Positions 1 to 64,000 of a stretch of 64,000 bases of DNA are shown in pieces. Below the pieces are notes generated by a model. It did no database searches. It was not told where the DNA came from and saw nothing but the letters and a program-made list of their open reading frames with translations. Position numbers and translations under genes: made by a program. This DNA comes from Trichlorobacter ammonificans. Lineage in GTDB: Bacteria > Desulfobacterota > Desulfuromonadia > Geobacterales > Pseudopelobacteraceae. Location of the stretch: positions 1,414,001 to 1,478,000 of the forward strand of contig NZ_OW150024.1 in NCBI RefSeq assembly GCF_933509905.1, given 5' to 3'. Every line of letters begins with the position of its first letter. Within the stretch, counting starts at the first letter, position 1.

Positions 1-1437
1 CGCGATTTCGAGTTTGCCCGGGCCTACGATCTGCCCAAGGTGGTGGTGATCCAACCGGAGGGCGAAACCCTCGATCCGGCCGCCATGACCGCCGCCTACA
101 CCGAGCCGGGTACCATGGTCAACTCGGCCCCCTTTGACGGCATGGGGAGCGAAGCGGCCAAGGAGGCCATTGCCGACTGGCTGGAGCAGGAAGGGAAGGG
201 GAAGAAGACCGTTAACTTCCGCCTGAGGGATTGGGGGGTATCACGGCAACGATACTGGGGTTCTCCCATTCCGATCATCTACTGCGACCAGTGCGGCGCC
301 GTGCCGGTGCCGGACCGGGATCTGCCGGTTACCCTTCCCCTTGATGTGGCCTTTACCGGCGAAGGGGGAAGTCCCTTGGCCAAGCTGGAAAGCTTCATCT
401 CGGTCACCTGTCCCACCTGCGGCGGGCCTGCCCGCCGCGAAACCGACACCATGGACACGTTCGTGGAGTCCTCCTGGTATTTCCTGCGCTACTGCTGCCC
501 CGACTTTGAAGGCGGCATGCTGGACAAGGAACGGACCCGCTACTGGATGTCGGTGGACCAGTATATCGGCGGCATCGAGCATGCTGTGCTGCACCTGCTC
601 TACGCCCGGTTCTTCACCAAGGTGATGCGCGATCTGGGCTACGTGACGGTGGATGAGCCGTTCACCAACCTGCTCACCCAGGGGATGGTGATCAAGGACG
701 GCGCCAAGATGAGCAAGTCCAAAGGAAACGTCGTTGATCCCGACGCCCTGATCAAGAAGTACGGCGCCGATACGGCTCGGCTGTTCTCCCTGTTTGCCGC
801 GCCGCCGGAAAAGGACCTGGATTGGAACGAACAGGGAGTTGACGGCTGCTACCGCTTCATCAACCGGGTCTGGAAACTGGTGCATGAGCATCTGGCGGTG
901 ATCCGGGGGGCATCCCCGGTGGAGCCGGCGACTCTGACGGACGAGGAACGCGCCCTGCGCCGTGCCGTACACAAGACCCTGAAAAAGGTGACCGACGACA
1001 TTCACGACCGTTTCCACTTCAATACCGCCATCGCGGCGGTGATGGAACTGATGAACACGTTGCAGGGGGCACGTCTTTCCACACCGCAGGCAGCGGCGGT
1101 GCTGAAGGAAGCTCTGGAGCTGACGGTGCTGATGCTCTCCCCCTTCATCCCCCACGTCACCGAAGAACTGTGGCAGCGGATCGGCCACGTGGTGCCGATT
1201 TCGTCAACCGCCTGGCCCTCCTGGGATGCGGGGGCGGTGGTGGATGAGGAAATCCTGATCGTGGTGCAGGTGAACGGCAAGCTGCGCTCCCGCATCGCCG
1301 TGGCCGCCGGTACCGACGATGAAACCGTGAAATCCCTGGCCCTGGCGGACGACAAGGTGCGGGTCTTTACCGACGGTCAGCAGCTGCGCAAGGTGATTTA
1401 CGTTCCCGGAAAGCTGGTGAACATCGTTGCGGGGTAG
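1..1437 (+). CDS. leuS: Leucyl-tRNA synthetase, C-terminal part (5' end outside window)
   Basis: Attaches leucine to tRNA-Leu in the cytoplasm. The frame is open from base 1 without a start, so this is the last 478 codons of a protein that is usually about 820-870 residues. Visible are the cysteine-rich stretch ([10 protein letters not shown], later CPTCGG), the class I signature KMSKSKGN at bases 706-729, the helical anticodon-binding region, and the bacterial C-terminal motif VQVNGKLRS. lptE begins about 4 bases after the stop, the usual leuS-lptE order. Nothing looks damaged. Confidence 0.97.
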
Positions 1438-1441
1438 GGCA

Positions 1442-1963
1442 GTGACATGGCGCGGAGCGCTGCTCGTGCTGCTGCTCACCCTGGTGGCGGGATGCGGGTA
1501 CCGCTTTACCGCTGATCAGGGGGCGCGGCTTGCGGCGGGCAGCACGGTCTGGGTGCCGTTCTTCAGGAACACCACCGTGTACCCGCTTGGCAGCGTGGCG
1601 CTCAAGCGGGCGCTGTTTGAGCAGTTTGCGGCCCAGCGCGGTATCATGGCCGCATCATCACCGGAAACTGCCGATCTGCTGCTTGAAGGAACCTTGATCG
1701 GCTATCAGTCAACGGCCGTGAGCTATACGGCCGCCGATACGGCGCGGGAATACCGCCTGACCATCAATGCTGAAATCACGGTGCGGCGTCGGGGAGATGC
1801 CGCCGGCACGCCTCCCTTCTGGAAGGGCTCACTGACCGCCTGGCAGGAGTATCCGGCTTCTTCCTCCCTCGAACAACAACGCAGAAGCGAGGATGCCGCC
1901 CTTGAGGCTGCGGCCCGCAAGCTGGCGCAGCAGGCGATCTGGCAGATGGAGCAGCAGTACTGA
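1442..1963 (+). CDS. lptE: LPS assembly lipoprotein LptE
   Basis: Outer-membrane lipoprotein that plugs LptD and helps insert lipopolysaccharide. The 173-residue product starts with a short hydrophobic signal peptide ending in a lipobox, LVAGC, so the mature protein begins at that cysteine (about residue 17) followed by GYRF, typical of LptE. I chose the GTG at 1442; a TTG at 1427 that overlaps the leuS stop is also in frame. Position right after leuS supports the call. holA, which usually follows directly, is here displaced by the sia genes. Confidence 0.85.
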   Translation: MTWRGALLVLLLTLVAGCGYRFTADQGARLAAGSTVWVPFFRNTTVYPLGSVALKRALFEQFAAQRGIMAASSPETADLLLEGTLIGYQSTAVSYTAADTAREYRLTINAEITVRRRGDAAGTPPFWKGSLTAWQEYPASSSLEQQRRSEDAALEAAARKLAQQAIWQMEQQY

Positions 1964-1991
1964 CGCCGGGGCCGGGGGAGCGATCACGTTC

Positions 1992-3989
1992 ATGAAGCAT
2001 TTGAACCTCAGAACAAAGTTCATGCTGATCATTGCTGCGGTCTTCATGCTCGCCGCCGTTGCCGTACTCTATTCGTTCTCGGTCATTACCAGCCGTATCG
2101 TCAATGAGTTCGCATTGCGGGTCGCCAGCAGGCAGGCGCTCCACGACCGGAACAAGATCCTGGCGATCATTGACCGTGAAGTGGCCCTGTCCCTCAAGCT
2201 TGCCGATGACGGGATCATCAGGCGCTGGGTCGCGACGGGTCGGAGCGGGGAATACCAGGCGGCAGCACTGGAACAGCTTGAAAGCTACCGACGGTTTTTT
2301 CGTAACCATAACTACTTCGTGGCCCGCAGCGTTGATCTGCGGTATTTCAATGCCGACCACTCAGCGCCACCGGCCCGGCCCCATACCTCGGTATTGAGCA
2401 CGGACCGGACCGCCGATTCCTGGTATTTTGACACCTTGCGCAAAGTTGAAACCTTTGCGCTGAACCTTGACTACAATATTTTGATCCGCCAGGCAAAGCT
2501 CTGGATCAACGTGATCATCCGGGATGACGCGGGGCGCAAGATCGGCGTCGGCGGCACCGGTCTGGATCTGAGCAGTTTTCTGAACGAAATCGTTCAGAAC
2601 GCTGAAACCGGTACCAGCACTATCCTGATCGATGGTCGGGGCGTCATACAGGCTCATCGTGATCAAGCCCTGGTGGAGCGGAATGCCCAGGAACAGGACG
2701 CAGCCAAAAAGATCACCATCTTTTCGCTGATGCGGGACGGTGCTGCCGCCGAACAGCTCAAAATCAGCCTGCGGGAACTGGCGGAAAAACGGCAGCAGGT
2801 GGCGGTGTTTCCGCTTGAGCTGACAGGGGGGAGGGCGCTGGCCGCTGCGGCCTACATGCCGGAGATCGGCTGGTACAATCTGGTGCTGGTGGATGTCTCC
2901 CACGTGCTCGGTTCCGCTACCTTCTACCCGATCATGCTGATCAGTGTGCTCTCGCTGGCCCTGGTCGTCGCCGTCATCGGCTACCAGGTGCACCGTCTGG
3001 TGCTGCAGCCGCTCAAGCAACTGAACGACGCCTCCCATGCCGTGGCCGCCGGCACCTATGACGTGGCGCTGCCGGTGCGGCAGCAGGACGAAATTGGTGT
3101 CCTGACGGAGAGCTTCAACAGTATGGCCGCCACCGTACGCGACCATACGGCGCACCTCGAAGAACGGGTGCGACAGCGGACCGCGGAATTGACCCGCGTG
3201 AACGAACAACTGGAGGCGTCCCAGGCTCGAATCACAGAAAGTCTGCAGTACGCGCGGGTAATCCAGGCTTCCATTCTGCCCGACCCGCGCCGGCTCGACC
3301 GGGTTTTCCGGGAATGGTCCGTCCTGTACCAGCCCTGTGATATTGTGGGAGGCGACCTCTACTGGTTGCGGGAACCGCGGGAAGGGATTGCGCTGTTGGC
3401 GGTGCTGGACTGCACCGGTCACGGTGTTCCCGGCGCTTTCATGACCATGACCGTGAACGCGGTACTGAACCATATCGTGGACACGGTCTGCGCCGATGAT
3501 CCGTCCCGTATCCTGCGCGAAACCAGCCGACTGTTGCAGGAGACGTTGCGTCTGCGCCAGGATGGGGACAGCCTGGTCGATGCGGGACTTGACATTGGTC
3601 TCTGTTGCATTGACACTGGTCAACACCGCCTTTCCTTTGCCGGTGCCGGTATTTCGCTGTACTGTGTCGAGAACGGCGAACTGCGGGAGATCAGGGGCGA
3701 TCGTCAGCGGGTGGGGTACAGCGGCAGCGACCCGGCCTTTGTATACCGTACCAGCCACCTCGATCTCACAGCTGCTGCCTGCTTGTACCTGACCACCGAC
3801 GGCTTTCTGGATGAAGGTGGCGGTCCCCACGGCTACGGCTTCGGCAGCTCCCGCTTTCGTGAACTGCTGACGGAGCAGCCGACACTTCCGCTGGTGCGCC
3901 GCACGGAGCTGTTCGAGCAGCGCATCACGGAATGGCGCGGCTCCCGGCGGCAGCGCGACGATATTACGATATTCGGATTTCGACTGTAA
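1992..3989 (+). CDS. siaA: SiaA-like membrane PP2C/SpoIIE-type protein phosphatase
   Basis: Predicted to dephosphorylate SiaC. The 665-residue protein has TM1 at about 9-32, a large periplasmic sensor (about 33-305), TM2 at about 308-332, a HAMP domain (about 332-385), a short coiled coil, and a PP2C/RsbU-type phosphatase domain to the end. Metal-binding motifs are visible: GGDLYW, DCTGHGVPGAF, LTTDGF and RDDIT. The frame is open upstream to 1893, but that stretch overlaps lptE in another frame. The ATG at 1992 has a gggggag ribosome site. In Pseudomonas aeruginosa the orthologous SiaA removes the SiaC phosphate and turns on SiaD. siaB follows 15 bases later. Confidence 0.88.
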   Translation: MKHLNLRTKFMLIIAAVFMLAAVAVLYSFSVITSRIVNEFALRVASRQALHDRNKILAIIDREVALSLKLADDGIIRRWVATGRSGEYQAAALEQLESYRRFFRNHNYFVARSVDLRYFNADHSAPPARPHTSVLSTDRTADSWYFDTLRKVETFALNLDYNILIRQAKLWINVIIRDDAGRKIGVGGTGLDLSSFLNEIVQNAETGTSTILIDGRGVIQAHRDQALVERNAQEQDAAKKITIFSLMRDGAAAEQLKISLRELAEKRQQVAVFPLELTGGRALAAAAYMPEIGWYNLVLVDVSHVLGSATFYPIMLISVLSLALVVAVIGYQVHRLVLQPLKQLNDASHAVAAGTYDVALPVRQQDEIGVLTESFNSMAATVRDHTAHLEERVRQRTAELTRVNEQLEASQARITESLQYARVIQASILPDPRRLDRVFREWSVLYQPCDIVGGDLYWLREPREGIALLAVLDCTGHGVPGAFMTMTVNAVLNHIVDTVCADDPSRILRETSRLLQETLRLRQDGDSLVDAGLDIGLCCIDTGQHRLSFAGAGISLYCVENGELREIRGDRQRVGYSGSDPAFVYRTSHLDLTAAACLYLTTDGFLDEGGGPHGYGFGSSRFRELLTEQPTLPLVRRTELFEQRITEWRGSRRQRDDITIFGFRL

Positions 3990-4004
3990 CAGAAAGGATG
4001 GATC

Positions 4005-4538
4005 ATGGATCTGTACAACCTGCGTGAACAGTTTGCCGAGTCGGGCATGATGATCTGTTTCAATGGTCCGTTTTCCCACAGCATCATCGAGGAGATCGGA
4101 ACGGCCCTCCGCAATCACCTGGCGGCCGAGAACATCGGCAAGGCAGCGGTGCTGGATGTGTTTGCCGTGTACATCGAACTTGCCCAGAACGTGCGTAACT
4201 ATCTCACCCTGCGGGAGTTGTCCAAAAGCGAGGCGGCCTCTTCCATCATTACCATTGCCCGCTGGGGCGACGGCGGGTACGCCATTTCGTCCGGTAACAT
4301 GGTACTGCGTGCCGACAGTGAAGCGCTCTGTGCGAGGATTACCGAGATCAACGCCTTGACGCCGGAGGAGCTGAAACGCCAGTACAAGGAGGTCATGCGC
4401 CGGGAGGTACCGTCCGATTCCCTGGGGGCGGGACTCGGTCTGCTGGAGATCGCCAAGCGTTCCGCGGCGCCCATGGTCTGCTCGACACGGAATGTCAACG
4501 ACCAGTTCGTCTTTTTCAGCCTGACTGCCTATATCTGA
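4005..4538 (+). CDS. siaB: SiaB family protein kinase
   Basis: A 177-residue GHKL-fold kinase of the SiaB (DUF6272) family, predicted to phosphorylate SiaC and so antagonise SiaA. The ATP-binding landmarks are an N-box-like ELAQNVRNYL (about residues 58-67) and a glycine-rich GAGLGLLEIAKRS near residue 145. There is no HisKA domain or phospho-acceptor histidine, as expected for an anti-sigma-like serine/threonine kinase. It starts after an agaaagga ribosome site, 15 bases behind siaA, with siaC 20 bases on. Order and spacing indicate one operon. Confidence 0.88.
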   Translation: MDLYNLREQFAESGMMICFNGPFSHSIIEEIGTALRNHLAAENIGKAAVLDVFAVYIELAQNVRNYLTLRELSKSEAASSIITIARWGDGGYAISSGNMVLRADSEALCARITEINALTPEELKRQYKEVMRREVPSDSLGAGLGLLEIAKRSAAPMVCSTRNVNDQFVFFSLTAYI

Positions 4539-4558
4539 CCTGAGGGAACAACACCACT

Positions 4559-4936
4559 ATGGACGCACTTACCATACCGCAGACTCCTTCGACACCGCTT
4601 GTCCGGTTCGACGAATCCCGGCATACGCTGTGCATCGCCGGCGAGTCCTATCCGGAGAACTCCTTTGCCTTCTACACACCGGTTCTGGCCTGGCTGCGGC
4701 AGTATCTGCAGCAGGGACGGAAGCTCTCTCTTGATATTACGGTGACTTACCTGAACAGCAGCAGCATCAAATGCATGCTGGACGTACTGGACGCCATGGA
4801 GGAAGCATTCGGCAAAGGTGTCGATGTCTCGATCATCTGGCGCTACGACCTTGAAAACCCTCGCTCCTTCGAGCTGGCCGAGGAGTTTTGCGAAGAGGTT
4901 ACCTTCCCCTTTGAGATTGTTGCCCTGAATAAATGA
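4559..4936 (+). CDS. siaC: SiaC family regulatory phosphoprotein
   Basis: A 125-residue STAS-like switch protein (DUF1987). In the Pseudomonas system unphosphorylated SiaC binds and activates the diguanylate cyclase SiaD; SiaB adds and SiaA removes a phosphate on a hydroxyl residue. Here the equivalent segment reads TYLNSSSIKCMLD (about residues 63-75), so serines 67-69 stand where the family has its phospho-acceptor. The stop codon overlaps the siaD start (ATGA), consistent with stoichiometric co-translation. Confidence 0.88.
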   Translation: MDALTIPQTPSTPLVRFDESRHTLCIAGESYPENSFAFYTPVLAWLRQYLQQGRKLSLDITVTYLNSSSIKCMLDVLDAMEEAFGKGVDVSIIWRYDLENPRSFELAEEFCEEVTFPFEIVALNK

Positions 4937-6114
4937 TCAAGGCCAAGAAAAAAAAGAGTCAGGCGGCACCACCGTCCGACGCGACGCTGCTCCGGATGGA
5001 AGCGGTGCTTGCCGCCCCCCCGGCGGAGCGAGCCGAGTTGCTGGCGGAGTATTCTGCCCTGTCCGACAGCTACGGCAAGCTGTATCATCAACTGTACAAA
5101 ACCCTGGCTATCAGCGACACCTACCAGCAGGAACTGAAGGAAGTAACGCAGAAGCTGGAGCATGCGGCCCTCAAACTGCGTCAGTTGAGCGAGGTGGCGC
5201 TGCCGATCTGCATGTACTGCCACAAGGTACGGACGGACGACGACTACTGGCAGCGGCTGGAAAGCTATTTCAGCAGCCATGTTGACATCATGTTCAGCCA
5301 TGGCATCTGTCCCGACTGTATCAAGAGTACCTACAGCAGGTTGGGAGAGCGGGAGCAGGCAGCCGATCCGACCGTCTGTTCCCGGCCGGGCCGCCAGCAA
5401 CGAAATGACGTGGCCGCTGATGAGCCGCTGCAGGAGATGAAGGTACTGCTGCAACGGATAACCGGCGACGGCAATCCCCTGGCTCCGGAGCTGGAGAAGA
5501 TCGTCTCCCGGTACGCGAAATTGCTGCGGCGCTTCAACAAGATCGTCACCATCAGCGATTCCTACCAGTTTCAACTGCGTGATCTGAACATGCGGCTAGA
5601 GCTGATGGTGCGCACCGACATCCTTACCGGACTGGCCAACCGAATGGAGATGCTCAACCAGCTCGGCATCGAAGTGAAACGGTCGGAGCGTCACCATAAG
5701 ACTTTTTCCCTGCTCCTGGGTGACTTGGACTTGTTCAAGCAGATCAACGATACCTTCGGTCACCTGGCCGGTGACCGGGTGCTGCGCCAAGTGGCGAGCC
5801 GGTTGCGGGACAAGCTGCGCAGCGAGGATGTCTGCGCCCGCTGGGGCGGTGAGGAGTTTATGATCCTGCTGCCGGAAACTTCACTGGATCAGGCGGTGGT
5901 GGTGGCGGAAAAGCTGGCCGCCGCGGTCCGTGAAAAGGAGATCGTCTGGGACCGGCAACCGATACGGATAACCATCAGCTTCGGTGTGGGCGAGTTCAGT
6001 GTTGGCAGCAGCATTGACGAATTCATCCAGCGTGTCGACAATGCGCTGTACGTGGCCAAGAATACCGGCAGGAACCGGGTTGAAAGAGCGACGTCGCCGC
6101 GGTCCCGGCCATGA
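4933..6114 (+). CDS. siaD: SiaD-like diguanylate cyclase with CxxC/HGICPDC insert
   Basis: Makes c-di-GMP from GTP. The C-terminal GGDEF domain (about residues 220-385) has an intact active site, RWGGEEF, and an RSED allosteric I-site five residues before it. The N-terminal half is unusual. Two similar coiled-coil segments, each with an ISD(S/T)YQ core (about residues 53-85 and 190-222), flank a cysteine module: CMYCHKVRTDDDYW at about 93-106 and HGICPDC at about 119-125. The latter resembles a putative metal-binding module seen in PAS/kinase proteins. In Pseudomonas the stalk helices of SiaD bind SiaC, so the duplicated coils are likely SiaC sites. At 393 residues it is longer than I recall for classical SiaD. 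It overlaps siaC and holA by 4 bases each. Confidence 0.85.
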   Translation: MIKAKKKKSQAAPPSDATLLRMEAVLAAPPAERAELLAEYSALSDSYGKLYHQLYKTLAISDTYQQELKEVTQKLEHAALKLRQLSEVALPICMYCHKVRTDDDYWQRLESYFSSHVDIMFSHGICPDCIKSTYSRLGEREQAADPTVCSRPGRQQRNDVAADEPLQEMKVLLQRITGDGNPLAPELEKIVSRYAKLLRRFNKIVTISDSYQFQLRDLNMRLELMVRTDILTGLANRMEMLNQLGIEVKRSERHHKTFSLLLGDLDLFKQINDTFGHLAGDRVLRQVASRLRDKLRSEDVCARWGGEEFMILLPETSLDQAVVVAEKLAAAVREKEIVWDRQPIRITISFGVGEFSVGSSIDEFIQRVDNALYVAKNTGRNRVERATSPRSRP

Positions 6115-7112
6115 ACGAACAGGAACTGGAAAAACAGCTGGCCCGGAACGAGTTCCAGCCGATCTACTTTCTCTACGGCGAGGAGCCGTTTCTGGTTGAA
6201 CGGGCCGGCCGACTGATCATGGACAAGGGCGTGGACCCGGCCATGCGGGATTTCAACCTCAATATCTACTATGGCGGCGACTGCCGGGGCACCGAGATCC
6301 TCGATACCGCGCAAACGCTGCCGATGTTTGCCGAGCGCCGGGTCGTGGTGGTCAGGCAGGCTGACAAACTACCGGCCGCCACCCAGGAAGGGCTGCTCTC
6401 CTATCTCGCCAACCCTTGTCCTGAAACCTGCTTGTTGTTCCTTGCCGCCAAGCCGGACCTGCGGCGCAAGTTTTTCGCCGAATTGAAGAAGCGGCCGGGC
6501 AGCCTTGAGTTCAAAAAGCTGTACGAAAATCGTCTGACCCCCTTCATCACTGCCGAGGCAGCCGGTCACGGCAAGAAAATCGAGAGTTCCGGAGCCGAAC
6601 TGCTGGCGTTTCTGGTGGGCAACAACCTGCAGGAGCTGGTGTCGCAGGTGGAGAAGGCGAGCCTGTACGTGGGGAACCGTCCTGCCATTACCCTGGAGGA
6701 TGTACGCAGTATCGTCAGCCAGAGCAAATCGTTCAGCGCCTTTGAACTGGCCCGTTTTCTGGGAGAAAAGAACCTTTCCCGGGCGATGGGCACGCTGCAG
6801 GCAATGCTGCAGAACGGCGAGGAAGCCCCGATGATTCTGGGGGCACTGTCCAGCCATTTTCGGCGAATCTGGCGGATACGGGAACTCGCGGACAGGAAGT
6901 TGCCACCTGCGGAGATCGGTGCCCAGCTCAAAATATCCAGCTATTTTCTGGGGGAGCAGCTTTCCCAGGCCAAGCGCTACCCAGTCGGCGAGCTGCGGGA
7001 CCTGTTCGAGCGTTTCTTTCGCTGCGACCTGGCGGTAAAGACCGGTGCCGCGGCGGCAACCGTCCTGCAGGGATTACTGTACGAAACCTGTACCGGGGGG
7101 CGGGAGCGCTGA
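6111..7112 (+). CDS. holA: DNA polymerase III delta subunit
   Basis: The 333-residue clamp-loader subunit that opens the beta sliding clamp. It begins with the family's typical start (LARNEFQPIYFLYGEEPFLV, an ATPase-fold region without functional Walker A), then LLFLAAKPDLRRKFF and the C-terminal collar domain with SFSAFELARFLGEKN. Length and order fit HolA. Its ATG overlaps the siaD stop, so an essential replication gene is translationally coupled to the sia operon. Confidence 0.95.
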   Translation: MNEQELEKQLARNEFQPIYFLYGEEPFLVERAGRLIMDKGVDPAMRDFNLNIYYGGDCRGTEILDTAQTLPMFAERRVVVVRQADKLPAATQEGLLSYLANPCPETCLLFLAAKPDLRRKFFAELKKRPGSLEFKKLYENRLTPFITAEAAGHGKKIESSGAELLAFLVGNNLQELVSQVEKASLYVGNRPAITLEDVRSIVSQSKSFSAFELARFLGEKNLSRAMGTLQAMLQNGEEAPMILGALSSHFRRIWRIRELADRKLPPAEIGAQLKISSYFLGEQLSQAKRYPVGELRDLFERFFRCDLAVKTGAAAATVLQGLLYETCTGGRER

Positions 7113-7249
7113 GCAGGTGTCGCACGGCTCCCGGCCGGCTGGGGAACCGTACGGATGCGGTCAGGCGTGTCGCGGTAATACCATAGAGATCGTCATGACC
7201 GCAACGCCTGCCGGTTCGACGATCGTCGGCAGCATGCCCGGGGTACCTC
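7113..7249 (+). other. Intergenic leader with an inverted repeat
   Basis: This 137-base gap between holA and the GGDEF/EAL gene holds an exact 8-bp inverted repeat, TGCGGTCA at 7156-7163 and TGACCGCA at 7196-7203, and a self-complementary GACGATCGTC at about 7218-7227. No convincing promoter or T-tract terminator was seen. It may be a structured 5' leader or a weak attenuator. It does not match the c-di-GMP-I riboswitch core. Confidence 0.3.
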
Positions 7250-9844
7250 ATGACAGTGCTCAGAAAATTCATACTCTTTACCTCCACCACCCTGAAGCGG
7301 TTTATCTTCACGGCAACCCTGATCGTTTCTTCCGTAACGTTTATTTCCGTCATCGTAATCTCGTCCTGGATATTCCTGCAGCAGGCCCAGGATATCTCCG
7401 ACCGCAATTCCCAGACCATAGCCCGCCAGATTCAGGTGTCCCTGGCCAAGGCCATGGCGAAGGGGCTTACCCGCGAAGATCTGGACAAAATTCTGGAGGA
7501 GCACCGGCAGCACCTGCCGAAGGAGTTCAGCGTCATCCTGCACCGCAGGCCGGAAGCCGGCGCACCGCTCCCGGCTGCCGCCGGTGAGGCAGGCCACCTG
7601 AACGCGACATTCACCAGTGGTGCCACCGTCCACCGGCGTACCCTGAACAGCTTCGAGCATATCTTTCCCTTCAAGGCCGAGGATCGCTGCCTGGGCTGCC
7701 ATCCGGGGGCACGGCCGGGGGAGGTGCTGGGGGTGCTGGATATCCGGGAAGACTTCCGCGAGATGCGTGACGATACGGTGCGTCGGGGGCTCTACAGCTT
7801 CTTCCTGCTGATGCCGATCCCTCTGCTGATGGCGCTGTCGGTCTCCCGTTTCGTCAACCGTCACGTGGGGGATGCCGTCACCCGTCTGGATGAGAAAGTT
7901 CAGTCTGTTACCCGCGTCTCCGACCTGACCCAGGTGGGAATGGAGATCGAGGCGGAAAGCGAGATTCTCCGGTTCGGTGAGCTGGAGACGGTGTTTAGCG
8001 GTTTCGGTGCCTTTGTCCAGCGGATCAAGGATGTGGCGGTGGGCAAAGAGATGCTGGAGTTCGAGATCAAGGTGCTGGAGCGCTTCATCATCACCGGTGA
8101 CTCCATTCGGGACTGGAAGGAGCGGGTCAGCTACCTGCTGGAAGAGATCAACAAGGTCATGCCGGCCTACGCCCTGTTCTGCATTTTCCAGATCGAGGAC
8201 GAAAGCTACGATATCGAGGTTTTCTGGGCCTCGCCGCCATCGCCGCTCACCCGCAGCATCATGGAGGAGATCATCCGCAACCAGGCCGACCACGAAAATC
8301 TGCGCTGCCGGCCCGGTGCCACCATCCAGGTTATTCACAATATCTCGTCAGAAACGGGAGCGCCGCTTGAGCTCGACCGTCATGAGATCGAGCTGGAGAC
8401 CAAGTCCCTCTACCTTGAGCGGCCCCAGATCGGCGGCGTGGTGGGGATCGGTGTGCAGTCCCAGATCATGATGGATCCGATCCGCTCCCTGGTGATCAAC
8501 AGCATCCTGACCACCCTGCTCAACGTGGTGGGCTCCATTAAGGCGATCTACAAATATACCCGCGACCTGGAATACTACGCCACCCGCGATCCACTGACCA
8601 ACCTCTACAACCAGCGGGTCTTCTGGGAACTGCTGGGGTACGAGATCGGTCGTGCCAAGCGTCATTCCTACACCTTCGGCCTGCTGGTGATCGACTTGGA
8701 CAATTTCAAGCATATCAACGACACCTACGGTCATCTGGTGGGGGACAAGTATCTAGGCCAGATTGCCGACACCATCCACGATTGTCTCCGGCAAGGTGAC
8801 ATCCTGTCCCGCTACGGCGGTGATGAGTTCGCCATCGTGTTGCCGGAAACCGACCAGGAGCAGGTCTACATGGTGGCGGACCGGATCAGGGAGGCCATGG
8901 AGTCGCTGACCATGGTCAGTGCTGACGGCTCCAAGATCAGAGGCACCGCTTCAATCGGTTATGCGGTTTTTCCGGAACATGCCGAAAATGAGAAAGACCT
9001 GTTCATGTTCGCCGATAACATGACCTACAAGGCAAAGGGACTGGGGAAAAACTGTATCATCGTCCCCACCAACGACGATGTGGTGGAGGTATTCCAGAAA
9101 AGCAACGAGATGTCGCGGATGCTGATGCAGGCTTTGGAGGAGCGGCAGATCATTCCCTATTTCCAGCCGATTGTGGCTACCGACAGCGGCCTTATCGCCT
9201 GTCACGAGGTGCTCTGCCGGATCGTGGTGGACGGCAAGGTGGTGCCGGCATCGGAGTTCATTGAAATAGCCGAGCGACTGACCGTGGTCAGCCGGCTTGA
9301 CGCCATCCTGATGGAGAAGGTTTTTGAAAAAGCCCGTACCGTCGGGTACGACGGCTACCTGTTCGTGAATCTTTCGCCCAAGTCGCTGATTTTGAAAGAG
9401 TTTGTTCCCTCGGTCATTAAGCTGGCCAATCGCTACCAAATCCGCCATGACCGGGTGGTCTTCGAAATCACCGAGCGGGAAACGGTCAAGAACATGACCC
9501 TGCTGGAGCACTTCGTACAGGATCTCAAGCTGGAGGGGTTCAAGTTCGCCATTGACGATTTTGGCTCAGGATTCTCCTCGTTCCAGTATATCCGGCGCCT
9601 GCCCATCGACTTCGTCAAGATCGAGGGATTGTTCGTGCGCAACATGCTGGGAGATGCCAAGGACATGGCTTTCGTCAAGACACTGGCGGTGCTGGCCCGG
9701 GAGTTCGGTATCCAGACCATTGCCGAATACATCGAAAGCGACGAGGTGCTGAGCGCGGTCAGGGAACTGGGTATCGACTATGCCCAGGGATATTTTACCG
9801 GCAGACCCGGCCCGGAATTCGTAATGCAGCGACAGAAGGGATAG
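7250..9844 (+). CDS. Membrane heme-sensor GGDEF/EAL c-di-GMP turnover protein
   Basis: The 864-residue protein has TM1 (about 17-42), a periplasmic domain with one c-type heme motif CLGCH at residues 147-151, and TM2 (about 180-202). A HAMP/GAF-like cytoplasmic region leads to a GGDEF domain (YGGDEF, with RQGD I-site five residues earlier) and a C-terminal EAL domain (about 625-860). The periplasmic part resembles the DUF3365/Tll0287-type sensors of Geobacter. The EAL signature reads EVLCR, but the other catalytic positions are kept: NLSP, EITER, DDFGSGFSS, KIEG, AEYIE and QGYF. It is therefore plausibly bifunctional, setting c-di-GMP in response to redox state or a heme ligand. moaA starts 7 bases after the stop. 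Confidence 0.88.
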   Translation: MTVLRKFILFTSTTLKRFIFTATLIVSSVTFISVIVISSWIFLQQAQDISDRNSQTIARQIQVSLAKAMAKGLTREDLDKILEEHRQHLPKEFSVILHRRPEAGAPLPAAAGEAGHLNATFTSGATVHRRTLNSFEHIFPFKAEDRCLGCHPGARPGEVLGVLDIREDFREMRDDTVRRGLYSFFLLMPIPLLMALSVSRFVNRHVGDAVTRLDEKVQSVTRVSDLTQVGMEIEAESEILRFGELETVFSGFGAFVQRIKDVAVGKEMLEFEIKVLERFIITGDSIRDWKERVSYLLEEINKVMPAYALFCIFQIEDESYDIEVFWASPPSPLTRSIMEEIIRNQADHENLRCRPGATIQVIHNISSETGAPLELDRHEIELETKSLYLERPQIGGVVGIGVQSQIMMDPIRSLVINSILTTLLNVVGSIKAIYKYTRDLEYYATRDPLTNLYNQRVFWELLGYEIGRAKRHSYTFGLLVIDLDNFKHINDTYGHLVGDKYLGQIADTIHDCLRQGDILSRYGGDEFAIVLPETDQEQVYMVADRIREAMESLTMVSADGSKIRGTASIGYAVFPEHAENEKDLFMFADNMTYKAKGLGKNCIIVPTNDDVVEVFQKSNEMSRMLMQALEERQIIPYFQPIVATDSGLIACHEVLCRIVVDGKVVPASEFIEIAERLTVVSRLDAILMEKVFEKARTVGYDGYLFVNLSPKSLILKEFVPSVIKLANRYQIRHDRVVFEITERETVKNMTLLEHFVQDLKLEGFKFAIDDFGSGFSSFQYIRRLPIDFVKIEGLFVRNMLGDAKDMAFVKTLAVLAREFGIQTIAEYIESDEVLSAVRELGIDYAQGYFTGRPGPEFVMQRQKG

Positions 9845-9851
9845 CGGCCCG

Positions 9852-10826
9852 ATGCGTGATCAATTCGGACGTAAAATCAATTATCTGCGGCTGTCGGTCA
9901 CCGACCGTTGCAACATGCGCTGTTTCTACTGCATGCCGGCCGAGGGGGTGGAAAAGGTCGGTCATGAAGCGGTACTTTCCTTTGAAGAGCTGTTTTTGAT
10001 CGCCGAAACATCCGTTTCCCTCGGTATTGAAAAGATTCGCATTACCGGTGGTGAACCGCTGGTCCGGGCCGGTATCACCGGGTTCCTGGAACAGCTCTCC
10101 GCTCTTCCCGGCCTGCGCCACATGGCACTGACCACGAACGGCTTGATGCTGCGGCAGATGGCTGGCGAACTCTACCGGGCCGGTGTGCAGCGGCTGAATG
10201 TCAGTCTCGATTCACTGAAACCGTCCGTTTTTGCGGAAATCACGCGGGGCGGGAACCTGCATGCGGTGCTGGCGGGCCTGGATACGGCTGTCTCCGTCGG
10301 CTTTCCTCCTCCCAAGATCAATGTCGTGATCATGAGGGGGGTTAATGACGGCGAAATACTCGACTTCGTGGAACTGACCCGCAGCCGTGGCAACGCGGTG
10401 CGGTTCATCGAATACATGCCGGTGGTAAAGGAGGAAGGATGGCAGCGTTACTGCATTTCCGGCGTTGAGATCGTGGCCCGCATTGCCGACCACTACCCTC
10501 TCGAAACCATTGACAAGGGAGTCTATGCCGGTCCTTCCCGCGATTTCCGCATACCGGGTGCCGAAGGGAGCATTGGCATCATTACGGCCGTGTCCGGTCA
10601 CTTCTGCAGCGACTGTAACCGGATCAGAGTCACCGCACGGGGGCAGGCCAAGGGTTGTCTCTTCTCCAACGAGAAAACCGATCTGGTGCCGTTTCTGCGC
10701 CCGCCGGACCCGGAGGGGCTGACTACGGCACTGCGCAGAATTGTTGCCACAAAACCGGAAGGGCACGGCATAACCTGCGACGGCTATTCGCACACGAATT
10801 TTACCATGGCACAGGTGGGAGGCTAG
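9852..10826 (+). CDS. moaA: GTP 3',8-cyclase MoaA
   Basis: Radical-SAM enzyme for the first step of molybdenum cofactor synthesis. The 324-residue protein has the N-terminal [4Fe-4S]/SAM motif CNMRCFYC, RITGGEPLVR, and the C-terminal cluster cysteines in FCSDCNRIRVTARGQAKGC. Length is normal. Together with the downstream MOSC gene it forms a small molybdenum-cofactor unit; the spacing of 6 bases indicates co-transcription. Confidence 0.96.
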   Translation: MRDQFGRKINYLRLSVTDRCNMRCFYCMPAEGVEKVGHEAVLSFEELFLIAETSVSLGIEKIRITGGEPLVRAGITGFLEQLSALPGLRHMALTTNGLMLRQMAGELYRAGVQRLNVSLDSLKPSVFAEITRGGNLHAVLAGLDTAVSVGFPPPKINVVIMRGVNDGEILDFVELTRSRGNAVRFIEYMPVVKEEGWQRYCISGVEIVARIADHYPLETIDKGVYAGPSRDFRIPGAEGSIGIITAVSGHFCSDCNRIRVTARGQAKGCLFSNEKTDLVPFLRPPDPEGLTTALRRIVATKPEGHGITCDGYSHTNFTMAQVGG

Positions 10827-10832
10827 GCAACG

Positions 10833-11261
10833 ATGGCACAAGTGGTTGCGGTCTGTATCAGTGAAAAAAAAGGAGAACGCAAGAAACCGGTGGCGGAAGT
10901 GACGCTACGGGTTGACCACGGGATCGTGGGGGACGCCCATGCCGGCGACTGGCATCGCCAGGTGAGTCTGCTGGCTCAGGAAAGCATCGACAAGATGCGG
11001 GCTTTGGGGCTGGAGGTGACCACCGGTGACTTTGCCGAGAACATCACCACCAGTGGTATTGATCTGCCTGCGCTGCCGGTGGGTAGCAGGCTGCAGGTGG
11101 GTGAAGCCCTGCTGGAAGTGACCCAGATCGGCAAGGAGTGTCACACCCGTTGCGCCATCTATTACCAGGCCGGCGACTGCGTCATGCCCAAGGAAGGGAT
11201 TTTTGCAAAAGTGATCACCGCCGGCACCGTCAGGCCCGGCGACCGGGTCAGCCGGATCTGA
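10833..11261 (+). CDS. MOSC domain protein
   Basis: A 142-residue stand-alone MOSC-domain protein. Members carry sulfur or molybdenum cofactor; the conserved cysteine here is in GKECHTRC (about residues 106-113). GDAHAG and ENITTSGIDLPALPVG are family landmarks. Its place right behind moaA points to a role in cofactor maturation or handling, but the exact reaction cannot be told from sequence. Confidence 0.9.
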   Translation: MAQVVAVCISEKKGERKKPVAEVTLRVDHGIVGDAHAGDWHRQVSLLAQESIDKMRALGLEVTTGDFAENITTSGIDLPALPVGSRLQVGEALLEVTQIGKECHTRCAIYYQAGDCVMPKEGIFAKVITAGTVRPGDRVSRI

Positions 11262-11305
11262 CGCCGCAGGGCTGCACCCAGCTCCGCCATTGATCGGCAC
11301 CGGCC

Positions 11306-12223
11306 ATGACCGCCCTTGACCAGACCATATCACGTCGGCTCATCATTGCCATCCTGCTCACCGGCAGCACCTTTGCCGCCGAGATTGTCGGCGGGATATG
11401 GGCCAACTCCCTGGCGCTGCTCTCCGACGCCGGCCACCTCTTTCTCGACCTCTTTGCCCTGCTACTCTCCCTGGGGGCCATCAAACTGGCGGCTCAGCCC
11501 CCCACTGCCCGTCATTCGTTTGGTTGGCACCGGGCGGAGGTTCTGGCAGCGTTCCTGAACGGCCTGACGGTACTGGTTATGGCACTGGTAATCCTCTACG
11601 AGGGAGGCAAGCGCATGGTCGCCCCCGAAGAGGTCAAGACGGTACCGATGCTGATCATTGCCGTGCTGGGGCTGCTAGCCAACCTGCTGGCGGCCAGGGG
11701 GCTGCACGACCATGCCCACGACGATCTGAACGTTAAAAGTGCCTTTCTTCATGTGCTGGGGGACGCCGTTGCCTCCCTGGGAGTCATTGTCGGCGCGCTT
11801 GTCATGCTTTTTACCGGCTGGTATCAGCTCGATGCACTCATTTCCATCGCCATCGGCCTGCTGATCATGGTCGGAGCCTGGCGGGTCCTGCGGGATGCCG
11901 TCCATATCCTGATGGAGGGGGTCCCACCCGGCATGTCGCTGGAGCAGGTTGCTCAGCGCATCAAGGAGGTGGAAGGGGTGGCGGACCTGCATCACCTCAA
12001 CCTCTGGTCAGTCTGCTCCCATATCATCGCTCTCTCGGTTCACGTGGAGGTGCAGCCGGGCCACGAAGAGGAGCGGGGAAGCCTGCTGCACCGGATCGAA
12101 CAGGTTCTGGCCCGCGACTTTCACATCACCCATACCACCATTCAGCTGGAATGCAGCTCCTGCAACGGTGGCCCACTCTTCAAGCCGATGCGCCATATCC
12201 GGCGCGAACATCGCCATCAGTGA
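11306..12223 (+). CDS. Cation diffusion facilitator (CDF) efflux protein
   Basis: The 305-residue inner-membrane metal-proton antiporter exports Zn2+, Cd2+ or Co2+. It has six predicted transmembrane helices. The TM2 metal site is SLALLSDAGHLFLD and the TM5 site is FLHVLGDAVASLG, giving the HxxxD pair of the Zn/Cd CDF subgroup. A cytoplasmic C-terminal domain follows (IKEVEGVADLHHLNLW). The tail carries CSSC, a possible extra metal ligand. Closest named relatives are CzcD/ZitB types. Confidence 0.92.
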   Translation: MTALDQTISRRLIIAILLTGSTFAAEIVGGIWANSLALLSDAGHLFLDLFALLLSLGAIKLAAQPPTARHSFGWHRAEVLAAFLNGLTVLVMALVILYEGGKRMVAPEEVKTVPMLIIAVLGLLANLLAARGLHDHAHDDLNVKSAFLHVLGDAVASLGVIVGALVMLFTGWYQLDALISIAIGLLIMVGAWRVLRDAVHILMEGVPPGMSLEQVAQRIKEVEGVADLHHLNLWSVCSHIIALSVHVEVQPGHEEERGSLLHRIEQVLARDFHITHTTIQLECSSCNGGPLFKPMRHIRREHRHQ

Positions 12224-12248
12224 CCAGAACACAGCGCAGAAAATTCTA

Positions 12249-12277
12249 TTGACAATATATTCATAAAACCATATATA
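12249..12277 (+). promoter_or_regulatory. Sigma-70 promoter of the NapH-like gene, with AT-rich repeat
   Basis: TTGACA at 12249-12254 and TATATA at 12272-12277 are separated by 17 bases, a near-consensus promoter in a markedly AT-rich patch. Two ATATAT blocks lie about 10 bases apart between the elements, and could be an operator half-site pair. A gaggggg ribosome site follows just before the ATG at 12305. Confidence 0.6.
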
Positions 12278-12304
12278 TGATTGCAATTATATTGAGGGGG
12301 TTTT

Positions 12305-12976
12305 ATGAAAGCTGCTGCTGATTTGCTTCCCGTGGAGTTGCCCATCACCAAGCCGTTACACCGCTGGCTGTTGGGGCTGTTCATGGTGACCGTCATTCTA
12401 CTGGGGTGGAAGTATCCGTTATTGGGGTTTGCCGTTCCCGTTGCCATGGCTACCGGCATGGTGGGCGGGCTGTTCCGGGGGCGGTATGTCTGTGGAAACG
12501 TTTGCCCCCGGGGAAGCTTCTATGACACCCTGTTTGGATATTTTGCCGGAAAACGCCCGTTGCCTGCGTTCATGTACCGTTCCGATTTCCGTTGGGGAGT
12601 GATGGTGGTGCTGATGAGCTTCATGACATGGCGGATTAGCCAGAATCCCGGGGATTGGCAACACTGGGGACGGGTCTTCTGGAGCATGTGCCTGATTACC
12701 ACCGCCATTGGCGTGCCGTTGGGGATGATCTATCGCGCCCGCACCTGGTGTTCATTCTGTCCGGTGGGTACGTTTGCCGCCGCTGTGGGGGGGGGCAAGT
12801 ACCGACTTGAGATCGCTGCAGATTGCCGGCAGTGCGGTGCCTGCGAAAAACAGTGCCCCATGGGATTTTCCATAGCCGAACATCGTGGCGATGGCCTGGT
12901 GCCCCATCGCGACTGCATCAAATGTTCCAGCTGCGTTGCGGCCTGCCCGCGTGGTGCCCTTTCCTGGCCGTCGTAA
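12305..12976 (+). CDS. NapH-like membrane 4Fe-4S protein
   Basis: The 223-residue inner-membrane electron-transfer protein has about four transmembrane segments. It carries the polyferredoxin-type loop motifs CGNVCPRGSFYD and CSFCPVGTF, then two C-terminal [4Fe-4S] ferredoxin motifs CRQCGACEKQCP and CIKCSSCVAACPRG. The arrangement is that of NapH/CcoG-like quinol-side proteins, but no nap or cco gene is nearby, so its partner is unknown. It has its own promoter and is monocistronic. Confidence 0.85.
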   Translation: MKAAADLLPVELPITKPLHRWLLGLFMVTVILLGWKYPLLGFAVPVAMATGMVGGLFRGRYVCGNVCPRGSFYDTLFGYFAGKRPLPAFMYRSDFRWGVMVVLMSFMTWRISQNPGDWQHWGRVFWSMCLITTAIGVPLGMIYRARTWCSFCPVGTFAAAVGGGKYRLEIAADCRQCGACEKQCPMGFSIAEHRGDGLVPHRDCIKCSSCVAACPRGALSWPS

Positions 12977-13045
12977 AAGTGTTGCCGTTACCACGGCGTG
13001 GTTTTGGGGCTCACAGGCTGTTTTGATCTGTTCAAGAAAATAGCC

Positions 13046-13075
13046 TTGACAGTTCGACAAAAAAACACGTATAAA
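13046..13075 (+). promoter_or_regulatory. Promoter of tRNA-Cys
   Basis: TTGACA at 13046-13051 and TATAAA at 13070-13075 (18-base spacer), about 20 bases before the mature tRNA 5' end. This is a strong sigma-70 pattern expected for a stable RNA gene. Confidence 0.65.
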
Positions 13076-13096
13076 AACGTTTCCGTAACGGATGAT

Positions 13097-13171
<75 letters not shown>

Positions 13172-13179
13172 AAAAAATC

Positions 13180-13213
13180 AAGGGGTTAAGCAATTGAGGC
13201 TTAACCCCTTTTC
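13180..13213 (+). terminator. Rho-independent terminator after tRNA-Cys
   Basis: An 11-bp stem, AAGGGGTTAAG (13180-13190) with CTTAACCCCTT (13200-13210), has a 9-base loop and is followed by TTC. It separates the tRNA transcript from rnc. Confidence 0.8.
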
Positions 13214-13243
13214 TGTTGCTGACGCGTTGCAGAGGGGAGGCCG

Positions 13244-13945
13244 ATGTCGGTATCGCTCCAGAATATGCTCGGTCACAGTTTTTCTGACGAATCGTTGCTG
13301 CGTACCGCTCTGACCCATCCCTCCCGCTTCAATGAAGCGCAGGAAGGCGGTGACTACCAACGCCTCGAGTTTTTGGGAGATGCCGTGTTGGGGCTGTTGC
13401 TGGCCGACCTGCTCTATCAGCGTTTTGCCCACCTCGGGGAAGGGGAACTTTCCCGGTTGCGCGCATCGCTGGTCGATCAGACCCGGCTTGCTGAGCTGGC
13501 TCTTACCGCTGACATCGCCCCCCATATCCTGCTGGGCAGGGGGGAGGAACGCGACAGTGGTCGGGATAAACCGTCCATCCTGGCTGATGTCCTTGAAGCG
13601 GTGATTGGCGCCATTTACCTCGATGGCGGCCTGCCGGCGGCACGATCCGTTGTCGAGGCGTTGTACGCCCCGTTGCTGGACGACGTGACCGCGACGACGT
13701 TGCCCAATGATCCGAAAAGCCGCTTGCAGGAATGGCTGGCTGCTCAACGCCTCGGTGCACCGTACTACGAATTGCTGGCGGAGGAGGGCCCACCTCACGA
13801 TCGCCGCTATACCGTTGGTGTCAGCGTTGATGGTACCGTCTGGGGAACGGGCACAGGACGCAGCAAAAAAGCCGCTCAGCAGGAAGCTGCGAGGGCGGCG
13901 TTGAAGAGAGCGGGGGAAGAGGGATCAAAACTCCGCGTCGCGTGA
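13244..13945 (+). CDS. rnc: Ribonuclease III
   Basis: Double-strand RNA endonuclease for rRNA processing. The 233-residue protein has the catalytic signature RLEFLGDAVLGLLLADLLY (about residues 41-59), the second catalytic acidic motif DVLEAVIGAIYLDGG, and a C-terminal dsRNA-binding domain ending GRSKKAAQQEAARAAL. The ATG at 13244 has an aggggagg ribosome site. The last 21 bases overlap the 3' end of the convergent HDOD gene. Confidence 0.97.
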   Translation: MSVSLQNMLGHSFSDESLLRTALTHPSRFNEAQEGGDYQRLEFLGDAVLGLLLADLLYQRFAHLGEGELSRLRASLVDQTRLAELALTADIAPHILLGRGEERDSGRDKPSILADVLEAVIGAIYLDGGLPAARSVVEALYAPLLDDVTATTLPNDPKSRLQEWLAAQRLGAPYYELLAEEGPPHDRRYTVGVSVDGTVWGTGTGRSKKAAQQEAARAALKRAGEEGSKLRVA

Positions 13946-14764
13946 GTCTTCGAGCAGAGCTTCCAGTTCGGCGATCTGCATTTCGCCCAAATCCAGCACT
14001 TCTGCTTCAAGGGTACGCAACAGATTCATTACCGGTGTATGTTTCAGGCCCAGCCCGATCCGGTGACAGGCCAGGTTCACCAGCCGGACGATGGCCAGCA
14101 TTTTGTTGATCGGGTCCCACTGCTCACAGTGATGGTCACGGACCACATCACAGTACATCGCGGGAAAGTTCCAGTGCTGCATCAGACGGTGTCCCTGTTC
14201 CACATGCATGACCTCGAAAATCTCCCGGATCAGTTCATCGTCGAACATGGAGCTGATCACGCCCGCCTTGACCAGCCGCTCAATCGCCTTCAGCAGATAC
14301 AGTTTGCCCACGTCGTGCAGCAGCGCCGCCAGGTAGATTTCGTCGGCAATGCCGCGCATGCCGCAGTTATGAGCCAGCCAGCGGGCACCCAGTGCGGCGC
14401 CGTGGCTGTGCTGCCAGAGTGCCTTCATGTAGCTGTTCAGTGCCGGATTTTCGGACGCATGGGCAGCGGCCTGCGAGGCGGCGATGGCGATGTTGATCAC
14501 CTGCTGGGCACCGAGGCGGATCACCGCTTCCTTGATGGTGGCAACCTTGGTGCGTCCCATGTACATCGGCGAGTTGGCCATTTTGAGCATCTGGCTGGCC
14601 AATGCCTGATCTTCATTGGAAACTTGGGCAACTTCGTCGACGGTAAAATCATAATCCGACAGCATCCGCTGTAACTTGAGCGCAACCGGATGAAAGATCG
14701 GCAGTTCGATCGGCTGGGAAGCGATTAGTTTTTTTACGGTTTCCGGCAGTTCAACCTGGGACAT
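13925..14764 (-). CDS. HDOD domain protein
   Basis: The 279-residue single-domain HDOD protein belongs to a family related to HD phosphohydrolases and common in Geobacter signalling; it is generally non-catalytic and used in protein contacts. An HD-like core is visible (LAALLHDVGKLYLLKA, about residues 147-162), with HVEQGHRLMQHWNFP after it. An aggagggggt ribosome site precedes the ATG. Its stop lies within rnc. Target and partner are unknown. Confidence 0.85.
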   Translation of the reverse strand: MSQVELPETVKKLIASQPIELPIFHPVALKLQRMLSDYDFTVDEVAQVSNEDQALASQMLKMANSPMYMGRTKVATIKEAVIRLGAQQVINIAIAASQAAAHASENPALNSYMKALWQHSHGAALGARWLAHNCGMRGIADEIYLAALLHDVGKLYLLKAIERLVKAGVISSMFDDELIREIFEVMHVEQGHRLMQHWNFPAMYCDVVRDHHCEQWDPINKMLAIVRLVNLACHRIGLGLKHTPVMNLLRTLEAEVLDLGEMQIAELEALLEDSRDAEF

Positions 14765-14817
14765 CTGACCCCCTCCTGGGAAAGTCGACGAAATGAATCG
14801 TCTTCGTTCACAGCCGA

Positions 14818-14846
14818 TTGTTACGGCATTCCTTCACTAAAGTCAA
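14818..14846 (-). promoter_or_regulatory. Promoter of the HDOD gene
   Basis: On the minus strand, TTGACT (14846-14841) and TAACAA (14823-14818) are spaced 17 bases apart, about 55 bases upstream of the ATG at 14764. Confidence 0.5.
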
Positions 14847-14869
14847 CCGGACGGGTGGCCGTCGTTGCG

Positions 14870-15256
14870 TTAGCAGCCGCAGCCGCAGTTGTGGCAGACC
14901 TTGCGGAAGGCGGCATCAGGCGCGATGGTCTCGGGGGCAAAAGCGATTCTGCGGACAGCCTTGCTGATATCTTCAACGATATGAAGGTGTTCACTCTTGC
15001 CGATAATGTGGCCGACGCACTGGTTGTGGTGGTTGTCCCGGGGGGAAGAGACCTTGACACTGTTCAAGAGGTCGGCATAGCTGTTGACCGTGATGACCAC
15101 CTCACGGTTGTGTCTGACTTCAAGTGCGATACCCAGCGGCATCAGCTCGTTGGTCAAGTCCTGTATGGCTTCGGCAAATTCGGCGCCGTCGAAGTCGAAA
15201 AACCAGTCCCTGCGCTGATGTACCTGCTCAAGAATCGTTATAATCACCGGTTTCAT
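14870..15256 (-). CDS. Hypothetical protein with Cys-rich C-terminus
   Basis: The 128-residue protein is not recognised. It is soluble, with mixed alpha/beta composition and no signal peptide. It ends in a striking cluster, KVCHNCGCGC, at the extreme C-terminus, which could bind a metal or cluster. I chose the ATG at 15256 because it overlaps the stop of the upstream gene by 4 bases; the frame stays open to 15379. The pair is read with the serA-rph-rdgB-opp operon, which says little about its role. Confidence 0.7.
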   Translation of the reverse strand: MKPVIITILEQVHQRRDWFFDFDGAEFAEAIQDLTNELMPLGIALEVRHNREVVITVNSYADLLNSVKVSSPRDNHHNQCVGHIIGKSEHLHIVEDISKAVRRIAFAPETIAPDAAFRKVCHNCGCGC

Positions 15257-15777
15257 ACGTGTTTCACCTCTTCCACAAGGCTGCGGAGCGAGCAGCCCCG
15301 CTCCCAGGCATCGTACTGATCGGCCTTCAAATCCAGAAAGCTGTCGACGCGCCGGCGATACCATTCCCGGTCGCTGCATTCTGCTTCGACCAGGAGATAT
15401 TCATCCATTGTAATCAAACTGGATTCCTGCAGGTAGCGATACCAGGCGAGAATAGCGTTGAGATGCTGTTCAAGCAGCCTGAACTCAGGTTCCATGGTAC
15501 GGATGATGTACCAGGTGCCACCGAAACAGCGCACCAGTCGGGGCCGTACCCGCAGAATGTTCCAGCAGAGCGTGTCCATCAGGTAATCCCGCAGGTAGTA
15601 ATCGACGCAGTACGCACGTTCGGAAGCCTGCTCCGGCGTAAGTCCCCCCTGCAGCAGCCAGGCATGAAAACACTGCAGCAGGCTGCGGCAGTGCTGATCC
15701 ACCTGCAGTTCTTCCTCGAGGGTGGTGAAGTCGAATTGCGTGAGGTGAAATTCGGGTACACGGGCATCGTTGTTCAT
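15253..15777 (-). CDS. Hypothetical protein, 174 aa
   Basis: Not recognised. The product is soluble, mostly helical and rich in aromatic residues, with several isolated cysteines and a DREWYRRRVDSFLDLK stretch near residue 135. It starts 21 bases after oppC and overlaps the next gene (Cys-rich hypothetical) by 4 bases, so the two probably work together. No strong ribosome site is seen before the ATG. Confidence 0.7.
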   Translation of the reverse strand: MNNDARVPEFHLTQFDFTTLEEELQVDQHCRSLLQCFHAWLLQGGLTPEQASERAYCVDYYLRDYLMDTLCWNILRVRPRLVRCFGGTWYIIRTMEPEFRLLEQHLNAILAWYRYLQESSLITMDEYLLVEAECSDREWYRRRVDSFLDLKADQYDAWERGCSLRSLVEEVKHV

Positions 15778-15798
15778 AAGATTGAAATCCGTTAATGG

Positions 15799-16659
15799 TC
15801 AGGTGGAAGTTCTGGGGTCAAGGGCATCCCGGATCCCTTCTCCCAGCAGGTTGTACGCCAGCACGGTAAGCAGGATGGCCAGACCGGGAAAGAGAGACAG
15901 CCACCAGGCAAACTCGATGTAGTCCTTGCCGGAGGTGAGGATGTTTCCCCAACTGGCGGTGGGAGGTTGTACGCCGATCCCCAGAAAGGAGAGGGCAGAT
16001 TCGGTCAGGATGGCGCCGGCCACCCCCAGGGTTGCCGCCACCAGCACCGGCGACAGGGCATTGGGCAGAATGTGGCGCAGGATGATCCGGGCGTCGGAGG
16101 CACCGCTGCAGCGGGCCGCCATGATGTAGTCCATTTCCCGGATTGCCAGGGTTTCCGCCCGTACCAGCCGTGCTACCCCCATCCAGCCGGTCAGGCCGAT
16201 CACCGCCATGATGTACCAGATGGAAGGCTCCAGGAAGGTAATGATGGCAAGAATCAGGAAAAAGGCCGGAAAACAGAGCATGATGTCCACCAGCCGCATC
16301 AGGATGGTATCCACCCAGCCGCCGTAGTAGCCGGCCACCAGGCCCACCAGCGATCCCAGCAGTACAGCGATGCCGATGGCCACCAGGCCCACCTTGAGAG
16401 AGATGCGCGCGCCGAAGAGTACCCGGCTGAATACGTCCCGTCCCAGCTCGTCCGTACCGAACCAGTGGGACCAGGAGGGGGGGGAAAGCACCTGCCAGGC
16501 GTTGATCTCGTTGGGATCGTAGGGGGCAAGCAACGGTGCGCAGAGCGATATCAGAAAGAGCAATAGCACCACGCCGCCGCCAACCATGGCCAGGCGGTTC
16601 CTGCGCAGGCGAGGCCAGAAGACGGCGGCCAGATAGGAGTGTCTGAAGCCGGTGAGCAT
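15799..16659 (-). CDS. Peptide/nickel-type ABC transporter permease, OppC/DppC family
   Basis: The 286-residue inner-membrane permease has an N-terminal TM, the conserved FGTDELGRDVFSRVLFGARI region (about residues 67-86), and the EAA loop with GASDARIILRHILPN. It forms the heterodimer partner of the OppB-like protein encoded 3 bases upstream. No binding protein or ATPase gene is in the window, so the substrate (oligopeptide, dipeptide or nickel) is open. Confidence 0.9.
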   Translation of the reverse strand: MLTGFRHSYLAAVFWPRLRRNRLAMVGGGVVLLLFLISLCAPLLAPYDPNEINAWQVLSPPSWSHWFGTDELGRDVFSRVLFGARISLKVGLVAIGIAVLLGSLVGLVAGYYGGWVDTILMRLVDIMLCFPAFFLILAIITFLEPSIWYIMAVIGLTGWMGVARLVRAETLAIREMDYIMAARCSGASDARIILRHILPNALSPVLVAATLGVAGAILTESALSFLGIGVQPPTASWGNILTSGKDYIEFAWWLSLFPGLAILLTVLAYNLLGEGIRDALDPRTST

Positions 16660-16662
16660 CGG

Positions 16663-17646
16663 CTAGTCCCTCGTTCCCTGGCGGATGCGCGGGTCGGCCA
16701 GGGCGTAGCCCAAATCGGCCACCAGGTTGCCGATCAGGGTCAAGCCGGCACCGATGACCAGAATCCCCATCACCACCGGATAGTCACGGGCCATCACCCC
16801 CTGGTAGAACAGCTGTCCCATGCCGGGGATGGCGAAGATGGTCTCGAAAATTACGCTGCCGCCGATCAGGCCGGGGATGGAAAAACCGGCCAGGGTGATG
16901 AGCGGCAGCAGGGCGTTGCGCAGGCCGTGCTTCCAGACGACCACCCGCTCCGACAGCCCCTTGGCCCGGGCCGTGGTGATGTAGTCCTGGCCAATCACCT
17001 GCAACATGGCGGAACGCATGTACCGGGAAACCCCGGCCAGGGAGCCGAAGGAGGCCACGCAGACCGGCAGGATCAGGTGTTTCGTCAGATCCCAGAGACG
17101 GCCGAACCAGCCGTAAGCCTCGTATCCCAGGGTGTGCAGACCGGAGATCGGCAGCCAGTTCAGCTTGACCCCGAAGAAGTACATCAGCAGTAGTGCCAGC
17201 CAGAAGGTGGGCACGGCAAACCCCAGAAACACAAACACCGTCAGCCCCTTGTCCAGGAGCGAGTTACGGTGCACGGCGGCCAGGATGCCGATGGGGATGG
17301 CCAGGCCGAATTCAATGATCAGGGCAATGATGTTGAGGGATACGGTGATCGGCAGCCGCTCGGCGATTTTGTCCAGCACCGGCCGGTTATCACTGGAGAA
17401 GGAGCGGCCGAAATCAAGGTGGGACAGTTTTTTCAGCCAGGTGAGGTACTGCACGTGCAGCGGCTGGTCCAGGCCGTAGAACTTAGTGAGCCGTTCCCGG
17501 GCTTCCTTGCCCACCTTGGGGTTCATGGCCATCTGCATATCCACCGGCTCGCCGGGGGCCAGATGGATGACGGTAAAGGTGATCAGGGTGATTCCCAGCA
17601 GCAGGGGAACCAGCATGGCCACCCGTTTTACCAGCCAGAGGGTCAC
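16663..17646 (-). CDS. Peptide/nickel-type ABC transporter permease, OppB/DppB family
   Basis: The 327-residue permease has the family N-terminus (a TM helix followed by [10 protein letters not shown]), six predicted TM helices, and the EAA loop [21 protein letters not shown]. The GTG at 17646 forms a GTGA overlap with the rdgB stop; the frame is open to 17667. It pairs with the downstream OppC-like permease. Linkage to a nucleotide-cleaning gene is unusual, and the ATPase genes must lie elsewhere. Confidence 0.9.
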
Positions 17647-18239
17647 CGCCCCGACTCCCGAAGCCACGCACTGAAGGCGCGCAGCGCCTGTCCCCGGTGA
17701 CTGATCCGGTTTTTCTGCTCCACCGACAGTTCGGCCATGGTGGCGTTCTGATCGGGAATCAACAGCAGCGGGTCATAGCCGAAACCGCCGTCACCCCGGG
17801 GAGTTTCCAGGATTCTGCCGGCGATCTTCCCTTCAAAGAGGGCCTCGGTGCCGTCGGGATGCACGAATGCCAACATGCAGACAAAGGCACCGCCGCGTCG
17901 GTCGGCGGGGATATCCTTTAACTCCCGCAGCAGTTTGCGGTTGTTGGCTTCGTCGTTGCTGGGTTCACCGGCGTAGCGGGCCGAGATCACGCCGGGCAAG
18001 CCGTTCAGGGCATCCACGGTGAGGCCGGAGTCGTCGGCGATCACCGGCAGACCGCTTGCCGCCGAGGCCTCGCGGGCCTTTTTCAGGGCATTCTCGGCAA
18101 AGGTGGTGCCGTCCTCAACGGTTTCCGGGAGATGGGGCAGATCAACAAGGCAGAGCAGCTCCTCAACGCTGTCCTTGAGATAGGCACCGATCTCCTTCAT
18201 CTTCCCCCGGTTGCGGGTGGCTACCAGCAGCTGTTTCAT
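17643..18239 (-). CDS. rdgB: XTP/dITP diphosphatase (RdgB/HAM1)
   Basis: Hydrolyses non-canonical purine triphosphates (XTP, dITP) to keep them out of DNA. The 198-residue protein starts [17 protein letters not shown] and shows [18 protein letters not shown] and GGFGYDPLL, all family motifs. The start at 18239 overlaps the rph stop by 4 bases; a longer open frame upstream is antisense shadow of rph. rph-rdgB is a common bacterial pair. Confidence 0.95.
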
Positions 18240-18955
18240 GGTTGCAGCGTCTCCTGCTGGATGGCGAACAGGCGGCTGATCCCCTCCATGGCCAGGGAGC
18301 GCATGGCGTCCATCTGTTCGATGGTGAACGGCTCTGCCTCGGCGGTCCCCTGGATCTCCACAAAACGTCCCGACGAGGTCATCACGAAGTTCATATCCAC
18401 TTCGGCACCGGAGTCCTCGGTGTAGTCCAGATCCAGTAACGCCTCGCCGCCGACGATGCCGACGCTCACCGCCGCCACCGCCTCCTTCAGCGGATTTTCG
18501 GCGATCCGCCCCTGGCGCAGCAAGGTCTGCACCGCATCGGCCAGGGCCACCCAGGCACCGGTGATGGAGGCGGTACGGGTGCCGCCATCGGCCTGGATCA
18601 CGTCGCAATCGATGTAGATGGTCCGCTCTCCCAGCTTGGCCATATCCGTCACCGCCCGAAGCGAGCGGCCGATCAGGCGCTGGATTTCCAGGGTGCGGCC
18701 CGACTGTTTTCCCTTGGCAGCCTCCCGGGGCGACCGGGTGTGGGTGGCTCGGGGAAGCATGGCGTATTCGGCGGTGACCCAGCCGGCTCCCTTGCCCCGC
18801 AGGAAGGAGGGAACCGACTCCTCCACCGACGCGGTGCAGATGACGCGGGTATCACCGAACTCCACCAGTACCGAGCCTTCCGGATGTTTGATGAAGTGAC
18901 GGGTCATGGTGACCGGACGCAGCTGGTTGTTCTGACGTTCAAATGAGCGTTTCAT
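18236..18955 (-). CDS. rph: Ribonuclease PH
   Basis: Phosphorolytic 3'-5' exoribonuclease that trims tRNA 3' ends. The 239-residue protein contains [47 protein letters not shown] and [16 protein letters not shown], all diagnostic. It starts 9 bases after the serA stop and overlaps rdgB by 4 bases. Confidence 0.97.
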
Positions 18956-18964
18956 ACAGGTTCC

Positions 18965-20569
18965 CTAGCGCCGGGCCGACGGCATATGGATAGCCTTGAT
19001 AAAGGTCGCCTCCGTTGCCCCGCGAATCTTCTCAAGCACCGCGGCCGGAGCGGCGGAGTCAAGGGACAGGATCACCATGGCCTCGCCCCGCTTTTCGCTG
19101 CGCCCCAGGTTCATGGCGGCGATGTTGATGTCGTGCTGCCCCATGATGGTGCCGATTTTGCCGATCATGCCGGGACGGTCGGCGTAGTGCAACAGCAGCA
19201 TATGCTCTTCAGGGGTGAAGTCCATGGCGTAATCGCGCAGCCGGACAATCCGGGGAACCCCTTCGAAGAGGGTGCCGGCGATGGTGCGCCGCTTGCCGCC
19301 GCTCGCCTCGGCGGTCAACGTGATCAGGTTGGAGAAGGCATCGGCATGGGTGGACTTGGTCTCCTCCACCACGATCCCCATCTGGTCGGCGATGAGCGAC
19401 GCATTAACCATGTTGACATCCTGATCAACCACATGCCCCAGCAGGGAGGCCAGACCGCAGACCGTGAGCGGCGAGCAGTCGTAGTGGGCAATGGCGCCGG
19501 CGTAGCTGAAGATCAGCTTCTCCGGATGGCTGTCCAGCAACTGGATGCCGAAGTCGCACATCACATTCACCAGGTTCAGGAACGGCCGCATCTGATCCAT
19601 CAAGGCCAGGTCGAAACGAGGGATGTTCACGGCGTTTTCCAGGGGTTTCTCATCCAGGTAGTTGAGGATCTCCTTGGAAACGTCGACCGCCACGTTGATC
19701 TGGGCTTCAACGGTGTTGGCACCCAGGTGGGGGGTGACGGTCAGCTTCGGATGGGCGATCAGGTCCTTCAGGACCGGTGTCTTTGGCGGTTCCTCGCTCC
19801 AGACGTCAAAGGCAGCCAGGGAGACCTTGCCGTTGTTCAGGTTGTCCAGCATGGCCTGCTCGTCGATGATGCCGCCGCGCGCCACGTTGAGGACGATGAC
19901 ACCGTCTTTCATCATGCCAAATTCACGGGGGCCGATCATCCCCTTGGTCTCAGAGGTCAAGGGGGTGTGGACGGTGATGATATCGCAGTTCTTGTAGATT
20001 TCGTCGTGGGAAACCAGCTTCACTCCCAGGTCGTGGGCGCGCTTGACCGCAATGTAGGGGTCGCAGGCCAGCACCTCGCACTCGAACGCCTTCAAGCGGG
20101 TGGCCACCCGGCCCCCCACCTTGCCGAGGCCGATCACGCCGGCGGTCTTCCCTTTCAACTCCACACCGGTAAAGGGAGCCCGCTTCCACTCGCCGGACTT
20201 GAGGGAACCGTTGGCAATGGTCACGTTACGGCAGGCAGCCATCAGGAGCGCCATGGTATGCTCGGCAGCACTGTTGGTGTTGCCGAAGGGGGCGTTCACC
20301 ACGATCACCCCTTTGGAGCTGGCATAGTCAACATCGACATTGTCGATCCCCACGCCGGCCCGGGCCACCATTTTCAGCTTCTTGGCGGCATCCAGCAGGT
20401 CGCGGTCCACCGTGGTGCCGCTCCGGGTGATGATCACGTCGTATTCGCCTATCAGGGCAAGCAGTTCTTCCTTCTTGAGACCCAGACGGACATCCATTTT
20501 TACCCGGGGGTCCTGACGCAGCAGTTCAAGCCCTTCGGCGGCAACTTCATCGGTAACGATAATCTTCAT
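18965..20569 (-). CDS. serA: D-3-phosphoglycerate dehydrogenase
   Basis: First enzyme of serine synthesis, oxidising 3-phosphoglycerate with NAD+. The 534-residue long-form enzyme has a catalytic/NAD domain (GLGKVGGRVATRLKAF; RAGVGIDNVD; the C-terminal catalytic LTVTPHLGANTVEAQ), an intervening ASB domain, and a C-terminal ACT domain (RPGMIGKIGTIMGQHDINIA) likely used for serine feedback. The ATG at 20569 follows a gagggg ribosome site; an ATG five codons earlier is possible. Confidence 0.95.
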   Translation of the reverse strand: MKIIVTDEVAAEGLELLRQDPRVKMDVRLGLKKEELLALIGEYDVIITRSGTTVDRDLLDAAKKLKMVARAGVGIDNVDVDYASSKGVIVVNAPFGNTNSAAEHTMALLMAACRNVTIANGSLKSGEWKRAPFTGVELKGKTAGVIGLGKVGGRVATRLKAFECEVLACDPYIAVKRAHDLGVKLVSHDEIYKNCDIITVHTPLTSETKGMIGPREFGMMKDGVIVLNVARGGIIDEQAMLDNLNNGKVSLAAFDVWSEEPPKTPVLKDLIAHPKLTVTPHLGANTVEAQINVAVDVSKEILNYLDEKPLENAVNIPRFDLALMDQMRPFLNLVNVMCDFGIQLLDSHPEKLIFSYAGAIAHYDCSPLTVCGLASLLGHVVDQDVNMVNASLIADQMGIVVEETKSTHADAFSNLITLTAEASGGKRRTIAGTLFEGVPRIVRLRDYAMDFTPEEHMLLLHYADRPGMIGKIGTIMGQHDINIAAMNLGRSEKRGEAMVILSLDSAAPAAVLEKIRGATEATFIKAIHMPSARR

Positions 20570-20604
20570 ACGCCCCTCTTTCATCACGGGATTTAGAAGC
20601 GCAC

Positions 20605-20633
20605 ATAGTAGCTGCCACGGCAAAAAAATGCAA
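20605..20633 (-). promoter_or_regulatory. Promoter of serA operon
   Basis: Minus-strand TTGCAT (20633-20628) and TACTAT (20610-20605) with a 17-base spacer, about 35 bases upstream of the serA ATG, in the 99-base divergent gap with trmL. No equally good plus-strand promoter for trmL was seen. Confidence 0.5.
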
Positions 20634-20668
20634 GCCGACCAACGCCCGCCTATGGTATACGTTCCGTC

Positions 20669-21187
20669 ATGCATCCCTTTCATATTGTACTGATCGAACC
20701 GGAGATTCCCCCCAATACCGGCAACATCGCCCGGCTCAGCGCTGCTGCCGGTGCTTCCCTGCACCTGGTGGGCAGACTGGGATTTTCCCTTGATGACCGC
20801 TACCTGAAACGGGCCGGCCTGGATTATTGGGACAAGGTGGACCTGCACCGCTGGGAGAGCCTGGAGGAGCTGCGGTCGTCATACCCCCGGGCACGCTTCT
20901 GGTATCTGACCACCAAGAGCAGTCGCAGCTGCTATGGTGAAGGGCTGTTCCAGTCGGGGGATTTCCTTGTCTTCGGCCGGGAAACCGCCGGCCTGCCCGA
21001 GGAGTTGCTGGCCGCCAACCCCGATGCCTGTCTGACCATCCCGATGCCGGGAAAGGTCCGCAGCCTCAACCTGTCAAACGCCGTGGCGGTGGTGCTCTAC
21101 GAGGCGCTGCGCCAGACCGGCATGCTTAACGCAGGAACAGCTCCGCCTGAGAATCCGACCATCACCAACCGGGAGGCCTGGGTATGA
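20669..21187 (+). CDS. trmL: tRNA (cytidine(34)-2'-O)-methyltransferase TrmL
   Basis: SPOUT-class methyltransferase that modifies the wobble base of tRNA-Leu. The 172-residue protein has the signature [15 protein letters not shown] at the N-terminus, [12 protein letters not shown] in the middle and the knot loop [18 protein letters not shown]. It overlaps yjbQ by 4 bases. Confidence 0.93.
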
Positions 21188-21600
21188 ATTCCTATCGCCA
21201 TGAACTCTGGTTTGAAACATCCCGCCGCCGGGAACTTATCAACATCACCTCCCAGGTTGCCGCCTGCCTGCGGGAGAGCGGTATCCGGGAGGGGCTGCTG
21301 CTCTGCAATGCCATGCATATTACGGCCAGCGTTTTTATCAACGACGACGAGTCGGGGTTGCACCAGGACTTTGAGGAGTGGCTGGAGCAACTGGCACCGG
21401 AGAAGCCCTATTCCCGGTACCGCCACAACGGCTACGAGGATAACGGCGATGCCCACCTGAAGCGGACCATCATGGGACGTGAGGTGGTGGTGGCGGTGAC
21501 GGAGGGAAAGCTGGACTTGGGGCCATGGGAGCAGATCTTTTACGGCGAGTTCGACGGCAAGCGCAAGAAACGGGTGCTGGTCAAGATTATTGGTGAATGA
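21184..21600 (+). CDS. YjbQ family secondary thiamine-phosphate synthase
   Basis: The 138-residue UPF0047/YjbQ protein is a beta-rich trimer-forming family with a weak thiamine-phosphate synthase activity reported for E. coli YjbQ. The landmarks [18 protein letters not shown], the H-containing YRHN stretch and [13 protein letters not shown] are present. It is co-translated with trmL and followed by a strong terminator. Physiological role is unsettled in the family. Confidence 0.88.
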
Positions 21601-21607
21601 AGGTGTG

Positions 21608-21652
21608 TTCCGACGAAAAAGCCCGCCAAAATAGCGGGCTTTTTCGTCGGAA
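21608..21652. terminator. Bidirectional terminator between yjbQ and pyrG
   Basis: A 19-bp perfect stem (21608-21626 with 21634-21652) with a 7-base loop contains GCCCGC/GCGGGC flanked by A and T tracts on the two sides. It can stop both converging transcripts. Confidence 0.9.
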
Positions 21653-21672
21653 CGGCAATCTGCTCAACGAGC

Positions 21673-23280
21673 TTAACGCTTGGTGCGATGGGCCAGGGAG
21701 GCTCCCACAAACGCCTTGAACAGCGGGTGGGGGACCAACGGCTTTGACTTGAATTCCGGATGGAACTGGCAGCCCAAAAACCAGGGATGGTCGGGTAGTT
21801 CGATAATCTCCACCAGGTTCTTCTGCTGGTTGATGCCGGAGAGTATCAGGCCCTTGTCGGTCAGCCGTTCGCGGTAGCTGTTGTTGAACTCATAGCGGTG
21901 GCGGTGACGCTCGGATATTTCGGTGTCATTGTAGGCGTCAAAGGCTTTTGTCCCCTTGGTGATGCTGCAGGGGCAGGCCCCCAGCCGCATGGTGCCCCCC
22001 TTCTTGCTGACGCTCTTTTGCTCCTCCATCAGGTGGATGACCGGATCCTTGCAGTTGGGGTTGAACTCGCTGGAGCCGGCATGCTTGAGTCCGCAGGCGT
22101 TGCGGGCGAACTCCACCGCCGCCATCTGCATCCCCAGGCAGATGCCGAAGAAGGGGAGCTTGCGGGTACGGGCGAATTCGATGGCCTTGATTTTTCCTTC
22201 CGATCCCCGCTCGCCGAAGCCGCCCGGCACCAGCAGGCCGTCCACATCGTCCAGCCAGCCTTCGATGCCGGTCTCCTCGATCTTTTCGGAATCGATGTAT
22301 TTCAGGTAGACCCGGCAGTCGTTGGCGATGCCGCCGTGGGTGAGGGCCTCGGCCAGTGACTTGTAGGATTCGGTCAGGTTGACGTACTTGCCGACGATGG
22401 CGATACGGACTTCACCGTGGCTGGGGTGGCGCAGGGTTTCCACCACATTCTGCCAGGGAGTCAGGTCGGGCTGCTTGGTCCAGATGTTGAGCTTTTCCAC
22501 CACCTGCTCATCCAGACGCTCCTTGTTCAGGGAAAGAGGAACTGCGTAGATGTGCTCGGCATCCACCGACTGGATGACGCAGTTCTCTTCTACATTGCAG
22601 AAGAGGGAAATCTTCTTTTTCATGTCCTGGGGAAGCTCGCGGTCGCAACGACAGATCAGGAGGTCCGGCTGGATACCGATTTTACGGAGCTCCATCACCG
22701 AGTGCTGGGTCGGCTTGGTTTTCAGTTCGCCGGCAGTACGGATATAGGGCACCAGGGTAACATGAACGTACAGGGTGTTGCCGACGCCCCGGTCGAAGCG
22801 GAACTGGCGGATCGCTTCCAGGAAGGGAAGGGATTCGATGTCGCCGACGGTCCCCCCCACCTCGACGATGGCAACGTCCGCTCCCTTGACGTTATCGAGG
22901 ATTTTCTGCTTGATTTCATCGGTGATATGGGGAATGACCTGGACGGTTCCCCCCAGGTAGTCGCCGCGCCGCTCCTTGTCGATAACGGAAAAGTACACCT
23001 GGCCGGTGGTGAAGTTGCTTTTCTTGGACAGGCGGGCGGAGGTGTAGCGCTCGTAGTGTCCCAGGTCCAGGTCGGTTTCGGCGCCATCGTCGGTGACGAA
23101 GACCTCGCCGTGCTGGAACGGTGACATGGTGCCGGGATCGACGTTGATGTAGGGGTCGAGCTTCTGCATGGTGACCCGCAGTCCCCGTGCCTCCAGCAGG
23201 GCCCCCAGGGAGGCGGCAGCCAGCCCCTTGCCGATGGAGGAGACGACACCACCGGTAATAAAGATGAACTTGGTTTTCAT
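21673..23280 (-). CDS. pyrG: CTP synthase
   Basis: Converts UTP to CTP with glutamine nitrogen. The 535-residue protein has the synthetase domain start [17 protein letters not shown], then a class I glutamine amidotransferase domain with the nucleophile motif FFGICLGMQ and the catalytic His-Glu in QFHPEFKS. The ATG at 23280 has a caggaag ribosome site; the open frame to 23316 overlapping the kdsB stop adds 12 residues not expected in the family. Confidence 0.96.
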
Positions 23281-23312
23281 GGGGCTAGCTTCCTGATCCT
23301 TGGTACGTGCGC

Positions 23313-24068
23313 TCATGGTTGTATCAACTCCCTGGCTTTGGCGAGATCTTCGGGGGTATCGACCCCCAGGGATTCAAATTCCGTTTCCACCACCTTGATC
23401 CTGACGCCGTTTTCAAGGGCGCGCAATTGCTCCAGCTTTTCGGATACTTCCAGAAAGGTCTGCGGCATGGCGGCAAAGCGCAGCAGGAAGTCGCGGCGGT
23501 AGACGTAGAGGCCGACATGCTTGTAGCAGAGCAGCCTGCCGGCTTCAAATGCCTCGTTCTTCAGGTCGTGCCACTTGTCCCGGAAGAAGGGGAGGGGGGA
23601 CCGGGAAAAGTAAAGGGCATACCCCTCGGCATCCGTCACCACCTTGACCACATTCGGCGACAGGAAATCGTGAAGCTGCCTGATCCGGCTTTTCAGGGTA
23701 CCCATCTGCAGGCCGGGCGAGGAGAGAAACGGTTCGATGGCCTGATCGATCATGGCCGGCTCGATCAGCGGCTCGTCCCCCTGTACGTTGACGACGATCT
23801 CCGCATCGAGTCCTCGGGCCACTTCGGCCAGACGGTCGGTACCGGTCTCGTGGCTGCTGGAGGTCATCACCGCTTCGCCGCCGACCTGACGGATGACATC
23901 GGCAATACGACGGTCATCGGTTGCCACGATGACGCGGGAAACCAACGACGCGGCGCGGGCCCGTTCATAGACATGCTGGATGATCGGTTTACCGGCCAGG
24001 TCGGCCAGGGCCTTGCCGGGAAAGCGAGTGGAACCGTAACGGGCCGGTATGATGGCAATGATAGTCAT
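23313..24068 (-). CDS. kdsB: 3-deoxy-manno-octulosonate cytidylyltransferase
   Basis: Activates Kdo as CMP-Kdo for lipopolysaccharide core synthesis. The 251-residue protein begins [21 protein letters not shown], and has [10 protein letters not shown] and [16 protein letters not shown], all KdsB features. It uses CTP made by the pyrG product encoded 32 bases downstream, a frequent pairing. Confidence 0.96.
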
Positions 24069-24123
24069 GGGGGGCAGGGGGGTACGGGTTAAAAGCCGGA
24101 GAAATTACTCAAACCAAATTATT

Positions 24124-24153
24124 ATATTACTCTGAAGAGGGAGATTTTGTCAA
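24124..24153 (-). promoter_or_regulatory. Promoter of kdsB-pyrG
   Basis: Minus-strand TTGACA (24153-24148) and TAATAT (24129-24124), spacer 18; an overlapping TATAAT lies three bases further on. It sits between the end of the signalling island and kdsB and gives the housekeeping genes their own start. Confidence 0.6.
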
Positions 24154-24164
24154 GGAGTAGCGGG

Positions 24165-25430
24165 TCACTCCGCCTCGTCTTCCTCCCGATCCCGGTTGAT
24201 GCCGCTCCGCCAACTGAAGGCATCAAGCTGAGCGGCCAGCAGTTGGTCGAAGGTAATGCCGGTTGTATCGAGAACGAGCTGCACCGCCGAGAAGTCGGTT
24301 TTTTCCAGCCGCTCGGCCAGGTGAAGCAGGATGCCCAGTGTTCCCTCGCGCCGCAGCAGGGCAGCGGCGACGTCGTCGCTTAAGTTCAGGCTCTCGACGA
24401 TATGTTCCATGGAGGTTTCATAGAGAGCGTCCAGGAGCGAAAGCACACCGGTGAGAAAGGCCGACTCCACCAGGTCACTGGTGCGGTCATGGCCGGTACG
24501 CTGCATCATCAGCAGCTCCATCAGTCGTCCCCGTACCGCGGCCATTTCCAGCAGCGGTGAATTCAACCCCTGGTTGTCCTTGCCGGCATACAGCGCCAGC
24601 TGCACCCAGCGCCGCAGGTGGTTGATCCCCAGAATCATGATGGCATGACGCAGGTTCTTGATCTTTTCCCGCATGCCGATCATGACCGAGTTGACCAGTT
24701 TCAGCAGGTTGAAGGTCAGGCTGGGATTTTCCCGGAACGTTTCCTCGATCTCGTTGATGTCCCAGTCCTCATTCAACTGCTGCAGCAGTTTCATCATGGC
24801 GATACCGGAGGGATCGATGCGGCGCTGGTCCAATACCACCGGCCGTTCAAAGAAGTAGCCCTGGAACAGCTCGAAGCCGTATTCGACGCACTTTTCGAAC
24901 TCTTCCACGGTTTCCACCCGTTCAGCCAGCAATTGCACCGGAAACTTGCGCAAGTCGGCGGCAATGCGAGGGAGTTCGTCGGGATCGGTGGCCATGATGT
25001 CCACCTTGATGATGTCCACCATCTTATAGAACGGGGAATGATCCGGATTATAGACATGATCGTCGAGGGCGATCATGAATCCCTGAGCCTTCAGCTCGCT
25101 GCAGCGATCCCTGACGGTGTCGTCCAGCTCGATGTTCTCGAGAATCTCAAGAACGGATTGCTCGATGGGCAGCAACTCCAGCATTTCCGAATGCAACACG
25201 TTTGAGGTGATATTCAGAAAACCGTACTTGTCGCCCAATATCTCCTGGAAACCGAAGTCGGAAAGGGCGGTGGCGATGACCGAGGCCGACGCCTGAGCCT
25301 GGCTTTCAAACTGGGCCGACTGGTGGTGACTCGCGGCCCGGAAGAGCAACTCATAGCCGTACAGCTCTTTTTTCCGGTTCAGGATCGGCTGTCGGCCGAT
25401 GAAGAACCTCTGTTCCTTGAGGTGGCTCAT
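24165..25430 (-). CDS. EAL/HDOD (YuxH-type) signalling protein
   Basis: The 421-residue protein has an N-terminal degenerate EAL domain (FFIGRQPILNRKKELYGYELLFR, with ELL for EAL) and a C-terminal HDOD domain (about 200-400). The family (YuxH/CdgJ) usually lacks phosphodiesterase activity; members influence motility and twitching. It is the last gene of the first chemosensory block, 6 bases after the REC-Hpt gene, suggesting a motility or c-di-GMP read-out. Confidence 0.88.
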   Translation of the reverse strand: MSHLKEQRFFIGRQPILNRKKELYGYELLFRAASHHQSAQFESQAQASASVIATALSDFGFQEILGDKYGFLNITSNVLHSEMLELLPIEQSVLEILENIELDDTVRDRCSELKAQGFMIALDDHVYNPDHSPFYKMVDIIKVDIMATDPDELPRIAADLRKFPVQLLAERVETVEEFEKCVEYGFELFQGYFFERPVVLDQRRIDPSGIAMMKLLQQLNEDWDINEIEETFRENPSLTFNLLKLVNSVMIGMREKIKNLRHAIMILGINHLRRWVQLALYAGKDNQGLNSPLLEMAAVRGRLMELLMMQRTGHDRTSDLVESAFLTGVLSLLDALYETSMEHIVESLNLSDDVAAALLRREGTLGILLHLAERLEKTDFSAVQLVLDTTGITFDQLLAAQLDAFSWRSGINRDREEDEAE

Positions 25431-25436
25431 GGCGGT

Positions 25437-27701
25437 TTATTCCGGCTGACGGTAGGCATTCCAATCAATGTTGTCCAGAGCGTCCGTCAACTGCAGCCGC
25501 GCCTGACGCACCCGAGCGAGAAAACGGCCGTAGTCAGCGGAAATGCCGCCGACGGTTGCATTCTCCAGCTCTCCCAGTACCTGTCGGAGCGCGCGGGCGC
25601 CGATGTTTGACGCCATTCCCTTCAGCTTATGCGCCGACTGGTGCAGCGTCTCCCGGGGGCCGGACGTTTCCAGCTCCCGCTCCAGTTCGGCGAGCAGGGG
25701 CAGGGCATGCTCCCTGAACAGGACAATCATTTCGCGGTACAGTTCCTTGTCGTATTCCAGTTCGTGGTAATCGAGTGCCGGTTCGTTCAAGGTGTCGGCA
25801 GCGGGAGAGTGCTGTGCACCGCCGTCGGGTCGTGCGCTGTCCTCGAGAAGCTGCTGGAAGAGCTGGCCGGCCTTTTCCGCAGTTACCGGCTTGGCCAGGT
25901 AGCCGTTCATGCCGGCCCGCGAGCAGCGCTCCTGTACCGCCTTCAGCGTGTAGGAAGTCAGAGCCAGTACCGGCGTGAGCTGCCCCATGCGCTGTTCCCG
26001 CTCCCTGATCAGCCGTACCGCTTCAAATCCGTCCATCACCGGCATCAGGATGTCCAGCAGTACCAGGTCGAAAGAGTTGTTTTCAAATTCTTCCACTGCT
26101 TCGCGGCCGTTACCGACGATGACCACGGTATGGCCGAGCTTGGTCAGCACCGACTCAAGACTGCGTTGTTCCAGGGGGTTGTCTTCGGCCACCAGAATGC
26201 GCAGGCTCCCCGGCCTTTCCGGCGATACGGTGAGCCTGTCCCAGGTCAGGAAGGTTTCCTCCTGACGTATCATTGATACGGGGGGTGACGACAGGGAGGA
26301 AGAGGCAGCGGAAACGGCTGCGGTAGCGCTTCGGTTCAACCAGAGATCGAAACTGGCACTTTTCCCTTCCCGGGCCACATTGCGCAGAATCAGGGTACTG
26401 CCCAGGCGAGCGGTCAGGATGGTGGCCAAGCCGATCCCCCGGACCTGTTTCAGGGCAGTGTTGCCGGAGCGACTGAACTCGTCGGCGATGTACTCTTCTC
26501 CCCGGCGATAACTGCTGCGGGTCAGACGGCGTTCCACGGCGACAACCTGAAACCTGACCGCCACGGCCCCGTCATGGCGGCCCTGCAGCGAGACACAGAA
26601 GGTAACAGCGCCATTGCCGCTTTCCCGCCCTCCCCATTCCAGCAGGGCGCGCAGGGCTTCCTTCAGAACCAGGGGGTGACCGCTGACGCTATCGGGGACC
26701 TGTTCGGCGACCTTCAGGGTAATGGTCACCGGGGTACTGCACTCCTGGCAGGCGCCCTGGCGGCACTCCGCCACGAGCTGCCCCAGTTCGAACGGTTCCG
26801 GGAGCGGCAGGGGGCCGTCGGTAATCAGTTCCGTCAGTTGTCCCAGTTCACGGGGAGCGAGATGACGGGAAAAGAGCAGATCAAAGGCTGCCGCTGCCAG
26901 AGCAGGCCGGGATGCGGCGCCGGCGGGCAGTGCCTGGTTCAGGTCCTGCAGCGTCAGCAGACCGGTGGCCTGCGTCTCCCGCAGGCTGTCGCCAGGAGAG
27001 AGGACCGACAGGTGAAGCGCCAGGAGCCGCTGGCCGACGAAGACGGTGTCCCGCCAGCTGCGACCCTCGTTGAGGGCTGCACGTACCTGCATGAACGGTT
27101 CATCGCTGGTGGGGCCGAACAGGGTGGCCATCAGTTCCTCGACAGTCTGGGGAGAAGGTCGACCGGAGAGCTTGAACAGGTCATCAGCCGTCCTGCTGAT
27201 CCGGGTGAGTCGCTCGCCGCTACCGATCAGGACAACGCCCCACGGGAGGGAATCGAATACCTGCATCAGGCGCGAGGCATCCAGCAGCTGACGGGAGGTG
27301 TCGGCGCAGTGCCGCACCCGCTCGCGCACCCGTGCCAGGGTTTCCCTGAGAGCGGGAAGATCGATGGGCAGGGGAAAATAGTCGCAGGCCCCCAGTATTA
27401 GCGCCCGCTTCCAGTGCTCGCGGTCGTCGGCCCCACCGACGATGACGCCGTGTACCCGGCATCCCCAGCTGCTCCGCAGCCGTTCCAGCAGAGCAAAGGC
27501 ATCCAGCTGTTCCGAGTGCAGCAGGAAGACGACATCCGGCATCGTATCGGCAAAGCGGCTTTCAGTCTCTTCCGGGCTGTCGACAACGGCAAACTGGAGC
27601 GGTTCGGTCAGCAACAGGTCGAGGACGGCTCCCCGCTGGGGGGTCTCGCCGGCGACCAGGAGCGCGGAAAGGGGCTGAAGCGAATCAGTGATGGTGAACA
27701 T
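25437..27701 (-). CDS. Multidomain receiver-Hpt signalling protein without HisKA
   Basis: The 754-residue protein shows, in order, a pseudo-receiver lacking the phospho-acceptor Asp (about 10-130), a PAS-like segment (about 145-260), and a GHKL-like region without a recognisable N-box (about 300-455). A genuine receiver follows (VAEDN; phosphorylation site LLDILMP, about 500-620), then a C-terminal Hpt domain with the acceptor His in HQSAHKLKGMAS (about residue 690). It can take part in a phosphorelay but probably cannot autophosphorylate. It follows the MCP-like gene by 18 bases. Confidence 0.8.
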   Translation of the reverse strand: MFTITDSLQPLSALLVAGETPQRGAVLDLLLTEPLQFAVVDSPEETESRFADTMPDVVFLLHSEQLDAFALLERLRSSWGCRVHGVIVGGADDREHWKRALILGACDYFPLPIDLPALRETLARVRERVRHCADTSRQLLDASRLMQVFDSLPWGVVLIGSGERLTRISRTADDLFKLSGRPSPQTVEELMATLFGPTSDEPFMQVRAALNEGRSWRDTVFVGQRLLALHLSVLSPGDSLRETQATGLLTLQDLNQALPAGAASRPALAAAAFDLLFSRHLAPRELGQLTELITDGPLPLPEPFELGQLVAECRQGACQECSTPVTITLKVAEQVPDSVSGHPLVLKEALRALLEWGGRESGNGAVTFCVSLQGRHDGAVAVRFQVVAVERRLTRSSYRRGEEYIADEFSRSGNTALKQVRGIGLATILTARLGSTLILRNVAREGKSASFDLWLNRSATAAVSAASSSLSSPPVSMIRQEETFLTWDRLTVSPERPGSLRILVAEDNPLEQRSLESVLTKLGHTVVIVGNGREAVEEFENNSFDLVLLDILMPVMDGFEAVRLIREREQRMGQLTPVLALTSYTLKAVQERCSRAGMNGYLAKPVTAEKAGQLFQQLLEDSARPDGGAQHSPAADTLNEPALDYHELEYDKELYREMIVLFREHALPLLAELERELETSGPRETLHQSAHKLKGMASNIGARALRQVLGELENATVGGISADYGRFLARVRQARLQLTDALDNIDWNAYRQPE

Positions 27702-27719
27702 GGCGATCCCCCTTCTGTG

Positions 27720-28991
27720 TCAGAACAGCTCTATGGCGGGAAGACGGCTCGACTGACTCTGCCCCCCGCCCACCGCCCGTGCATGTACTTCGCGCTGCTC
27801 ATCCATGACGTACCTGGAGAAGATCGATTCAATGGCAAACATGCCGCTTTTTACCCGCTCGATGGAGGCATCCCCCTGGCTGAGCTCGTCGGTGAGCGTG
27901 GCCATGTGTCGGGCGAAATCCTCCAGCATGCCGATGACCAGTTCAAGCTTCTGGCGGGTGATGTCCTGGAACTGGATGTTGCTCAGTGCCTCGATCACGG
28001 CCTGCTCGATGCGGCGGCTGGTCAGGTCCAGTTCATTGATAGTGGAGCAGACCGTGGTTTCGATGGAACGGGCACTTTCTTCCAGTTGCAGCAACTGGTG
28101 GTGGATCTGCCGGAACTGCTCCTGCTCGGCACGTTGCTGGGCATCAGCCTGTTTGTTGGAGAACTCCCGGTCGATCAGTGCCGCCATCTCCTTCATTCCC
28201 TGACCGATCTGGTTGGCGGTCTTGTCGACGGTGGAGGAAAGACGCTGAACCTCATCGGCAACCACGGCGAATCCCCTGCCGGCTTCTCCGGCCCGGGCCG
28301 CCTCGATGGCGGCGTTCAGGGCCAGCAGGTTGGTCTGGTCGCTGATATCCCGGATGTGGGAAACCAAGCCGGTCAGTTTCTCAACACTGCCCACGATGGA
28401 CTGGACCCGCTCCCGTTCCAGGCGGGCTGCCGCTTCACGGTCCGCTTGATGCTGCTCGATGGCCCGCAGCATCTGGCTGTTGTTGGCAAGCACCTCGTTC
28501 GAGCGGGCCATGGACTGCGATATGTCAGTACCAAAGGCGCTCATGCCCCGGATCAGGTCGCCGGTGGTCCGGTCGAGGAGCTGCAGGGTGGTCACGATCT
28601 GTTCTGCGGCGTCGTTGGTCTGGCTGATCACGTTTTCAAGGTGCGACCGGTTCAGGGTGGCGGTCTTCTGCAAAGCGCCGTGCAGTTCCCGCATCATCTC
28701 CACGATGTCGTCGCGTTTCACAACCTGGCACCCGATGGCGGTGTCGCAACGTTGGCTGATGCTGTTGGCGATAAAGCGGCCGGGCAGCGAGGCGGCCAGC
28801 CAGCAGACCGCACAGAGCAGGGCGGCTGCGACCGCGAACAGCAGGACGGGGCCGACCGACACAGGGGAGGGCAGCAGTGCCCAGGCCAGGAGGGCTCCGG
28901 CGCTTCCGCCTCCCAGCGCTGCCAACGGGGCCAGGAGGGGAATCATGCGGGAGCGCGCAATCAGCACGGAGTAGGTATCCAGTAACGACAT
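27720..28991 (-). CDS. MCP-like protein with CheZ-like DxxxQ motif
   Basis: The 423-residue protein has two N-terminal TM helices (about 14-32, 38-62) with almost no periplasmic part, then a cytoplasmic coiled coil with the MCP signalling tip [20 protein letters not shown]. After the tip it contains [12 protein letters not shown], where Asp343 and Gln347 form the DxxxQ pattern of CheZ phosphatases. It ends in PAIELF. The ATG at 28991 has an aagga ribosome site; one five codons earlier is possible. It could both sense within the membrane and dephosphorylate a receiver; this is inference. Confidence 0.82.
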
Positions 28992-29008
28992 GGGGGTGTC
29001 CTTCATGA

Positions 29009-29371
29009 TTACGGTATCAATTTCTTGAGTACTTCGAGCAGTTCTTCAGGTTTTACCGGTTTTACCAGCCAGCCGGTGGCACCGGCGGCGCGGGCGTCGG
29101 TTCGCTTCTGCTGCTGTGATTCGGTGGTCATTACCAGTACCGGCATGAAGCGGCAGGTGGGCAGCTTTTTCACCTCTTTGATCAGGGTAATGCCGTCCAT
29201 GCCGGGCATGTTCAGATCAGTGATCATCAGATTCGGTTTCAGGGTGGCCAGGAGCTTCAGGGCAGCATCGCCGCCGGTTGCAGTCTGGACGGCATAGCCT
29301 GCCTTCTCCAGGATCGCCTTCATGCTCATCAACAGGGTTGTGGAATCGTCCACCAGCAAAACGGTTTTCAT
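29009..29371 (-). CDS. Single-domain response regulator (CheY-like)
   Basis: The 120-residue receiver has all key residues: acidic pair D8-D9, phospho-acceptor D52 in ITDLNMPG, Thr in VMTTES, and Lys in [10 protein letters not shown]. The GATGW-x-x-KP variant is shared with two other CheY-like proteins of this island (at 40348 and 52805), marking them as one subfamily. Likely a CheA substrate. Confidence 0.92.
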
Positions 29372-29421
29372 CGTACGGCCGTCTCCTCTCGGGAATATCT
29401 ACGTGTAGTGTCTGCCTCGCC

Positions 29422-29739
29422 TCAGTTGAACAGTCCCCAGTCGTTGTCGGGCGGTCTGTCTTCCTCCATGGCCGTTGTCTCATCACATGCCACCGGGCCG
29501 GCCGTCACTCCCAGGCAGCGGAGCCAAAAATTGTCGGCAGGGGGGGCCAGTACCGGTACCTTGCGCAGCTTGAGCAGTTGCAGGGGGGCCGTGTGCAGGT
29601 GCTCGCAGCCGGAGAGATCGACGCCGATGCCGGCATGGTGCGTGAGCGCTTCCAGCAGACCGTCGGTCTCCTCGATGCTGACCACTCCCTCCAGGATCAG
29701 CCGGGGGGGCGTGCTGTCGGTGTCAAGTCTCAGGGGCAT
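29422..29739 (-). CDS. STAS-like protein with acidic LF tail
   Basis: The 105-residue protein matches the STAS fold pattern (LILEGVVSIEETDGLLEAL then VDLSGCEHLHTAPLQLL). The serine usual in anti-sigma antagonists is replaced by histidine-threonine (LHTAPLQ). The tail PPDNDWGLFN is acidic and ends almost like those of the two MCP-like proteins. It overlaps cheA by 17 bases, so its product is probably made in proportion to CheA. Function in the array is not established. Confidence 0.7.
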   Translation of the reverse strand: MPLRLDTDSTPPRLILEGVVSIEETDGLLEALTHHAGIGVDLSGCEHLHTAPLQLLKLRKVPVLAPPADNFWLRCLGVTAGPVACDETTAMEEDRPPDNDWGLFN

Positions 29740-31804
29740 AGGCAATCACCTGGGGCAGGTTCAGCAGCAGCATGATCGAGCCATCGCCCAGAATCGTGCT
29801 GCCGGAGTAGAAGGTTGAGCGGGCCAGCATACCGGTAAGCGGTTTCATGACGGCATCAATGATGTCGCAGAACTCGTCCACCGCCAGTGCCACCATCTCG
29901 CCGCGTACCCTGAGTACCACAGCGGAAAAACCGGGTTTGAGCCAGTCCTGCGTGTCGTCCATGGCCAGTTGTCGCCCCAGGTGGTAGAGGGGCAGCAGTT
30001 CGCCGCGCACCTTGAGTCCCGGCGCGGTACCCATGGTCTGCACCTGGGTGAGGGGAAGATCCCCCAGGGTCTCGATCAGGTCATTGGCCGGGATGCCGAA
30101 GGTACAGCCGGCCTGTTTGACGGTCAGCAGCCGGGTGATGGCCATGGAAAGGGGCAGGGTGAGCCGCACGGTTGAGCCCTGTCCCAGAACGCTTTTGACG
30201 GAAACCTGCCCATTAAAGGAGGTGACCATGGTCTGGACAGCGTCCATACCGACTCCCCGGCCGGAAAGATCCGATATCTGGTCGGCAGTGGAGAAGTTGG
30301 GGGCAAAGATCAGCTGGATCACCTCATGGTCGGACATGGCCGCCAGCGATTCGGCGCCGGCGACCCCCTTTTCAAGGGCTTTTGCCCGAATCCGGGCCGG
30401 ATCGATCCCCCGGCCGTTATCGACGATCTCCACGACAATGGCGCCGGCGTCCTGGAAGGCGCGCAGCGTGATGGTTCCCTCCGCCGGTTTGCCGGCGGCA
30501 AGTCGCTCGTCGGGCAGTTCGATACCGTGATCAAGCGAGTTGCGGACCATGTGGACAAGGGGTTCGGACAGTGCCTCGATCACATCCTTGTCGGCCCGGG
30601 TCTCCTCACCCTCCATAACCAGGGTGATTTTCTTGCCCAGTTTGTTGGAGATGTCCCGCACCAGACGGGGAAAACGCTCGAATGCCTTGGAAACGGGCAT
30701 CATGCGCATCTCCATGGCCACATCCTGCAGCGAGGCCACAATCAGGCTGATGTTGTTGGAGCGGTTGTCCAGCTCCGTCGCCAGCTCCGGAACCCGGTAC
30801 ACCGTGGCGGCGCGCTGGCAGAGATAGGGGAGGGAGTTGCGGGCTACCAGCAGCTCTCCCACCAGGTCCATGAACTGGTTGACCAGCCGCTGGTCGACCC
30901 TGATGGAGGCGGTTGCCGTCCCCCGTTTCTGATCCGTTGCACCGCTGTCCCGCCGTTCGTCAGGATGAGGAGCGATTTCCTGCGGCAGTGACGGCAGTGC
31001 CGCCTCCGGAGGGGGGGGGACGGTCAGGAACTCCCTGGTGATCGTTGCCAGGGCAACCTGATCCTCCACGTACTGGAAGATGCTCCTGATCCGCTCCACC
31101 GATTCGCAGACAACCAGCCTGAAGGAAACCTGGCAGGTGAAGGGGTCGAACTCCTCCACCGGTGGAGGAGGATCGGGAAACAGCATTTCAAGTACCAGCG
31201 GCACCGGCAGCTGGCGCAGCAGGTTGACCGGGTCGTCCCCCAGAAAAAAACAGTTGGGATCAGGGCGGTACCAGAGCGCAACGGGGGGCGTGGCATGGTT
31301 CAGCAGTCCGTCAGGCCATTCCTGGTCAAGTCCGCGCAGCCAGGCAGCCAGCTCCTCGACCGCCGCACGGTCGCTTTCCGTCACGGCAGCCGTCGTCTCC
31401 GGCTCCTCATCCGCCCGGACCTCCATCAGGGCCAGCAGGCGCGTGCGCAGCTCCTGGCCGGTATTGGCGGCGCCCGGCGGCAGCCCCCCGGAGTCCTCAA
31501 TGGAGCCGAGCCAGGAGGAGACCAGATCCAGGACCGCCAACAACAGGTCCACGGATTCGGTATCCAGGCGACGCTGCCCGTTGCGCACCTGATCCATCAG
31601 GTCTTCGGCAATGTGGGTCAGGCGGGTGATCGGCTGAAACTCGGGAAAAATGCCGGATGTTCCCTTGATGGTGTGGAAATTCCGAAAAATGCCGTTGATC
31701 AGGGTTTCGTCGTGGTGGGCCTGCTCCAGTGCCAGCAAGTTGCGGGCGGCCTCATCCAGGTAGTCCCGCGCCTCGGCGACGAACTGCTCGATCAGGGCGC
31801 TCAT
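29723..31804 (-). CDS. cheA: Chemotaxis histidine kinase CheA (copy 1)
   Basis: The 693-residue protein has a P1 Hpt domain with phospho-acceptor His44 in FHTIKGTSG, a long linker/P2-like region (about 110-290), P3 dimerisation ([15 protein letters not shown]), P4 ATPase ([30 protein letters not shown]), and a CheW-like P5 to the end. All ATP-site boxes are intact. It autophosphorylates and hands phosphate to CheY/CheB-type receivers. The neighbouring block has cheR, cheB and cheD but its CheW must come from the genes at 43819 or 62928. Confidence 0.95.
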
Positions 31805-32922
31805 TGGGGCAGCTCTCCGGAAAGGCGGCAGAAGTCTATGGAGCAGTTTTCCGCTTCCCGGTCCTGACGGATGCAGCTGCTGCTGTAAATCTTCTCGAAG
31901 AGCGGGGTGATTTCCCGGAACGCCTCCAATACGGCTGGGTCAAAATGGGAGGGCATGGTTCTGCCGTCTCCCTGGGTGATGATGTCAACGGTCCGTTGAT
32001 GCGTGAACGGTTCCTTGTAGGGACGACGCATGCGCAGGGCGTCATAGACGTCCACCAGCGATACGATCCTGCCTTCGATCGGAATATCCTCGCCGGCAAG
32101 CCCGCGGGGATAGCCGCTGCCGTCCCACCGTTCGTGGTGACAGTGGGCGATAATCTCGGCGGTCTTCAGGATCGGCGAACTGGAGCCGGACAAAATGCGG
32201 GCGCCGATAGCCGGATGCTGTTTCATCACATCGAACTCTTCCGGGGTGAGCGGCCCCTGCTTGCCCAGAATGGCGTCGGGAATGCCGATCTTGCCCACGT
32301 CGTGCATTGGAGCGGCGTAGAAGATCATTTCGCACTGCTTGACGGGGAGCCCCAGTATCTCGGCGATATGGCGCGCGTAGCAGGCGATGCGGGAGATGTG
32401 GATGGAGGTGTCTTCATCCTTGTACTCGGCCGCCATCACCAGGCGGTGTACCGTGTCGATATAGGATTCGCGCACTTCGAGGGTTTTGCGGTTCACCTCC
32501 TCCTGCAGACGCTGGTTGAAGGTGGTGATCAGGTCCTGATGTTCTTTGACCTTCAGCAGGTTGCGCACTCTGAGCAGCAGTTCGGGACGGTCCAGCGGCT
32601 TGGAGAGAAAGTCATTGGCACCCTGTTCCAGGGCCTTCAGCTTCATGGCCCGGTCGGTCATGGCGGTGGCGATGACGATCGGCGTGGTGGCCGTACGGGG
32701 CTTTCTGCGCAGTTGCTCCAGTACTTCAATACCGTTCATTCCCGGCATCATCAGGTCCAGGATGATCAGGTCGGTGTCGGTGTGGTCGAGGACAGCAAGC
32801 GCCTTCGGACCATCCTCGGCGGATAGTACCGTATAGCCGACTCCCTCCAGGATGGCCCGGTAGAGCTGGATGTTCAGGCGTTCGTCGTCAACGCAGAGTA
32901 TGCGGGCGGGACGTGAATTCAT
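31801..32922 (-). CDS. Response regulator with HD-GYP phosphodiesterase domain
   Basis: The 373-residue protein has an N-terminal receiver (VDDE; D in [12 protein letters not shown]) linked by a helix to an HD-GYP domain. The catalytic motifs are complete ([24 protein letters not shown]), so it should hydrolyse c-di-GMP when phosphorylated. It is sandwiched, with 4-base overlaps, between a hybrid kinase (upstream) and cheA (downstream). Confidence 0.93.
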
Positions 32923-34877
32923 AACCTGTCTTGTATACCAAACTTACAGTAATTCTCAAGCAGCTCGAACAATTTTTGCGGGTGCAGCGGTTTGGGCAGA
33001 AAGCCGTTCATCCCTGCTTCCCGGCATCGCTGCCGCTCCTCCTCGGTGTCGGTGCCGGTGAGGGCGGTGATGAACACCCGGCGTTCTCCTGCTTCAACTT
33101 CCCGGATGCGACGGGTAGCCTCCAGGCCGTCCATGTCCGGCATCTGGCAGTCCATAAAAATGAGGTCATAGGGGGACAGCTTGAAAAGTTCCAGCGCCTC
33201 CCGTCCGCTGGCGGTGACGTTGCTCGTGACGCCCAGGCGATCCAGCAGCATGCTGACCACCCGCTGGTTCAGCACGTTGTCGTCGGCAATCAGGGCGCGG
33301 AGCCCGGCAAAGGGACGCGCCCTGTCGTTCTCGTTGTTGGCCCCTGCTGCGGTATCCCCGGCATAGCATTCCAGCAGTACCCCCGTGAGCCGGGATTCGC
33401 TGACCGGACGACTCACCATGGCGGAAAAGCCGCTGGCCTTCAGTTTGTCGGCCGTAACTGACAGGCCGGGCGGGACGGTTACTATCCGTACCGTTTCGGG
33501 AAAGCGTTCAGCCAGGGCCGGACCGGCGGTAAAAGCATCGATGGTATGGTCATGGGAGATGAGCAACAGGCCGGTGAGCGGGGAGGGAAGGGATGACTCC
33601 TGCTCCGCGCACTGCGGCGTCGCTGTGGTGACAACCGGTTCGAATCCCAGATGGGAGAGCAGCGCGGCGCAACTCAGCCGGGCCTCCTCCAGGGAGGCGA
33701 TCACCAGCGCCGGATGTCCCTGACCGACCGGTTTCCCCTCCGGCGCGGTGCCGAGCGCATGGAGCGGCAGCGGCAGACTGAACCAGAAGGTTGATCCCAC
33801 CCCCTCGCGGCTCTCGAACCCGATGTCGCCCTCCATCAGCAGCACCAGCCGCCGTGAGATGGCCAGCCCCAGACCGGTGCCCGGCGGTCGGTCCGGCCCG
33901 CTGGTAGCCTGGTAGAATTGCTCGAACAGCCGCCCCTGCAGATGCTCCGGTATGCCGCAGCCGGTATCCCTGACAGCGATGGTGTAGGCGATCCGATTGT
34001 CCGGCAGCGGCGTTCCGGAAAGAGCGATCTGGACAAAACCCTGGCGGGTGAATTTCAGTGCGTTGCCGGCCAGGTTCAGCAGTACCTGGCGGATCTTTCC
34101 GAAATCCCCCACCACCTGCCGTGGCAGATCGGGCGGAAAGGAGACCACCAGCTCCACCCCTTTGGTGGCAGCCTGGTGGGCCAGCAGATCGGTTACCTCG
34201 TCAATGGCCTTGCGCAGGGAAAAAGGAACCGGCTCAAGGGTCATGGTGCCTGATTCGATTTTCGAGAAATCAAGAATATCATTGATGATATCCAGCAACA
34301 GGGTGCCGGAGGCGGTGATGGTCTGCACATACTCGCGCTGCGTGCGGGTGAGTGGCGCATCCATCAGCAGACTGGCCATGCCCAGAATACCGTTCATAGG
34401 GGTGCGGATTTCGTGACTCACCGCGGAGAGGAAGTCGCTTTTGGCGCGGTTTGCCTCCTCCGCCTGTTCCCGTGCCCGCTGCAGCTCGCGGCCGGTACGG
34501 TGCAGGGCCACCAGGTTCTTGATCCGTGCCGCCAGCTCGATCCGGTCGAACGGCTTGGAGAGGAAACTGGTGCAGCCCAGTTCCAGCCCTTTCAGGCGGG
34601 ACGCCTTGTCGTTGAGTGCCGTGGCGATGACGATGGGAAGCAGGTCATGACGCTGGTCGGCCCGTATCTGCTGTAACACCTCAAAACCGTCGATTTTCGG
34701 CATCATCAGGTCGAGGATCAGCAGGTCAGGATCAAAGGACTCCACCGTTTCGAGCGCGCGCTCGCCACCGGAGAGCAGCAGCAGTTCGTACTGCTGCTCG
34801 AACATCGCCTGGTAGAGCCGAAGGTTGACTTCCTCATCATCAATACAGAGTATGCGCGGTCGCTCGTTCTGCTCCAT
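32919..34877 (-). CDS. Hybrid histidine kinase REC-HisKA-HATPase-pseudoREC-REC
   Basis: The 652-residue soluble protein has an N-terminal receiver ([10 protein letters not shown]), HisKA with the acceptor His in [15 protein letters not shown], a HATPase domain ([27 protein letters not shown]), and a pseudo-receiver without Asp (about 385-500). A C-terminal receiver follows with [11 protein letters not shown]. It has no TM, so input probably comes through phosphorylation of its N-terminal receiver, for example by CheA. Overlaps the HD-GYP gene by 4 bases. Confidence 0.92.
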
Positions 34878-34880
34878 CGC

Positions 34881-35363
34881 TCACTCCTTGTGCTTGCCGC
34901 GCCCCATCAGCACCACGCCGGTCAGGGTATTCATAATGATCTTGCGTCCCACCATTCCCTCCAGGTCCGAGGCTACCACCTTGATTCTCCAGTCATCCAG
35001 GGTGCCGAGCGCGAGCTCGACGTTCCGTCTGCCAATGGGGCAGGCAGCCTGGCTCATGCCCAGAATGTTGGCGCCACCGAACACCTTGGCCACCAGCCGC
35101 TCCTTCTTGCAACCAACGGCCAGCACCTGCTCCAGCAGTTTTTCCATGGCAATGGTACCGTACTTCGGCGTGGCCAGGCCTTCGCCGTTCCAGAGCGGCA
35201 ACATGAAGTGGTTCATGCCCCCCCCTCCCTTGATCGTATCCCAGAGACAGACTGCCACGCAGGAGCCCAGCACGGTGGTGATGACACATTCTCCGGCATC
35301 CACATGCAGGGTGCCGGGAAACAGAAAATGCTTACGCGTAGTGTCCGACGTTTCGTGTATCAC
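34881..35363 (-). CDS. cheD: Chemoreceptor glutamine deamidase CheD
   Basis: Deamidates receptor glutamines to glutamates. The 160-residue protein carries the catalytic Cys in TTVLGSCVAVCLWD (about residues 29-42) and the catalytic His in GGMNHFMLPL. It lies 2 bases after a sensor kinase gene, within the cheB/cheR cluster, so it probably works on the receptors encoded nearby. Confidence 0.94.
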   Translation of the reverse strand: MIHETSDTTRKHFLFPGTLHVDAGECVITTVLGSCVAVCLWDTIKGGGGMNHFMLPLWNGEGLATPKYGTIAMEKLLEQVLAVGCKKERLVAKVFGGANILGMSQAACPIGRRNVELALGTLDDWRIKVVASDLEGMVGRKIIMNTLTGVVLMGRGKHKE

Positions 35364-35365
35364 GA

Positions 35366-36259
35366 CTATTTTTCGTCCAGTTCGTCAAAAAGGAACAGGT
35401 TGCCCCCCTCGGCGAAGGTGACGGCGCTTTCGTCAAAGGCGGCTGGGAAAAGCGTGACGCTGAACACCGACCCGACATCGGGGCTGCTCTGTACCTCGAT
35501 GGTGCCCTGCAACAGGTCCAGGAGCGCCTTGACGATGGAAAGTCCCAGCCCGTGACCTCGGTGGGCGCGGGTTGAGCCGGTATCGAGCTGGGTGAAGCGG
35601 TCGAATATCCGCTCCAGGTTCTCTGCGGCGATACCGATACCCTGGTCCTTCACCTGGATATGCAGTTCGTCATCCATGAGTCCGGCCAGTACCTCGACCT
35701 CGCTGCCAGTGCTGCTGAACTCGACGGCATTGGCCACGAGGTTCGACAGCACCACCTGCAGCTTTTCCGCATCGGTGGGAAAGCGGAGCCGGCCGGCGTC
35801 ATCGGTGCCGATCAGGGTGTAGGCGAGGCGGATACCCTTGGCGTCGGCCACGGCCTTGAAATTGTCCAGCGTGCTGACAATGACCGAGACCACGTCGACC
35901 TGCTCGATTTCGGGCTGGGCGTCGCCGGCCTCAAGCTCCGCGGCGATGAAGATGTTGCGCAACTGGTAGTCCAGGCTGAACGCTTCGGCATGGATCAGGC
36001 CGGCGATCTCTTCCGCCTGGGGATCATTGACCAGCGAGGCCAGGTGACCGGCAAGGCCGATGATGGCGTTCAGGGGGTTGTTGATCTCGTTGCGTATGTT
36101 GGACAGAAAGTTGCTTTTGAGCGATTCCGACTGCTCCAGTCGTCGGTTCATCTCAACCAGCTTGTGGTTCAACACCGAAATATCCTGCAGGGAGCGGCGA
36201 CTCTGGTTCAGGCGCGTCCTCAGTTCTTCCAGCAACTGTTCATCGGAAATGGTGTCCAT
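35366..36259 (-). CDS. Histidine kinase-like protein with His-to-Asn H-box
   Basis: The 297-residue soluble protein has an N-terminal coiled coil, a HisKA-like helix pair and a complete HATPase domain (NLVANAVEFS, KDQGIGI, HRGHGLGLSIV). The H-box reads NIRNEINNPLNAI: asparagine stands where kinases have the phospho-acceptor histidine (SHELRTPLNAI). It may be a pseudokinase, a trans-acting kinase, or a phosphatase. The ATG at 36259 has an aagga ribosome site; the open frame to 36337 overlaps the upstream kinase and was not used. Confidence 0.82.
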   Translation of the reverse strand: MDTISDEQLLEELRTRLNQSRRSLQDISVLNHKLVEMNRRLEQSESLKSNFLSNIRNEINNPLNAIIGLAGHLASLVNDPQAEEIAGLIHAEAFSLDYQLRNIFIAAELEAGDAQPEIEQVDVVSVIVSTLDNFKAVADAKGIRLAYTLIGTDDAGRLRFPTDAEKLQVVLSNLVANAVEFSSTGSEVEVLAGLMDDELHIQVKDQGIGIAAENLERIFDRFTQLDTGSTRAHRGHGLGLSIVKALLDLLQGTIEVQSSPDVGSVFSVTLFPAAFDESAVTFAEGGNLFLFDELDEK

Positions 36260-36309
36260 CGCGTGTCCTTTCCGCCCCGCGCCCGCTCCGGCCCGGGACC
36301 CTTCCGCAT

Positions 36310-38337
36310 TCATACCGGCAGAATAAACGAAAAACAACTTCCCGCTCCAAAGGAGCTGGTCGCCTTGATCCTGCCGCCGTGCATTTCCACCAGGCGCCTG
36401 GTCAGAGCAAGCCCCAGGCCGGTTCCCTCGTGTTTCCTGGTGGCGGTGGTATCGAGCTGACTGAATTCGAGGAAGAGGAGGGGCATATCCTCCTCCCTGA
36501 TGCCGATGCCACTGTCGCGTACCCAGATTTCGACAAACCGTTGACCGCTCCCGGTGGCGAGGGGGAGGTAGCCGCTGATATCATTCCGCTCCACCAGTCG
36601 GCTGCCCACCGTCACCGTTCCGCCTTCCGGAGTGAATTTGCAGGCGTTGGAAAGCAGATTCAGCATGATCTGGCGCAGCTTCACCTCATCGCAGCGGATC
36701 ATGGTGCGACTGACAGCCGGACAATGCTCCTCGGTGAGCTGAATTTGCTTTTTCTGGTATCGTGCCGTCACCATGGTCATGGCCAGGGTGATCGGTTCCA
36801 GGGGGGAGAGCGGTTCCGGGTTCAGGGTCATTTCGCCGGCCTCTATCTTGGACAGGTCGAGGATCTGGCTGATAATGGCCAGCAGGTGCCGTGAACTCTG
36901 CAGAACAATGCCGGCATACTCTTTCTGCTGCGGCGTCAGTGAATCGTCCACGTCATCATGCAGCAGCTCGGTAAAGCCGATGATCGCGTTCAGCGGAGAA
37001 CGCAGCTCGTGGCTGACATTGGCAAGAAAGACCGTTTTTGCCCGGTTGGCGGTTTCAGCGGCATAGCGGGCCTGTTCGAGCTGCTCCTCGGTCCGCTTGC
37101 GCAGCGTGATATCACGCAGGATACCGATGGCAATCCAGCGCCCCTGCAGGGGAACGGAGGAGAGAGACAACTCGATATGGAACTCTTCGCCATTTTTTCG
37201 CTGCCCCACCAGTTCGCTCTGGCGGCCGATGGCATCTCCGCAGCCGCTACGGCTCCAGGCGAGAACGGCCGCGGTTGCGGTGGGGTGATAGCGACGGGGT
37301 GCCAGCAGTGCGTGCAGGTCGCTGCCGAGCACCTCGTCGGCCTCGTAGCCGAAAATATCGCGGGCAGCCGGATTCCAGTAGCTGATCAGCCCCTGGTCAT
37401 CCATCATGATGATGGCGTCCCGGGCGGCATTAGCCAGCGTGCTGAAGCGCTGCTCGCTTTCCTGCAGTGTGCGCAGTGCCAGCTTGCGGAGACTGATGTC
37501 CTCGACAATGCTGACATAGGCCACCGGCCGGTCGTGGCGATCGGTCAACAGTGAAACCGTCAACTGTACCCAGACCGGTTCCCCGTTTTTGCGGATGTAA
37601 CGCTTTTCAGTCGTGTAGGTACTGCTCTCGCCACGCAGCAGGCGCTCCAGATGGGGCTGGTCGCAGGCCAGATCCTCGGGATGGGTGATCTCCCGGCAGG
37701 AGTACTGCAGCAGTTCGGCGCGACTGAAACCGGTGATACTGCGGAAGGCAGGATTCGCCTCGATGAAGCGCCCCTGCAGGTTGCAGATCGCCATGCCCAC
37801 TGCTCCCTGCTCGAACAGCGCCTGAAAACGTGAGCGGTGTTCGTGGCTCCACTCTTCGGCCAGTATGCGGTTGGTGCTGTTGTAATGACGTACCAGCAGG
37901 TAGAAATCCCGATTCCAGACAAATCGGGTGACGTGGGCGGTGAACCAGCGCTGTTCGGCCGGTGAATGGCAGTCGTAGTCATAGGAGAACTCGGGAAGCG
38001 TTCCGTCGAGCACACCGCGCAGGCCGGCCAGAAACTCGGCGGCTGCGCTGCAGCCGTGCCGTGCCGAGCGTTCGCAGACCATAAAGTAATTGTGGGAACA
38101 GGCATCGCCGCTGCCGTCGTTTTCTGCCGAAAACCGGCCCCATGCCTGGTTGGTGAACAGAATGTCGCCATGCCGGCTGAGCAGGCAGAGGGAGCTGCCC
38201 AGGGTATCCAGTGCGTGGCTCAACAGTTCGAGAAGGTCGTTCTTCCCGCTCTGGCCTCGTAGGTTTGTGGTGTCGGACAGGGTCATGGCATCCCGCCTGG
38301 CTCCGGGCAGCTTTGCTGCCGCGTCCGGTTCCGGCAT
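36310..38337 (-). CDS. PAS-domain sensor histidine kinase
   Basis: The protein of about 675 residues is cytoplasmic. It has an N-terminal PAS-like segment, then two or three PAS domains (GRFIEANPAFRSITGFSRAE; YWNPAARDIFGYEADEV), HisKA (FLANVSHELRSPLNAI) and HATPase (NLLSNACKFTPEGG, DSGIGIREED, GTGLGLAL). No receiver is fused. The start is uncertain: GTG 38349, ATG 38337 and ATG 38286 are all possible. It lies between cheB and the His-less kinase gene. Confidence 0.88.
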   Translation of the reverse strand: MPEPDAAAKLPGARRDAMTLSDTTNLRGQSGKNDLLELLSHALDTLGSSLCLLSRHGDILFTNQAWGRFSAENDGSGDACSHNYFMVCERSARHGCSAAAEFLAGLRGVLDGTLPEFSYDYDCHSPAEQRWFTAHVTRFVWNRDFYLLVRHYNSTNRILAEEWSHEHRSRFQALFEQGAVGMAICNLQGRFIEANPAFRSITGFSRAELLQYSCREITHPEDLACDQPHLERLLRGESSTYTTEKRYIRKNGEPVWVQLTVSLLTDRHDRPVAYVSIVEDISLRKLALRTLQESEQRFSTLANAARDAIIMMDDQGLISYWNPAARDIFGYEADEVLGSDLHALLAPRRYHPTATAAVLAWSRSGCGDAIGRQSELVGQRKNGEEFHIELSLSSVPLQGRWIAIGILRDITLRKRTEEQLEQARYAAETANRAKTVFLANVSHELRSPLNAIIGFTELLHDDVDDSLTPQQKEYAGIVLQSSRHLLAIISQILDLSKIEAGEMTLNPEPLSPLEPITLAMTMVTARYQKKQIQLTEEHCPAVSRTMIRCDEVKLRQIMLNLLSNACKFTPEGGTVTVGSRLVERNDISGYLPLATGSGQRFVEIWVRDSGIGIREEDMPLLFLEFSQLDTTATRKHEGTGLGLALTRRLVEMHGGRIKATSSFGAGSCFSFILPV

Positions 38338-38391
38338 GTCGAAAACCACCAGGAGCTGGTCAATGTCTGGAAGATCATGGACTCCTGAACC

Positions 38392-39459
38392 TCAGAGCTG
38401 ACACTGGCGTACCACTTCGGCGGCGATTTTCTCCAGGGGCATGATTTTGTTCACGCCGCCCCGCTTGATCGCCTCGTTGGGCATGCCGAACACCACGCAG
38501 GTCGCTTCGTCCTGGGCGATGGTGAAGGCGCCGGCGTCGTGCATCTCCTTCATGCCCTGGGCACCGTCGTCTCCCATGCCGGTCAGGATGACCCCCACGG
38601 CATTCTTGCCGGCATACCGGGCCGCGGAGCGGAACAGCACATCCACCGAGGGACGGTGACGTGAAACCAGCGGTCCATCCTTCACCTCGACGTAATAGCG
38701 GGCGCCGCTGCGTTTGAGCAGGGTGTGACGGTTGCCGGGAGCGATCAGCACATGGCCGCGTACCACGGAGTCGTTATCCTCCGCCTCCTTGACCGTGACC
38801 CGGCAGATGCTGTCAAGCCGTTTGGCAAAGGCAGCGGTAAAGTGTTCCGGCATATGCTGCACGATTACCGTCCCCGGCGTATCGGCCGGCAGCATCTGCA
38901 GAAACAGCGAAAGCGCCTCGGTCCCGCCGGTGGAGGCACCGATGATCACCACCTTTTCGGTGGTCTGTACCATCGCCTTGCTGGTGGGGCGCTCCATGAT
39001 CACGTCGGCGGTATACTTGGGGCTGACCTCCCGGATGGCCCTGAGCGGCGTGAGGCGGGCCGAGGCCGCTGCCTTGATGCTGTCGCAGATCCGGATGCGG
39101 GACTCTTCGATGAACTGGCGGGTACCCATCTTGGGCTTGGTGATGATATCCACGGCGCCGTATTCCAGAGCCTTCAGGGCGCTTTCACTGCCGCTGTCGG
39201 TCAGGCTGGAACACATCACCACCGGGATCGGGTGCTGACTCATCAGTTTTTGCAGAAAGGTGAGACCATCCATCCGGGGCATTTCGACGTCGAGGGTGAT
39301 GACATCCGGCACCTGCTCGGCGATTTTCTGTGCGGCGACAATGGGGTCCTGGGCCGTTGCCATCACCTCGATGGCAGGATCGGCCCCGAGAATTTCGGCG
39401 AGGGTCTGCCGAACCAGGGCGGAGTCGTCGACAATAAGAACCTTTATTTTTCGGGACAT
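38392..39459 (-). CDS. cheB: Protein-glutamate methylesterase CheB
   Basis: Removes receptor methyl groups; activated by CheA. The 355-residue protein has an N-terminal receiver (VDDS; D in [12 protein letters not shown]) and a C-terminal esterase domain with Ser in [11 protein letters not shown], His in VQHMPEHFT and Asp in [10 protein letters not shown]. The ATG at 39459 has a cggag ribosome site. cheR lies 13 bases upstream. Confidence 0.95.
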
Positions 39460-39472
39460 GGCTGCTCCGGAA

Positions 39473-40351
39473 TCAGTTTCTGCGATACACGGTGTTGCCG
39501 ACCTGGGTGAAGGGAACATCCAGACCGTTCAGGGTTTCGGAATGACCGATGAACAGAAAACCGCCCGGCTGCAGGTGCCGGTGAAATTTCCGCATCAGGG
39601 CCGCCTGGGTTTCCTTGTCGAAGTAGATGATGACGTTGCGGCAGAAAATCACATCCTGTTTTTCCTGGATGCCGAAATGGTCGTCCATGAAGTTGACCCG
39701 CTTGAAGCTGATCATGGAGCGCAGCACCGGAGCGATCCTGACCAGTCCCCGGCTGCGGTCCTTGCTGCGCAGCAGGTATTTTTTCTTCAGAGGCAGGGGG
39801 ATGGTGTCGGTCCGCTCCTCCGTATAGACGGCGCTGGCGGCGGATTGCAGTACCCGCGTACAGATATCCGACGCCAGGATGGAAAAGCGGAAGCCGGGAT
39901 GGCTGGCGGCGTATTCGGCGAGCACCATGGCCATGGTGTACGGTTCTTCACCGGTGGAGCAGCCGGCGCTCCAGATGCGGAACGGATTGAGCGGGCTTTC
40001 TCCGGCGTCACGCGTTTCCCGCATGGCGGGAATCGCGTGACGTACCAAGAAGTCGAAATGGTGCGGCTCCCGGAAGAAGTCGGTCTTGTTGGTGGTAACC
40101 ACATCAATCAGGTGGATGAGCTCCTGATCGCGGCCGGTATCGGAAAAAACGAAGTCGGCGTACTCCCGGAAGCTGTGGATGTCCAGCGCCTTGAGACGTT
40201 TCTGCAGCCGCGCCTCCAGCATGGTCTTCTTGGCCGGGGGCATCTTGATGCCGGCCTCATCGTAGATGAACCTGCTGAACTGCTCAAACTCCCGGTCGCT
40301 CATGGTGCAGAGGGGAGGAATCATCGTGCCGCTATTCCGGCCACGTGTCAT
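39473..40351 (-). CDS. cheR: Chemoreceptor methyltransferase CheR
   Basis: Methylates receptor glutamates with SAM. The 292-residue protein has the N-terminal helical domain (about 15-85), [16 protein letters not shown], the SAM motif [15 protein letters not shown], and [14 protein letters not shown]. Some receptors here end in EFEKF, a tail type that tethers CheR/CheB. Overlaps the preceding response-regulator gene by 4 bases. Confidence 0.95.
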
Positions 40352-40728
40352 GGTGTCTGCTCCTCTGGCAGCAGGCGGGCGATGACCCCCAGCAAGGCGT
40401 CCTGTCTGAGGGGCTTCATCAGCCAGCCGGTTGCGCCGGCATCACGGGCCTCCTGAAACTTATGCTTCTGGGAGTCGGTGCTCATCACCAGCACCGGCAG
40501 GCGGGAACAGCAATCCAGTTGACGGATCGCCCGTATGACGCCGATTCCGTCGAGGTTCGGCATGTTCAGATCGGTCAGCACCAGGTCGGGGCGCACCTCG
40601 GTGATCCGGTCCACGGCAGTCAGCGGGTCCGATACGATTTCAACGCAGTACCCGGCCTGTTGCAGCGTGATCTTGGCATTCAGAAGCTGGGTCAGTGAGT
40701 CGTCTATCAGCAGAATGGTTTTCACCAC
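40348..40728 (-). CDS. Single-domain response regulator (CheY-like)
   Basis: The 126-residue receiver has D9-D10, phospho-acceptor D53 in LTDLNMPNLDG, and Lys in WLMKPLRQD. It belongs to the GATGW subfamily with the receivers at 29009 and 52805. It is first in the cheR-cheB-cheD-cheA string, 67 bases after the end of the CZB-type receptor gene. Confidence 0.92.
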   Translation of the reverse strand: MVKTILLIDDSLTQLLNAKITLQQAGYCVEIVSDPLTAVDRITEVRPDLVLTDLNMPNLDGIGVIRAIRQLDCCSRLPVLVMSTDSQKHKFQEARDAGATGWLMKPLRQDALLGVIARLLPEEQTP

Positions 40729-40795
40729 GAGTCCTTAAAGCCCAGGGCGGAACAGAAGGACACGGTGGTTCCCTTCCGTTTCCGCACGCTGAGGC

Positions 40796-43048
40796 TCAGA
40801 ATTTTTCGAATTCGTCATCCAGGTGGTCTTTTGCTGTGCTTCCCAGGTCGATCTGCACGCCGCCTCCTGTTTTGGAGGGTTTGGCCGCGGTGTGTGTCGG
40901 CGGCAGCGACCGTTTCGATACCGCAGGTGCCGACCGGTGGGGAAGGGCACGCTGCATGCCGTGAGTGTCCAACTGGAAGAAGGAGATGGTGGCCTTCAAC
41001 TGCTCGGCCTGGCTGGTCAGCTCTTCCGTGGTGGAGGCCATCTCTTCCGCTGCCGAGGCGTTCTGCTGGATCACCTGATCCAGTTGCTGGATCGCCTTGT
41101 TGATCTGGTCGGCACCGGCATCCTGCTCCTTGCTGGAGGCGCTGATCTCCTGCACCAGTTCGGCAGTACGCTGGATGTCCGGCAAGATGGCGGTCAGCAT
41201 CTGACCGGCAGCCTCGGCAACCTGAACGCTTCTGCCCGACAGTTCGGATATCTCGCCGGCTGCGGTCTGGCTTCTTTCCGCAAGCTTTCTCACTTCGCTG
41301 GCAACCACCGCAAATCCCTTGCCGTGCTCGCCGGCTCTCGCCGCCTCAATGGCGGCGTTCAAGGCCAGAAGGTTGGTCTGGCGGGCAATCTCTTCAATGA
41401 TGCTGATCTTGGTGGCAATCTCCTTCATGGCAGCCACCGTCTCCTGAACCGCCTTGCCGCCCTCGCGGGCATCGGCAGCGGACTTGTTGGAGATCTTCTC
41501 GGTCTGGGAGGCGTTGTCGGCGTTCTGCTTGATGCTGGAGGACATCTCCTCCATGGAGCTTGAGACCTCTTCGGCGCTTGCCGCCTGCTCGGTTGCTCCC
41601 TGGGAGAGGGACTGGGCGGTTGCCGCCAGCTCCTGACCGCCGGTGGCAACGCCGTCGGCAGCAGCCTGGACTTCACGCACCACCTCTTTCAACTTGTCCA
41701 CCATGTTCTGCAACGATTCCATCAGCTCATCCTGCTCGCTGCGCTTCTTCAGCTCAACCATCAGGTTGCCCTGGGCAACCAGCTTGGCGTTGGCAGTGAT
41801 GGAGTTGGTGGCTTCGATCAGCACGTTCAGGTTGTTCTTGATGGCGTTGAAGTCGCCGTTGTAGCTGTCCGTAATGACTTTGGGCATGTCACCCTTGGAG
41901 ATGCGCTCCACGTACTCGGCAGCCACGTTCAAGGGACCAATCACCGCATCCAGGGTGTCGTTGACACCCTGGACGATCTTGCGGAAATCCCCCTGGTGCT
42001 TGGAAGCATCGGCACGGGTGGCAAGTTTGCCGTCAACTGCTGCCTTGGAGAGCAGGTTGGCGTCGGATACCAGGCTGTTCACCGCATCAATGCAGGTGTT
42101 CAGGTTGTTCTTGATGGTGTTGAAGTCACCGTTGTAGCTGTCGCTGATTTTGGCGGGAATATCGCCTTTTGATATCTTGTCAACATAGTCTGCAGCCACA
42201 TTCAGGGGGCCGATGACGGCATCCAGGGTGTCGTTGACCCCGGATACGATCCTGCGGAAATCCCCCTGGTGCTTGGTGGCATCGGCACGGGTGGCAAGTT
42301 TGCCCTCAACCGCCGCCTGGGAGAGCAGGTTGGCATCGGCAACCAGGGCGTTGACGGCGTCAATACACTGGTTGAGGTTGTTCTTGATCTCGTTTAAGTC
42401 GCCGTTGTAGCTGTCGGTGATCCTCGGCGGAATGTCACCCTTGGAAATGCGGTCCACGTACTCGGCAGCCACGTTCAAGGGACCAATCACCGCATCCAGG
42501 GTGTCGTTGACCCCGGACACGATCCTGCGGAAATCCCCCTGGTGCTTGGTGGCATCGGCACGGGTGGCAAGTTTGCCCTCAACCGCCGCCTGGGAGAGCA
42601 GGTTGGCATCGGCAACCAGGGCGTTGACGGCGTCAATACACTGGTTGAGGTTGTTCTTGATTTCGTTGAAGTCGCCGTTGTAGCTGTCGGTGATCCTCGG
42701 CGGAATGTCGCCCTTGGAAATGCGGTCCACGTACTCGGCAGCCACGTTCAGGGGACCAATCACCGCGTCCAGGGTGTCGTTGACACCCACCACGATCTTC
42801 TGGAAATCACCCTGGTGCTGGGAGGCATCGGCACGGGTGGCAAGCTTGCCCGCAATGGCAGCGTCGGACAGCATGCCGGCATCCTTGATCAGGGCGTTCA
42901 CCGCATCCACCATCTTCTGCATCGCCTGCTGCAGAACACCGGTCTCGTCGTTGCTGGTGGTGTCCAGGGTCACGTTGGTGTCACCCTGGGCAATCTTGTT
43001 GGCCGCATCAACGCAGGCATTGACCGGACGGGTGATGGAACGGGTGAT
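40796..43048 (-). repeat. Long direct repeat, copy A (receptor chassis)
   Basis: 2253 bases that match 44394-46646 (copy B) at all positions I compared except base 42395 (T here, G in B; changes Phe to Leu in one HAMP-like unit). Identity starts exactly at the receptor stop codon and ends just before the first HAMP. Confidence 0.9.
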
Positions 43049-43669
43049 GGAACGCATCACGATACTGCCGATGACAACCGCAAGTATGCTGATGGTCACG
43101 ATAAGGTAATTTGCCCGCGTACCGGATGCCTGTACCTCCTTGCTGGTCTGTTCGTTGGCCTTGTTCAAAACATCCTTGATCGCGCTCAACTGCTCCCGCA
43201 CCTTTGCCAGGCTTGGCGCCGACACCGTGGTGTAGATATGGGCTGCTTGGCCCAGATCGCCCCGTGCTAAGGCAGACTTGATGGTGACTGCCGATTCATG
43301 GAGGGTTTTGTGAGGCGCTTCGATCGCTTGCAATGGAGTGGAAATACCGGGAACCATGGTTTCGGCACGTTTCCTCTCTTCCCCGTAATACCACTTGCCA
43401 AAGGCACACTTGTGCGGATCGGGCTGGGCAGTTAGATTGTCAGCCTTGCCCGATGCCAGTGCGCCGGTCACATTGTTGGCCCAGGTCAGGTGGTCCACTT
43501 CCTTTTGGATGGTATCGGCGGTCAGATGGGCGATCGTGTCGGACCGTTTGAATTGCTGCAAGACAGTGTAAAGAGTGTTGGCGCCCAATGCTCCTGTAAG
43601 AATGACCAGCACCAGCAAGACGCCGAAGCCAGCACTCAGCCGTGAGCCGATTTTCAAATTTTTCAGCAT
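40796..43669 (-). CDS. Methyl-accepting chemotaxis protein with periplasmic CZB domain and poly-HAMP (receptor A)
   Basis: The 957-residue protein has TM1 at about 13-31, a periplasmic region with the CZB zinc-site pattern (H60-LTW, C88-AFGKW, H120-KTLH124, with 24- and 26-residue spacers) and TM2 at about 188-204. Then come a HAMP (about 205-258), four tandem 91-residue HAMP-like repeats (267-630), one more HAMP, the MCP tip [19 protein letters not shown], a flexible linker and the tail EFEKF. The C-terminal 750 residues are almost identical to receptor B (44394-47270). The ATG at 43669 was chosen because it starts [11 protein letters not shown] like receptor B; the open frame to 43804 crosses the upstream terminator. 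Confidence 0.92.
41780..42871 (-). repeat. Four tandem 273-bp repeats in receptor A
   Basis: Units in coding order are 42871-42599, 42598-42326, 42325-42053 and 42052-41780. Each encodes 91 residues with the pattern [14 protein letters not shown] and [17 protein letters not shown], then [14 protein letters not shown] and IKNNLN; each is probably two HAMP-like modules. Units 2 and 3 are the most alike. Confidence 0.92.
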
Positions 43670-43706
43670 GGAGGTTTCCCCTTTGCAAGCATATTCGAAT
43701 GCCCGA

Positions 43707-43734
43707 AGATTACCAGAAGAGCGCCAAAGGTCAA
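43707..43734 (-). promoter_or_regulatory. Possible promoter of receptor A gene
   Basis: Minus-strand TTGACC (43734-43729) and TAATCT (43712-43707) with a 16-base spacer, about 40 bases upstream of the ATG and downstream of the cheW terminator. Weak match. A TGGCGC-N5-TGGT string in the spacer also partly resembles a sigma-54 site. Confidence 0.35.
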
Positions 43735-43762
43735 TCAGGTAATCATCGCCTTGTCCTGACAG

Positions 43763-43797
43763 AAAAAAGCCCCATTCCCGCTCAGGAATGGGGCTTT
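43763..43797 (-). terminator. Rho-independent terminator after cheW
   Basis: A 13-bp perfect stem (43766-43778 with 43785-43797) and 6-base loop give, on the minus strand, a GC-rich hairpin followed by TTTTTT. It ends the receptor B-cheW transcript. Confidence 0.88.
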
Positions 43798-43818
43798 CGT
43801 TCACTGCTTCTTCGTAAG

Positions 43819-44316
43819 CTATGCCTGCTCTGAACCACCGGCCTCGGTTACTGCCGCCATCTCCTGTTCCGAGAAAACCCGGTCAATATCCAGGATCATG
43901 ATGAAATTGTCGTCATGCTTGCCCATCCCCTTGATGAAGTCGGTGTTCAGGCGGGTGCCGATATGGGGAGCCGGCTCGATCTGGTCCGGCTCCATCTCCA
44001 CCACCTCCTGGACAGAGTCAGCCAGGGCCCCCAGTACGGTGGTATCTCCTTCAAGGGTGACTTCCACCACAATGATGCAGGTGTTGACGGTCTGCTCCGT
44101 TGACTCCATGCCGAACTTCAGGCGCAGGTCAACCACCGGCACCACGCTGCCCCGCAGGTTGATCACCCCCCGCATGAATTCCGGGGTCTGGGGTACCTTG
44201 GTGATGGAGGTGTATTCAAGAATTTCACGTACCTTTGCCACATCAAGGGCAAATATCTCATCCGCCAGCTTGAAGGTCAGGTACTGCACGGTTTCCGTTA
44301 TTGTTGCGACAGCCAT
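43819..44316 (-). CDS. cheW: Chemotaxis coupling protein CheW
   Basis: The 165-residue adaptor links receptors to CheA. Family landmarks are [22 protein letters not shown] at the N-terminus, [22 protein letters not shown] in the middle and [11 protein letters not shown]. The ATG at 44316 has a strong aggaggc ribosome site. It is transcribed with receptor B upstream and has a paralogue with the same gene order (receptor C region, 62928). Confidence 0.94.
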
Positions 44317-44344
44317 ATCGCCTCCTGAATCAAGGATCACGGTT

Positions 44345-44372
44345 CAGGGACCGGAGAACGTTCCGGTCCCTG
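44345..44372 (-). terminator. Stem-loop between receptor B and cheW
   Basis: Perfect 11-bp stem CAGGGACCGGA (44345-44355) with TCCGGTCCCTG (44362-44372), 6-base loop, no T-tract. It may attenuate transcription or stabilise the upstream mRNA rather than terminate fully. Confidence 0.45.
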
Positions 44373-44393
44373 GGGCACCATCTGGGCAGTGTG

Positions 44394-46646
44394 TCAGAAT
44401 TTTTCGAATTCGTCATCCAGGTGGTCTTTTGCTGTGCTTCCCAGGTCGATCTGCACGCCGCCTCCTGTTTTGGAGGGTTTGGCCGCGGTGTGTGTCGGCG
44501 GCAGCGACCGTTTCGATACCGCAGGTGCCGACCGGTGGGGAAGGGCACGCTGCATGCCGTGAGTGTCCAACTGGAAGAAGGAGATGGTGGCCTTCAACTG
44601 CTCGGCCTGGCTGGTCAGCTCTTCCGTGGTGGAGGCCATCTCTTCCGCTGCCGAGGCGTTCTGCTGGATCACCTGATCCAGTTGCTGGATCGCCTTGTTG
44701 ATCTGGTCGGCACCGGCATCCTGCTCCTTGCTGGAGGCGCTGATCTCCTGCACCAGTTCGGCAGTACGCTGGATGTCCGGCAAGATGGCGGTCAGCATCT
44801 GACCGGCAGCCTCGGCAACCTGAACGCTTCTGCCCGACAGTTCGGATATCTCGCCGGCTGCGGTCTGGCTTCTTTCCGCAAGCTTTCTCACTTCGCTGGC
44901 AACCACCGCAAATCCCTTGCCGTGCTCGCCGGCTCTCGCCGCCTCAATGGCGGCGTTCAAGGCCAGAAGGTTGGTCTGGCGGGCAATCTCTTCAATGATG
45001 CTGATCTTGGTGGCAATCTCCTTCATGGCAGCCACCGTCTCCTGAACCGCCTTGCCGCCCTCGCGGGCATCGGCAGCGGACTTGTTGGAGATCTTCTCGG
45101 TCTGGGAGGCGTTGTCGGCGTTCTGCTTGATGCTGGAGGACATCTCCTCCATGGAGCTTGAGACCTCTTCGGCGCTTGCCGCCTGCTCGGTTGCTCCCTG
45201 GGAGAGGGACTGGGCGGTTGCCGCCAGCTCCTGACCGCCGGTGGCAACGCCGTCGGCAGCAGCCTGGACTTCACGCACCACCTCTTTCAACTTGTCCACC
45301 ATGTTCTGCAACGATTCCATCAGCTCATCCTGCTCGCTGCGCTTCTTCAGCTCAACCATCAGGTTGCCCTGGGCAACCAGCTTGGCGTTGGCAGTGATGG
45401 AGTTGGTGGCTTCGATCAGCACGTTCAGGTTGTTCTTGATGGCGTTGAAGTCGCCGTTGTAGCTGTCCGTAATGACTTTGGGCATGTCACCCTTGGAGAT
45501 GCGCTCCACGTACTCGGCAGCCACGTTCAAGGGACCAATCACCGCATCCAGGGTGTCGTTGACACCCTGGACGATCTTGCGGAAATCCCCCTGGTGCTTG
45601 GAAGCATCGGCACGGGTGGCAAGTTTGCCGTCAACTGCTGCCTTGGAGAGCAGGTTGGCGTCGGATACCAGGCTGTTCACCGCATCAATGCAGGTGTTCA
45701 GGTTGTTCTTGATGGTGTTGAAGTCACCGTTGTAGCTGTCGCTGATTTTGGCGGGAATATCGCCTTTTGATATCTTGTCAACATAGTCTGCAGCCACATT
45801 CAGGGGGCCGATGACGGCATCCAGGGTGTCGTTGACCCCGGATACGATCCTGCGGAAATCCCCCTGGTGCTTGGTGGCATCGGCACGGGTGGCAAGTTTG
45901 CCCTCAACCGCCGCCTGGGAGAGCAGGTTGGCATCGGCAACCAGGGCGTTGACGGCGTCAATACACTGGTTGAGGTTGTTCTTGATCTCGTTGAAGTCGC
46001 CGTTGTAGCTGTCGGTGATCCTCGGCGGAATGTCACCCTTGGAAATGCGGTCCACGTACTCGGCAGCCACGTTCAAGGGACCAATCACCGCATCCAGGGT
46101 GTCGTTGACCCCGGACACGATCCTGCGGAAATCCCCCTGGTGCTTGGTGGCATCGGCACGGGTGGCAAGTTTGCCCTCAACCGCCGCCTGGGAGAGCAGG
46201 TTGGCATCGGCAACCAGGGCGTTGACGGCGTCAATACACTGGTTGAGGTTGTTCTTGATTTCGTTGAAGTCGCCGTTGTAGCTGTCGGTGATCCTCGGCG
46301 GAATGTCGCCCTTGGAAATGCGGTCCACGTACTCGGCAGCCACGTTCAGGGGACCAATCACCGCGTCCAGGGTGTCGTTGACACCCACCACGATCTTCTG
46401 GAAATCACCCTGGTGCTGGGAGGCATCGGCACGGGTGGCAAGCTTGCCCGCAATGGCAGCGTCGGACAGCATGCCGGCATCCTTGATCAGGGCGTTCACC
46501 GCATCCACCATCTTCTGCATCGCCTGCTGCAGAACACCGGTCTCGTCGTTGCTGGTGGTGTCCAGGGTCACGTTGGTGTCACCCTGGGCAATCTTGTTGG
46601 CCGCATCAACGCAGGCATTGACCGGACGGGTGATGGAACGGGTGAT
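44394..46646 (-). repeat. Long direct repeat, copy B (receptor chassis)
   Basis: 2253 bases matching copy A (40796-43048). It also matches copy C (59997-62072) almost perfectly from base 45265 to 46464; outside that stretch copy C has about nine differences. Confidence 0.9.
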
Positions 46647-47270
46647 CATCACCCCCAAGAGCACGCCCAGGGCCAGGGCCACCACCAGCAGGCTGATGAC
46701 AATGGTCTTTGCCTTGGATGCATCGGCAGCAGCAGTTGTGCCGGCTTGGTTCATCAGTTCGGTCTGGTAGTGAATAATGTCGTTAACGGCAGCAATATAG
46801 GCATTCTGGGATTTACGGAGATCGCCCATGAGTATTGCTAGGGCTTCCTCTGACTTACCGGCTCGTAGCAGCTTAAGGTAGTCTTCCGTTGATTTTCGAT
46901 AGCCCGGAATGACATCATTTAGCGCTTTAAGCAGTCCCTTGCCTTTTTCGCTGGTGATAGTGCTGTTGAGATATTTCAGTTTCTCATCAATTATTTTTCT
47001 GGCTTCCGGTATCCGGGCATACTCCTTTTCCATATCCTGGGGAGATTTGACCAATGCCATGTTGCGCAGAGCGCGGGCAGCAACGTTTACCTGATCAATG
47101 ACATCGTTGGCAGCCACGGTTTTGGGAAACATTTCATTTGCCATCCTGTTGATATTGCCGTTCATGTCGTTGATTTCCATAACGGAAAATCCACCGACAA
47201 CAACCAGCAGTACCATGATGACGCCGAAGCCGAACCCTAACCGGGAGCCGATCTTCATGTTCTTGAGCAT
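44394..47270 (-). CDS. Methyl-accepting chemotaxis protein with four-helix sensor and poly-HAMP (receptor B)
   Basis: The 958-residue protein has TM1 at about 13-32, a helical periplasmic sensor of the 4HB_MCP type (about 35-190), TM2 at about 190-210, a HAMP, four 91-residue HAMP-like repeats (268-631), the MCP signalling domain and the tail EFEKF. From the HAMP onward it equals receptor A with one residue difference seen. It starts [16 protein letters not shown] after an aaggaggt ribosome site. cheW follows in the same operon. Ligand unknown. Confidence 0.93.
45378..46469 (-). repeat. Four tandem 273-bp repeats in receptor B
   Basis: Same four 91-codon HAMP-like units as in receptor A, displaced by 3598 bases. 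Confidence 0.92.
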
Positions 47271-47297
47271 GTTCCGCTACCTCCTTCGTTGGTAGTA

Positions 47298-47313
47298 TGC
47301 AGTCGTTATACCA
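47298..47313 (-). promoter_or_regulatory. Candidate sigma-54 promoter of receptor B-cheW
   Basis: On the minus strand the string TGGTAT-N5-CTGCA has GG and GC at the spacing of the sigma-54 -24/-12 consensus (TGGCAC-N5-TTGCA), 28 bases upstream of the ATG. It overlaps the last codons of the metallo-hydrolase gene. An initiation point near 47288 would leave the ribosome site (47278-47285) intact. Confidence 0.4.
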
Positions 47314-47902
47314 CGTTGCTGTTTCTTACGTTTTTCAGGGTTTCAAGAATAATGGACTGTACATCATGGGTAAACGGTTCGTCATGCCCGGGGTAGACCA
47401 GGTCGATGTGCCGTTGTGAAAGCTTCAGTAGCGACTGAACGTAGTCCTGGGTGTATTTGCCGCCACTGCTGCGGATACGCAGTTGGGTGTCACCGGAAAA
47501 GAGCAGTTTCTCTGCCTGACAGTAGAACGCTATAGAGTCTGAGGAATGGCCCGGGGTGTGGATTACCTCAAGATAATCGTCACCGGCCCGGAGAATCTGT
47601 CCCTCGTGCAGCAGGTGGTCCACGCCGGGACCATCAACCCAGGCGTAAACCCGCGCACCATAGCGCTGCCGGAAGAGGTCGGCCGAGGCGGCATGGTCAA
47701 AATGGTTGTGCGTCAGCAGAACCTGTTCCACCGGCACCTTGCCGCAACCGGTGGAGATCCGGTCTATTTCAGAGAAGGTAAAATCGTCGGTCCCGGGATC
47801 AATCAGGGTATTTACATCGTCCAGTTGATTCCAGTCCCCCAGCAGGAGGTACGAGCGACAGGTGTAAACCTTCGGGTTTCTTGTCAGTTGAAATACCCGC
47901 AT
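47306..47902 (-). CDS. MBL-fold metallo-hydrolase
   Basis: The 198-residue soluble metallo-beta-lactamase-fold enzyme has metal ligands THNHFDH (about residues 63-69), HTPGHSSDS, FSGDTQ and YPGHDEPF, the glyoxalase-II-like set. Substrate unknown; no chemosensory role is known for this family. The ATG at 47902 was preferred over the longer open frame to 47998. Confidence 0.88.
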   Translation of the reverse strand: MRVFQLTRNPKVYTCRSYLLLGDWNQLDDVNTLIDPGTDDFTFSEIDRISTGCGKVPVEQVLLTHNHFDHAASADLFRQRYGARVYAWVDGPGVDHLLHEGQILRAGDDYLEVIHTPGHSSDSIAFYCQAEKLLFSGDTQLRIRSSGGKYTQDYVQSLLKLSQRHIDLVYPGHDEPFTHDVQSIILETLKNVRNSNVV

Positions 47903-48017
47903 GATACTGGCGCCCCGTGGTCGGTAACGTCTCAAACGATCTGTTGAACAGCAAGTATATCGCTGCTCAGCACACCTGCAAGACGAACGGCAGAACATAT
48001 TGAATGGTGAACTGCGG

Positions 48018-48404
48018 TCAAATCAGATGGTGTTTTTGCAGCAGTTCGACAAAGGTCCGGCGCATGACCGGCTTGGGAAGATAGTCGTCGCACTCGCCCT
48101 GAATCAACGCCGAAACCATGTCATCAGGGTCGCTGCTTGCGGTTACCATGAATGCGGTTGCGCGAACTGCCTGCTTTTCCGCCTCAAGAGAGCGTATCCG
48201 CTGCATGGCTTCGTGACCGCTCATGGAGGGCATGCTGATATCCATACAGATCAGATCAAAGGGGCTGCCCCCGTCGATGGCCGCCGTTACAGCGGCAATG
48301 GCTTCCTTTCCCGAAGCCGCGGTTGACACTACGGCGAACTCTTCAAGCATTACTTGCAGTATCTCCCGGTTTATCTCCTGATCGTCAACTACCAGTGCTT
48401 TCAT
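48018..48404 (-). CDS. Single-domain response regulator
   Basis: The 128-residue receiver has VDDQE at the N-terminus, phospho-acceptor in LICMDISMPSMSG (about D57), Thr/Ser in MVTASSDPDDMV and Lys in YLPKPVMRR. It resembles the receiver at 55360 (CMDIMMP, ALDDPKTVF) more than the GATGW group, so the island has at least two CheY-like subfamilies. Confidence 0.9.
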   Translation of the reverse strand: MKALVVDDQEINREILQVMLEEFAVVSTAASGKEAIAAVTAAIDGGSPFDLICMDISMPSMSGHEAMQRIRSLEAEKQAVRATAFMVTASSDPDDMVSALIQGECDDYLPKPVMRRTFVELLQKHHLI

Positions 48405-48450
48405 TGCTACTCCAGTCCTGATGAGGGTGCGCGGAGGAAGAACGGGGCTC

Positions 48451-49893
48451 TCAGGCGGCGTTCTCCCGTTGTGCCTGCAGTACGAACGACTGCTCGATAT
48501 CGGCGGCCCTGAATTCGAGGCCGGTCATGCCCAGGTAGCGAAAGCCGCCTTCAAGGGTGTTTTCTATGATGGTAAGGGGGCCGTCCCGCTCCTCCTTCAC
48601 CTGTTCACTGAGGGTACCCAGGACAATGGTGACTCCCTCGTAGAGGTGCTTCCTGACGTTCACCTTCGGGTTACAATTTTCGTAGACCCGCGAGCGTATC
48701 TCCTGAATCTGTTTGGTGATGGCCAGTTTGCGGACACTGAAATCCATGGGGTTCTTCAGGGCTGCCGGCGAAGAGCTGAACTGCTCGATCAACTGCTTCA
48801 GGTCATTGAACAACTGGTTGATTTCAAAAAGGTCACGATGATGAGCGCCGGCAATGACCCGTGTCTTGAGCGATGTAACCGTACCGAGCACTGCGGTCTC
48901 AATACCGCCAAGGGCAACGCTCTCGCCGCCGGCCAGTCCTCCCTTGGCGACTTTGATGGCGCCCAGGCAGTTGATGGTACAGTTACGGATTTCGACTTCG
49001 GCAGTGACCGTGCCGTCACATTCGATGGCGGTATCGTACAGGAAGTTGGCATTCAGATTACCACCGCAGACAATGGTACCCCGTCCCTGGCCGTTCATGC
49101 CGCACACGGAGATGTCACCCTGGGATTTGATGGTACAGGCACCGACGTTACCATGAATCCTGATTCCCTTGTCGGCCTGCACCGAAAAACCGTCCAGTAC
49201 GTCACCCTTGATTTCCACGAACCCCTTGAACTGGATGTTGCCAACCTTAAAGTCGACATCGCCGGAGACGGTATAGAGTTCTTCCACCGATATATCGGCT
49301 TCCTTGCAATAGATCCGCCCGGTGGCGGTGGCGAACAGCGAGACTCCGTCGTCATCCAGGCGGACATTCTGGCCGATCTTTACGGACAGGGGGACGCCGG
49401 CCTGCGGCGGGATGGTTTCACCATGGATGGTCATGCCGGGAGTGCCCGGCTCGGGCGCCATGATGGTTCCAATCAGGTCTCCCGGATCGACGTTGAGAAA
49501 CACCTGGACCTGGCGAAAGTCAACCTGATTATCATTGTTCCCGGCGTCGCCCTCCTCCGGTGCGGGAGGTTGTACGGCCAAGTTGATGAAACCGTTTCTT
49601 CCAACCACCATCGGTGTTCCCACGGCCAGCAGCAGGTTGGAAACTGCGGTGCCGGTGGCGGCTGCATGCAGGAGTCGCTGCAGGCTCTCCTGCTGAATTC
49701 CTTCGAGAATTTTGTACTGCCGCAGGAAACCGGTCAGATCGGTTTCGGTCAGAGGAGCCCCCCCAAGACCGGAGGGGGCATAACTGCACCAGCATTCAAG
49801 CCGGTTGGGGGTGATTTCAAAGGAAACGGTGTACCCCTGGCGTTTTGCCTGGAGTACAATCGTTTTCTGCGGTTCTGCAGACGGTTCGCTCAT
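48451..49893 (-). CDS. FapA (DUF342) family protein
   Basis: The 480-residue soluble protein has an N-terminal region, a central DUF342 domain (VDPGDLIGTIMAPEPGTPG, GETIPPQAGVPL) and a right-handed beta-helix (SGDVDFKVGNIQFKGFVEI through DGTVTAEVEIRNCTINC), with a C-terminal helical hairpin. The family is polymer-forming-like and linked to surface or polar structures; no enzymatic role is established. It sits 14 bases after the CheR-like gene. Confidence 0.86.
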   Translation of the reverse strand: MSEPSAEPQKTIVLQAKRQGYTVSFEITPNRLECWCSYAPSGLGGAPLTETDLTGFLRQYKILEGIQQESLQRLLHAAATGTAVSNLLLAVGTPMVVGRNGFINLAVQPPAPEEGDAGNNDNQVDFRQVQVFLNVDPGDLIGTIMAPEPGTPGMTIHGETIPPQAGVPLSVKIGQNVRLDDDGVSLFATATGRIYCKEADISVEELYTVSGDVDFKVGNIQFKGFVEIKGDVLDGFSVQADKGIRIHGNVGACTIKSQGDISVCGMNGQGRGTIVCGGNLNANFLYDTAIECDGTVTAEVEIRNCTINCLGAIKVAKGGLAGGESVALGGIETAVLGTVTSLKTRVIAGAHHRDLFEINQLFNDLKQLIEQFSSSPAALKNPMDFSVRKLAITKQIQEIRSRVYENCNPKVNVRKHLYEGVTIVLGTLSEQVKEERDGPLTIIENTLEGGFRYLGMTGLEFRAADIEQSFVLQAQRENAA

Positions 49894-49907
49894 GGCGCCT
49901 CACCACC

Positions 49908-50519
49908 TCAAGCATCTGATTTTCTGAACAGTTGTGCATCCGGCGTTACCTGCTCGAAAAGTCGGCTGATCTCCGCTGGAATCTTCTGGGTGTTTTCGGT
50001 CGCAAAATAGCCACCTGGTGCAAGACTGCGGTGATACATTTTCAGCACTTCAATACGCTGCTCATACGAAAAGTGCAAGAGGACGTTTTTGCACACGATG
50101 AGGGAGTAGTCGGAACCAACCGGCTGGAGCTCCAGCAGATCGTTGTATTTGAAAAAGACCCTGTTGCGGATTCTGTCAATAACCTTGTGATATCCGGGTC
50201 TTTTGGCTGATTCTTCAAAGTATTTGGTGAATATTTCAGAGGGAATGCGCTGTAATTCTTCGGTTTTGTATTCTCCAGCAGTAACGATGTCACCGAAGTT
50301 GTTTTCCCGGTCATAGTCCGTGGCATCCAGGTACAGGGTGTTGAATCCCATTTCTCCCATCCGTTCCGCAAACAGGATCGCCAGGGTATAGGGTTCCTGT
50401 CCCAGCGCGCAGCCGGCATCCCATACCTTGATGCGCAGCCGCCCCAGGGCCAGCTTCAAGGTAGCCTCAACAGCGTATTCAAGAACCGGCAGATCGCGAA
50501 AGAAAAAAGTGAATGCCAT
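49908..50519 (-). CDS. Short CheR-like methyltransferase
   Basis: The 203-residue protein matches only the SAM-binding C-terminal domain of CheR: DAGCALGQEPYTLAILF, DATDYD, VCKNVLLHFSYEQR and SLAPGGYFATENT. The N-terminal receptor-binding helical domain (about 70-80 residues) is missing, although FFFRD near the start matches the CheR junction (FFREP). It may methylate a different protein or act with a separate binding partner. Confidence 0.8.
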   Translation of the reverse strand: MAFTFFFRDLPVLEYAVEATLKLALGRLRIKVWDAGCALGQEPYTLAILFAERMGEMGFNTLYLDATDYDRENNFGDIVTAGEYKTEELQRIPSEIFTKYFEESAKRPGYHKVIDRIRNRVFFKYNDLLELQPVGSDYSLIVCKNVLLHFSYEQRIEVLKMYHRSLAPGGYFATENTQKIPAEISRLFEQVTPDAQLFRKSDA

Positions 50520-50629
50520 TGCGCGTCAGGCAGGGAAGGGGGGAGAAGAAAACGAGACACCCGCCGTAGCGGATGCTGCAATGTACTCTCCTCCGGCTGG
50601 CTGCAGTATGGTTGCGGTCATGAGTGTGG

Positions 50630-52750
50630 TCATGCTTTGGAGAGCTCGGCGGCACGTACCAGCACGCCCGGGTCAAGGATCAGGGCAACGGTACCGTCGC
50701 CCAGGATGGTGGCGCCGGAGATGCCCTGCACGTCGCGGTACAGCTTGCCCAGGGATTTGATGACGGTCTGATGTTCGCCCACCACGTCGTCCACCACGAA
50801 ACCGACCCGGCTGTTGCCGACCGACAGAATGACGATCTGCTCGATGTCCGGCTGATGTTCGGTGATGCAGAACTGCTCGCGCAGGGGGATATACGGGATA
50901 AGTGCCCCCCGCACGTTGGCCAGATGTCTGCCGTGAGCCGCTTCAACATCGGCTCTGCTCAGTTCGACGCACTCCTCGACCATGGAAAGCGGCAACACGA
51001 AGAAGCTGTCGTCCACCCGGACCAGCAGGGTTTCAATGATAGCCAGGGTCAGCGGAATCTTGAGGGTAATGACAGAGCCTTTGCCGGGCTCACTGTTGAT
51101 ATCAATAGTACCCCTGAGGGCTTCTATGGCCTTCTTGACCACATCCATGCCGACACCGCGTCCGGAAACGCTGGTAACTTTCTGTGCCGTGGAAAAGCCG
51201 GGCGCAAAGATCAGGTTATAAATTTCCCTGTCCGGCAACTCGGTGGCGGCGGTAATCAGACCGCGTTCGACCGCTTTTGCCCGGATACGTTCCTTGTTCA
51301 GGCCGGCACCGTCATCGCGGATGGTAACCAGCACGCTGTCGCCGGAATGTTCGGCTCCCAGATGCACGATCCCCTTCGGTGACTTGCCGGCAGCCTTGCG
51401 TTCTTCCGGCATCTCGATGCCGTGATCGATACTGTTACGGATCAGGTGCACCAGTGGATCGTTCAACTTTTCAATGACCGTCTTGTCCAGTTCGGTCTCG
51501 GCGCCACTGGTTTCAAGGTCAATCTCCTTGCCCAGTTCCGCGGAAAGATCCCTGACCAGCCGCTTGAACTTGCTGAAGGTGGAGCCGATCGGCAACATCC
51601 GCATGGTCAGGGTGGTGTCGCGCAGTTCGGCAATCAGCCGTTCCACCTCTTCGGCAATGGCAATCAGGTCACCGTCGTTGCGTGTTTCAGCGGTTTGCGA
51701 GAGATGGGCCTGTACCGTGACCAGCTCGCCCACCAGATTTACCAGGTGGTCCAGGCGTTCCGCCGGTACCCGGACCGAAAGCGCGGTGTCGGCGGTAGGG
51801 GAGGCGACCGCTTTTTCCTGTCGGACCTGCCGGACCTGCTCTTGCTCCTTCAGTGCCGACTCGACCTTTGACGCCGGAACGATGCCCTGCTCAACCAGTA
51901 TTTCGCCGAACCGTTTCTGCATGGAGAGGATTTTCTGCATCTCCACCGGCGAAAGGTCACCCCGTTCCACCAGAATGTCGCCCAGCTTCTTGTAGTTCTC
52001 GGAGCTGGCCGCCAGGGAACAGGTGTCGTTGATCAGGTCTATCTTCAGTTCGCAATCGTCCTCGACGAAGATGAAGACATCCTTGACCGCTTCCAGTCCG
52101 CTGGTGGTGGTAAGAATGATGTCCCAGTACATGTAGCAATGTTCGGGAGTCAACTCATGCAGCAGCGGGATGCTATCCAACTGGGCAATGATGTCGCAGT
52201 GCCCAAGATCGCGCAGTTCGTTGAGCAGTGCCGACGGATTGGTTCCCCGCAGCAGCACATCGGGTTCAGGCTTGAAGCGAATGCGGAAGGTACGGTAGCA
52301 CAGCGGTTCGTCGGTCGTTGCGGAACCAGGCCCCGTTTCGGCAAGGATTGGTCGTTTTTCTTCCTCCGGCAGCAGCGCCTGCAGGCCGGTGATGATCTGC
52401 CGTCCCCGGTTTTCATCGGCGGGCGGGCCGCCGGCGGAAGCCGCCAGCATGACGGAAATCTGGTCCCGCGACTGCAGGGTCAGGTCAAGCAGGGTTCTGG
52501 TAACCCGCATCTTTCCGTTGCGCACCTGGTCGAAGACGGTTTCCACCTCGTGCGTAAAGCGGGCGATGTCGTCGAAACCGAACATTGCCCCTGAGCCCTT
52601 GATGGTATGCATGGCCCGGAAGACCCGGTTGATCAGATCGCTGTCCTCTGGCTGTTCCTCCAGCTCAAGAAGGGAGTTTTCCAGCTCGGCCAGCAGTTCC
52701 GTAGCCTCTTCGCGGTAGGCGGCGATATGTTGTTCCTGAGGTGATGACAT
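50630..52750 (-). CDS. cheA: Chemotaxis histidine kinase CheA (copy 2) with MshEN-like insert
   Basis: The 706-residue protein has P1 Hpt with His48 in AMHTIKGSGAMFG, a P2-like region (about 160-250) and two tandem 24-residue motifs (KLGDILVERG and RFGEILVEQG, about residues 254-303). P3 (LVNLVGELVTVQAHL), P4 ([30 protein letters not shown]) and a CheW-like P5 follow. The tandem motif resembles the MshEN/T2SSE_N repeats that bind c-di-GMP in some pilus ATPases. ATP-binding boxes are intact. cheY lies 54 bases upstream. Confidence 0.93.
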   Translation of the reverse strand: MSSPQEQHIAAYREEATELLAELENSLLELEEQPEDSDLINRVFRAMHTIKGSGAMFGFDDIARFTHEVETVFDQVRNGKMRVTRTLLDLTLQSRDQISVMLAASAGGPPADENRGRQIITGLQALLPEEEKRPILAETGPGSATTDEPLCYRTFRIRFKPEPDVLLRGTNPSALLNELRDLGHCDIIAQLDSIPLLHELTPEHCYMYWDIILTTTSGLEAVKDVFIFVEDDCELKIDLINDTCSLAASSENYKKLGDILVERGDLSPVEMQKILSMQKRFGEILVEQGIVPASKVESALKEQEQVRQVRQEKAVASPTADTALSVRVPAERLDHLVNLVGELVTVQAHLSQTAETRNDGDLIAIAEEVERLIAELRDTTLTMRMLPIGSTFSKFKRLVRDLSAELGKEIDLETSGAETELDKTVIEKLNDPLVHLIRNSIDHGIEMPEERKAAGKSPKGIVHLGAEHSGDSVLVTIRDDGAGLNKERIRAKAVERGLITAATELPDREIYNLIFAPGFSTAQKVTSVSGRGVGMDVVKKAIEALRGTIDINSEPGKGSVITLKIPLTLAIIETLLVRVDDSFFVLPLSMVEECVELSRADVEAAHGRHLANVRGALIPYIPLREQFCITEHQPDIEQIVILSVGNSRVGFVVDDVVGEHQTVIKSLGKLYRDVQGISGATILGDGTVALILDPGVLVRAAELSKA

Positions 52751-52804
52751 ACATGAACCCCGAAGGTCCGGGGACCGGGAGCAAATCTGCGCTGGTCCGG
52801 CCTC

Positions 52805-53170
52805 TTAACCGAGAACTTTCTTCACAACCGCGATTAACTGCTCCGGCTTGAACGGTTTGACGATCCAGCCGGTGGCGCCGGCAGCCTTGCCTTCCTGCTT
52901 GCGCGACTCCTGGGATTCGGTCGTCAGCATGACGATCGGGATGAATTTGTTCAGGGCACTGGCGCGGACGCCCTTGATCAGGCCGATACCGTCAAGGTTG
53001 GGCATGTTCAGGTCGGTGATCAGCATGTCCACCTTCTGGCCGTTCAGCTTGGTCAGGGCATCCTTGCCGTCCACCGCCTCAATCACGTCATAGCCGTTCT
53101 GCTTCAGGGTAAAGCTCACCATCTGCCGTACGCTGGCCGAGTCATCGGCCGTCATGATCACTTTTGCCAT
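52805..53170 (-). CDS. cheY: Chemotaxis response regulator CheY
   Basis: The 121-residue receiver has D9-D10, phospho-acceptor D53 in LITDLNMPNLDG, Thr in MLTTES and Lys in WIVKPFKPEQ. It directly precedes cheA copy 2 and follows the STAS gene by 1 base, so it is the likely cognate CheY. Confidence 0.94.
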   Translation of the reverse strand: MAKVIMTADDSASVRQMVSFTLKQNGYDVIEAVDGKDALTKLNGQKVDMLITDLNMPNLDGIGLIKGVRASALNKFIPIVMLTTESQESRKQEGKAAGATGWIVKPFKPEQLIAVVKKVLG

Positions 53171-53171
53171 A

Positions 53172-53528
53172 TCAGTTTACTCCTCTACACCAGATACAGG
53201 TGATGTCACTATTGTATTTACAGACGTCGTAGCCCTGCAGGCCCAGGCTGCTGATCGTTGTTTGTACGCACGCGGGTATTCCGCCGGAGAACGCGAACAT
53301 TTTTCCTGCACAGAGGGCGGTGTGACAGGCTGAGCAGATCAGTTGGATGCCGCACAGGTCTATTTCCTCAAGAGAAGCGGCGTCCAGTTTTACCGTGGCG
53401 GCCTGAGGGAGCTGTTCCGTGAGAAAGGCACGGAAACCGGCCACGGTATCGATGGCCAGCCTGCCGCCAATGGTGACGAGTATCTGACCGTCATTGCCGA
53501 ACGTATGAGAAACGGTAAGGTCGGACAT
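53172..53528 (-). CDS. STAS domain protein with cysteine-rich C-half
   Basis: The 118-residue protein has the STAS pattern ILVTIGGRLAIDTVAGFRAFL then VKLDAASLEEIDLCGIQLI. The usual phospho-acceptor serine is replaced by cysteine (DLCGIQ). Several further cysteines follow (ICSACHTALCAG, YDVCKYNSD, CIWC). It lies between the MCP-like protein and cheY. STAS proteins in chemosensory clusters are known in Geobacter, but their biochemical role is not settled. Confidence 0.85.
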   Translation of the reverse strand: MSDLTVSHTFGNDGQILVTIGGRLAIDTVAGFRAFLTEQLPQAATVKLDAASLEEIDLCGIQLICSACHTALCAGKMFAFSGGIPACVQTTISSLGLQGYDVCKYNSDITCIWCRGVN

Positions 53529-53545
53529 GGTGGGCCCCGCTGCCT

Positions 53546-55339
53546 TCAGAATAAATCGACATTGTCCCCGAAGCCGGAGCTTCCGGCGCCCTGGGACTGT
53601 GAGCCGTGCAGTTTGACCACGGCTCCGTGACGTGCGGCCATCATCTCGTGGATCAGGCGTTCACTTTCCATGGTGTAGCGCTGTTCCATATGCCGCAGGT
53701 TGGAGCTGAACTCCGCACTGGCCGGCACCAGCCTGCGCGCTTCGCGGTAAATCTGCTCCAAAACGGTCTCCGCTTCGTGGGCCAAGCGAGTGGCCTCTTC
53801 GTGGACATGCACTCCGGCGGTGAGGGTCTCGATCTCCTCCGACAGCCCGGTTGCGGTGGAGGTAAGGGAAGCCAGGCGGTCGTGAAGGGTGGCGGTAATC
53901 CTGCCCAGACGACTGATGATCTGCTCCGCTTCATGCTCCATGATGGCGACCTGGCCGAGGGAGTGCTGCTCCGCTTCACTCTCCTGCCGGATATCCACGG
54001 TAATGGCGTTGATCTCCCTGAGGGTTGCCGAAACCTCTTCGGTTTGAATCACAGCGTCAAGCGACAGGCGCTTGATTGCTTCAGCCAGCACCCCCAGTGC
54101 CGCCCCCTCCGGCCCCGTATGGGCGGCCTTGATCTGGGCGTTGAGCGCGATCAGGTTGATTTCCGAGCCGACTGCCTCGATATCACTGACAAAGCCTGAA
54201 ATCTGGGCCGTGGTGGTGGCCACTTCCGCCATGGCTGACGCAAGCTGCTGGTCGGCGGCGGCGCACCGGTTGAGGATGGTGATCACGTCCCGCATGTTGC
54301 GCTGCATGGCGGCAAGCAGCGTGGTGTCGCCGGAACCGGAATCCCCCATCAGTGCCATTTGCAGCTCCTGGCTGACCTGACTTTGCTGCGCACCGATGCT
54401 GCGGATGCTCTCCAGGATCGCCAGGGTCGCCCTGGCGAGCTGGTCAGCGGCATGGTGGGTCTGGGCCGCCTGCAGTTCGCAGACATCGCCGGTTTCAGAT
54501 ACCAGGGAGGTGCAGGCATCATTGTTCAACTCGTCCGGCTTGGCGCAGGTGTGTTGCCGCAGTTTTTCCAGGGCTTCAATGACATGCTCAATCTGCTGGC
54601 GGGTAATATCATGGAACTGCATGGAGGAAACCACGGAGGCAATTTCGGCGGCAACTTCCGCGGCAACTTCACGGGCGCGGCTGCCGACCTGGGTGCAGGT
54701 CTGATTCAGCGAGAGTACGGTATCAATGCCGGAACCGATGTCGGAGAGAATGCGGGTGGCATCGGCGTGCTGCACGGCGCCGGCGGAGCGGACCTTGTCC
54801 AGGTTGTCCTGAATCAGGTTTTCCAGAAACTGGCGCTGCGCCATGATACCGGCTGATTTTTCGTTGACAGCGTGGGACAGCTTTTCGACATCCAGCGCCA
54901 GGGTGGTGAAACCGGCGCCCAGTTCGCCGATCCGTGCCGATTCGATCTTGGTAGAGATGGAGAGCATCCGCAGTGCCTTGTCCATTTTCTGGAATCCCTC
55001 CAGCGGCTGCACCACGGTGTCGAGCTGCGACAACACCTGTTCGAGGATATGGCTGCTGGCCTCCCCCTGGGCACGAACCCGTTCCAGGTAGGCCTGCATA
55101 TCGGCAAAGAGCTGGTGGAGTTGGGCGGTCAGTTGGCGGCTCTCGTCACCGGAAACCAATTCAACCAAGTCGTTGGCTGCAGAGGAGATACTGCCGGAAC
55201 GGAGAGCAAAGTTCTGCAACCGTTCGCCGAGCTGGAGAAACTGGTCCTCGGTTTCGCCGGCGAACCGTTTCAGGACGTGCAGGGGCGGCTCAAGTCGAGT
55301 ATGCCACTCATACAATTGTTGACAGGTTGTCTGGGCCAT
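53546..55339 (-). CDS. Soluble two-tip MCP-like protein with CheZ-like motif
   Basis: The 597-residue cytoplasmic, almost wholly helical protein has two MCP-tip-like segments, a degenerate LRMLSISTKIESARIGELG (about residue 118) and INLIALNAQIKAAHTG (about 390). Between them QFHDITRQQIE carries Asp244 and Gln248, the DxxxQ pattern of CheZ. The tail is GDNVDLF. No TM or canonical sensor domain is present. It could be a scaffold or a phosphatase for the adjacent CheY. Confidence 0.8.
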   Translation of the reverse strand: MAQTTCQQLYEWHTRLEPPLHVLKRFAGETEDQFLQLGERLQNFALRSGSISSAANDLVELVSGDESRQLTAQLHQLFADMQAYLERVRAQGEASSHILEQVLSQLDTVVQPLEGFQKMDKALRMLSISTKIESARIGELGAGFTTLALDVEKLSHAVNEKSAGIMAQRQFLENLIQDNLDKVRSAGAVQHADATRILSDIGSGIDTVLSLNQTCTQVGSRAREVAAEVAAEIASVVSSMQFHDITRQQIEHVIEALEKLRQHTCAKPDELNNDACTSLVSETGDVCELQAAQTHHAADQLARATLAILESIRSIGAQQSQVSQELQMALMGDSGSGDTTLLAAMQRNMRDVITILNRCAAADQQLASAMAEVATTTAQISGFVSDIEAVGSEINLIALNAQIKAAHTGPEGAALGVLAEAIKRLSLDAVIQTEEVSATLREINAITVDIRQESEAEQHSLGQVAIMEHEAEQIISRLGRITATLHDRLASLTSTATGLSEEIETLTAGVHVHEEATRLAHEAETVLEQIYREARRLVPASAEFSSNLRHMEQRYTMESERLIHEMMAARHGAVVKLHGSQSQGAGSSGFGDNVDLF

Positions 55340-55359
55340 GGTGGGGGTCCTGTACGTAG

Positions 55360-55758
55360 TTACTCTACGAGTCCGAGGGTGCGCAGCTCGCGCATCAGTT
55401 TCGCCTTGCCGATCGGTTTGACGATGTAGGCGGTGGCACCGACATTGTAGTAGGCGTCGAAGACCGTTTTCGGGTCGTCAAGTGCCGTGGTCATGATCAC
55501 CTTAACTTCCAGGTTGGGAGGAACCCCCAGCTCCCGTTCCATCTCCCGAATGGCCCTGAGTGCTTCGCTGCCGTTCATGCGGGGCATCATGATATCCATG
55601 CAGATCAGATCGTAGGGAGCCTTGGCATCGTGCGCCAGCTTGAAGGCAGTGACTCCTTCCTGTCCGTCGACAGCGATCTCGATATCGAAATGGGGGGCAA
55701 GCAGTTCCCGCAGGATCTTACGGGATATGAAATCATCTTCGACAATCAGGCATCTCAC
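55360..55758 (-). CDS. Single-domain response regulator
   Basis: The 132-residue receiver has VEDDF, phospho-acceptor in LICMDIMMPRMNG (about D57), TTALDDPKTVF and YIVKPIGKAKL. Similar to the receiver at 48018. First in the STAS-cheY-cheA string, it lies 20 bases before the two-tip MCP-like gene. Confidence 0.92.
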   Translation of the reverse strand: MRCLIVEDDFISRKILRELLAPHFDIEIAVDGQEGVTAFKLAHDAKAPYDLICMDIMMPRMNGSEALRAIREMERELGVPPNLEVKVIMTTALDDPKTVFDAYYNVGATAYIVKPIGKAKLMRELRTLGLVE

Positions 55759-55832
55759 GGCTGCTCCTCCTCGGCTGTCCAGCGTGGCAACTGCGGTACG
55801 GGCAGTATAAGGTCTTTTAATCGGGTGTCAAT

Positions 55833-56306
55833 CTACTTAAAATCTGCAATTCCTGAGAAAACGTAGTCCCGGGCGGCAGCATCCTTCAGGTGGCATTCAA
55901 AGCAGTTTTTCACCGGATCGAGGCCACTCGGTTTGCCGTGGGCGGTGTAGCCGGCATACAGCCAGCCGCCGGTGGATTTGTACCGTGCGTTCTTCTGCAT
56001 CAACACCACCATGTTCTTTGATCCTTCAACAGGGCCGGTCGGTGTGTCCTTAATAGTAAAGTGTTCTATAACGATCCGGCTTCCCTCCGGAAATTTATTG
56101 CCGGCCCGGTAGCCCTTCATGGCTTTGGCGTCGGCATAGATGTAATGGATGCCATAAAAGAGGGACTTTTTGTCGTTATCAACCTTGCGGACCGATTTCT
56201 GCCAGTTCAGATACCCTTTGGGCAGGGGAGGGGTGCCGGCCGCCTGCACGGTGACGGTCGACATGAGCAGCAGGCAGGCAAACAGGGACAACAGTTTCAT
56301 GGCCAT
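55833..56306 (-). CDS. Cytochrome P460 family periplasmic protein
   Basis: The 157-residue protein has a signal peptide (cleavage after VQAAG, about residue 23) and a single heme motif CFECH near residue 136, plus YLNWQKSVRKVDNDKK at the mature N-terminus, as in cytochrome P460 / cytochrome c'-beta proteins. The heme could bind NO or be redox-active. Two in-frame ATGs (56306, 56300) share one gaggag site. It is the only clearly secreted soluble protein in the island. Confidence 0.87.
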   Translation of the reverse strand: MAMKLLSLFACLLLMSTVTVQAAGTPPLPKGYLNWQKSVRKVDNDKKSLFYGIHYIYADAKAMKGYRAGNKFPEGSRIVIEHFTIKDTPTGPVEGSKNMVVLMQKNARYKSTGGWLYAGYTAHGKPSGLDPVKNCFECHLKDAAARDYVFSGIADFK

Positions 56307-56339
56307 GATCTCCTCGTGACAGTTAGATGGGATTGGATA

Positions 56340-57644
56340 CTAGCAACAGATTCCGGCATTGTCACCAGGATTGAGCGGACAGGAAGGTTGAGCTGAGGAA
56401 CCCTCTGCGGGATCGTTGCCCGCCAGCGGCAGATGAATGGTGACCGTTGTTCCCTCCTGCACCCGGGAAGCGATGGTGACAGTCCCGCCATGCTGCCTGA
56501 CAACACCGTAGACCAGGGAGAGTCCCAGTCCACTGCCTTTGCCCACCCCCTTGGTGGTAAAAAAGGGGTCAAACACTTTGGGCAGAATATCGGGGGTAAT
56601 ACCGCAGCCGGTGTCAACCACACGCAGTCGTGCGTAGGGAATGGCGGGAGTCAGCCCCAGTGATGCGGCCGTCAGCTCGTCGAGCACCACCCGGTCGGTG
56701 CTGATGGTCAGTTCTCCCCCTTCCGGCATTGCATCGCGGGCATTGACCGTGAGATTGATCAGAATCTGTTCGATGACTCCCCGGCCAAGATTCACTGCCA
56801 GCGGCCGGTCCTGCAGGTCGAAGCGTATGGTGACCTGCTTACCGGCCAATTGGTGGAGAAAAGCGTCGAAGCCTTCCACTTGATCGCCAAGGCAGACCCG
56901 TTCCGGGGCCGTCTCCTTTTGTCGACTGAAAGCCAGCAGCTTGCCGGTAAGTTTCGAGGCGCGCAGCGCGGCATCGACGACGGCCGTCAACTGCTCATGG
57001 GCGGGGGTCGCGGGGGGGGTCTGCAGCAGCAGCATGCCGCCGTATCCCAGGATGATACTGAGAATGTTGTTGAAGTCATGGGCCACGCCGCCGGCCAGGA
57101 TACCGATGGACTCCATTTTCTGGGAATGCCGGAGCCGTTCTTCCAGCATTTTCTGGTCGTGGATATCGTAACAGGAGCCCAGGTAACCGGAGAAGGCACC
57201 ATCCGGGGAAAAGAGCGGTGCACCGTGATCCCGGATAGTCCGGTACTCGCCATCGTGACGACGCAGGCGATATTCCATCACAAACGGCTGACGGCGGGTA
57301 AAGGCGGCCAGATAGGTGTCCTGGCAACGCTGAACGTCGTCGGGATGCACCCCTTCTATCCAGCCGTTATCAAGCTCTTGGCGAAGTGTCCGACCGGTGA
57401 AGGTGAGCCAGGTGGTGTTGAAGTAGTCACAGTGTGCGGCATTGTTCGCCCGCCAGATCAGGGCGGGAAAATTTTCCAGCAGGGTCAGGTAATAATCGCG
57501 GGTTTTGCGAAGCTCGTCCGCCTGGAGACGCATGATCGTTTCGGCCCGCACTTTTTCGCGTTGCAGTGCCTCTTCGAGGTGTTTGATCCGGAGCAGCAGC
57601 GTGTGCCGCTCCGGTTGCCGTTGAAGGGGGGAAGGAGTCATCAC
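56340..57644 (-). CDS. PAS sensor histidine kinase
   Basis: The 434-residue soluble kinase has an N-terminal coiled coil, one PAS domain (about 60-165, with GRTLRQELDNGWIEGVHPDD), HisKA of the AHDFNN type (GILAGGVAHDFNNILSIIL, acceptor His about residue 193) and a HATPase domain (NLTVNARDAMPEGG, DTGCGI, GSGLGLSLVYG). It starts 16 bases after the response-regulator gene, which is its likely partner. Confidence 0.9.
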   Translation of the reverse strand: MMTPSPLQRQPERHTLLLRIKHLEEALQREKVRAETIMRLQADELRKTRDYYLTLLENFPALIWRANNAAHCDYFNTTWLTFTGRTLRQELDNGWIEGVHPDDVQRCQDTYLAAFTRRQPFVMEYRLRRHDGEYRTIRDHGAPLFSPDGAFSGYLGSCYDIHDQKMLEERLRHSQKMESIGILAGGVAHDFNNILSIILGYGGMLLLQTPPATPAHEQLTAVVDAALRASKLTGKLLAFSRQKETAPERVCLGDQVEGFDAFLHQLAGKQVTIRFDLQDRPLAVNLGRGVIEQILINLTVNARDAMPEGGELTISTDRVVLDELTAASLGLTPAIPYARLRVVDTGCGITPDILPKVFDPFFTTKGVGKGSGLGLSLVYGVVRQHGGTVTIASRVQEGTTVTIHLPLAGNDPAEGSSAQPSCPLNPGDNAGICC

Positions 57645-57660
57645 GGCCTCCTGGGCATGC

Positions 57661-58176
57661 TCATGGTGTCCCGGTAAGAGTTCTGATGCGCTGCAACTCC
57701 TCGAACTGCTCCTGTACGAGACGGTTCAGACCGATAACCCGCTCCTCAAGCTGCAGCTGATACTGCCGCTCCAGACGTTGGTGTTTCAGATACCCGAGCG
57801 CCTTGGTGATACTCCACTGGAGTTGCGGGAGATCAATTGGTTTCAGCAGAATGTCGAATGCATGGTTCCTGAGCCCTTCGACAACCTGTTCGAAATCGGC
57901 GTAACCGGTCATCAGCAGAACCGGCAGATTGAGAGAAAGATGGCGAATACCGGTTAAAAGCCGTATGCCATCCATTTCCGGCATACGGATGTCGGTAATG
58001 ACCAGGTCAATCGTGTCATGTTCCTGGCTCAAAAACTCAAACGCTTCCATGGGAGAGACGCAGGCCGTGACCCGGTAGCCGCAGGACTCAAGGAATGTCG
58101 TCAGCATTTTCAGTACCGCGGGCTCGTCATCCACCACCATGATACGTGTCGCGGCTGTCGCATCGTTCTGGGGCAT
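57661..58176 (-). CDS. Response regulator with C-terminal coiled coil
   Basis: The 171-residue protein has a receiver (VDDEP; phospho-acceptor in VITDIRMPEMDG; KPIDLP) followed by a helical stretch of about 40 residues and no DNA-binding or enzymatic domain. The ATG at 58176 has an aaggtga site. It pairs with the PAS kinase 16 bases downstream. Confidence 0.88.
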   Translation of the reverse strand: MPQNDATAATRIMVVDDEPAVLKMLTTFLESCGYRVTACVSPMEAFEFLSQEHDTIDLVITDIRMPEMDGIRLLTGIRHLSLNLPVLLMTGYADFEQVVEGLRNHAFDILLKPIDLPQLQWSITKALGYLKHQRLERQYQLQLEERVIGLNRLVQEQFEELQRIRTLTGTP

Positions 58177-58237
58177 GGTTTCGTTCACCTTTTTACGAGC
58201 TGAAAACTGTGAAGCGTGCATAACAGCGCACCAATGA

Positions 58238-59878
58238 CTACAATTTGAACTGCCCCACCAGCCGTTGCAGCTCTTCAGCCTGGCGGGAGACGTTGTCCGC
58301 CGCCAGGGCCGTTTCGCTGATCCCCTGGCTGTTCTGGTGTGCCAAGTCACTCAAGTTCAGCACGTTTCGGCTGATTTCGCGGGTAGTGCCGGTTTGCTCT
58401 TCGGCTGCGGTGGCGATCTGGCTGATTTGTTCGCTGACCATCTGTACCTGGGAGAGGATGGCCTGCAGTGACGTCTCCAGTTGAGCTGCTTCGGCCGCCC
58501 CCTGCTCGGTCCCCTTGACGCCTTCTTCCATGGACCTGATCGCACGTCCCGTTTCCTGCTGGATACTGCGGATCATGTCGCTGATTTCCTTGGTGGCTCT
58601 GGTGGTCCGCTCGGCCAGTGCCCGCACCTCATCGGCAACAACGGCGAACCCTCTGCCCTGCTCACCGGCGCGGGCCGCTTCGATAGCGGCATTCAGAGCC
58701 AACAGGTTCGTCTGATCGGCAATGTCTTCAATGGTGGCGACGATGGCGCCGATCTGATCCGAGCGTTCCCCCAGGGAGGCAACCATGAGGGCGTTTTTTC
58801 TGGTTTCCTCACCCCGTTCGCGGATACCGCCGACCGTATGGGTCACGACCTCGAACCCCTGCCGGGTGGTATCCGCCGCTTGTTGGGCGCCATCGGCCGC
58901 AAGGTGGCAGTTGCCCGCAATATCGTTACTGGTTGCGGCCATTTCCTCACCAGCCGTTGCCAGGTTGGTGGATTGTGAGGAGAGAGTGTTGATACTGTCC
59001 ATCATTTGACGTGAAGTTGCCTGCAACTGGGTTGAGGCCGAGGCGAGTTGCAGGGCTGAAGCGGAAACCTGAGCTATGACGCCGTGCAACTTGGTGATGA
59101 AGACATTGAACCATTCGCTGAGTTCGCCTATTTCATTTTTGCCGTGGACCGGCAGTTTTCTGGTCAAATCTCCTTCACCCTGGGCGATATCCCGGATCGA
59201 ATCGACTACCTCACGCACCGGACCGGTTACCGAGCGCGCTACCACGGTAGCCAGCAGAAACGATACCAGCAGGATAAACACCAGAGCACCGCCGATGCGG
59301 ATACGAATTTTCTGCATGGCGGCATTGACATCGTCAATGTAGATACCTGTGCCGACGATCCACCCCCAGGGACGGAACAACTCCACATAGGACAGCTTCG
59401 GTACTGGTTGTTCATTTCCAGCCTTTGGCCACGCATAACCGACATATCCTTTTCCCTTCTCCCGGCAGACGTTGACCATTTCAACGAATAGGGCCGTACC
59501 GTTGGGATCCTTGCTGGTGGAAAGGTCTGTTCCGTTCAGTTCGGGCTTGAGGGGGTGCATAACCATTTTCGGAGTAAGATCGTTGATCCAGAGATAGTTG
59601 CCACCATCTTCGTAGCGGATGGTACTGATCTGCTCAAGAGCGGTTTTCTGGGCTTCTGCAAGTGTCAGTGTCCCGTCATCCACCTGCTTTTGGAAGGCGG
59701 CCAGCATACTGGTTGCCTGCTGAACCAGGTTGGCGGTGGCGTATTTCTTTTCAACCATGACCAACTCACGTATGTACGGTACCAGCAGCACGTAGGCGAC
59801 CAGCACCAGTCCCAGCCAGGTTATGAGCGAAAGCCCCATGATCTTTCCGAAAATCCCCAAGTCACGATACGTCTTCAT
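58238..59878 (-). CDS. Methyl-accepting chemotaxis protein with single-Cache sensor
   Basis: The 546-residue protein has TM1 at about 12-34, a periplasmic sCache_2-type sensor ([41 protein letters not shown]), TM2 at about 190-212, HAMP, and a signalling domain with [20 protein letters not shown]. Such Cache domains often bind small carboxylates. Unlike receptors A, B and C it has no repeats and ends [12 protein letters not shown] without a CheR tether. Confidence 0.93.
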
Positions 59879-59918
59879 TGGTGCGTGTTTCTCCTTCTGT
59901 GGTAGTCATGAAAAGTTC

Positions 59919-59957
59919 CGAAGCATGACACCCGGTGCGTCGTGATGTCATGCTTCG
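59919..59957 (-). terminator. Stem-loop after receptor C
   Basis: A perfect 12-bp stem, CGAAGCATGACA (59919-59930) with TGTCATGCTTCG (59946-59957), and 15-base loop lie in the gap between receptor C and the Cache receptor. On the minus strand it is followed by GAACTTTTC, so it may act as a terminator. Confidence 0.55.
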
Positions 59958-59976
59958 AACGTGTACGGCATATGAG

Positions 59977-60005
59977 TGATGTCAGAATTTATGATGTCAG
60001 AATTT
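59977..60005. repeat. 14-bp direct duplication at the end of receptor C
   Basis: TGATGTCAGAATTT occurs at 59977-59990 and again at 59992-60005. The second copy contains the receptor stop codon; the first repeats the last coding bases and stop just beyond it. Confidence 0.85.
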
Positions 60006-62072
60006 TTCGAATTCGTCATCCAGGTGGTCTTTTGCTGTGCTTCCCAGGTCGATCTGCACGCCGCCTCCTGTTTTGGAGGGTTTGGCCGCGGTGTGTGCCG
60101 GCGGCAGCGACCGTTTCGATACCGCAGGTGCCGACCGGTGGGGAAGGGCACGCTGCATGCCGTGAGTGTCCAACTGGAAGAAGGAGATGGTGGCCTTCAA
60201 CTGCTCGGCCTGGCTGGTCAGCTCTTCCGTGGTGGAAGCCATCTCTTCCGCTGCCGAGGCATTCTGCTGGATCACCTGATCCAGTTGCTGGATCGCCTTG
60301 TTGATCTGGTCGGCACCGGCATCCTGCTCCTTGCTGGAGGCGCTGATCTCCTGCACCAGTTCGGCAGTACGCTGGATGTCCGGCAAGATGGCGGTCAGCA
60401 TCTGACCGGCAGCCTCGGCAACCTGAACGCTTCTGCCCGACAGTTCGGATATCTCGCCGGCTGCGGTCTGGCTTCTTTCCGCAAGCTTTCTCACTTCGCT
60501 GGCAACCACCGCAAATCCCTTGCCGTGCTCGCCGGCTCTCGCCGCCTCAATGGCGGCGTTCAAGGCCAGAAGGTTGGTCTGGCGGGCAATCTCTTCAATG
60601 ATGCTGATCTTGGTGGCAATCTCCTTCATGGCAGCCACCGTCTCCTGAACCGCCTTGCCGCCCTCGCGGGCATCGGCAGCGGACTTGTTGGAGATCTTCT
60701 CGGTCTGGGAGGCGTTGTCGGCGTTCTGCTTGATGCTGGAGGACATCTCCTCCATGGAGCTTGAGACCTCTTCGGCGCTTGCCGCCTGCTCGGTTGCTCC
60801 CTGGGATAGGGACTGGGCGGTTGCCGCCAGCTCCTTCCCGCCGGTGGCAACGTCGTCGGCAGCAGCCTGGACTTCACGCACCACCTCTTTCAACTTGTCC
60901 ACCATGTTCTGCAACGATTCCATCAGCTCATCCTGCTCGCTGCGCTTCTTCAGCTCAACCATCAGGTTGCCCTGGGCAACCAGCTTGGCGTTGGCAGTGA
61001 TGGAGTTGGTGGCTTCGATCAGCACGTTCAGGTTGTTCTTGATGGCGTTGAAGTCGCCGTTGTAGCTGTCCGTAATGACTTTGGGCATGTCACCCTTGGA
61101 GATGCGCTCCACGTACTCGGCAGCCACGTTCAAGGGACCAATCACCGCATCCAGGGTGTCGTTGACACCCTGGACGATCTTGCGGAAATCCCCCTGGTGC
61201 TTGGAAGCATCGGCACGGGTGGCAAGTTTGCCGTCAACTGCTGCCTTGGAGAGCAGGTTGGCGTCGGATACCAGGCTGTTCACCGCATCAATGCAGGTGT
61301 TCAGGTTGTTCTTGATGGTGTTGAAGTCACCGTTGTAGCTGTCGCTGATTTTGGCGGGAATATCGCCTTTTGATATCTTGTCAACATAGTCTGCAGCCAC
61401 ATTCAGGGGGCCGATGACGGCATCCAGGGTGTCGTTGACCCCGGATACGATCCTGCGGAAATCCCCCTGGTGCTTGGTGGCATCGGCACGGGTGGCAAGT
61501 TTGCCCTCAACCGCCGCCTGGGAGAGCAGGTTGGCATCGGCAACCAGGGCGTTGACGGCGTCAATACACTGGTTGAGGTTGTTCTTGATCTCGTTGAAGT
61601 CGCCGTTGTAGCTGTCGGTGATCCTCGGCGGAATGTCACCCTTGGAAATGCGGTCCACGTACTCGGCAGCCACGTTCAAGGGACCAATCACCGCATCCAG
61701 GGTGTCGTTGACCCCGGACACGATCCTGCGGAAATCCCCCTGGTGCTTGGTGGCATCGGCACGGGTGGCAAGTTTGCCCTCAACCGCCGCCTGGGAGAGC
61801 AGGTTGGCATCGGCAACCAGGGCGTTGACGGCGTCAATACACTGGTTGAGGTTGTTCTTGATTTCGTTGAAGTCGCCGTTGTAGCTGTCGGTGATCCTCG
61901 GCGGAATGTCGCCCTTGGAAATGCGGTCCACGTACTCGGCAGCCACGTTCAGGGGACCAATCACCGCGTCCAGGGTGTCGTTGACACCCACCACGATCTT
62001 CTGGAAATCACCCTGGTGCTGGGAGGCATCGGCACGGGTGGCAAGCTTGCCCGCAATGGCAGCGTCGGATAA
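59997..62072 (-). repeat. Long direct repeat, copy C (receptor chassis)
   Basis: About 2.08 kb aligned without gaps to copies A and B. By eye there are about seven base differences between 59997 and 60867, none seen over the next 1.2 kb relative to copy B, then loss of identity beyond about 62068. Confidence 0.88.
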
Positions 62073-62888
62073 CATGCCGGCATCCCTGGTCAGGGCCTTG
62101 ATCGCCTCCACCATGTTGGCCATGGAGGCCATCACGCTGGTGGTATCGCCGCTTTGCAGGCTGATCTCGCGGGACAGGTCGCCACGACCCACCAGGTTGG
62201 CGATTTCCCCCACCTCTTTGGGATCGCCGCCAAGCTGCTTGCCGACGATGGCAGCTATGAAGAAGCCGAGACCGATAGAAAGCACCACCCCGATAGTCAG
62301 ACAGATGGCCATAAGTGTGGTGGCCTGCTTGGCGGTTGCTGCGTTTTCAGCTGCAACCAGTCTCCCTTGCTTTAGTTTCGACTCAACCAGCTTTTCAATG
62401 GCATTCTGCTCGTCACGGGAGGCTTTGCCCGCTTCACCATGCAGGAGCGCCAGGGCCTCAGTATTTTTGTTTTCCATGGCCAGCGCCACGACCTTGTCAA
62501 GTAAGGGGCCATAGGCAGCTTTGGCCCGCTTGAATTCTTCAAACAGTTTCCGGCCTTCGTCCGTTAAAATAGTCTTTTCAAACTCCGCTGCCTCTTTGTC
62601 AATGGTTTCACGCAGCTCTTTGATGCGCCCCTGAAATCGCTTGTTATCTTCAGCGCTGGTGGCGGTAATGATGTCGCGGGCATTTACGCGCAAGCGTTGA
62701 AACGCGGTTGCGACCTCACTGATGTTGCCCAAGGGAACGGTAACTTTTTCATAGAGTGTTTTGTCCGCTTTTTCGATCTTGTTGATATCGTAAATGCCGA
62801 CGCCGCCGATAATGCCGGCAACAATGGCAACCAGCATGAAACCGGTGAGCAGTTTTGCCTTCAGGGTAAGATTGTAGAACCACTGCAT
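59997..62888 (-). CDS. Methyl-accepting chemotaxis protein with four-helix sensor and poly-HAMP (receptor C)
   Basis: The 963-residue protein has TM1 at about 11-31, a helical periplasmic sensor (about 35-190) of the 4HB type, TM2 at about 195-218, and its own HAMP ([20 protein letters not shown]) unlike those of A and B. The four 91-residue repeats (273-636), signalling domain and EFEKF tail are nearly identical to A and B. cheW lies 39 bases upstream in the same operon. Confidence 0.93.
60981..62072 (-). repeat. Four tandem 273-bp repeats in receptor C
   Basis: Same 91-codon HAMP-like units as in receptors A and B, displaced by 19201 bases from A. Confidence 0.92.
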
Positions 62889-62927
62889 AAAAATACCTCC
62901 ACGATGAGTATGGTCTGTAAAAGCGTG

Positions 62928-63446
62928 TCAGGCGGTTTCGTCAGCTTCTGCCGCAGTGCCGCCGGTTTGCCGGATGACGCCGATGGTTTCGTCCCCGAAG
63001 ACCCGATCAATATCCAGCAGCATCAGGAATTGCTCGTTCCGTTTGCCCATCCCCTTGATGAAGTCGGTGTTCAGGCGCGATCCCAGGCGCGGTGCCGCCT
63101 CAACCTCGGTCGCCTCCAGCTCCAGCACTTCCCGGACCGAGTCGGCCAGCGCGCCGGCTACGACGGTGTCTCCCTCAACGTTGATCTCCAGCACGATGAC
63201 ACAGGTGTTGATGGTATGCTCCACGGCCGGCATTCCGAACAGCAAGCGCAGATCAACGACCGGCACCACACTGCCCCGCAGGTTGATCACGCCCCGCAGG
63301 TAGGCGGGGGTCTGCGGTATGCGGGTGGTTCCCTTGTATTCGAGAATTTCCCGCACCCTGGCAACATCCACCGCAAAGACCTCTTGATCCAACATGAACG
63401 ACAAGTATTGAGTCGCTTCCAGCACACCAGGGTCCGCCATATGCAC
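62928..63446 (-). CDS. cheW: Chemotaxis coupling protein CheW (second copy)
   Basis: The 172-residue CheW is paralogous to the one at 43819 ([55 protein letters not shown]). It begins the receptor C operon and ends with an alanine/acidic tail. The ATG at 63446 is preceded by caaggggg. Confidence 0.93.
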   Translation of the reverse strand: MHMADPGVLEATQYLSFMLDQEVFAVDVARVREILEYKGTTRIPQTPAYLRGVINLRGSVVPVVDLRLLFGMPAVEHTINTCVIVLEINVEGDTVVAGALADSVREVLELEATEVEAAPRLGSRLNTDFIKGMGKRNEQFLMLLDIDRVFGDETIGVIRQTGGTAAEADETA

Positions 63447-63481
63447 TTTTCCCCCTTGCCGTGAGTTTAATGCTCAGGAGT

Positions 63482-63498
63482 TTTCAATCCGTATGCCA
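63482..63498 (-). promoter_or_regulatory. Candidate sigma-54 promoter of cheW-receptor C
   Basis: On the minus strand TGGCAT-N5-TTGAAA (63498 to 63482) has the sigma-54 spacing, with GA instead of GC at -12. It lies about 36-52 bases before the ATG. Confidence 0.4.
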
Positions 63499-63577
63499 AT
63501 CTTGACAGAACGATATCGATACGGTCATAGCCTGGATCGACGGAAGTTTTTGGGGAGGTGAAGAAGTGTGCGGGGTG

Positions 63578-63592
63578 TGCCACGCTGTGGCA
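63578..63592. promoter_or_regulatory. Palindrome, possible activator site
   Basis: TGCCAC-GCT-GTGGCA, a perfect 6-bp inverted repeat with 3-base spacer, about 80 bases upstream of the sigma-54-like promoter and 56 bases from the sigma-54 activator gene. The geometry fits an upstream activating sequence. Confidence 0.4.
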
Positions 63593-63647
63593 AAGTGTGA
63601 CGCCTTTTATGTGTCATGGCACAGGTGTTTTGCGGGAAGGTGCTCGG

Positions 63648-64000
63648 TTACGGCTCCAGGTGGCGGTACAGGGTGCGGCGACTGATCCCCAGCAGGCGGG
63701 CTGCTTTGGCCTTGTTGCCGTTGCAGCGGCGGATCGCCTCGTGAATACTGAGGGGCGGAGCGGAAAGGGGGGGAGGTGTTGATGGTGGCCGGAAATGGAG
63801 CGGCTGGGGATGCAGCAGATCCTGGGGCAGGTCACAGAGGTCAATCCGTTCCGATCTGCAGAGAATGACGGCGTGTTCGACCACATGCTGCAGTTCCCGT
63901 ACGTTGCCGGGCCAGTGCCAGGAGCGGAACAGGTGCAGGGCCGCGTCCGAAATGCCGCTTACCGGCTTCGAAAAGGCAGCGGCATAGCGTTCAGTGAAGT
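63648..64000 (-). CDS. Sigma-54-dependent transcriptional activator, C-terminal part (cut by window end)
   Basis: The last 117 codons of a minus-strand gene whose start lies beyond base 64000. The frame reads into the end of the AAA+ domain (SWHWPGNVRELQHVVEHA, the conserved WPGNVREL) and a C-terminal Fis-type helix-turn-helix (RCNGNKAKAARLLGISRRTL). It should activate sigma-54 promoters; the adjacent receptor C operon is an obvious candidate target. Confidence 0.92.
   Translation of the reverse strand, partial: FTERYAAAFSKPVSGISDAALHLFRSWHWPGNVRELQHVVEHAVILCRSERIDLCDLPQDLLHPQPLHFRPPSTPPPLSAPPLSIHEAIRRCNGNKAKAARLLGISRRTLYRHLEP

Follow-up and report, generated by a model that had tools for sequence, protein, structure and literature searches.

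What does a protein with two chemoreceptor-like tips and a CheZ-like motif contribute to a che operon? The question is posed by P0001, a protein encoded in the stretch of Trichlorobacter ammonificans DNA that we analysed (the window; 64,000 nucleotides, positions 1,414,001 to 1,478,000 of NZ_OW150024.1), which belongs to a genome consisting of one 3.06-Mb contig. A first-pass annotation, drawn from the sequence, had described a soluble, two-tip MCP-like protein and proposed it as a scaffold-phosphatase. P0001 is a genuine, conserved protein without a name in the libraries that we searched, and combines a receptor hairpin with a CheZ-type motif; beyond MCPsignal, it fits no named che family in Pfam or NCBIfam, as the annotation had held. 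We propose that it is a receptor-derived, soluble signal-termination component of the che operon, acting as a CheY-P phosphatase or as a CheY-capturing adaptor, and we give this reading a probability of about 0.48.

P0001 comes second in a closely spaced series of genes on one strand (REC–P0001–STAS–CheY–CheA–CheR–FapA-type–receiver), with STAS, CheY and CheA genes lying where they had been annotated (Table 1). Downstream of P0001 homologs, STAS, CheY and CheA are found together at 67 of 70 testable loci, and CheY only at the remaining 3; these loci are drawn from the best 80 of 344 relatives, of which 10 were omitted for having at most 2.6 kb of downstream sequence. The residue at the STAS phosphorylation site is C59 in the window protein and T in 54 of 77 aligned STAS proteins. 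At three loci (L122, L124 and L139, the first two being the same places as L063 and L064), a two-hairpin gene is accompanied by CheY, with neither STAS nor CheA directly downstream and with CheB-like genes near; these copies possibly serve other pathways. Separately, the MshE-type cyclic di-GMP-binding motif (NF053729) occurs as two stretches in the CheA of the operon (38.2 bits against a cut-off of 38, best at residues 280-305), a sequence feature that might couple a chemotaxis kinase to c-di-GMP.

Table 1. Features of the P0001 operon and of the P0002 cluster, in window coordinates.
Feature	Position	Strand	Basis
P0001, two-hairpin MCP-like protein with CheZ-like motif, 597 aa	53546..55339	-	
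P0001 hairpin tip 1, residues 124-155 (E133, R136, G138, E139)	54875..54970	-	conservation; structural alignment to 6s1k_E
P0001 CheZ-like motif Q241-x-H-D244-I-T-R-Q248-x-x-E-H, residues 241-252	54584..54619	-	
P0001 hairpin tip 2, residues 391-426 (N400; K404 opposite tip 1 E133)	54062..54169	-	
P0001 conserved RYTMxSERxIH, residues 554-565	53645..53680	-	
P0001 C-terminal GDNVDLF, after variable linker	53549..53569	-	
Receiver-domain protein, directly upstream of P0001	55360..55758	-	
STAS-domain protein	53172..53528	-	PF13466, E 1.7e-10, over cut-off
CheY-type single receiver domain	52805..53170	-	
CheA	50630..52750	-	
CheR	49908..50519	-	
FapA-type protein	48451-49893	-	same run as P0001
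Further receiver	48018-48404	-	same run as P0001
P0002, sister protein: hydrophobic N-terminal stretch, one MCP tip, motif (18 protein letters not shown), tail PAIELF	27720..29006	-	PF00015, 84.2 bits
CheY-type receiver beside P0002	29009..29371	-	PF00072, 102.1 bits
107-aa protein in STAS place, STAS-like by eye only	29422..29745	-	no Pfam match
CheA of P0002 cluster	29723..31804	-	

The open reading frame is widely conserved. Of 141 genomes in the order, 102 have P0001 matches at E<=1e-40, as do 80 of the 103 that are of good quality (own genome included in both counts). In a sample of 297 genomes drawn from the phylum, 34 give a P0001 profile match at E<=1e-30. The 344 relatives mentioned above come from a search of a species-level genome collection. 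Where the titles of the best 80 are specific, they are of Geobacter, Desulfuromonadales or Desulfobulbaceae/Desulfobacterales type, the others reading only Deltaproteobacteria or Proteobacteria; the closest named relatives among these 80 come from Geobacter sp. (80%) and Trichlorobacter (~61%). The 64-sequence alignment used below comprises 63 of the 80 loci and the window P0001, after exclusion of 12 by a similarity filter and of L090, L120, L126, L149 and L152. Motifs were counted in a set of 132 homologs that are distinct in their last 200 residues, including the single-tip proteins of L180 and L181 and contig-cut fragments. In one genome (G204), the homologous gene appeared to be split in two; we rejected this possibility because the two half-matches overlap in sequence at contig ends and look like one gene cut by assembly.

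The motif residues D244 and Q248 are located as first annotated and are present in 64/64 aligned homologs. They sit within the nearly invariant consensus Q241-x-H-D244-[IM]-x-R-Q248-[QK]-x-E-H, in which Q241, R247, E251 and H252, together with V237 ahead of it, are likewise invariant; H243 is found in 63/64, where CheZ has Q. As evidence for likeness to CheZ, the bare DxxxQ originally noted is uninformative, occurring in 91/92 other MCP-like ORFs and in 513/866 other ORFs, whereas the extended pattern Q.[QHN]D[ILM]..Q is specific, being present in 128/132 homologs, 0/92 other MCPs and 1/866 other ORFs. Two of the four homologs missing this pattern keep the D and the Q with D-A, and the other two are without the region.

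One profile comparison places this resemblance in the N-terminal half. We built a CheZ profile from 19 of 20 Desulfobacterota CheZ loci (L211 left out), which scored above 8 bits on 28/64 N-halves, 2/64 C-halves, 3/40 MCPs (C-terminal 300 residues, from 40 of the 64 MCP ORFs) and 0/64 shuffles, and its catalytic D and Q fall on D244 and Q248 in 56/64 N-halves. The NCBIfam CheZ model NF041271 matches residues 207-264 of P0001 with 18.3 bits against a cut-off of 350 (E=0.0013) and 13/64 homologs at E<=0.1, and the Pfam CheZ model PF04344 scores 15.1 bits on the N-half, below its cut-off of 30.7. At E<=0.1, Pfam finds CheZ in 25/64 N-halves (best 4e-4) and MCPsignal in 61/64, while unrelated Pfam families match 12-17/64 N-halves, some with better E-values than CheZ. 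Profile-profile alignment to CheZ with hhalign stays near noise (1-2%), the motif-less C-half scoring the same as the N-half, and is less telling than the HMM comparison with the 19-locus profile. In place of AXXFQ before DXXXQ, P0001 has S-[ML]-Q-x-H-D and the single-tip relatives have FQD, and CheZ is not among the structure matches listed by Foldseek and VIA-align for the N-half and full-length models. By sequence, the similarity to CheZ is local and register-true, with common descent not proven. Since the family scores fall below cut-off, P0001 is not a CheZ member; it may work like one.

The C-terminal tail lends itself to the same comparison. Its consensus is mostly G-D-N-[VIF]-[DE]-[LF]-F, a pattern that ends 128/132 homologs and 0/92 MCPs, and the motif or the tail is missing in 6 of the 132. 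RYTMxSERxIH and the tail are separated by 16-120 residues of linker, the median being 30 across 126 proteins selected because they contain all three motifs. From the conserved motif and its register, D244 and Q248 would act as a CheZ pair that hydrolyses CheY-P, with GDNVDLF on its flexible linker capturing CheY in the manner of the CheZ C-terminal peptide. Judging from gene order, the adjacent CheY would probably be the substrate, with the STAS protein as a CheS-like partner of CheA.

The same conserved residues could instead belong to a non-catalytic adaptor, whose helix and tail would bind CheY (or CheA or STAS) near the array, with D244 and Q248 taking part in binding only. That the invariant patch is wider than the pair itself and that the tail is conserved as well would suit such an adaptor, and CheX or CheC proteins in the genome could supply the phosphatase. 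We nevertheless hold it to be unlikely, as single-tip relatives from other classes, described below, preserve both the exact i,i+4 spacing of the D/Q pair and its CheZ register.

The genome probably encodes other CheY phosphatases, as five matches to CheX and six to CheC exceed the cut-off, some of the genes being shared between the two. Its single CheZ match (20 bits) falls short of the cut-off and lies in an MCP-like frame that lacks the motif. Three Geobacter genomes have been reported to be without cheZ, so that, according to the authors, some CheZ-independent mechanism must be at work (PMC2577667); against this 2008 report, the legend of a figure in a Geobacter review has CheZ drawn into the G. 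sulfurreducens scheme (PMC8396549). We considered whether P0001 replaces CheZ, which predicts mutual exclusion. The P0001 gene and CheZ instead occur together above expectation, in 15 of 297 phylum genomes against ~9 expected (odds ratio 2.4, p 0.025), so that 15 of the 34 P0001-bearing phylum genomes also have CheZ and replacement is not supported. For our reading of P0001, the motif, the tail, the gene order and the reported absence of cheZ count in favour; the CheX and CheC matches, the co-occurrence with CheZ and the review scheme count against. In several phylum genomes, of which G282 (a 537-aa frame) and G309 (683 aa) are examples, one and the same frame carries two separate CheZ-family matches ~190-260 residues apart, suggesting CheZ with a long insertion.

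Both tip-like segments of P0001 that had been annotated are present, and they belong to two related hairpins. Aligned with hhalign (probability 92), residues 37-263 pair with 308-533 across 226 columns, the only gap being one residue long, and tip 1 G138 falls on tip 2 G409. Against an MCP profile, the N-half reaches 93% and the C-half 97%, which identifies both as MCP hairpins. The earlier suggestion of an internal fusion or duplication thus holds for the presence of two related MCP hairpins in one chain, whereas origin by duplication and origin by fusion are not told apart in these sequences, as the half-to-half match is no stronger than that of the N-half to the MCP profile and the raw self-identity is 29 residues at the best offset against 27 at the next. 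The Pfam MCPsignal model (PF00015) scores 44.1 bits on the whole of P0001, over its cut-off of 34.6 and with its best stretch at 365-507, and 21.6 bits on the N-half alone, below cut-off. No stretch of P0001 is hydrophobic enough for a membrane helix, in agreement with its description as soluble.

The predicted structure of the N-half (pLDDT 89.8, pTM 0.54) agrees with this assignment. All 14 Foldseek matches with E<=0.001 come from chemoreceptor entries, and the first seven rows returned by VIA-align are chemoreceptors, at Z values of 13.4 to 14.2 that are near chance level for helical bundles. The N-half model covers the whole length of 3g67_B (Z 13.5, 1.7 Å r.m.s.d. over 212 aligned residues, TM 0.89 by target length), and its residues 88-189 superimpose without gaps on 340-441 of 6s1k_E (1.3 Å), the receptor chain in a core signalling unit from E. 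coli. The offset of this alignment puts E133 on position 385, R136 on 388, G138 on 390 and E139 on 391; we take E385 and R388 of Tsr to be tip residues for trimer, CheA and CheW contacts. Secondary-structure assignment gives one helix, 110-262, in both the full-length and N-half models and does not place the first turn, which the structural alignments placed. For the full-length model (mean pLDDT 81.9, pTM 0.59), receptors account for four of the 5 Foldseek matches at E<=0.001; its top VIA-align rows are unrelated helical bundles, so the comparison is not specific, and its C-half matches 3zx6_A with a Z of 9.5 and an r.m.s.d. of 3.7, too low to decide for a helical bundle. We therefore assign an MCP hairpin to the N-half by model comparison and to the C-half by sequence. 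A fold incompatible with MCP hairpins, a prospect raised by the first-pass annotation, did not emerge when looked at for the N-half.

Extending the 6s1k_E offset would bring D244 near receptor position 496, presumably in the second methylation helix. By this extrapolation, the motif lies on the returning helix of hairpin 1, at its base, approximately where receptors have that helix. It is thus part of the first hairpin and not, as first described, a separate element between the tips.

The two tips are unlike. In tip 1, E133 is present in 64/64 and R136 in 55/64 aligned homologs; in tip 2, N400 is present in 64/64, K404 stands opposite E133 in 61/64 and a variable residue stands opposite R136. 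With two MCP cytoplasmic hairpins, one chain could make, without a dimer, the four-helix bundle that receptors make as a dimer. Because tip 1 keeps the residues for trimer, CheA and CheW contacts and tip 2 does not, tip 1 may dock at the array in one orientation, or P0001 may sit beside the array. A single chain with unlike tips could assign to particular halves the axial place and the place facing CheA/CheW that the two subunits of a dimer take in receptor trimers.

A natural soluble single-chain chemoreceptor, whose two hairpins would stand in for a receptor dimer in controlling CheA while the motif is secondary, would account for the MCP fold of the N-half and for the MCPsignal score of the whole protein; soluble single-chain MCP signalling domains are known, with function not known by the account given of them (PMC4692393). 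The tip 2 lysine opposite E133 and the variable residue opposite R136 argue against this identity, as do two absences: Pfam and NCBIfam recognise no sensor domain in P0001, and the C-terminal EFEKF carried by three of the window's MCPs is absent from it. We judge a receptor of this kind improbable. Among the MCPs of the window, those at 40796-43804, 44394-47270 and 59997-62888 have near-identical last 700-760 residues (up to 9 mismatches), made up partly of 91-residue repeats, and differing N-termini, which looks like recent duplication or gene conversion. That P0001 is an ordinary degenerate MCP with a coincidental DxxxQ, as the ubiquity of the bare motif in MCP-like ORFs and the weak CheZ profile signals would allow, is very hard to reconcile with D and Q in every aligned homolog, an extended motif found in none of the 92 MCPs and a conserved gene order.

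The motif also occurs in proteins with one tip. The window encodes such a sister protein, P0002, with a canonical tip in the gene run CheA–107-aa protein–CheY–P0002; it had been said to end in the same GDNVDLF tail, and ends in PAIELF. Of 8 loci with MCP-like matches examined in this genome, that of P0002 alone carries the motif, and few genomes of the order have a protein of its type (7/141 at E<=1e-45). One tip, FQD[IV]xRQ and PxIELF are also found in proteins encoded on plasmids of Sphaerotilus, Methylobacterium and Methylosinus; these are three of four plasmid loci inspected, the fourth, from Rhodovastum (L240), being an ordinary MCP. The Sphaerotilus and Methylobacterium plasmid clusters read CheA–short protein–(ParA)–response regulator–single-tip protein, their short proteins scoring 21.3 and 19.7 bits with STAS_2, below the cut-off of 29.2, and the Methylosinus single-tip gene has no CheA beside it. 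The gene annotated as ParA family inside the Methylobacterium che cluster (L238, 3267-4028) is possibly concerned with array positioning. In two phylum genomes, single-tip forms adjoin CheY and CheA (L180 and L181). Motif-bearing single-tip proteins thus occur across several groups of Proteobacteria. The two-hairpin form appears to be derived from them, another hairpin having come to lie after the motif and before the tail.

A broader proposal, which we consider doubtful, is that P0001 and its single-tip relatives constitute an unnamed family of CheY phosphatases built on a receptor hairpin and spread over several proteobacterial groups. The catalytic pair would then replace the second methylation helix, tip 1 would be docked and tip 2 kept out, and a possible evolutionary link between receptors and CheZ would come into view.

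If P0001 proves to have phosphatase activity, it would help to explain how bacteria without the usual off-switch end swimming signals. CheX and CheC are one candidate for the CheZ-independent mechanism of Geobacter; a receptor-shaped phosphatase encoded beside CheY would be another. Such an off-switch would be built from the receptor's own part and placed where the signal arises, and it would suggest what the puzzling STAS proteins encoded in che operons partner with.

Set beside known systems, P0001 resembles CheZ (PF04344) in its D-x-x-x-Q pair of the same register, helical hairpin, linker and conserved C-terminal tail. It differs in falling below the family cut-off, in its MCP tips, in having two hairpins per chain, in the H before D where CheZ has Q, and in its tail sequence. 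As outlined for CheZ, the layout comprises AXXFQ/DXXXQ and a conserved C-terminal tail on a linker (PMC7750401), and the linker and tail of P0001 resemble that layout. None of the titles and abstract openings listed in our literature searches describes an MCP with a CheZ motif, and none of six motif strings occurs in the article text searched, which does not include figures.

Among receptors, the hairpin fold of the N-half is that of the Thermotoga maritima soluble receptor (3g67; 1.7 Å over 212 residues). With the natural soluble single-chain receptors of Rhodospirillum centenum and others, P0001 shares a soluble chain that contains a pair of MCP signalling hairpins, its C-half being assigned by sequence; the description of those receptors, in contrast, does not mention a CheZ-like motif or tail (PMC4692393). 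The subunits of each dimer in a receptor trimer are described as differently placed, one at the axis and one able to meet CheA/CheW (PMC4692393).

The closest operon that we found in print is rhizobial, encoding CheS, a STAS protein that binds CheA, and CheT, a DXXXQ protein with a predicted CheZ-like structure (PMC12654446). CheT of Sinorhizobium and Agrobacterium differs in being reported to bind CheR and in being encoded away from CheS in the cluster; by the description given, it resembles P0001 in being a DXXXQ protein from a che cluster that also encodes a STAS protein (PMC12654446).
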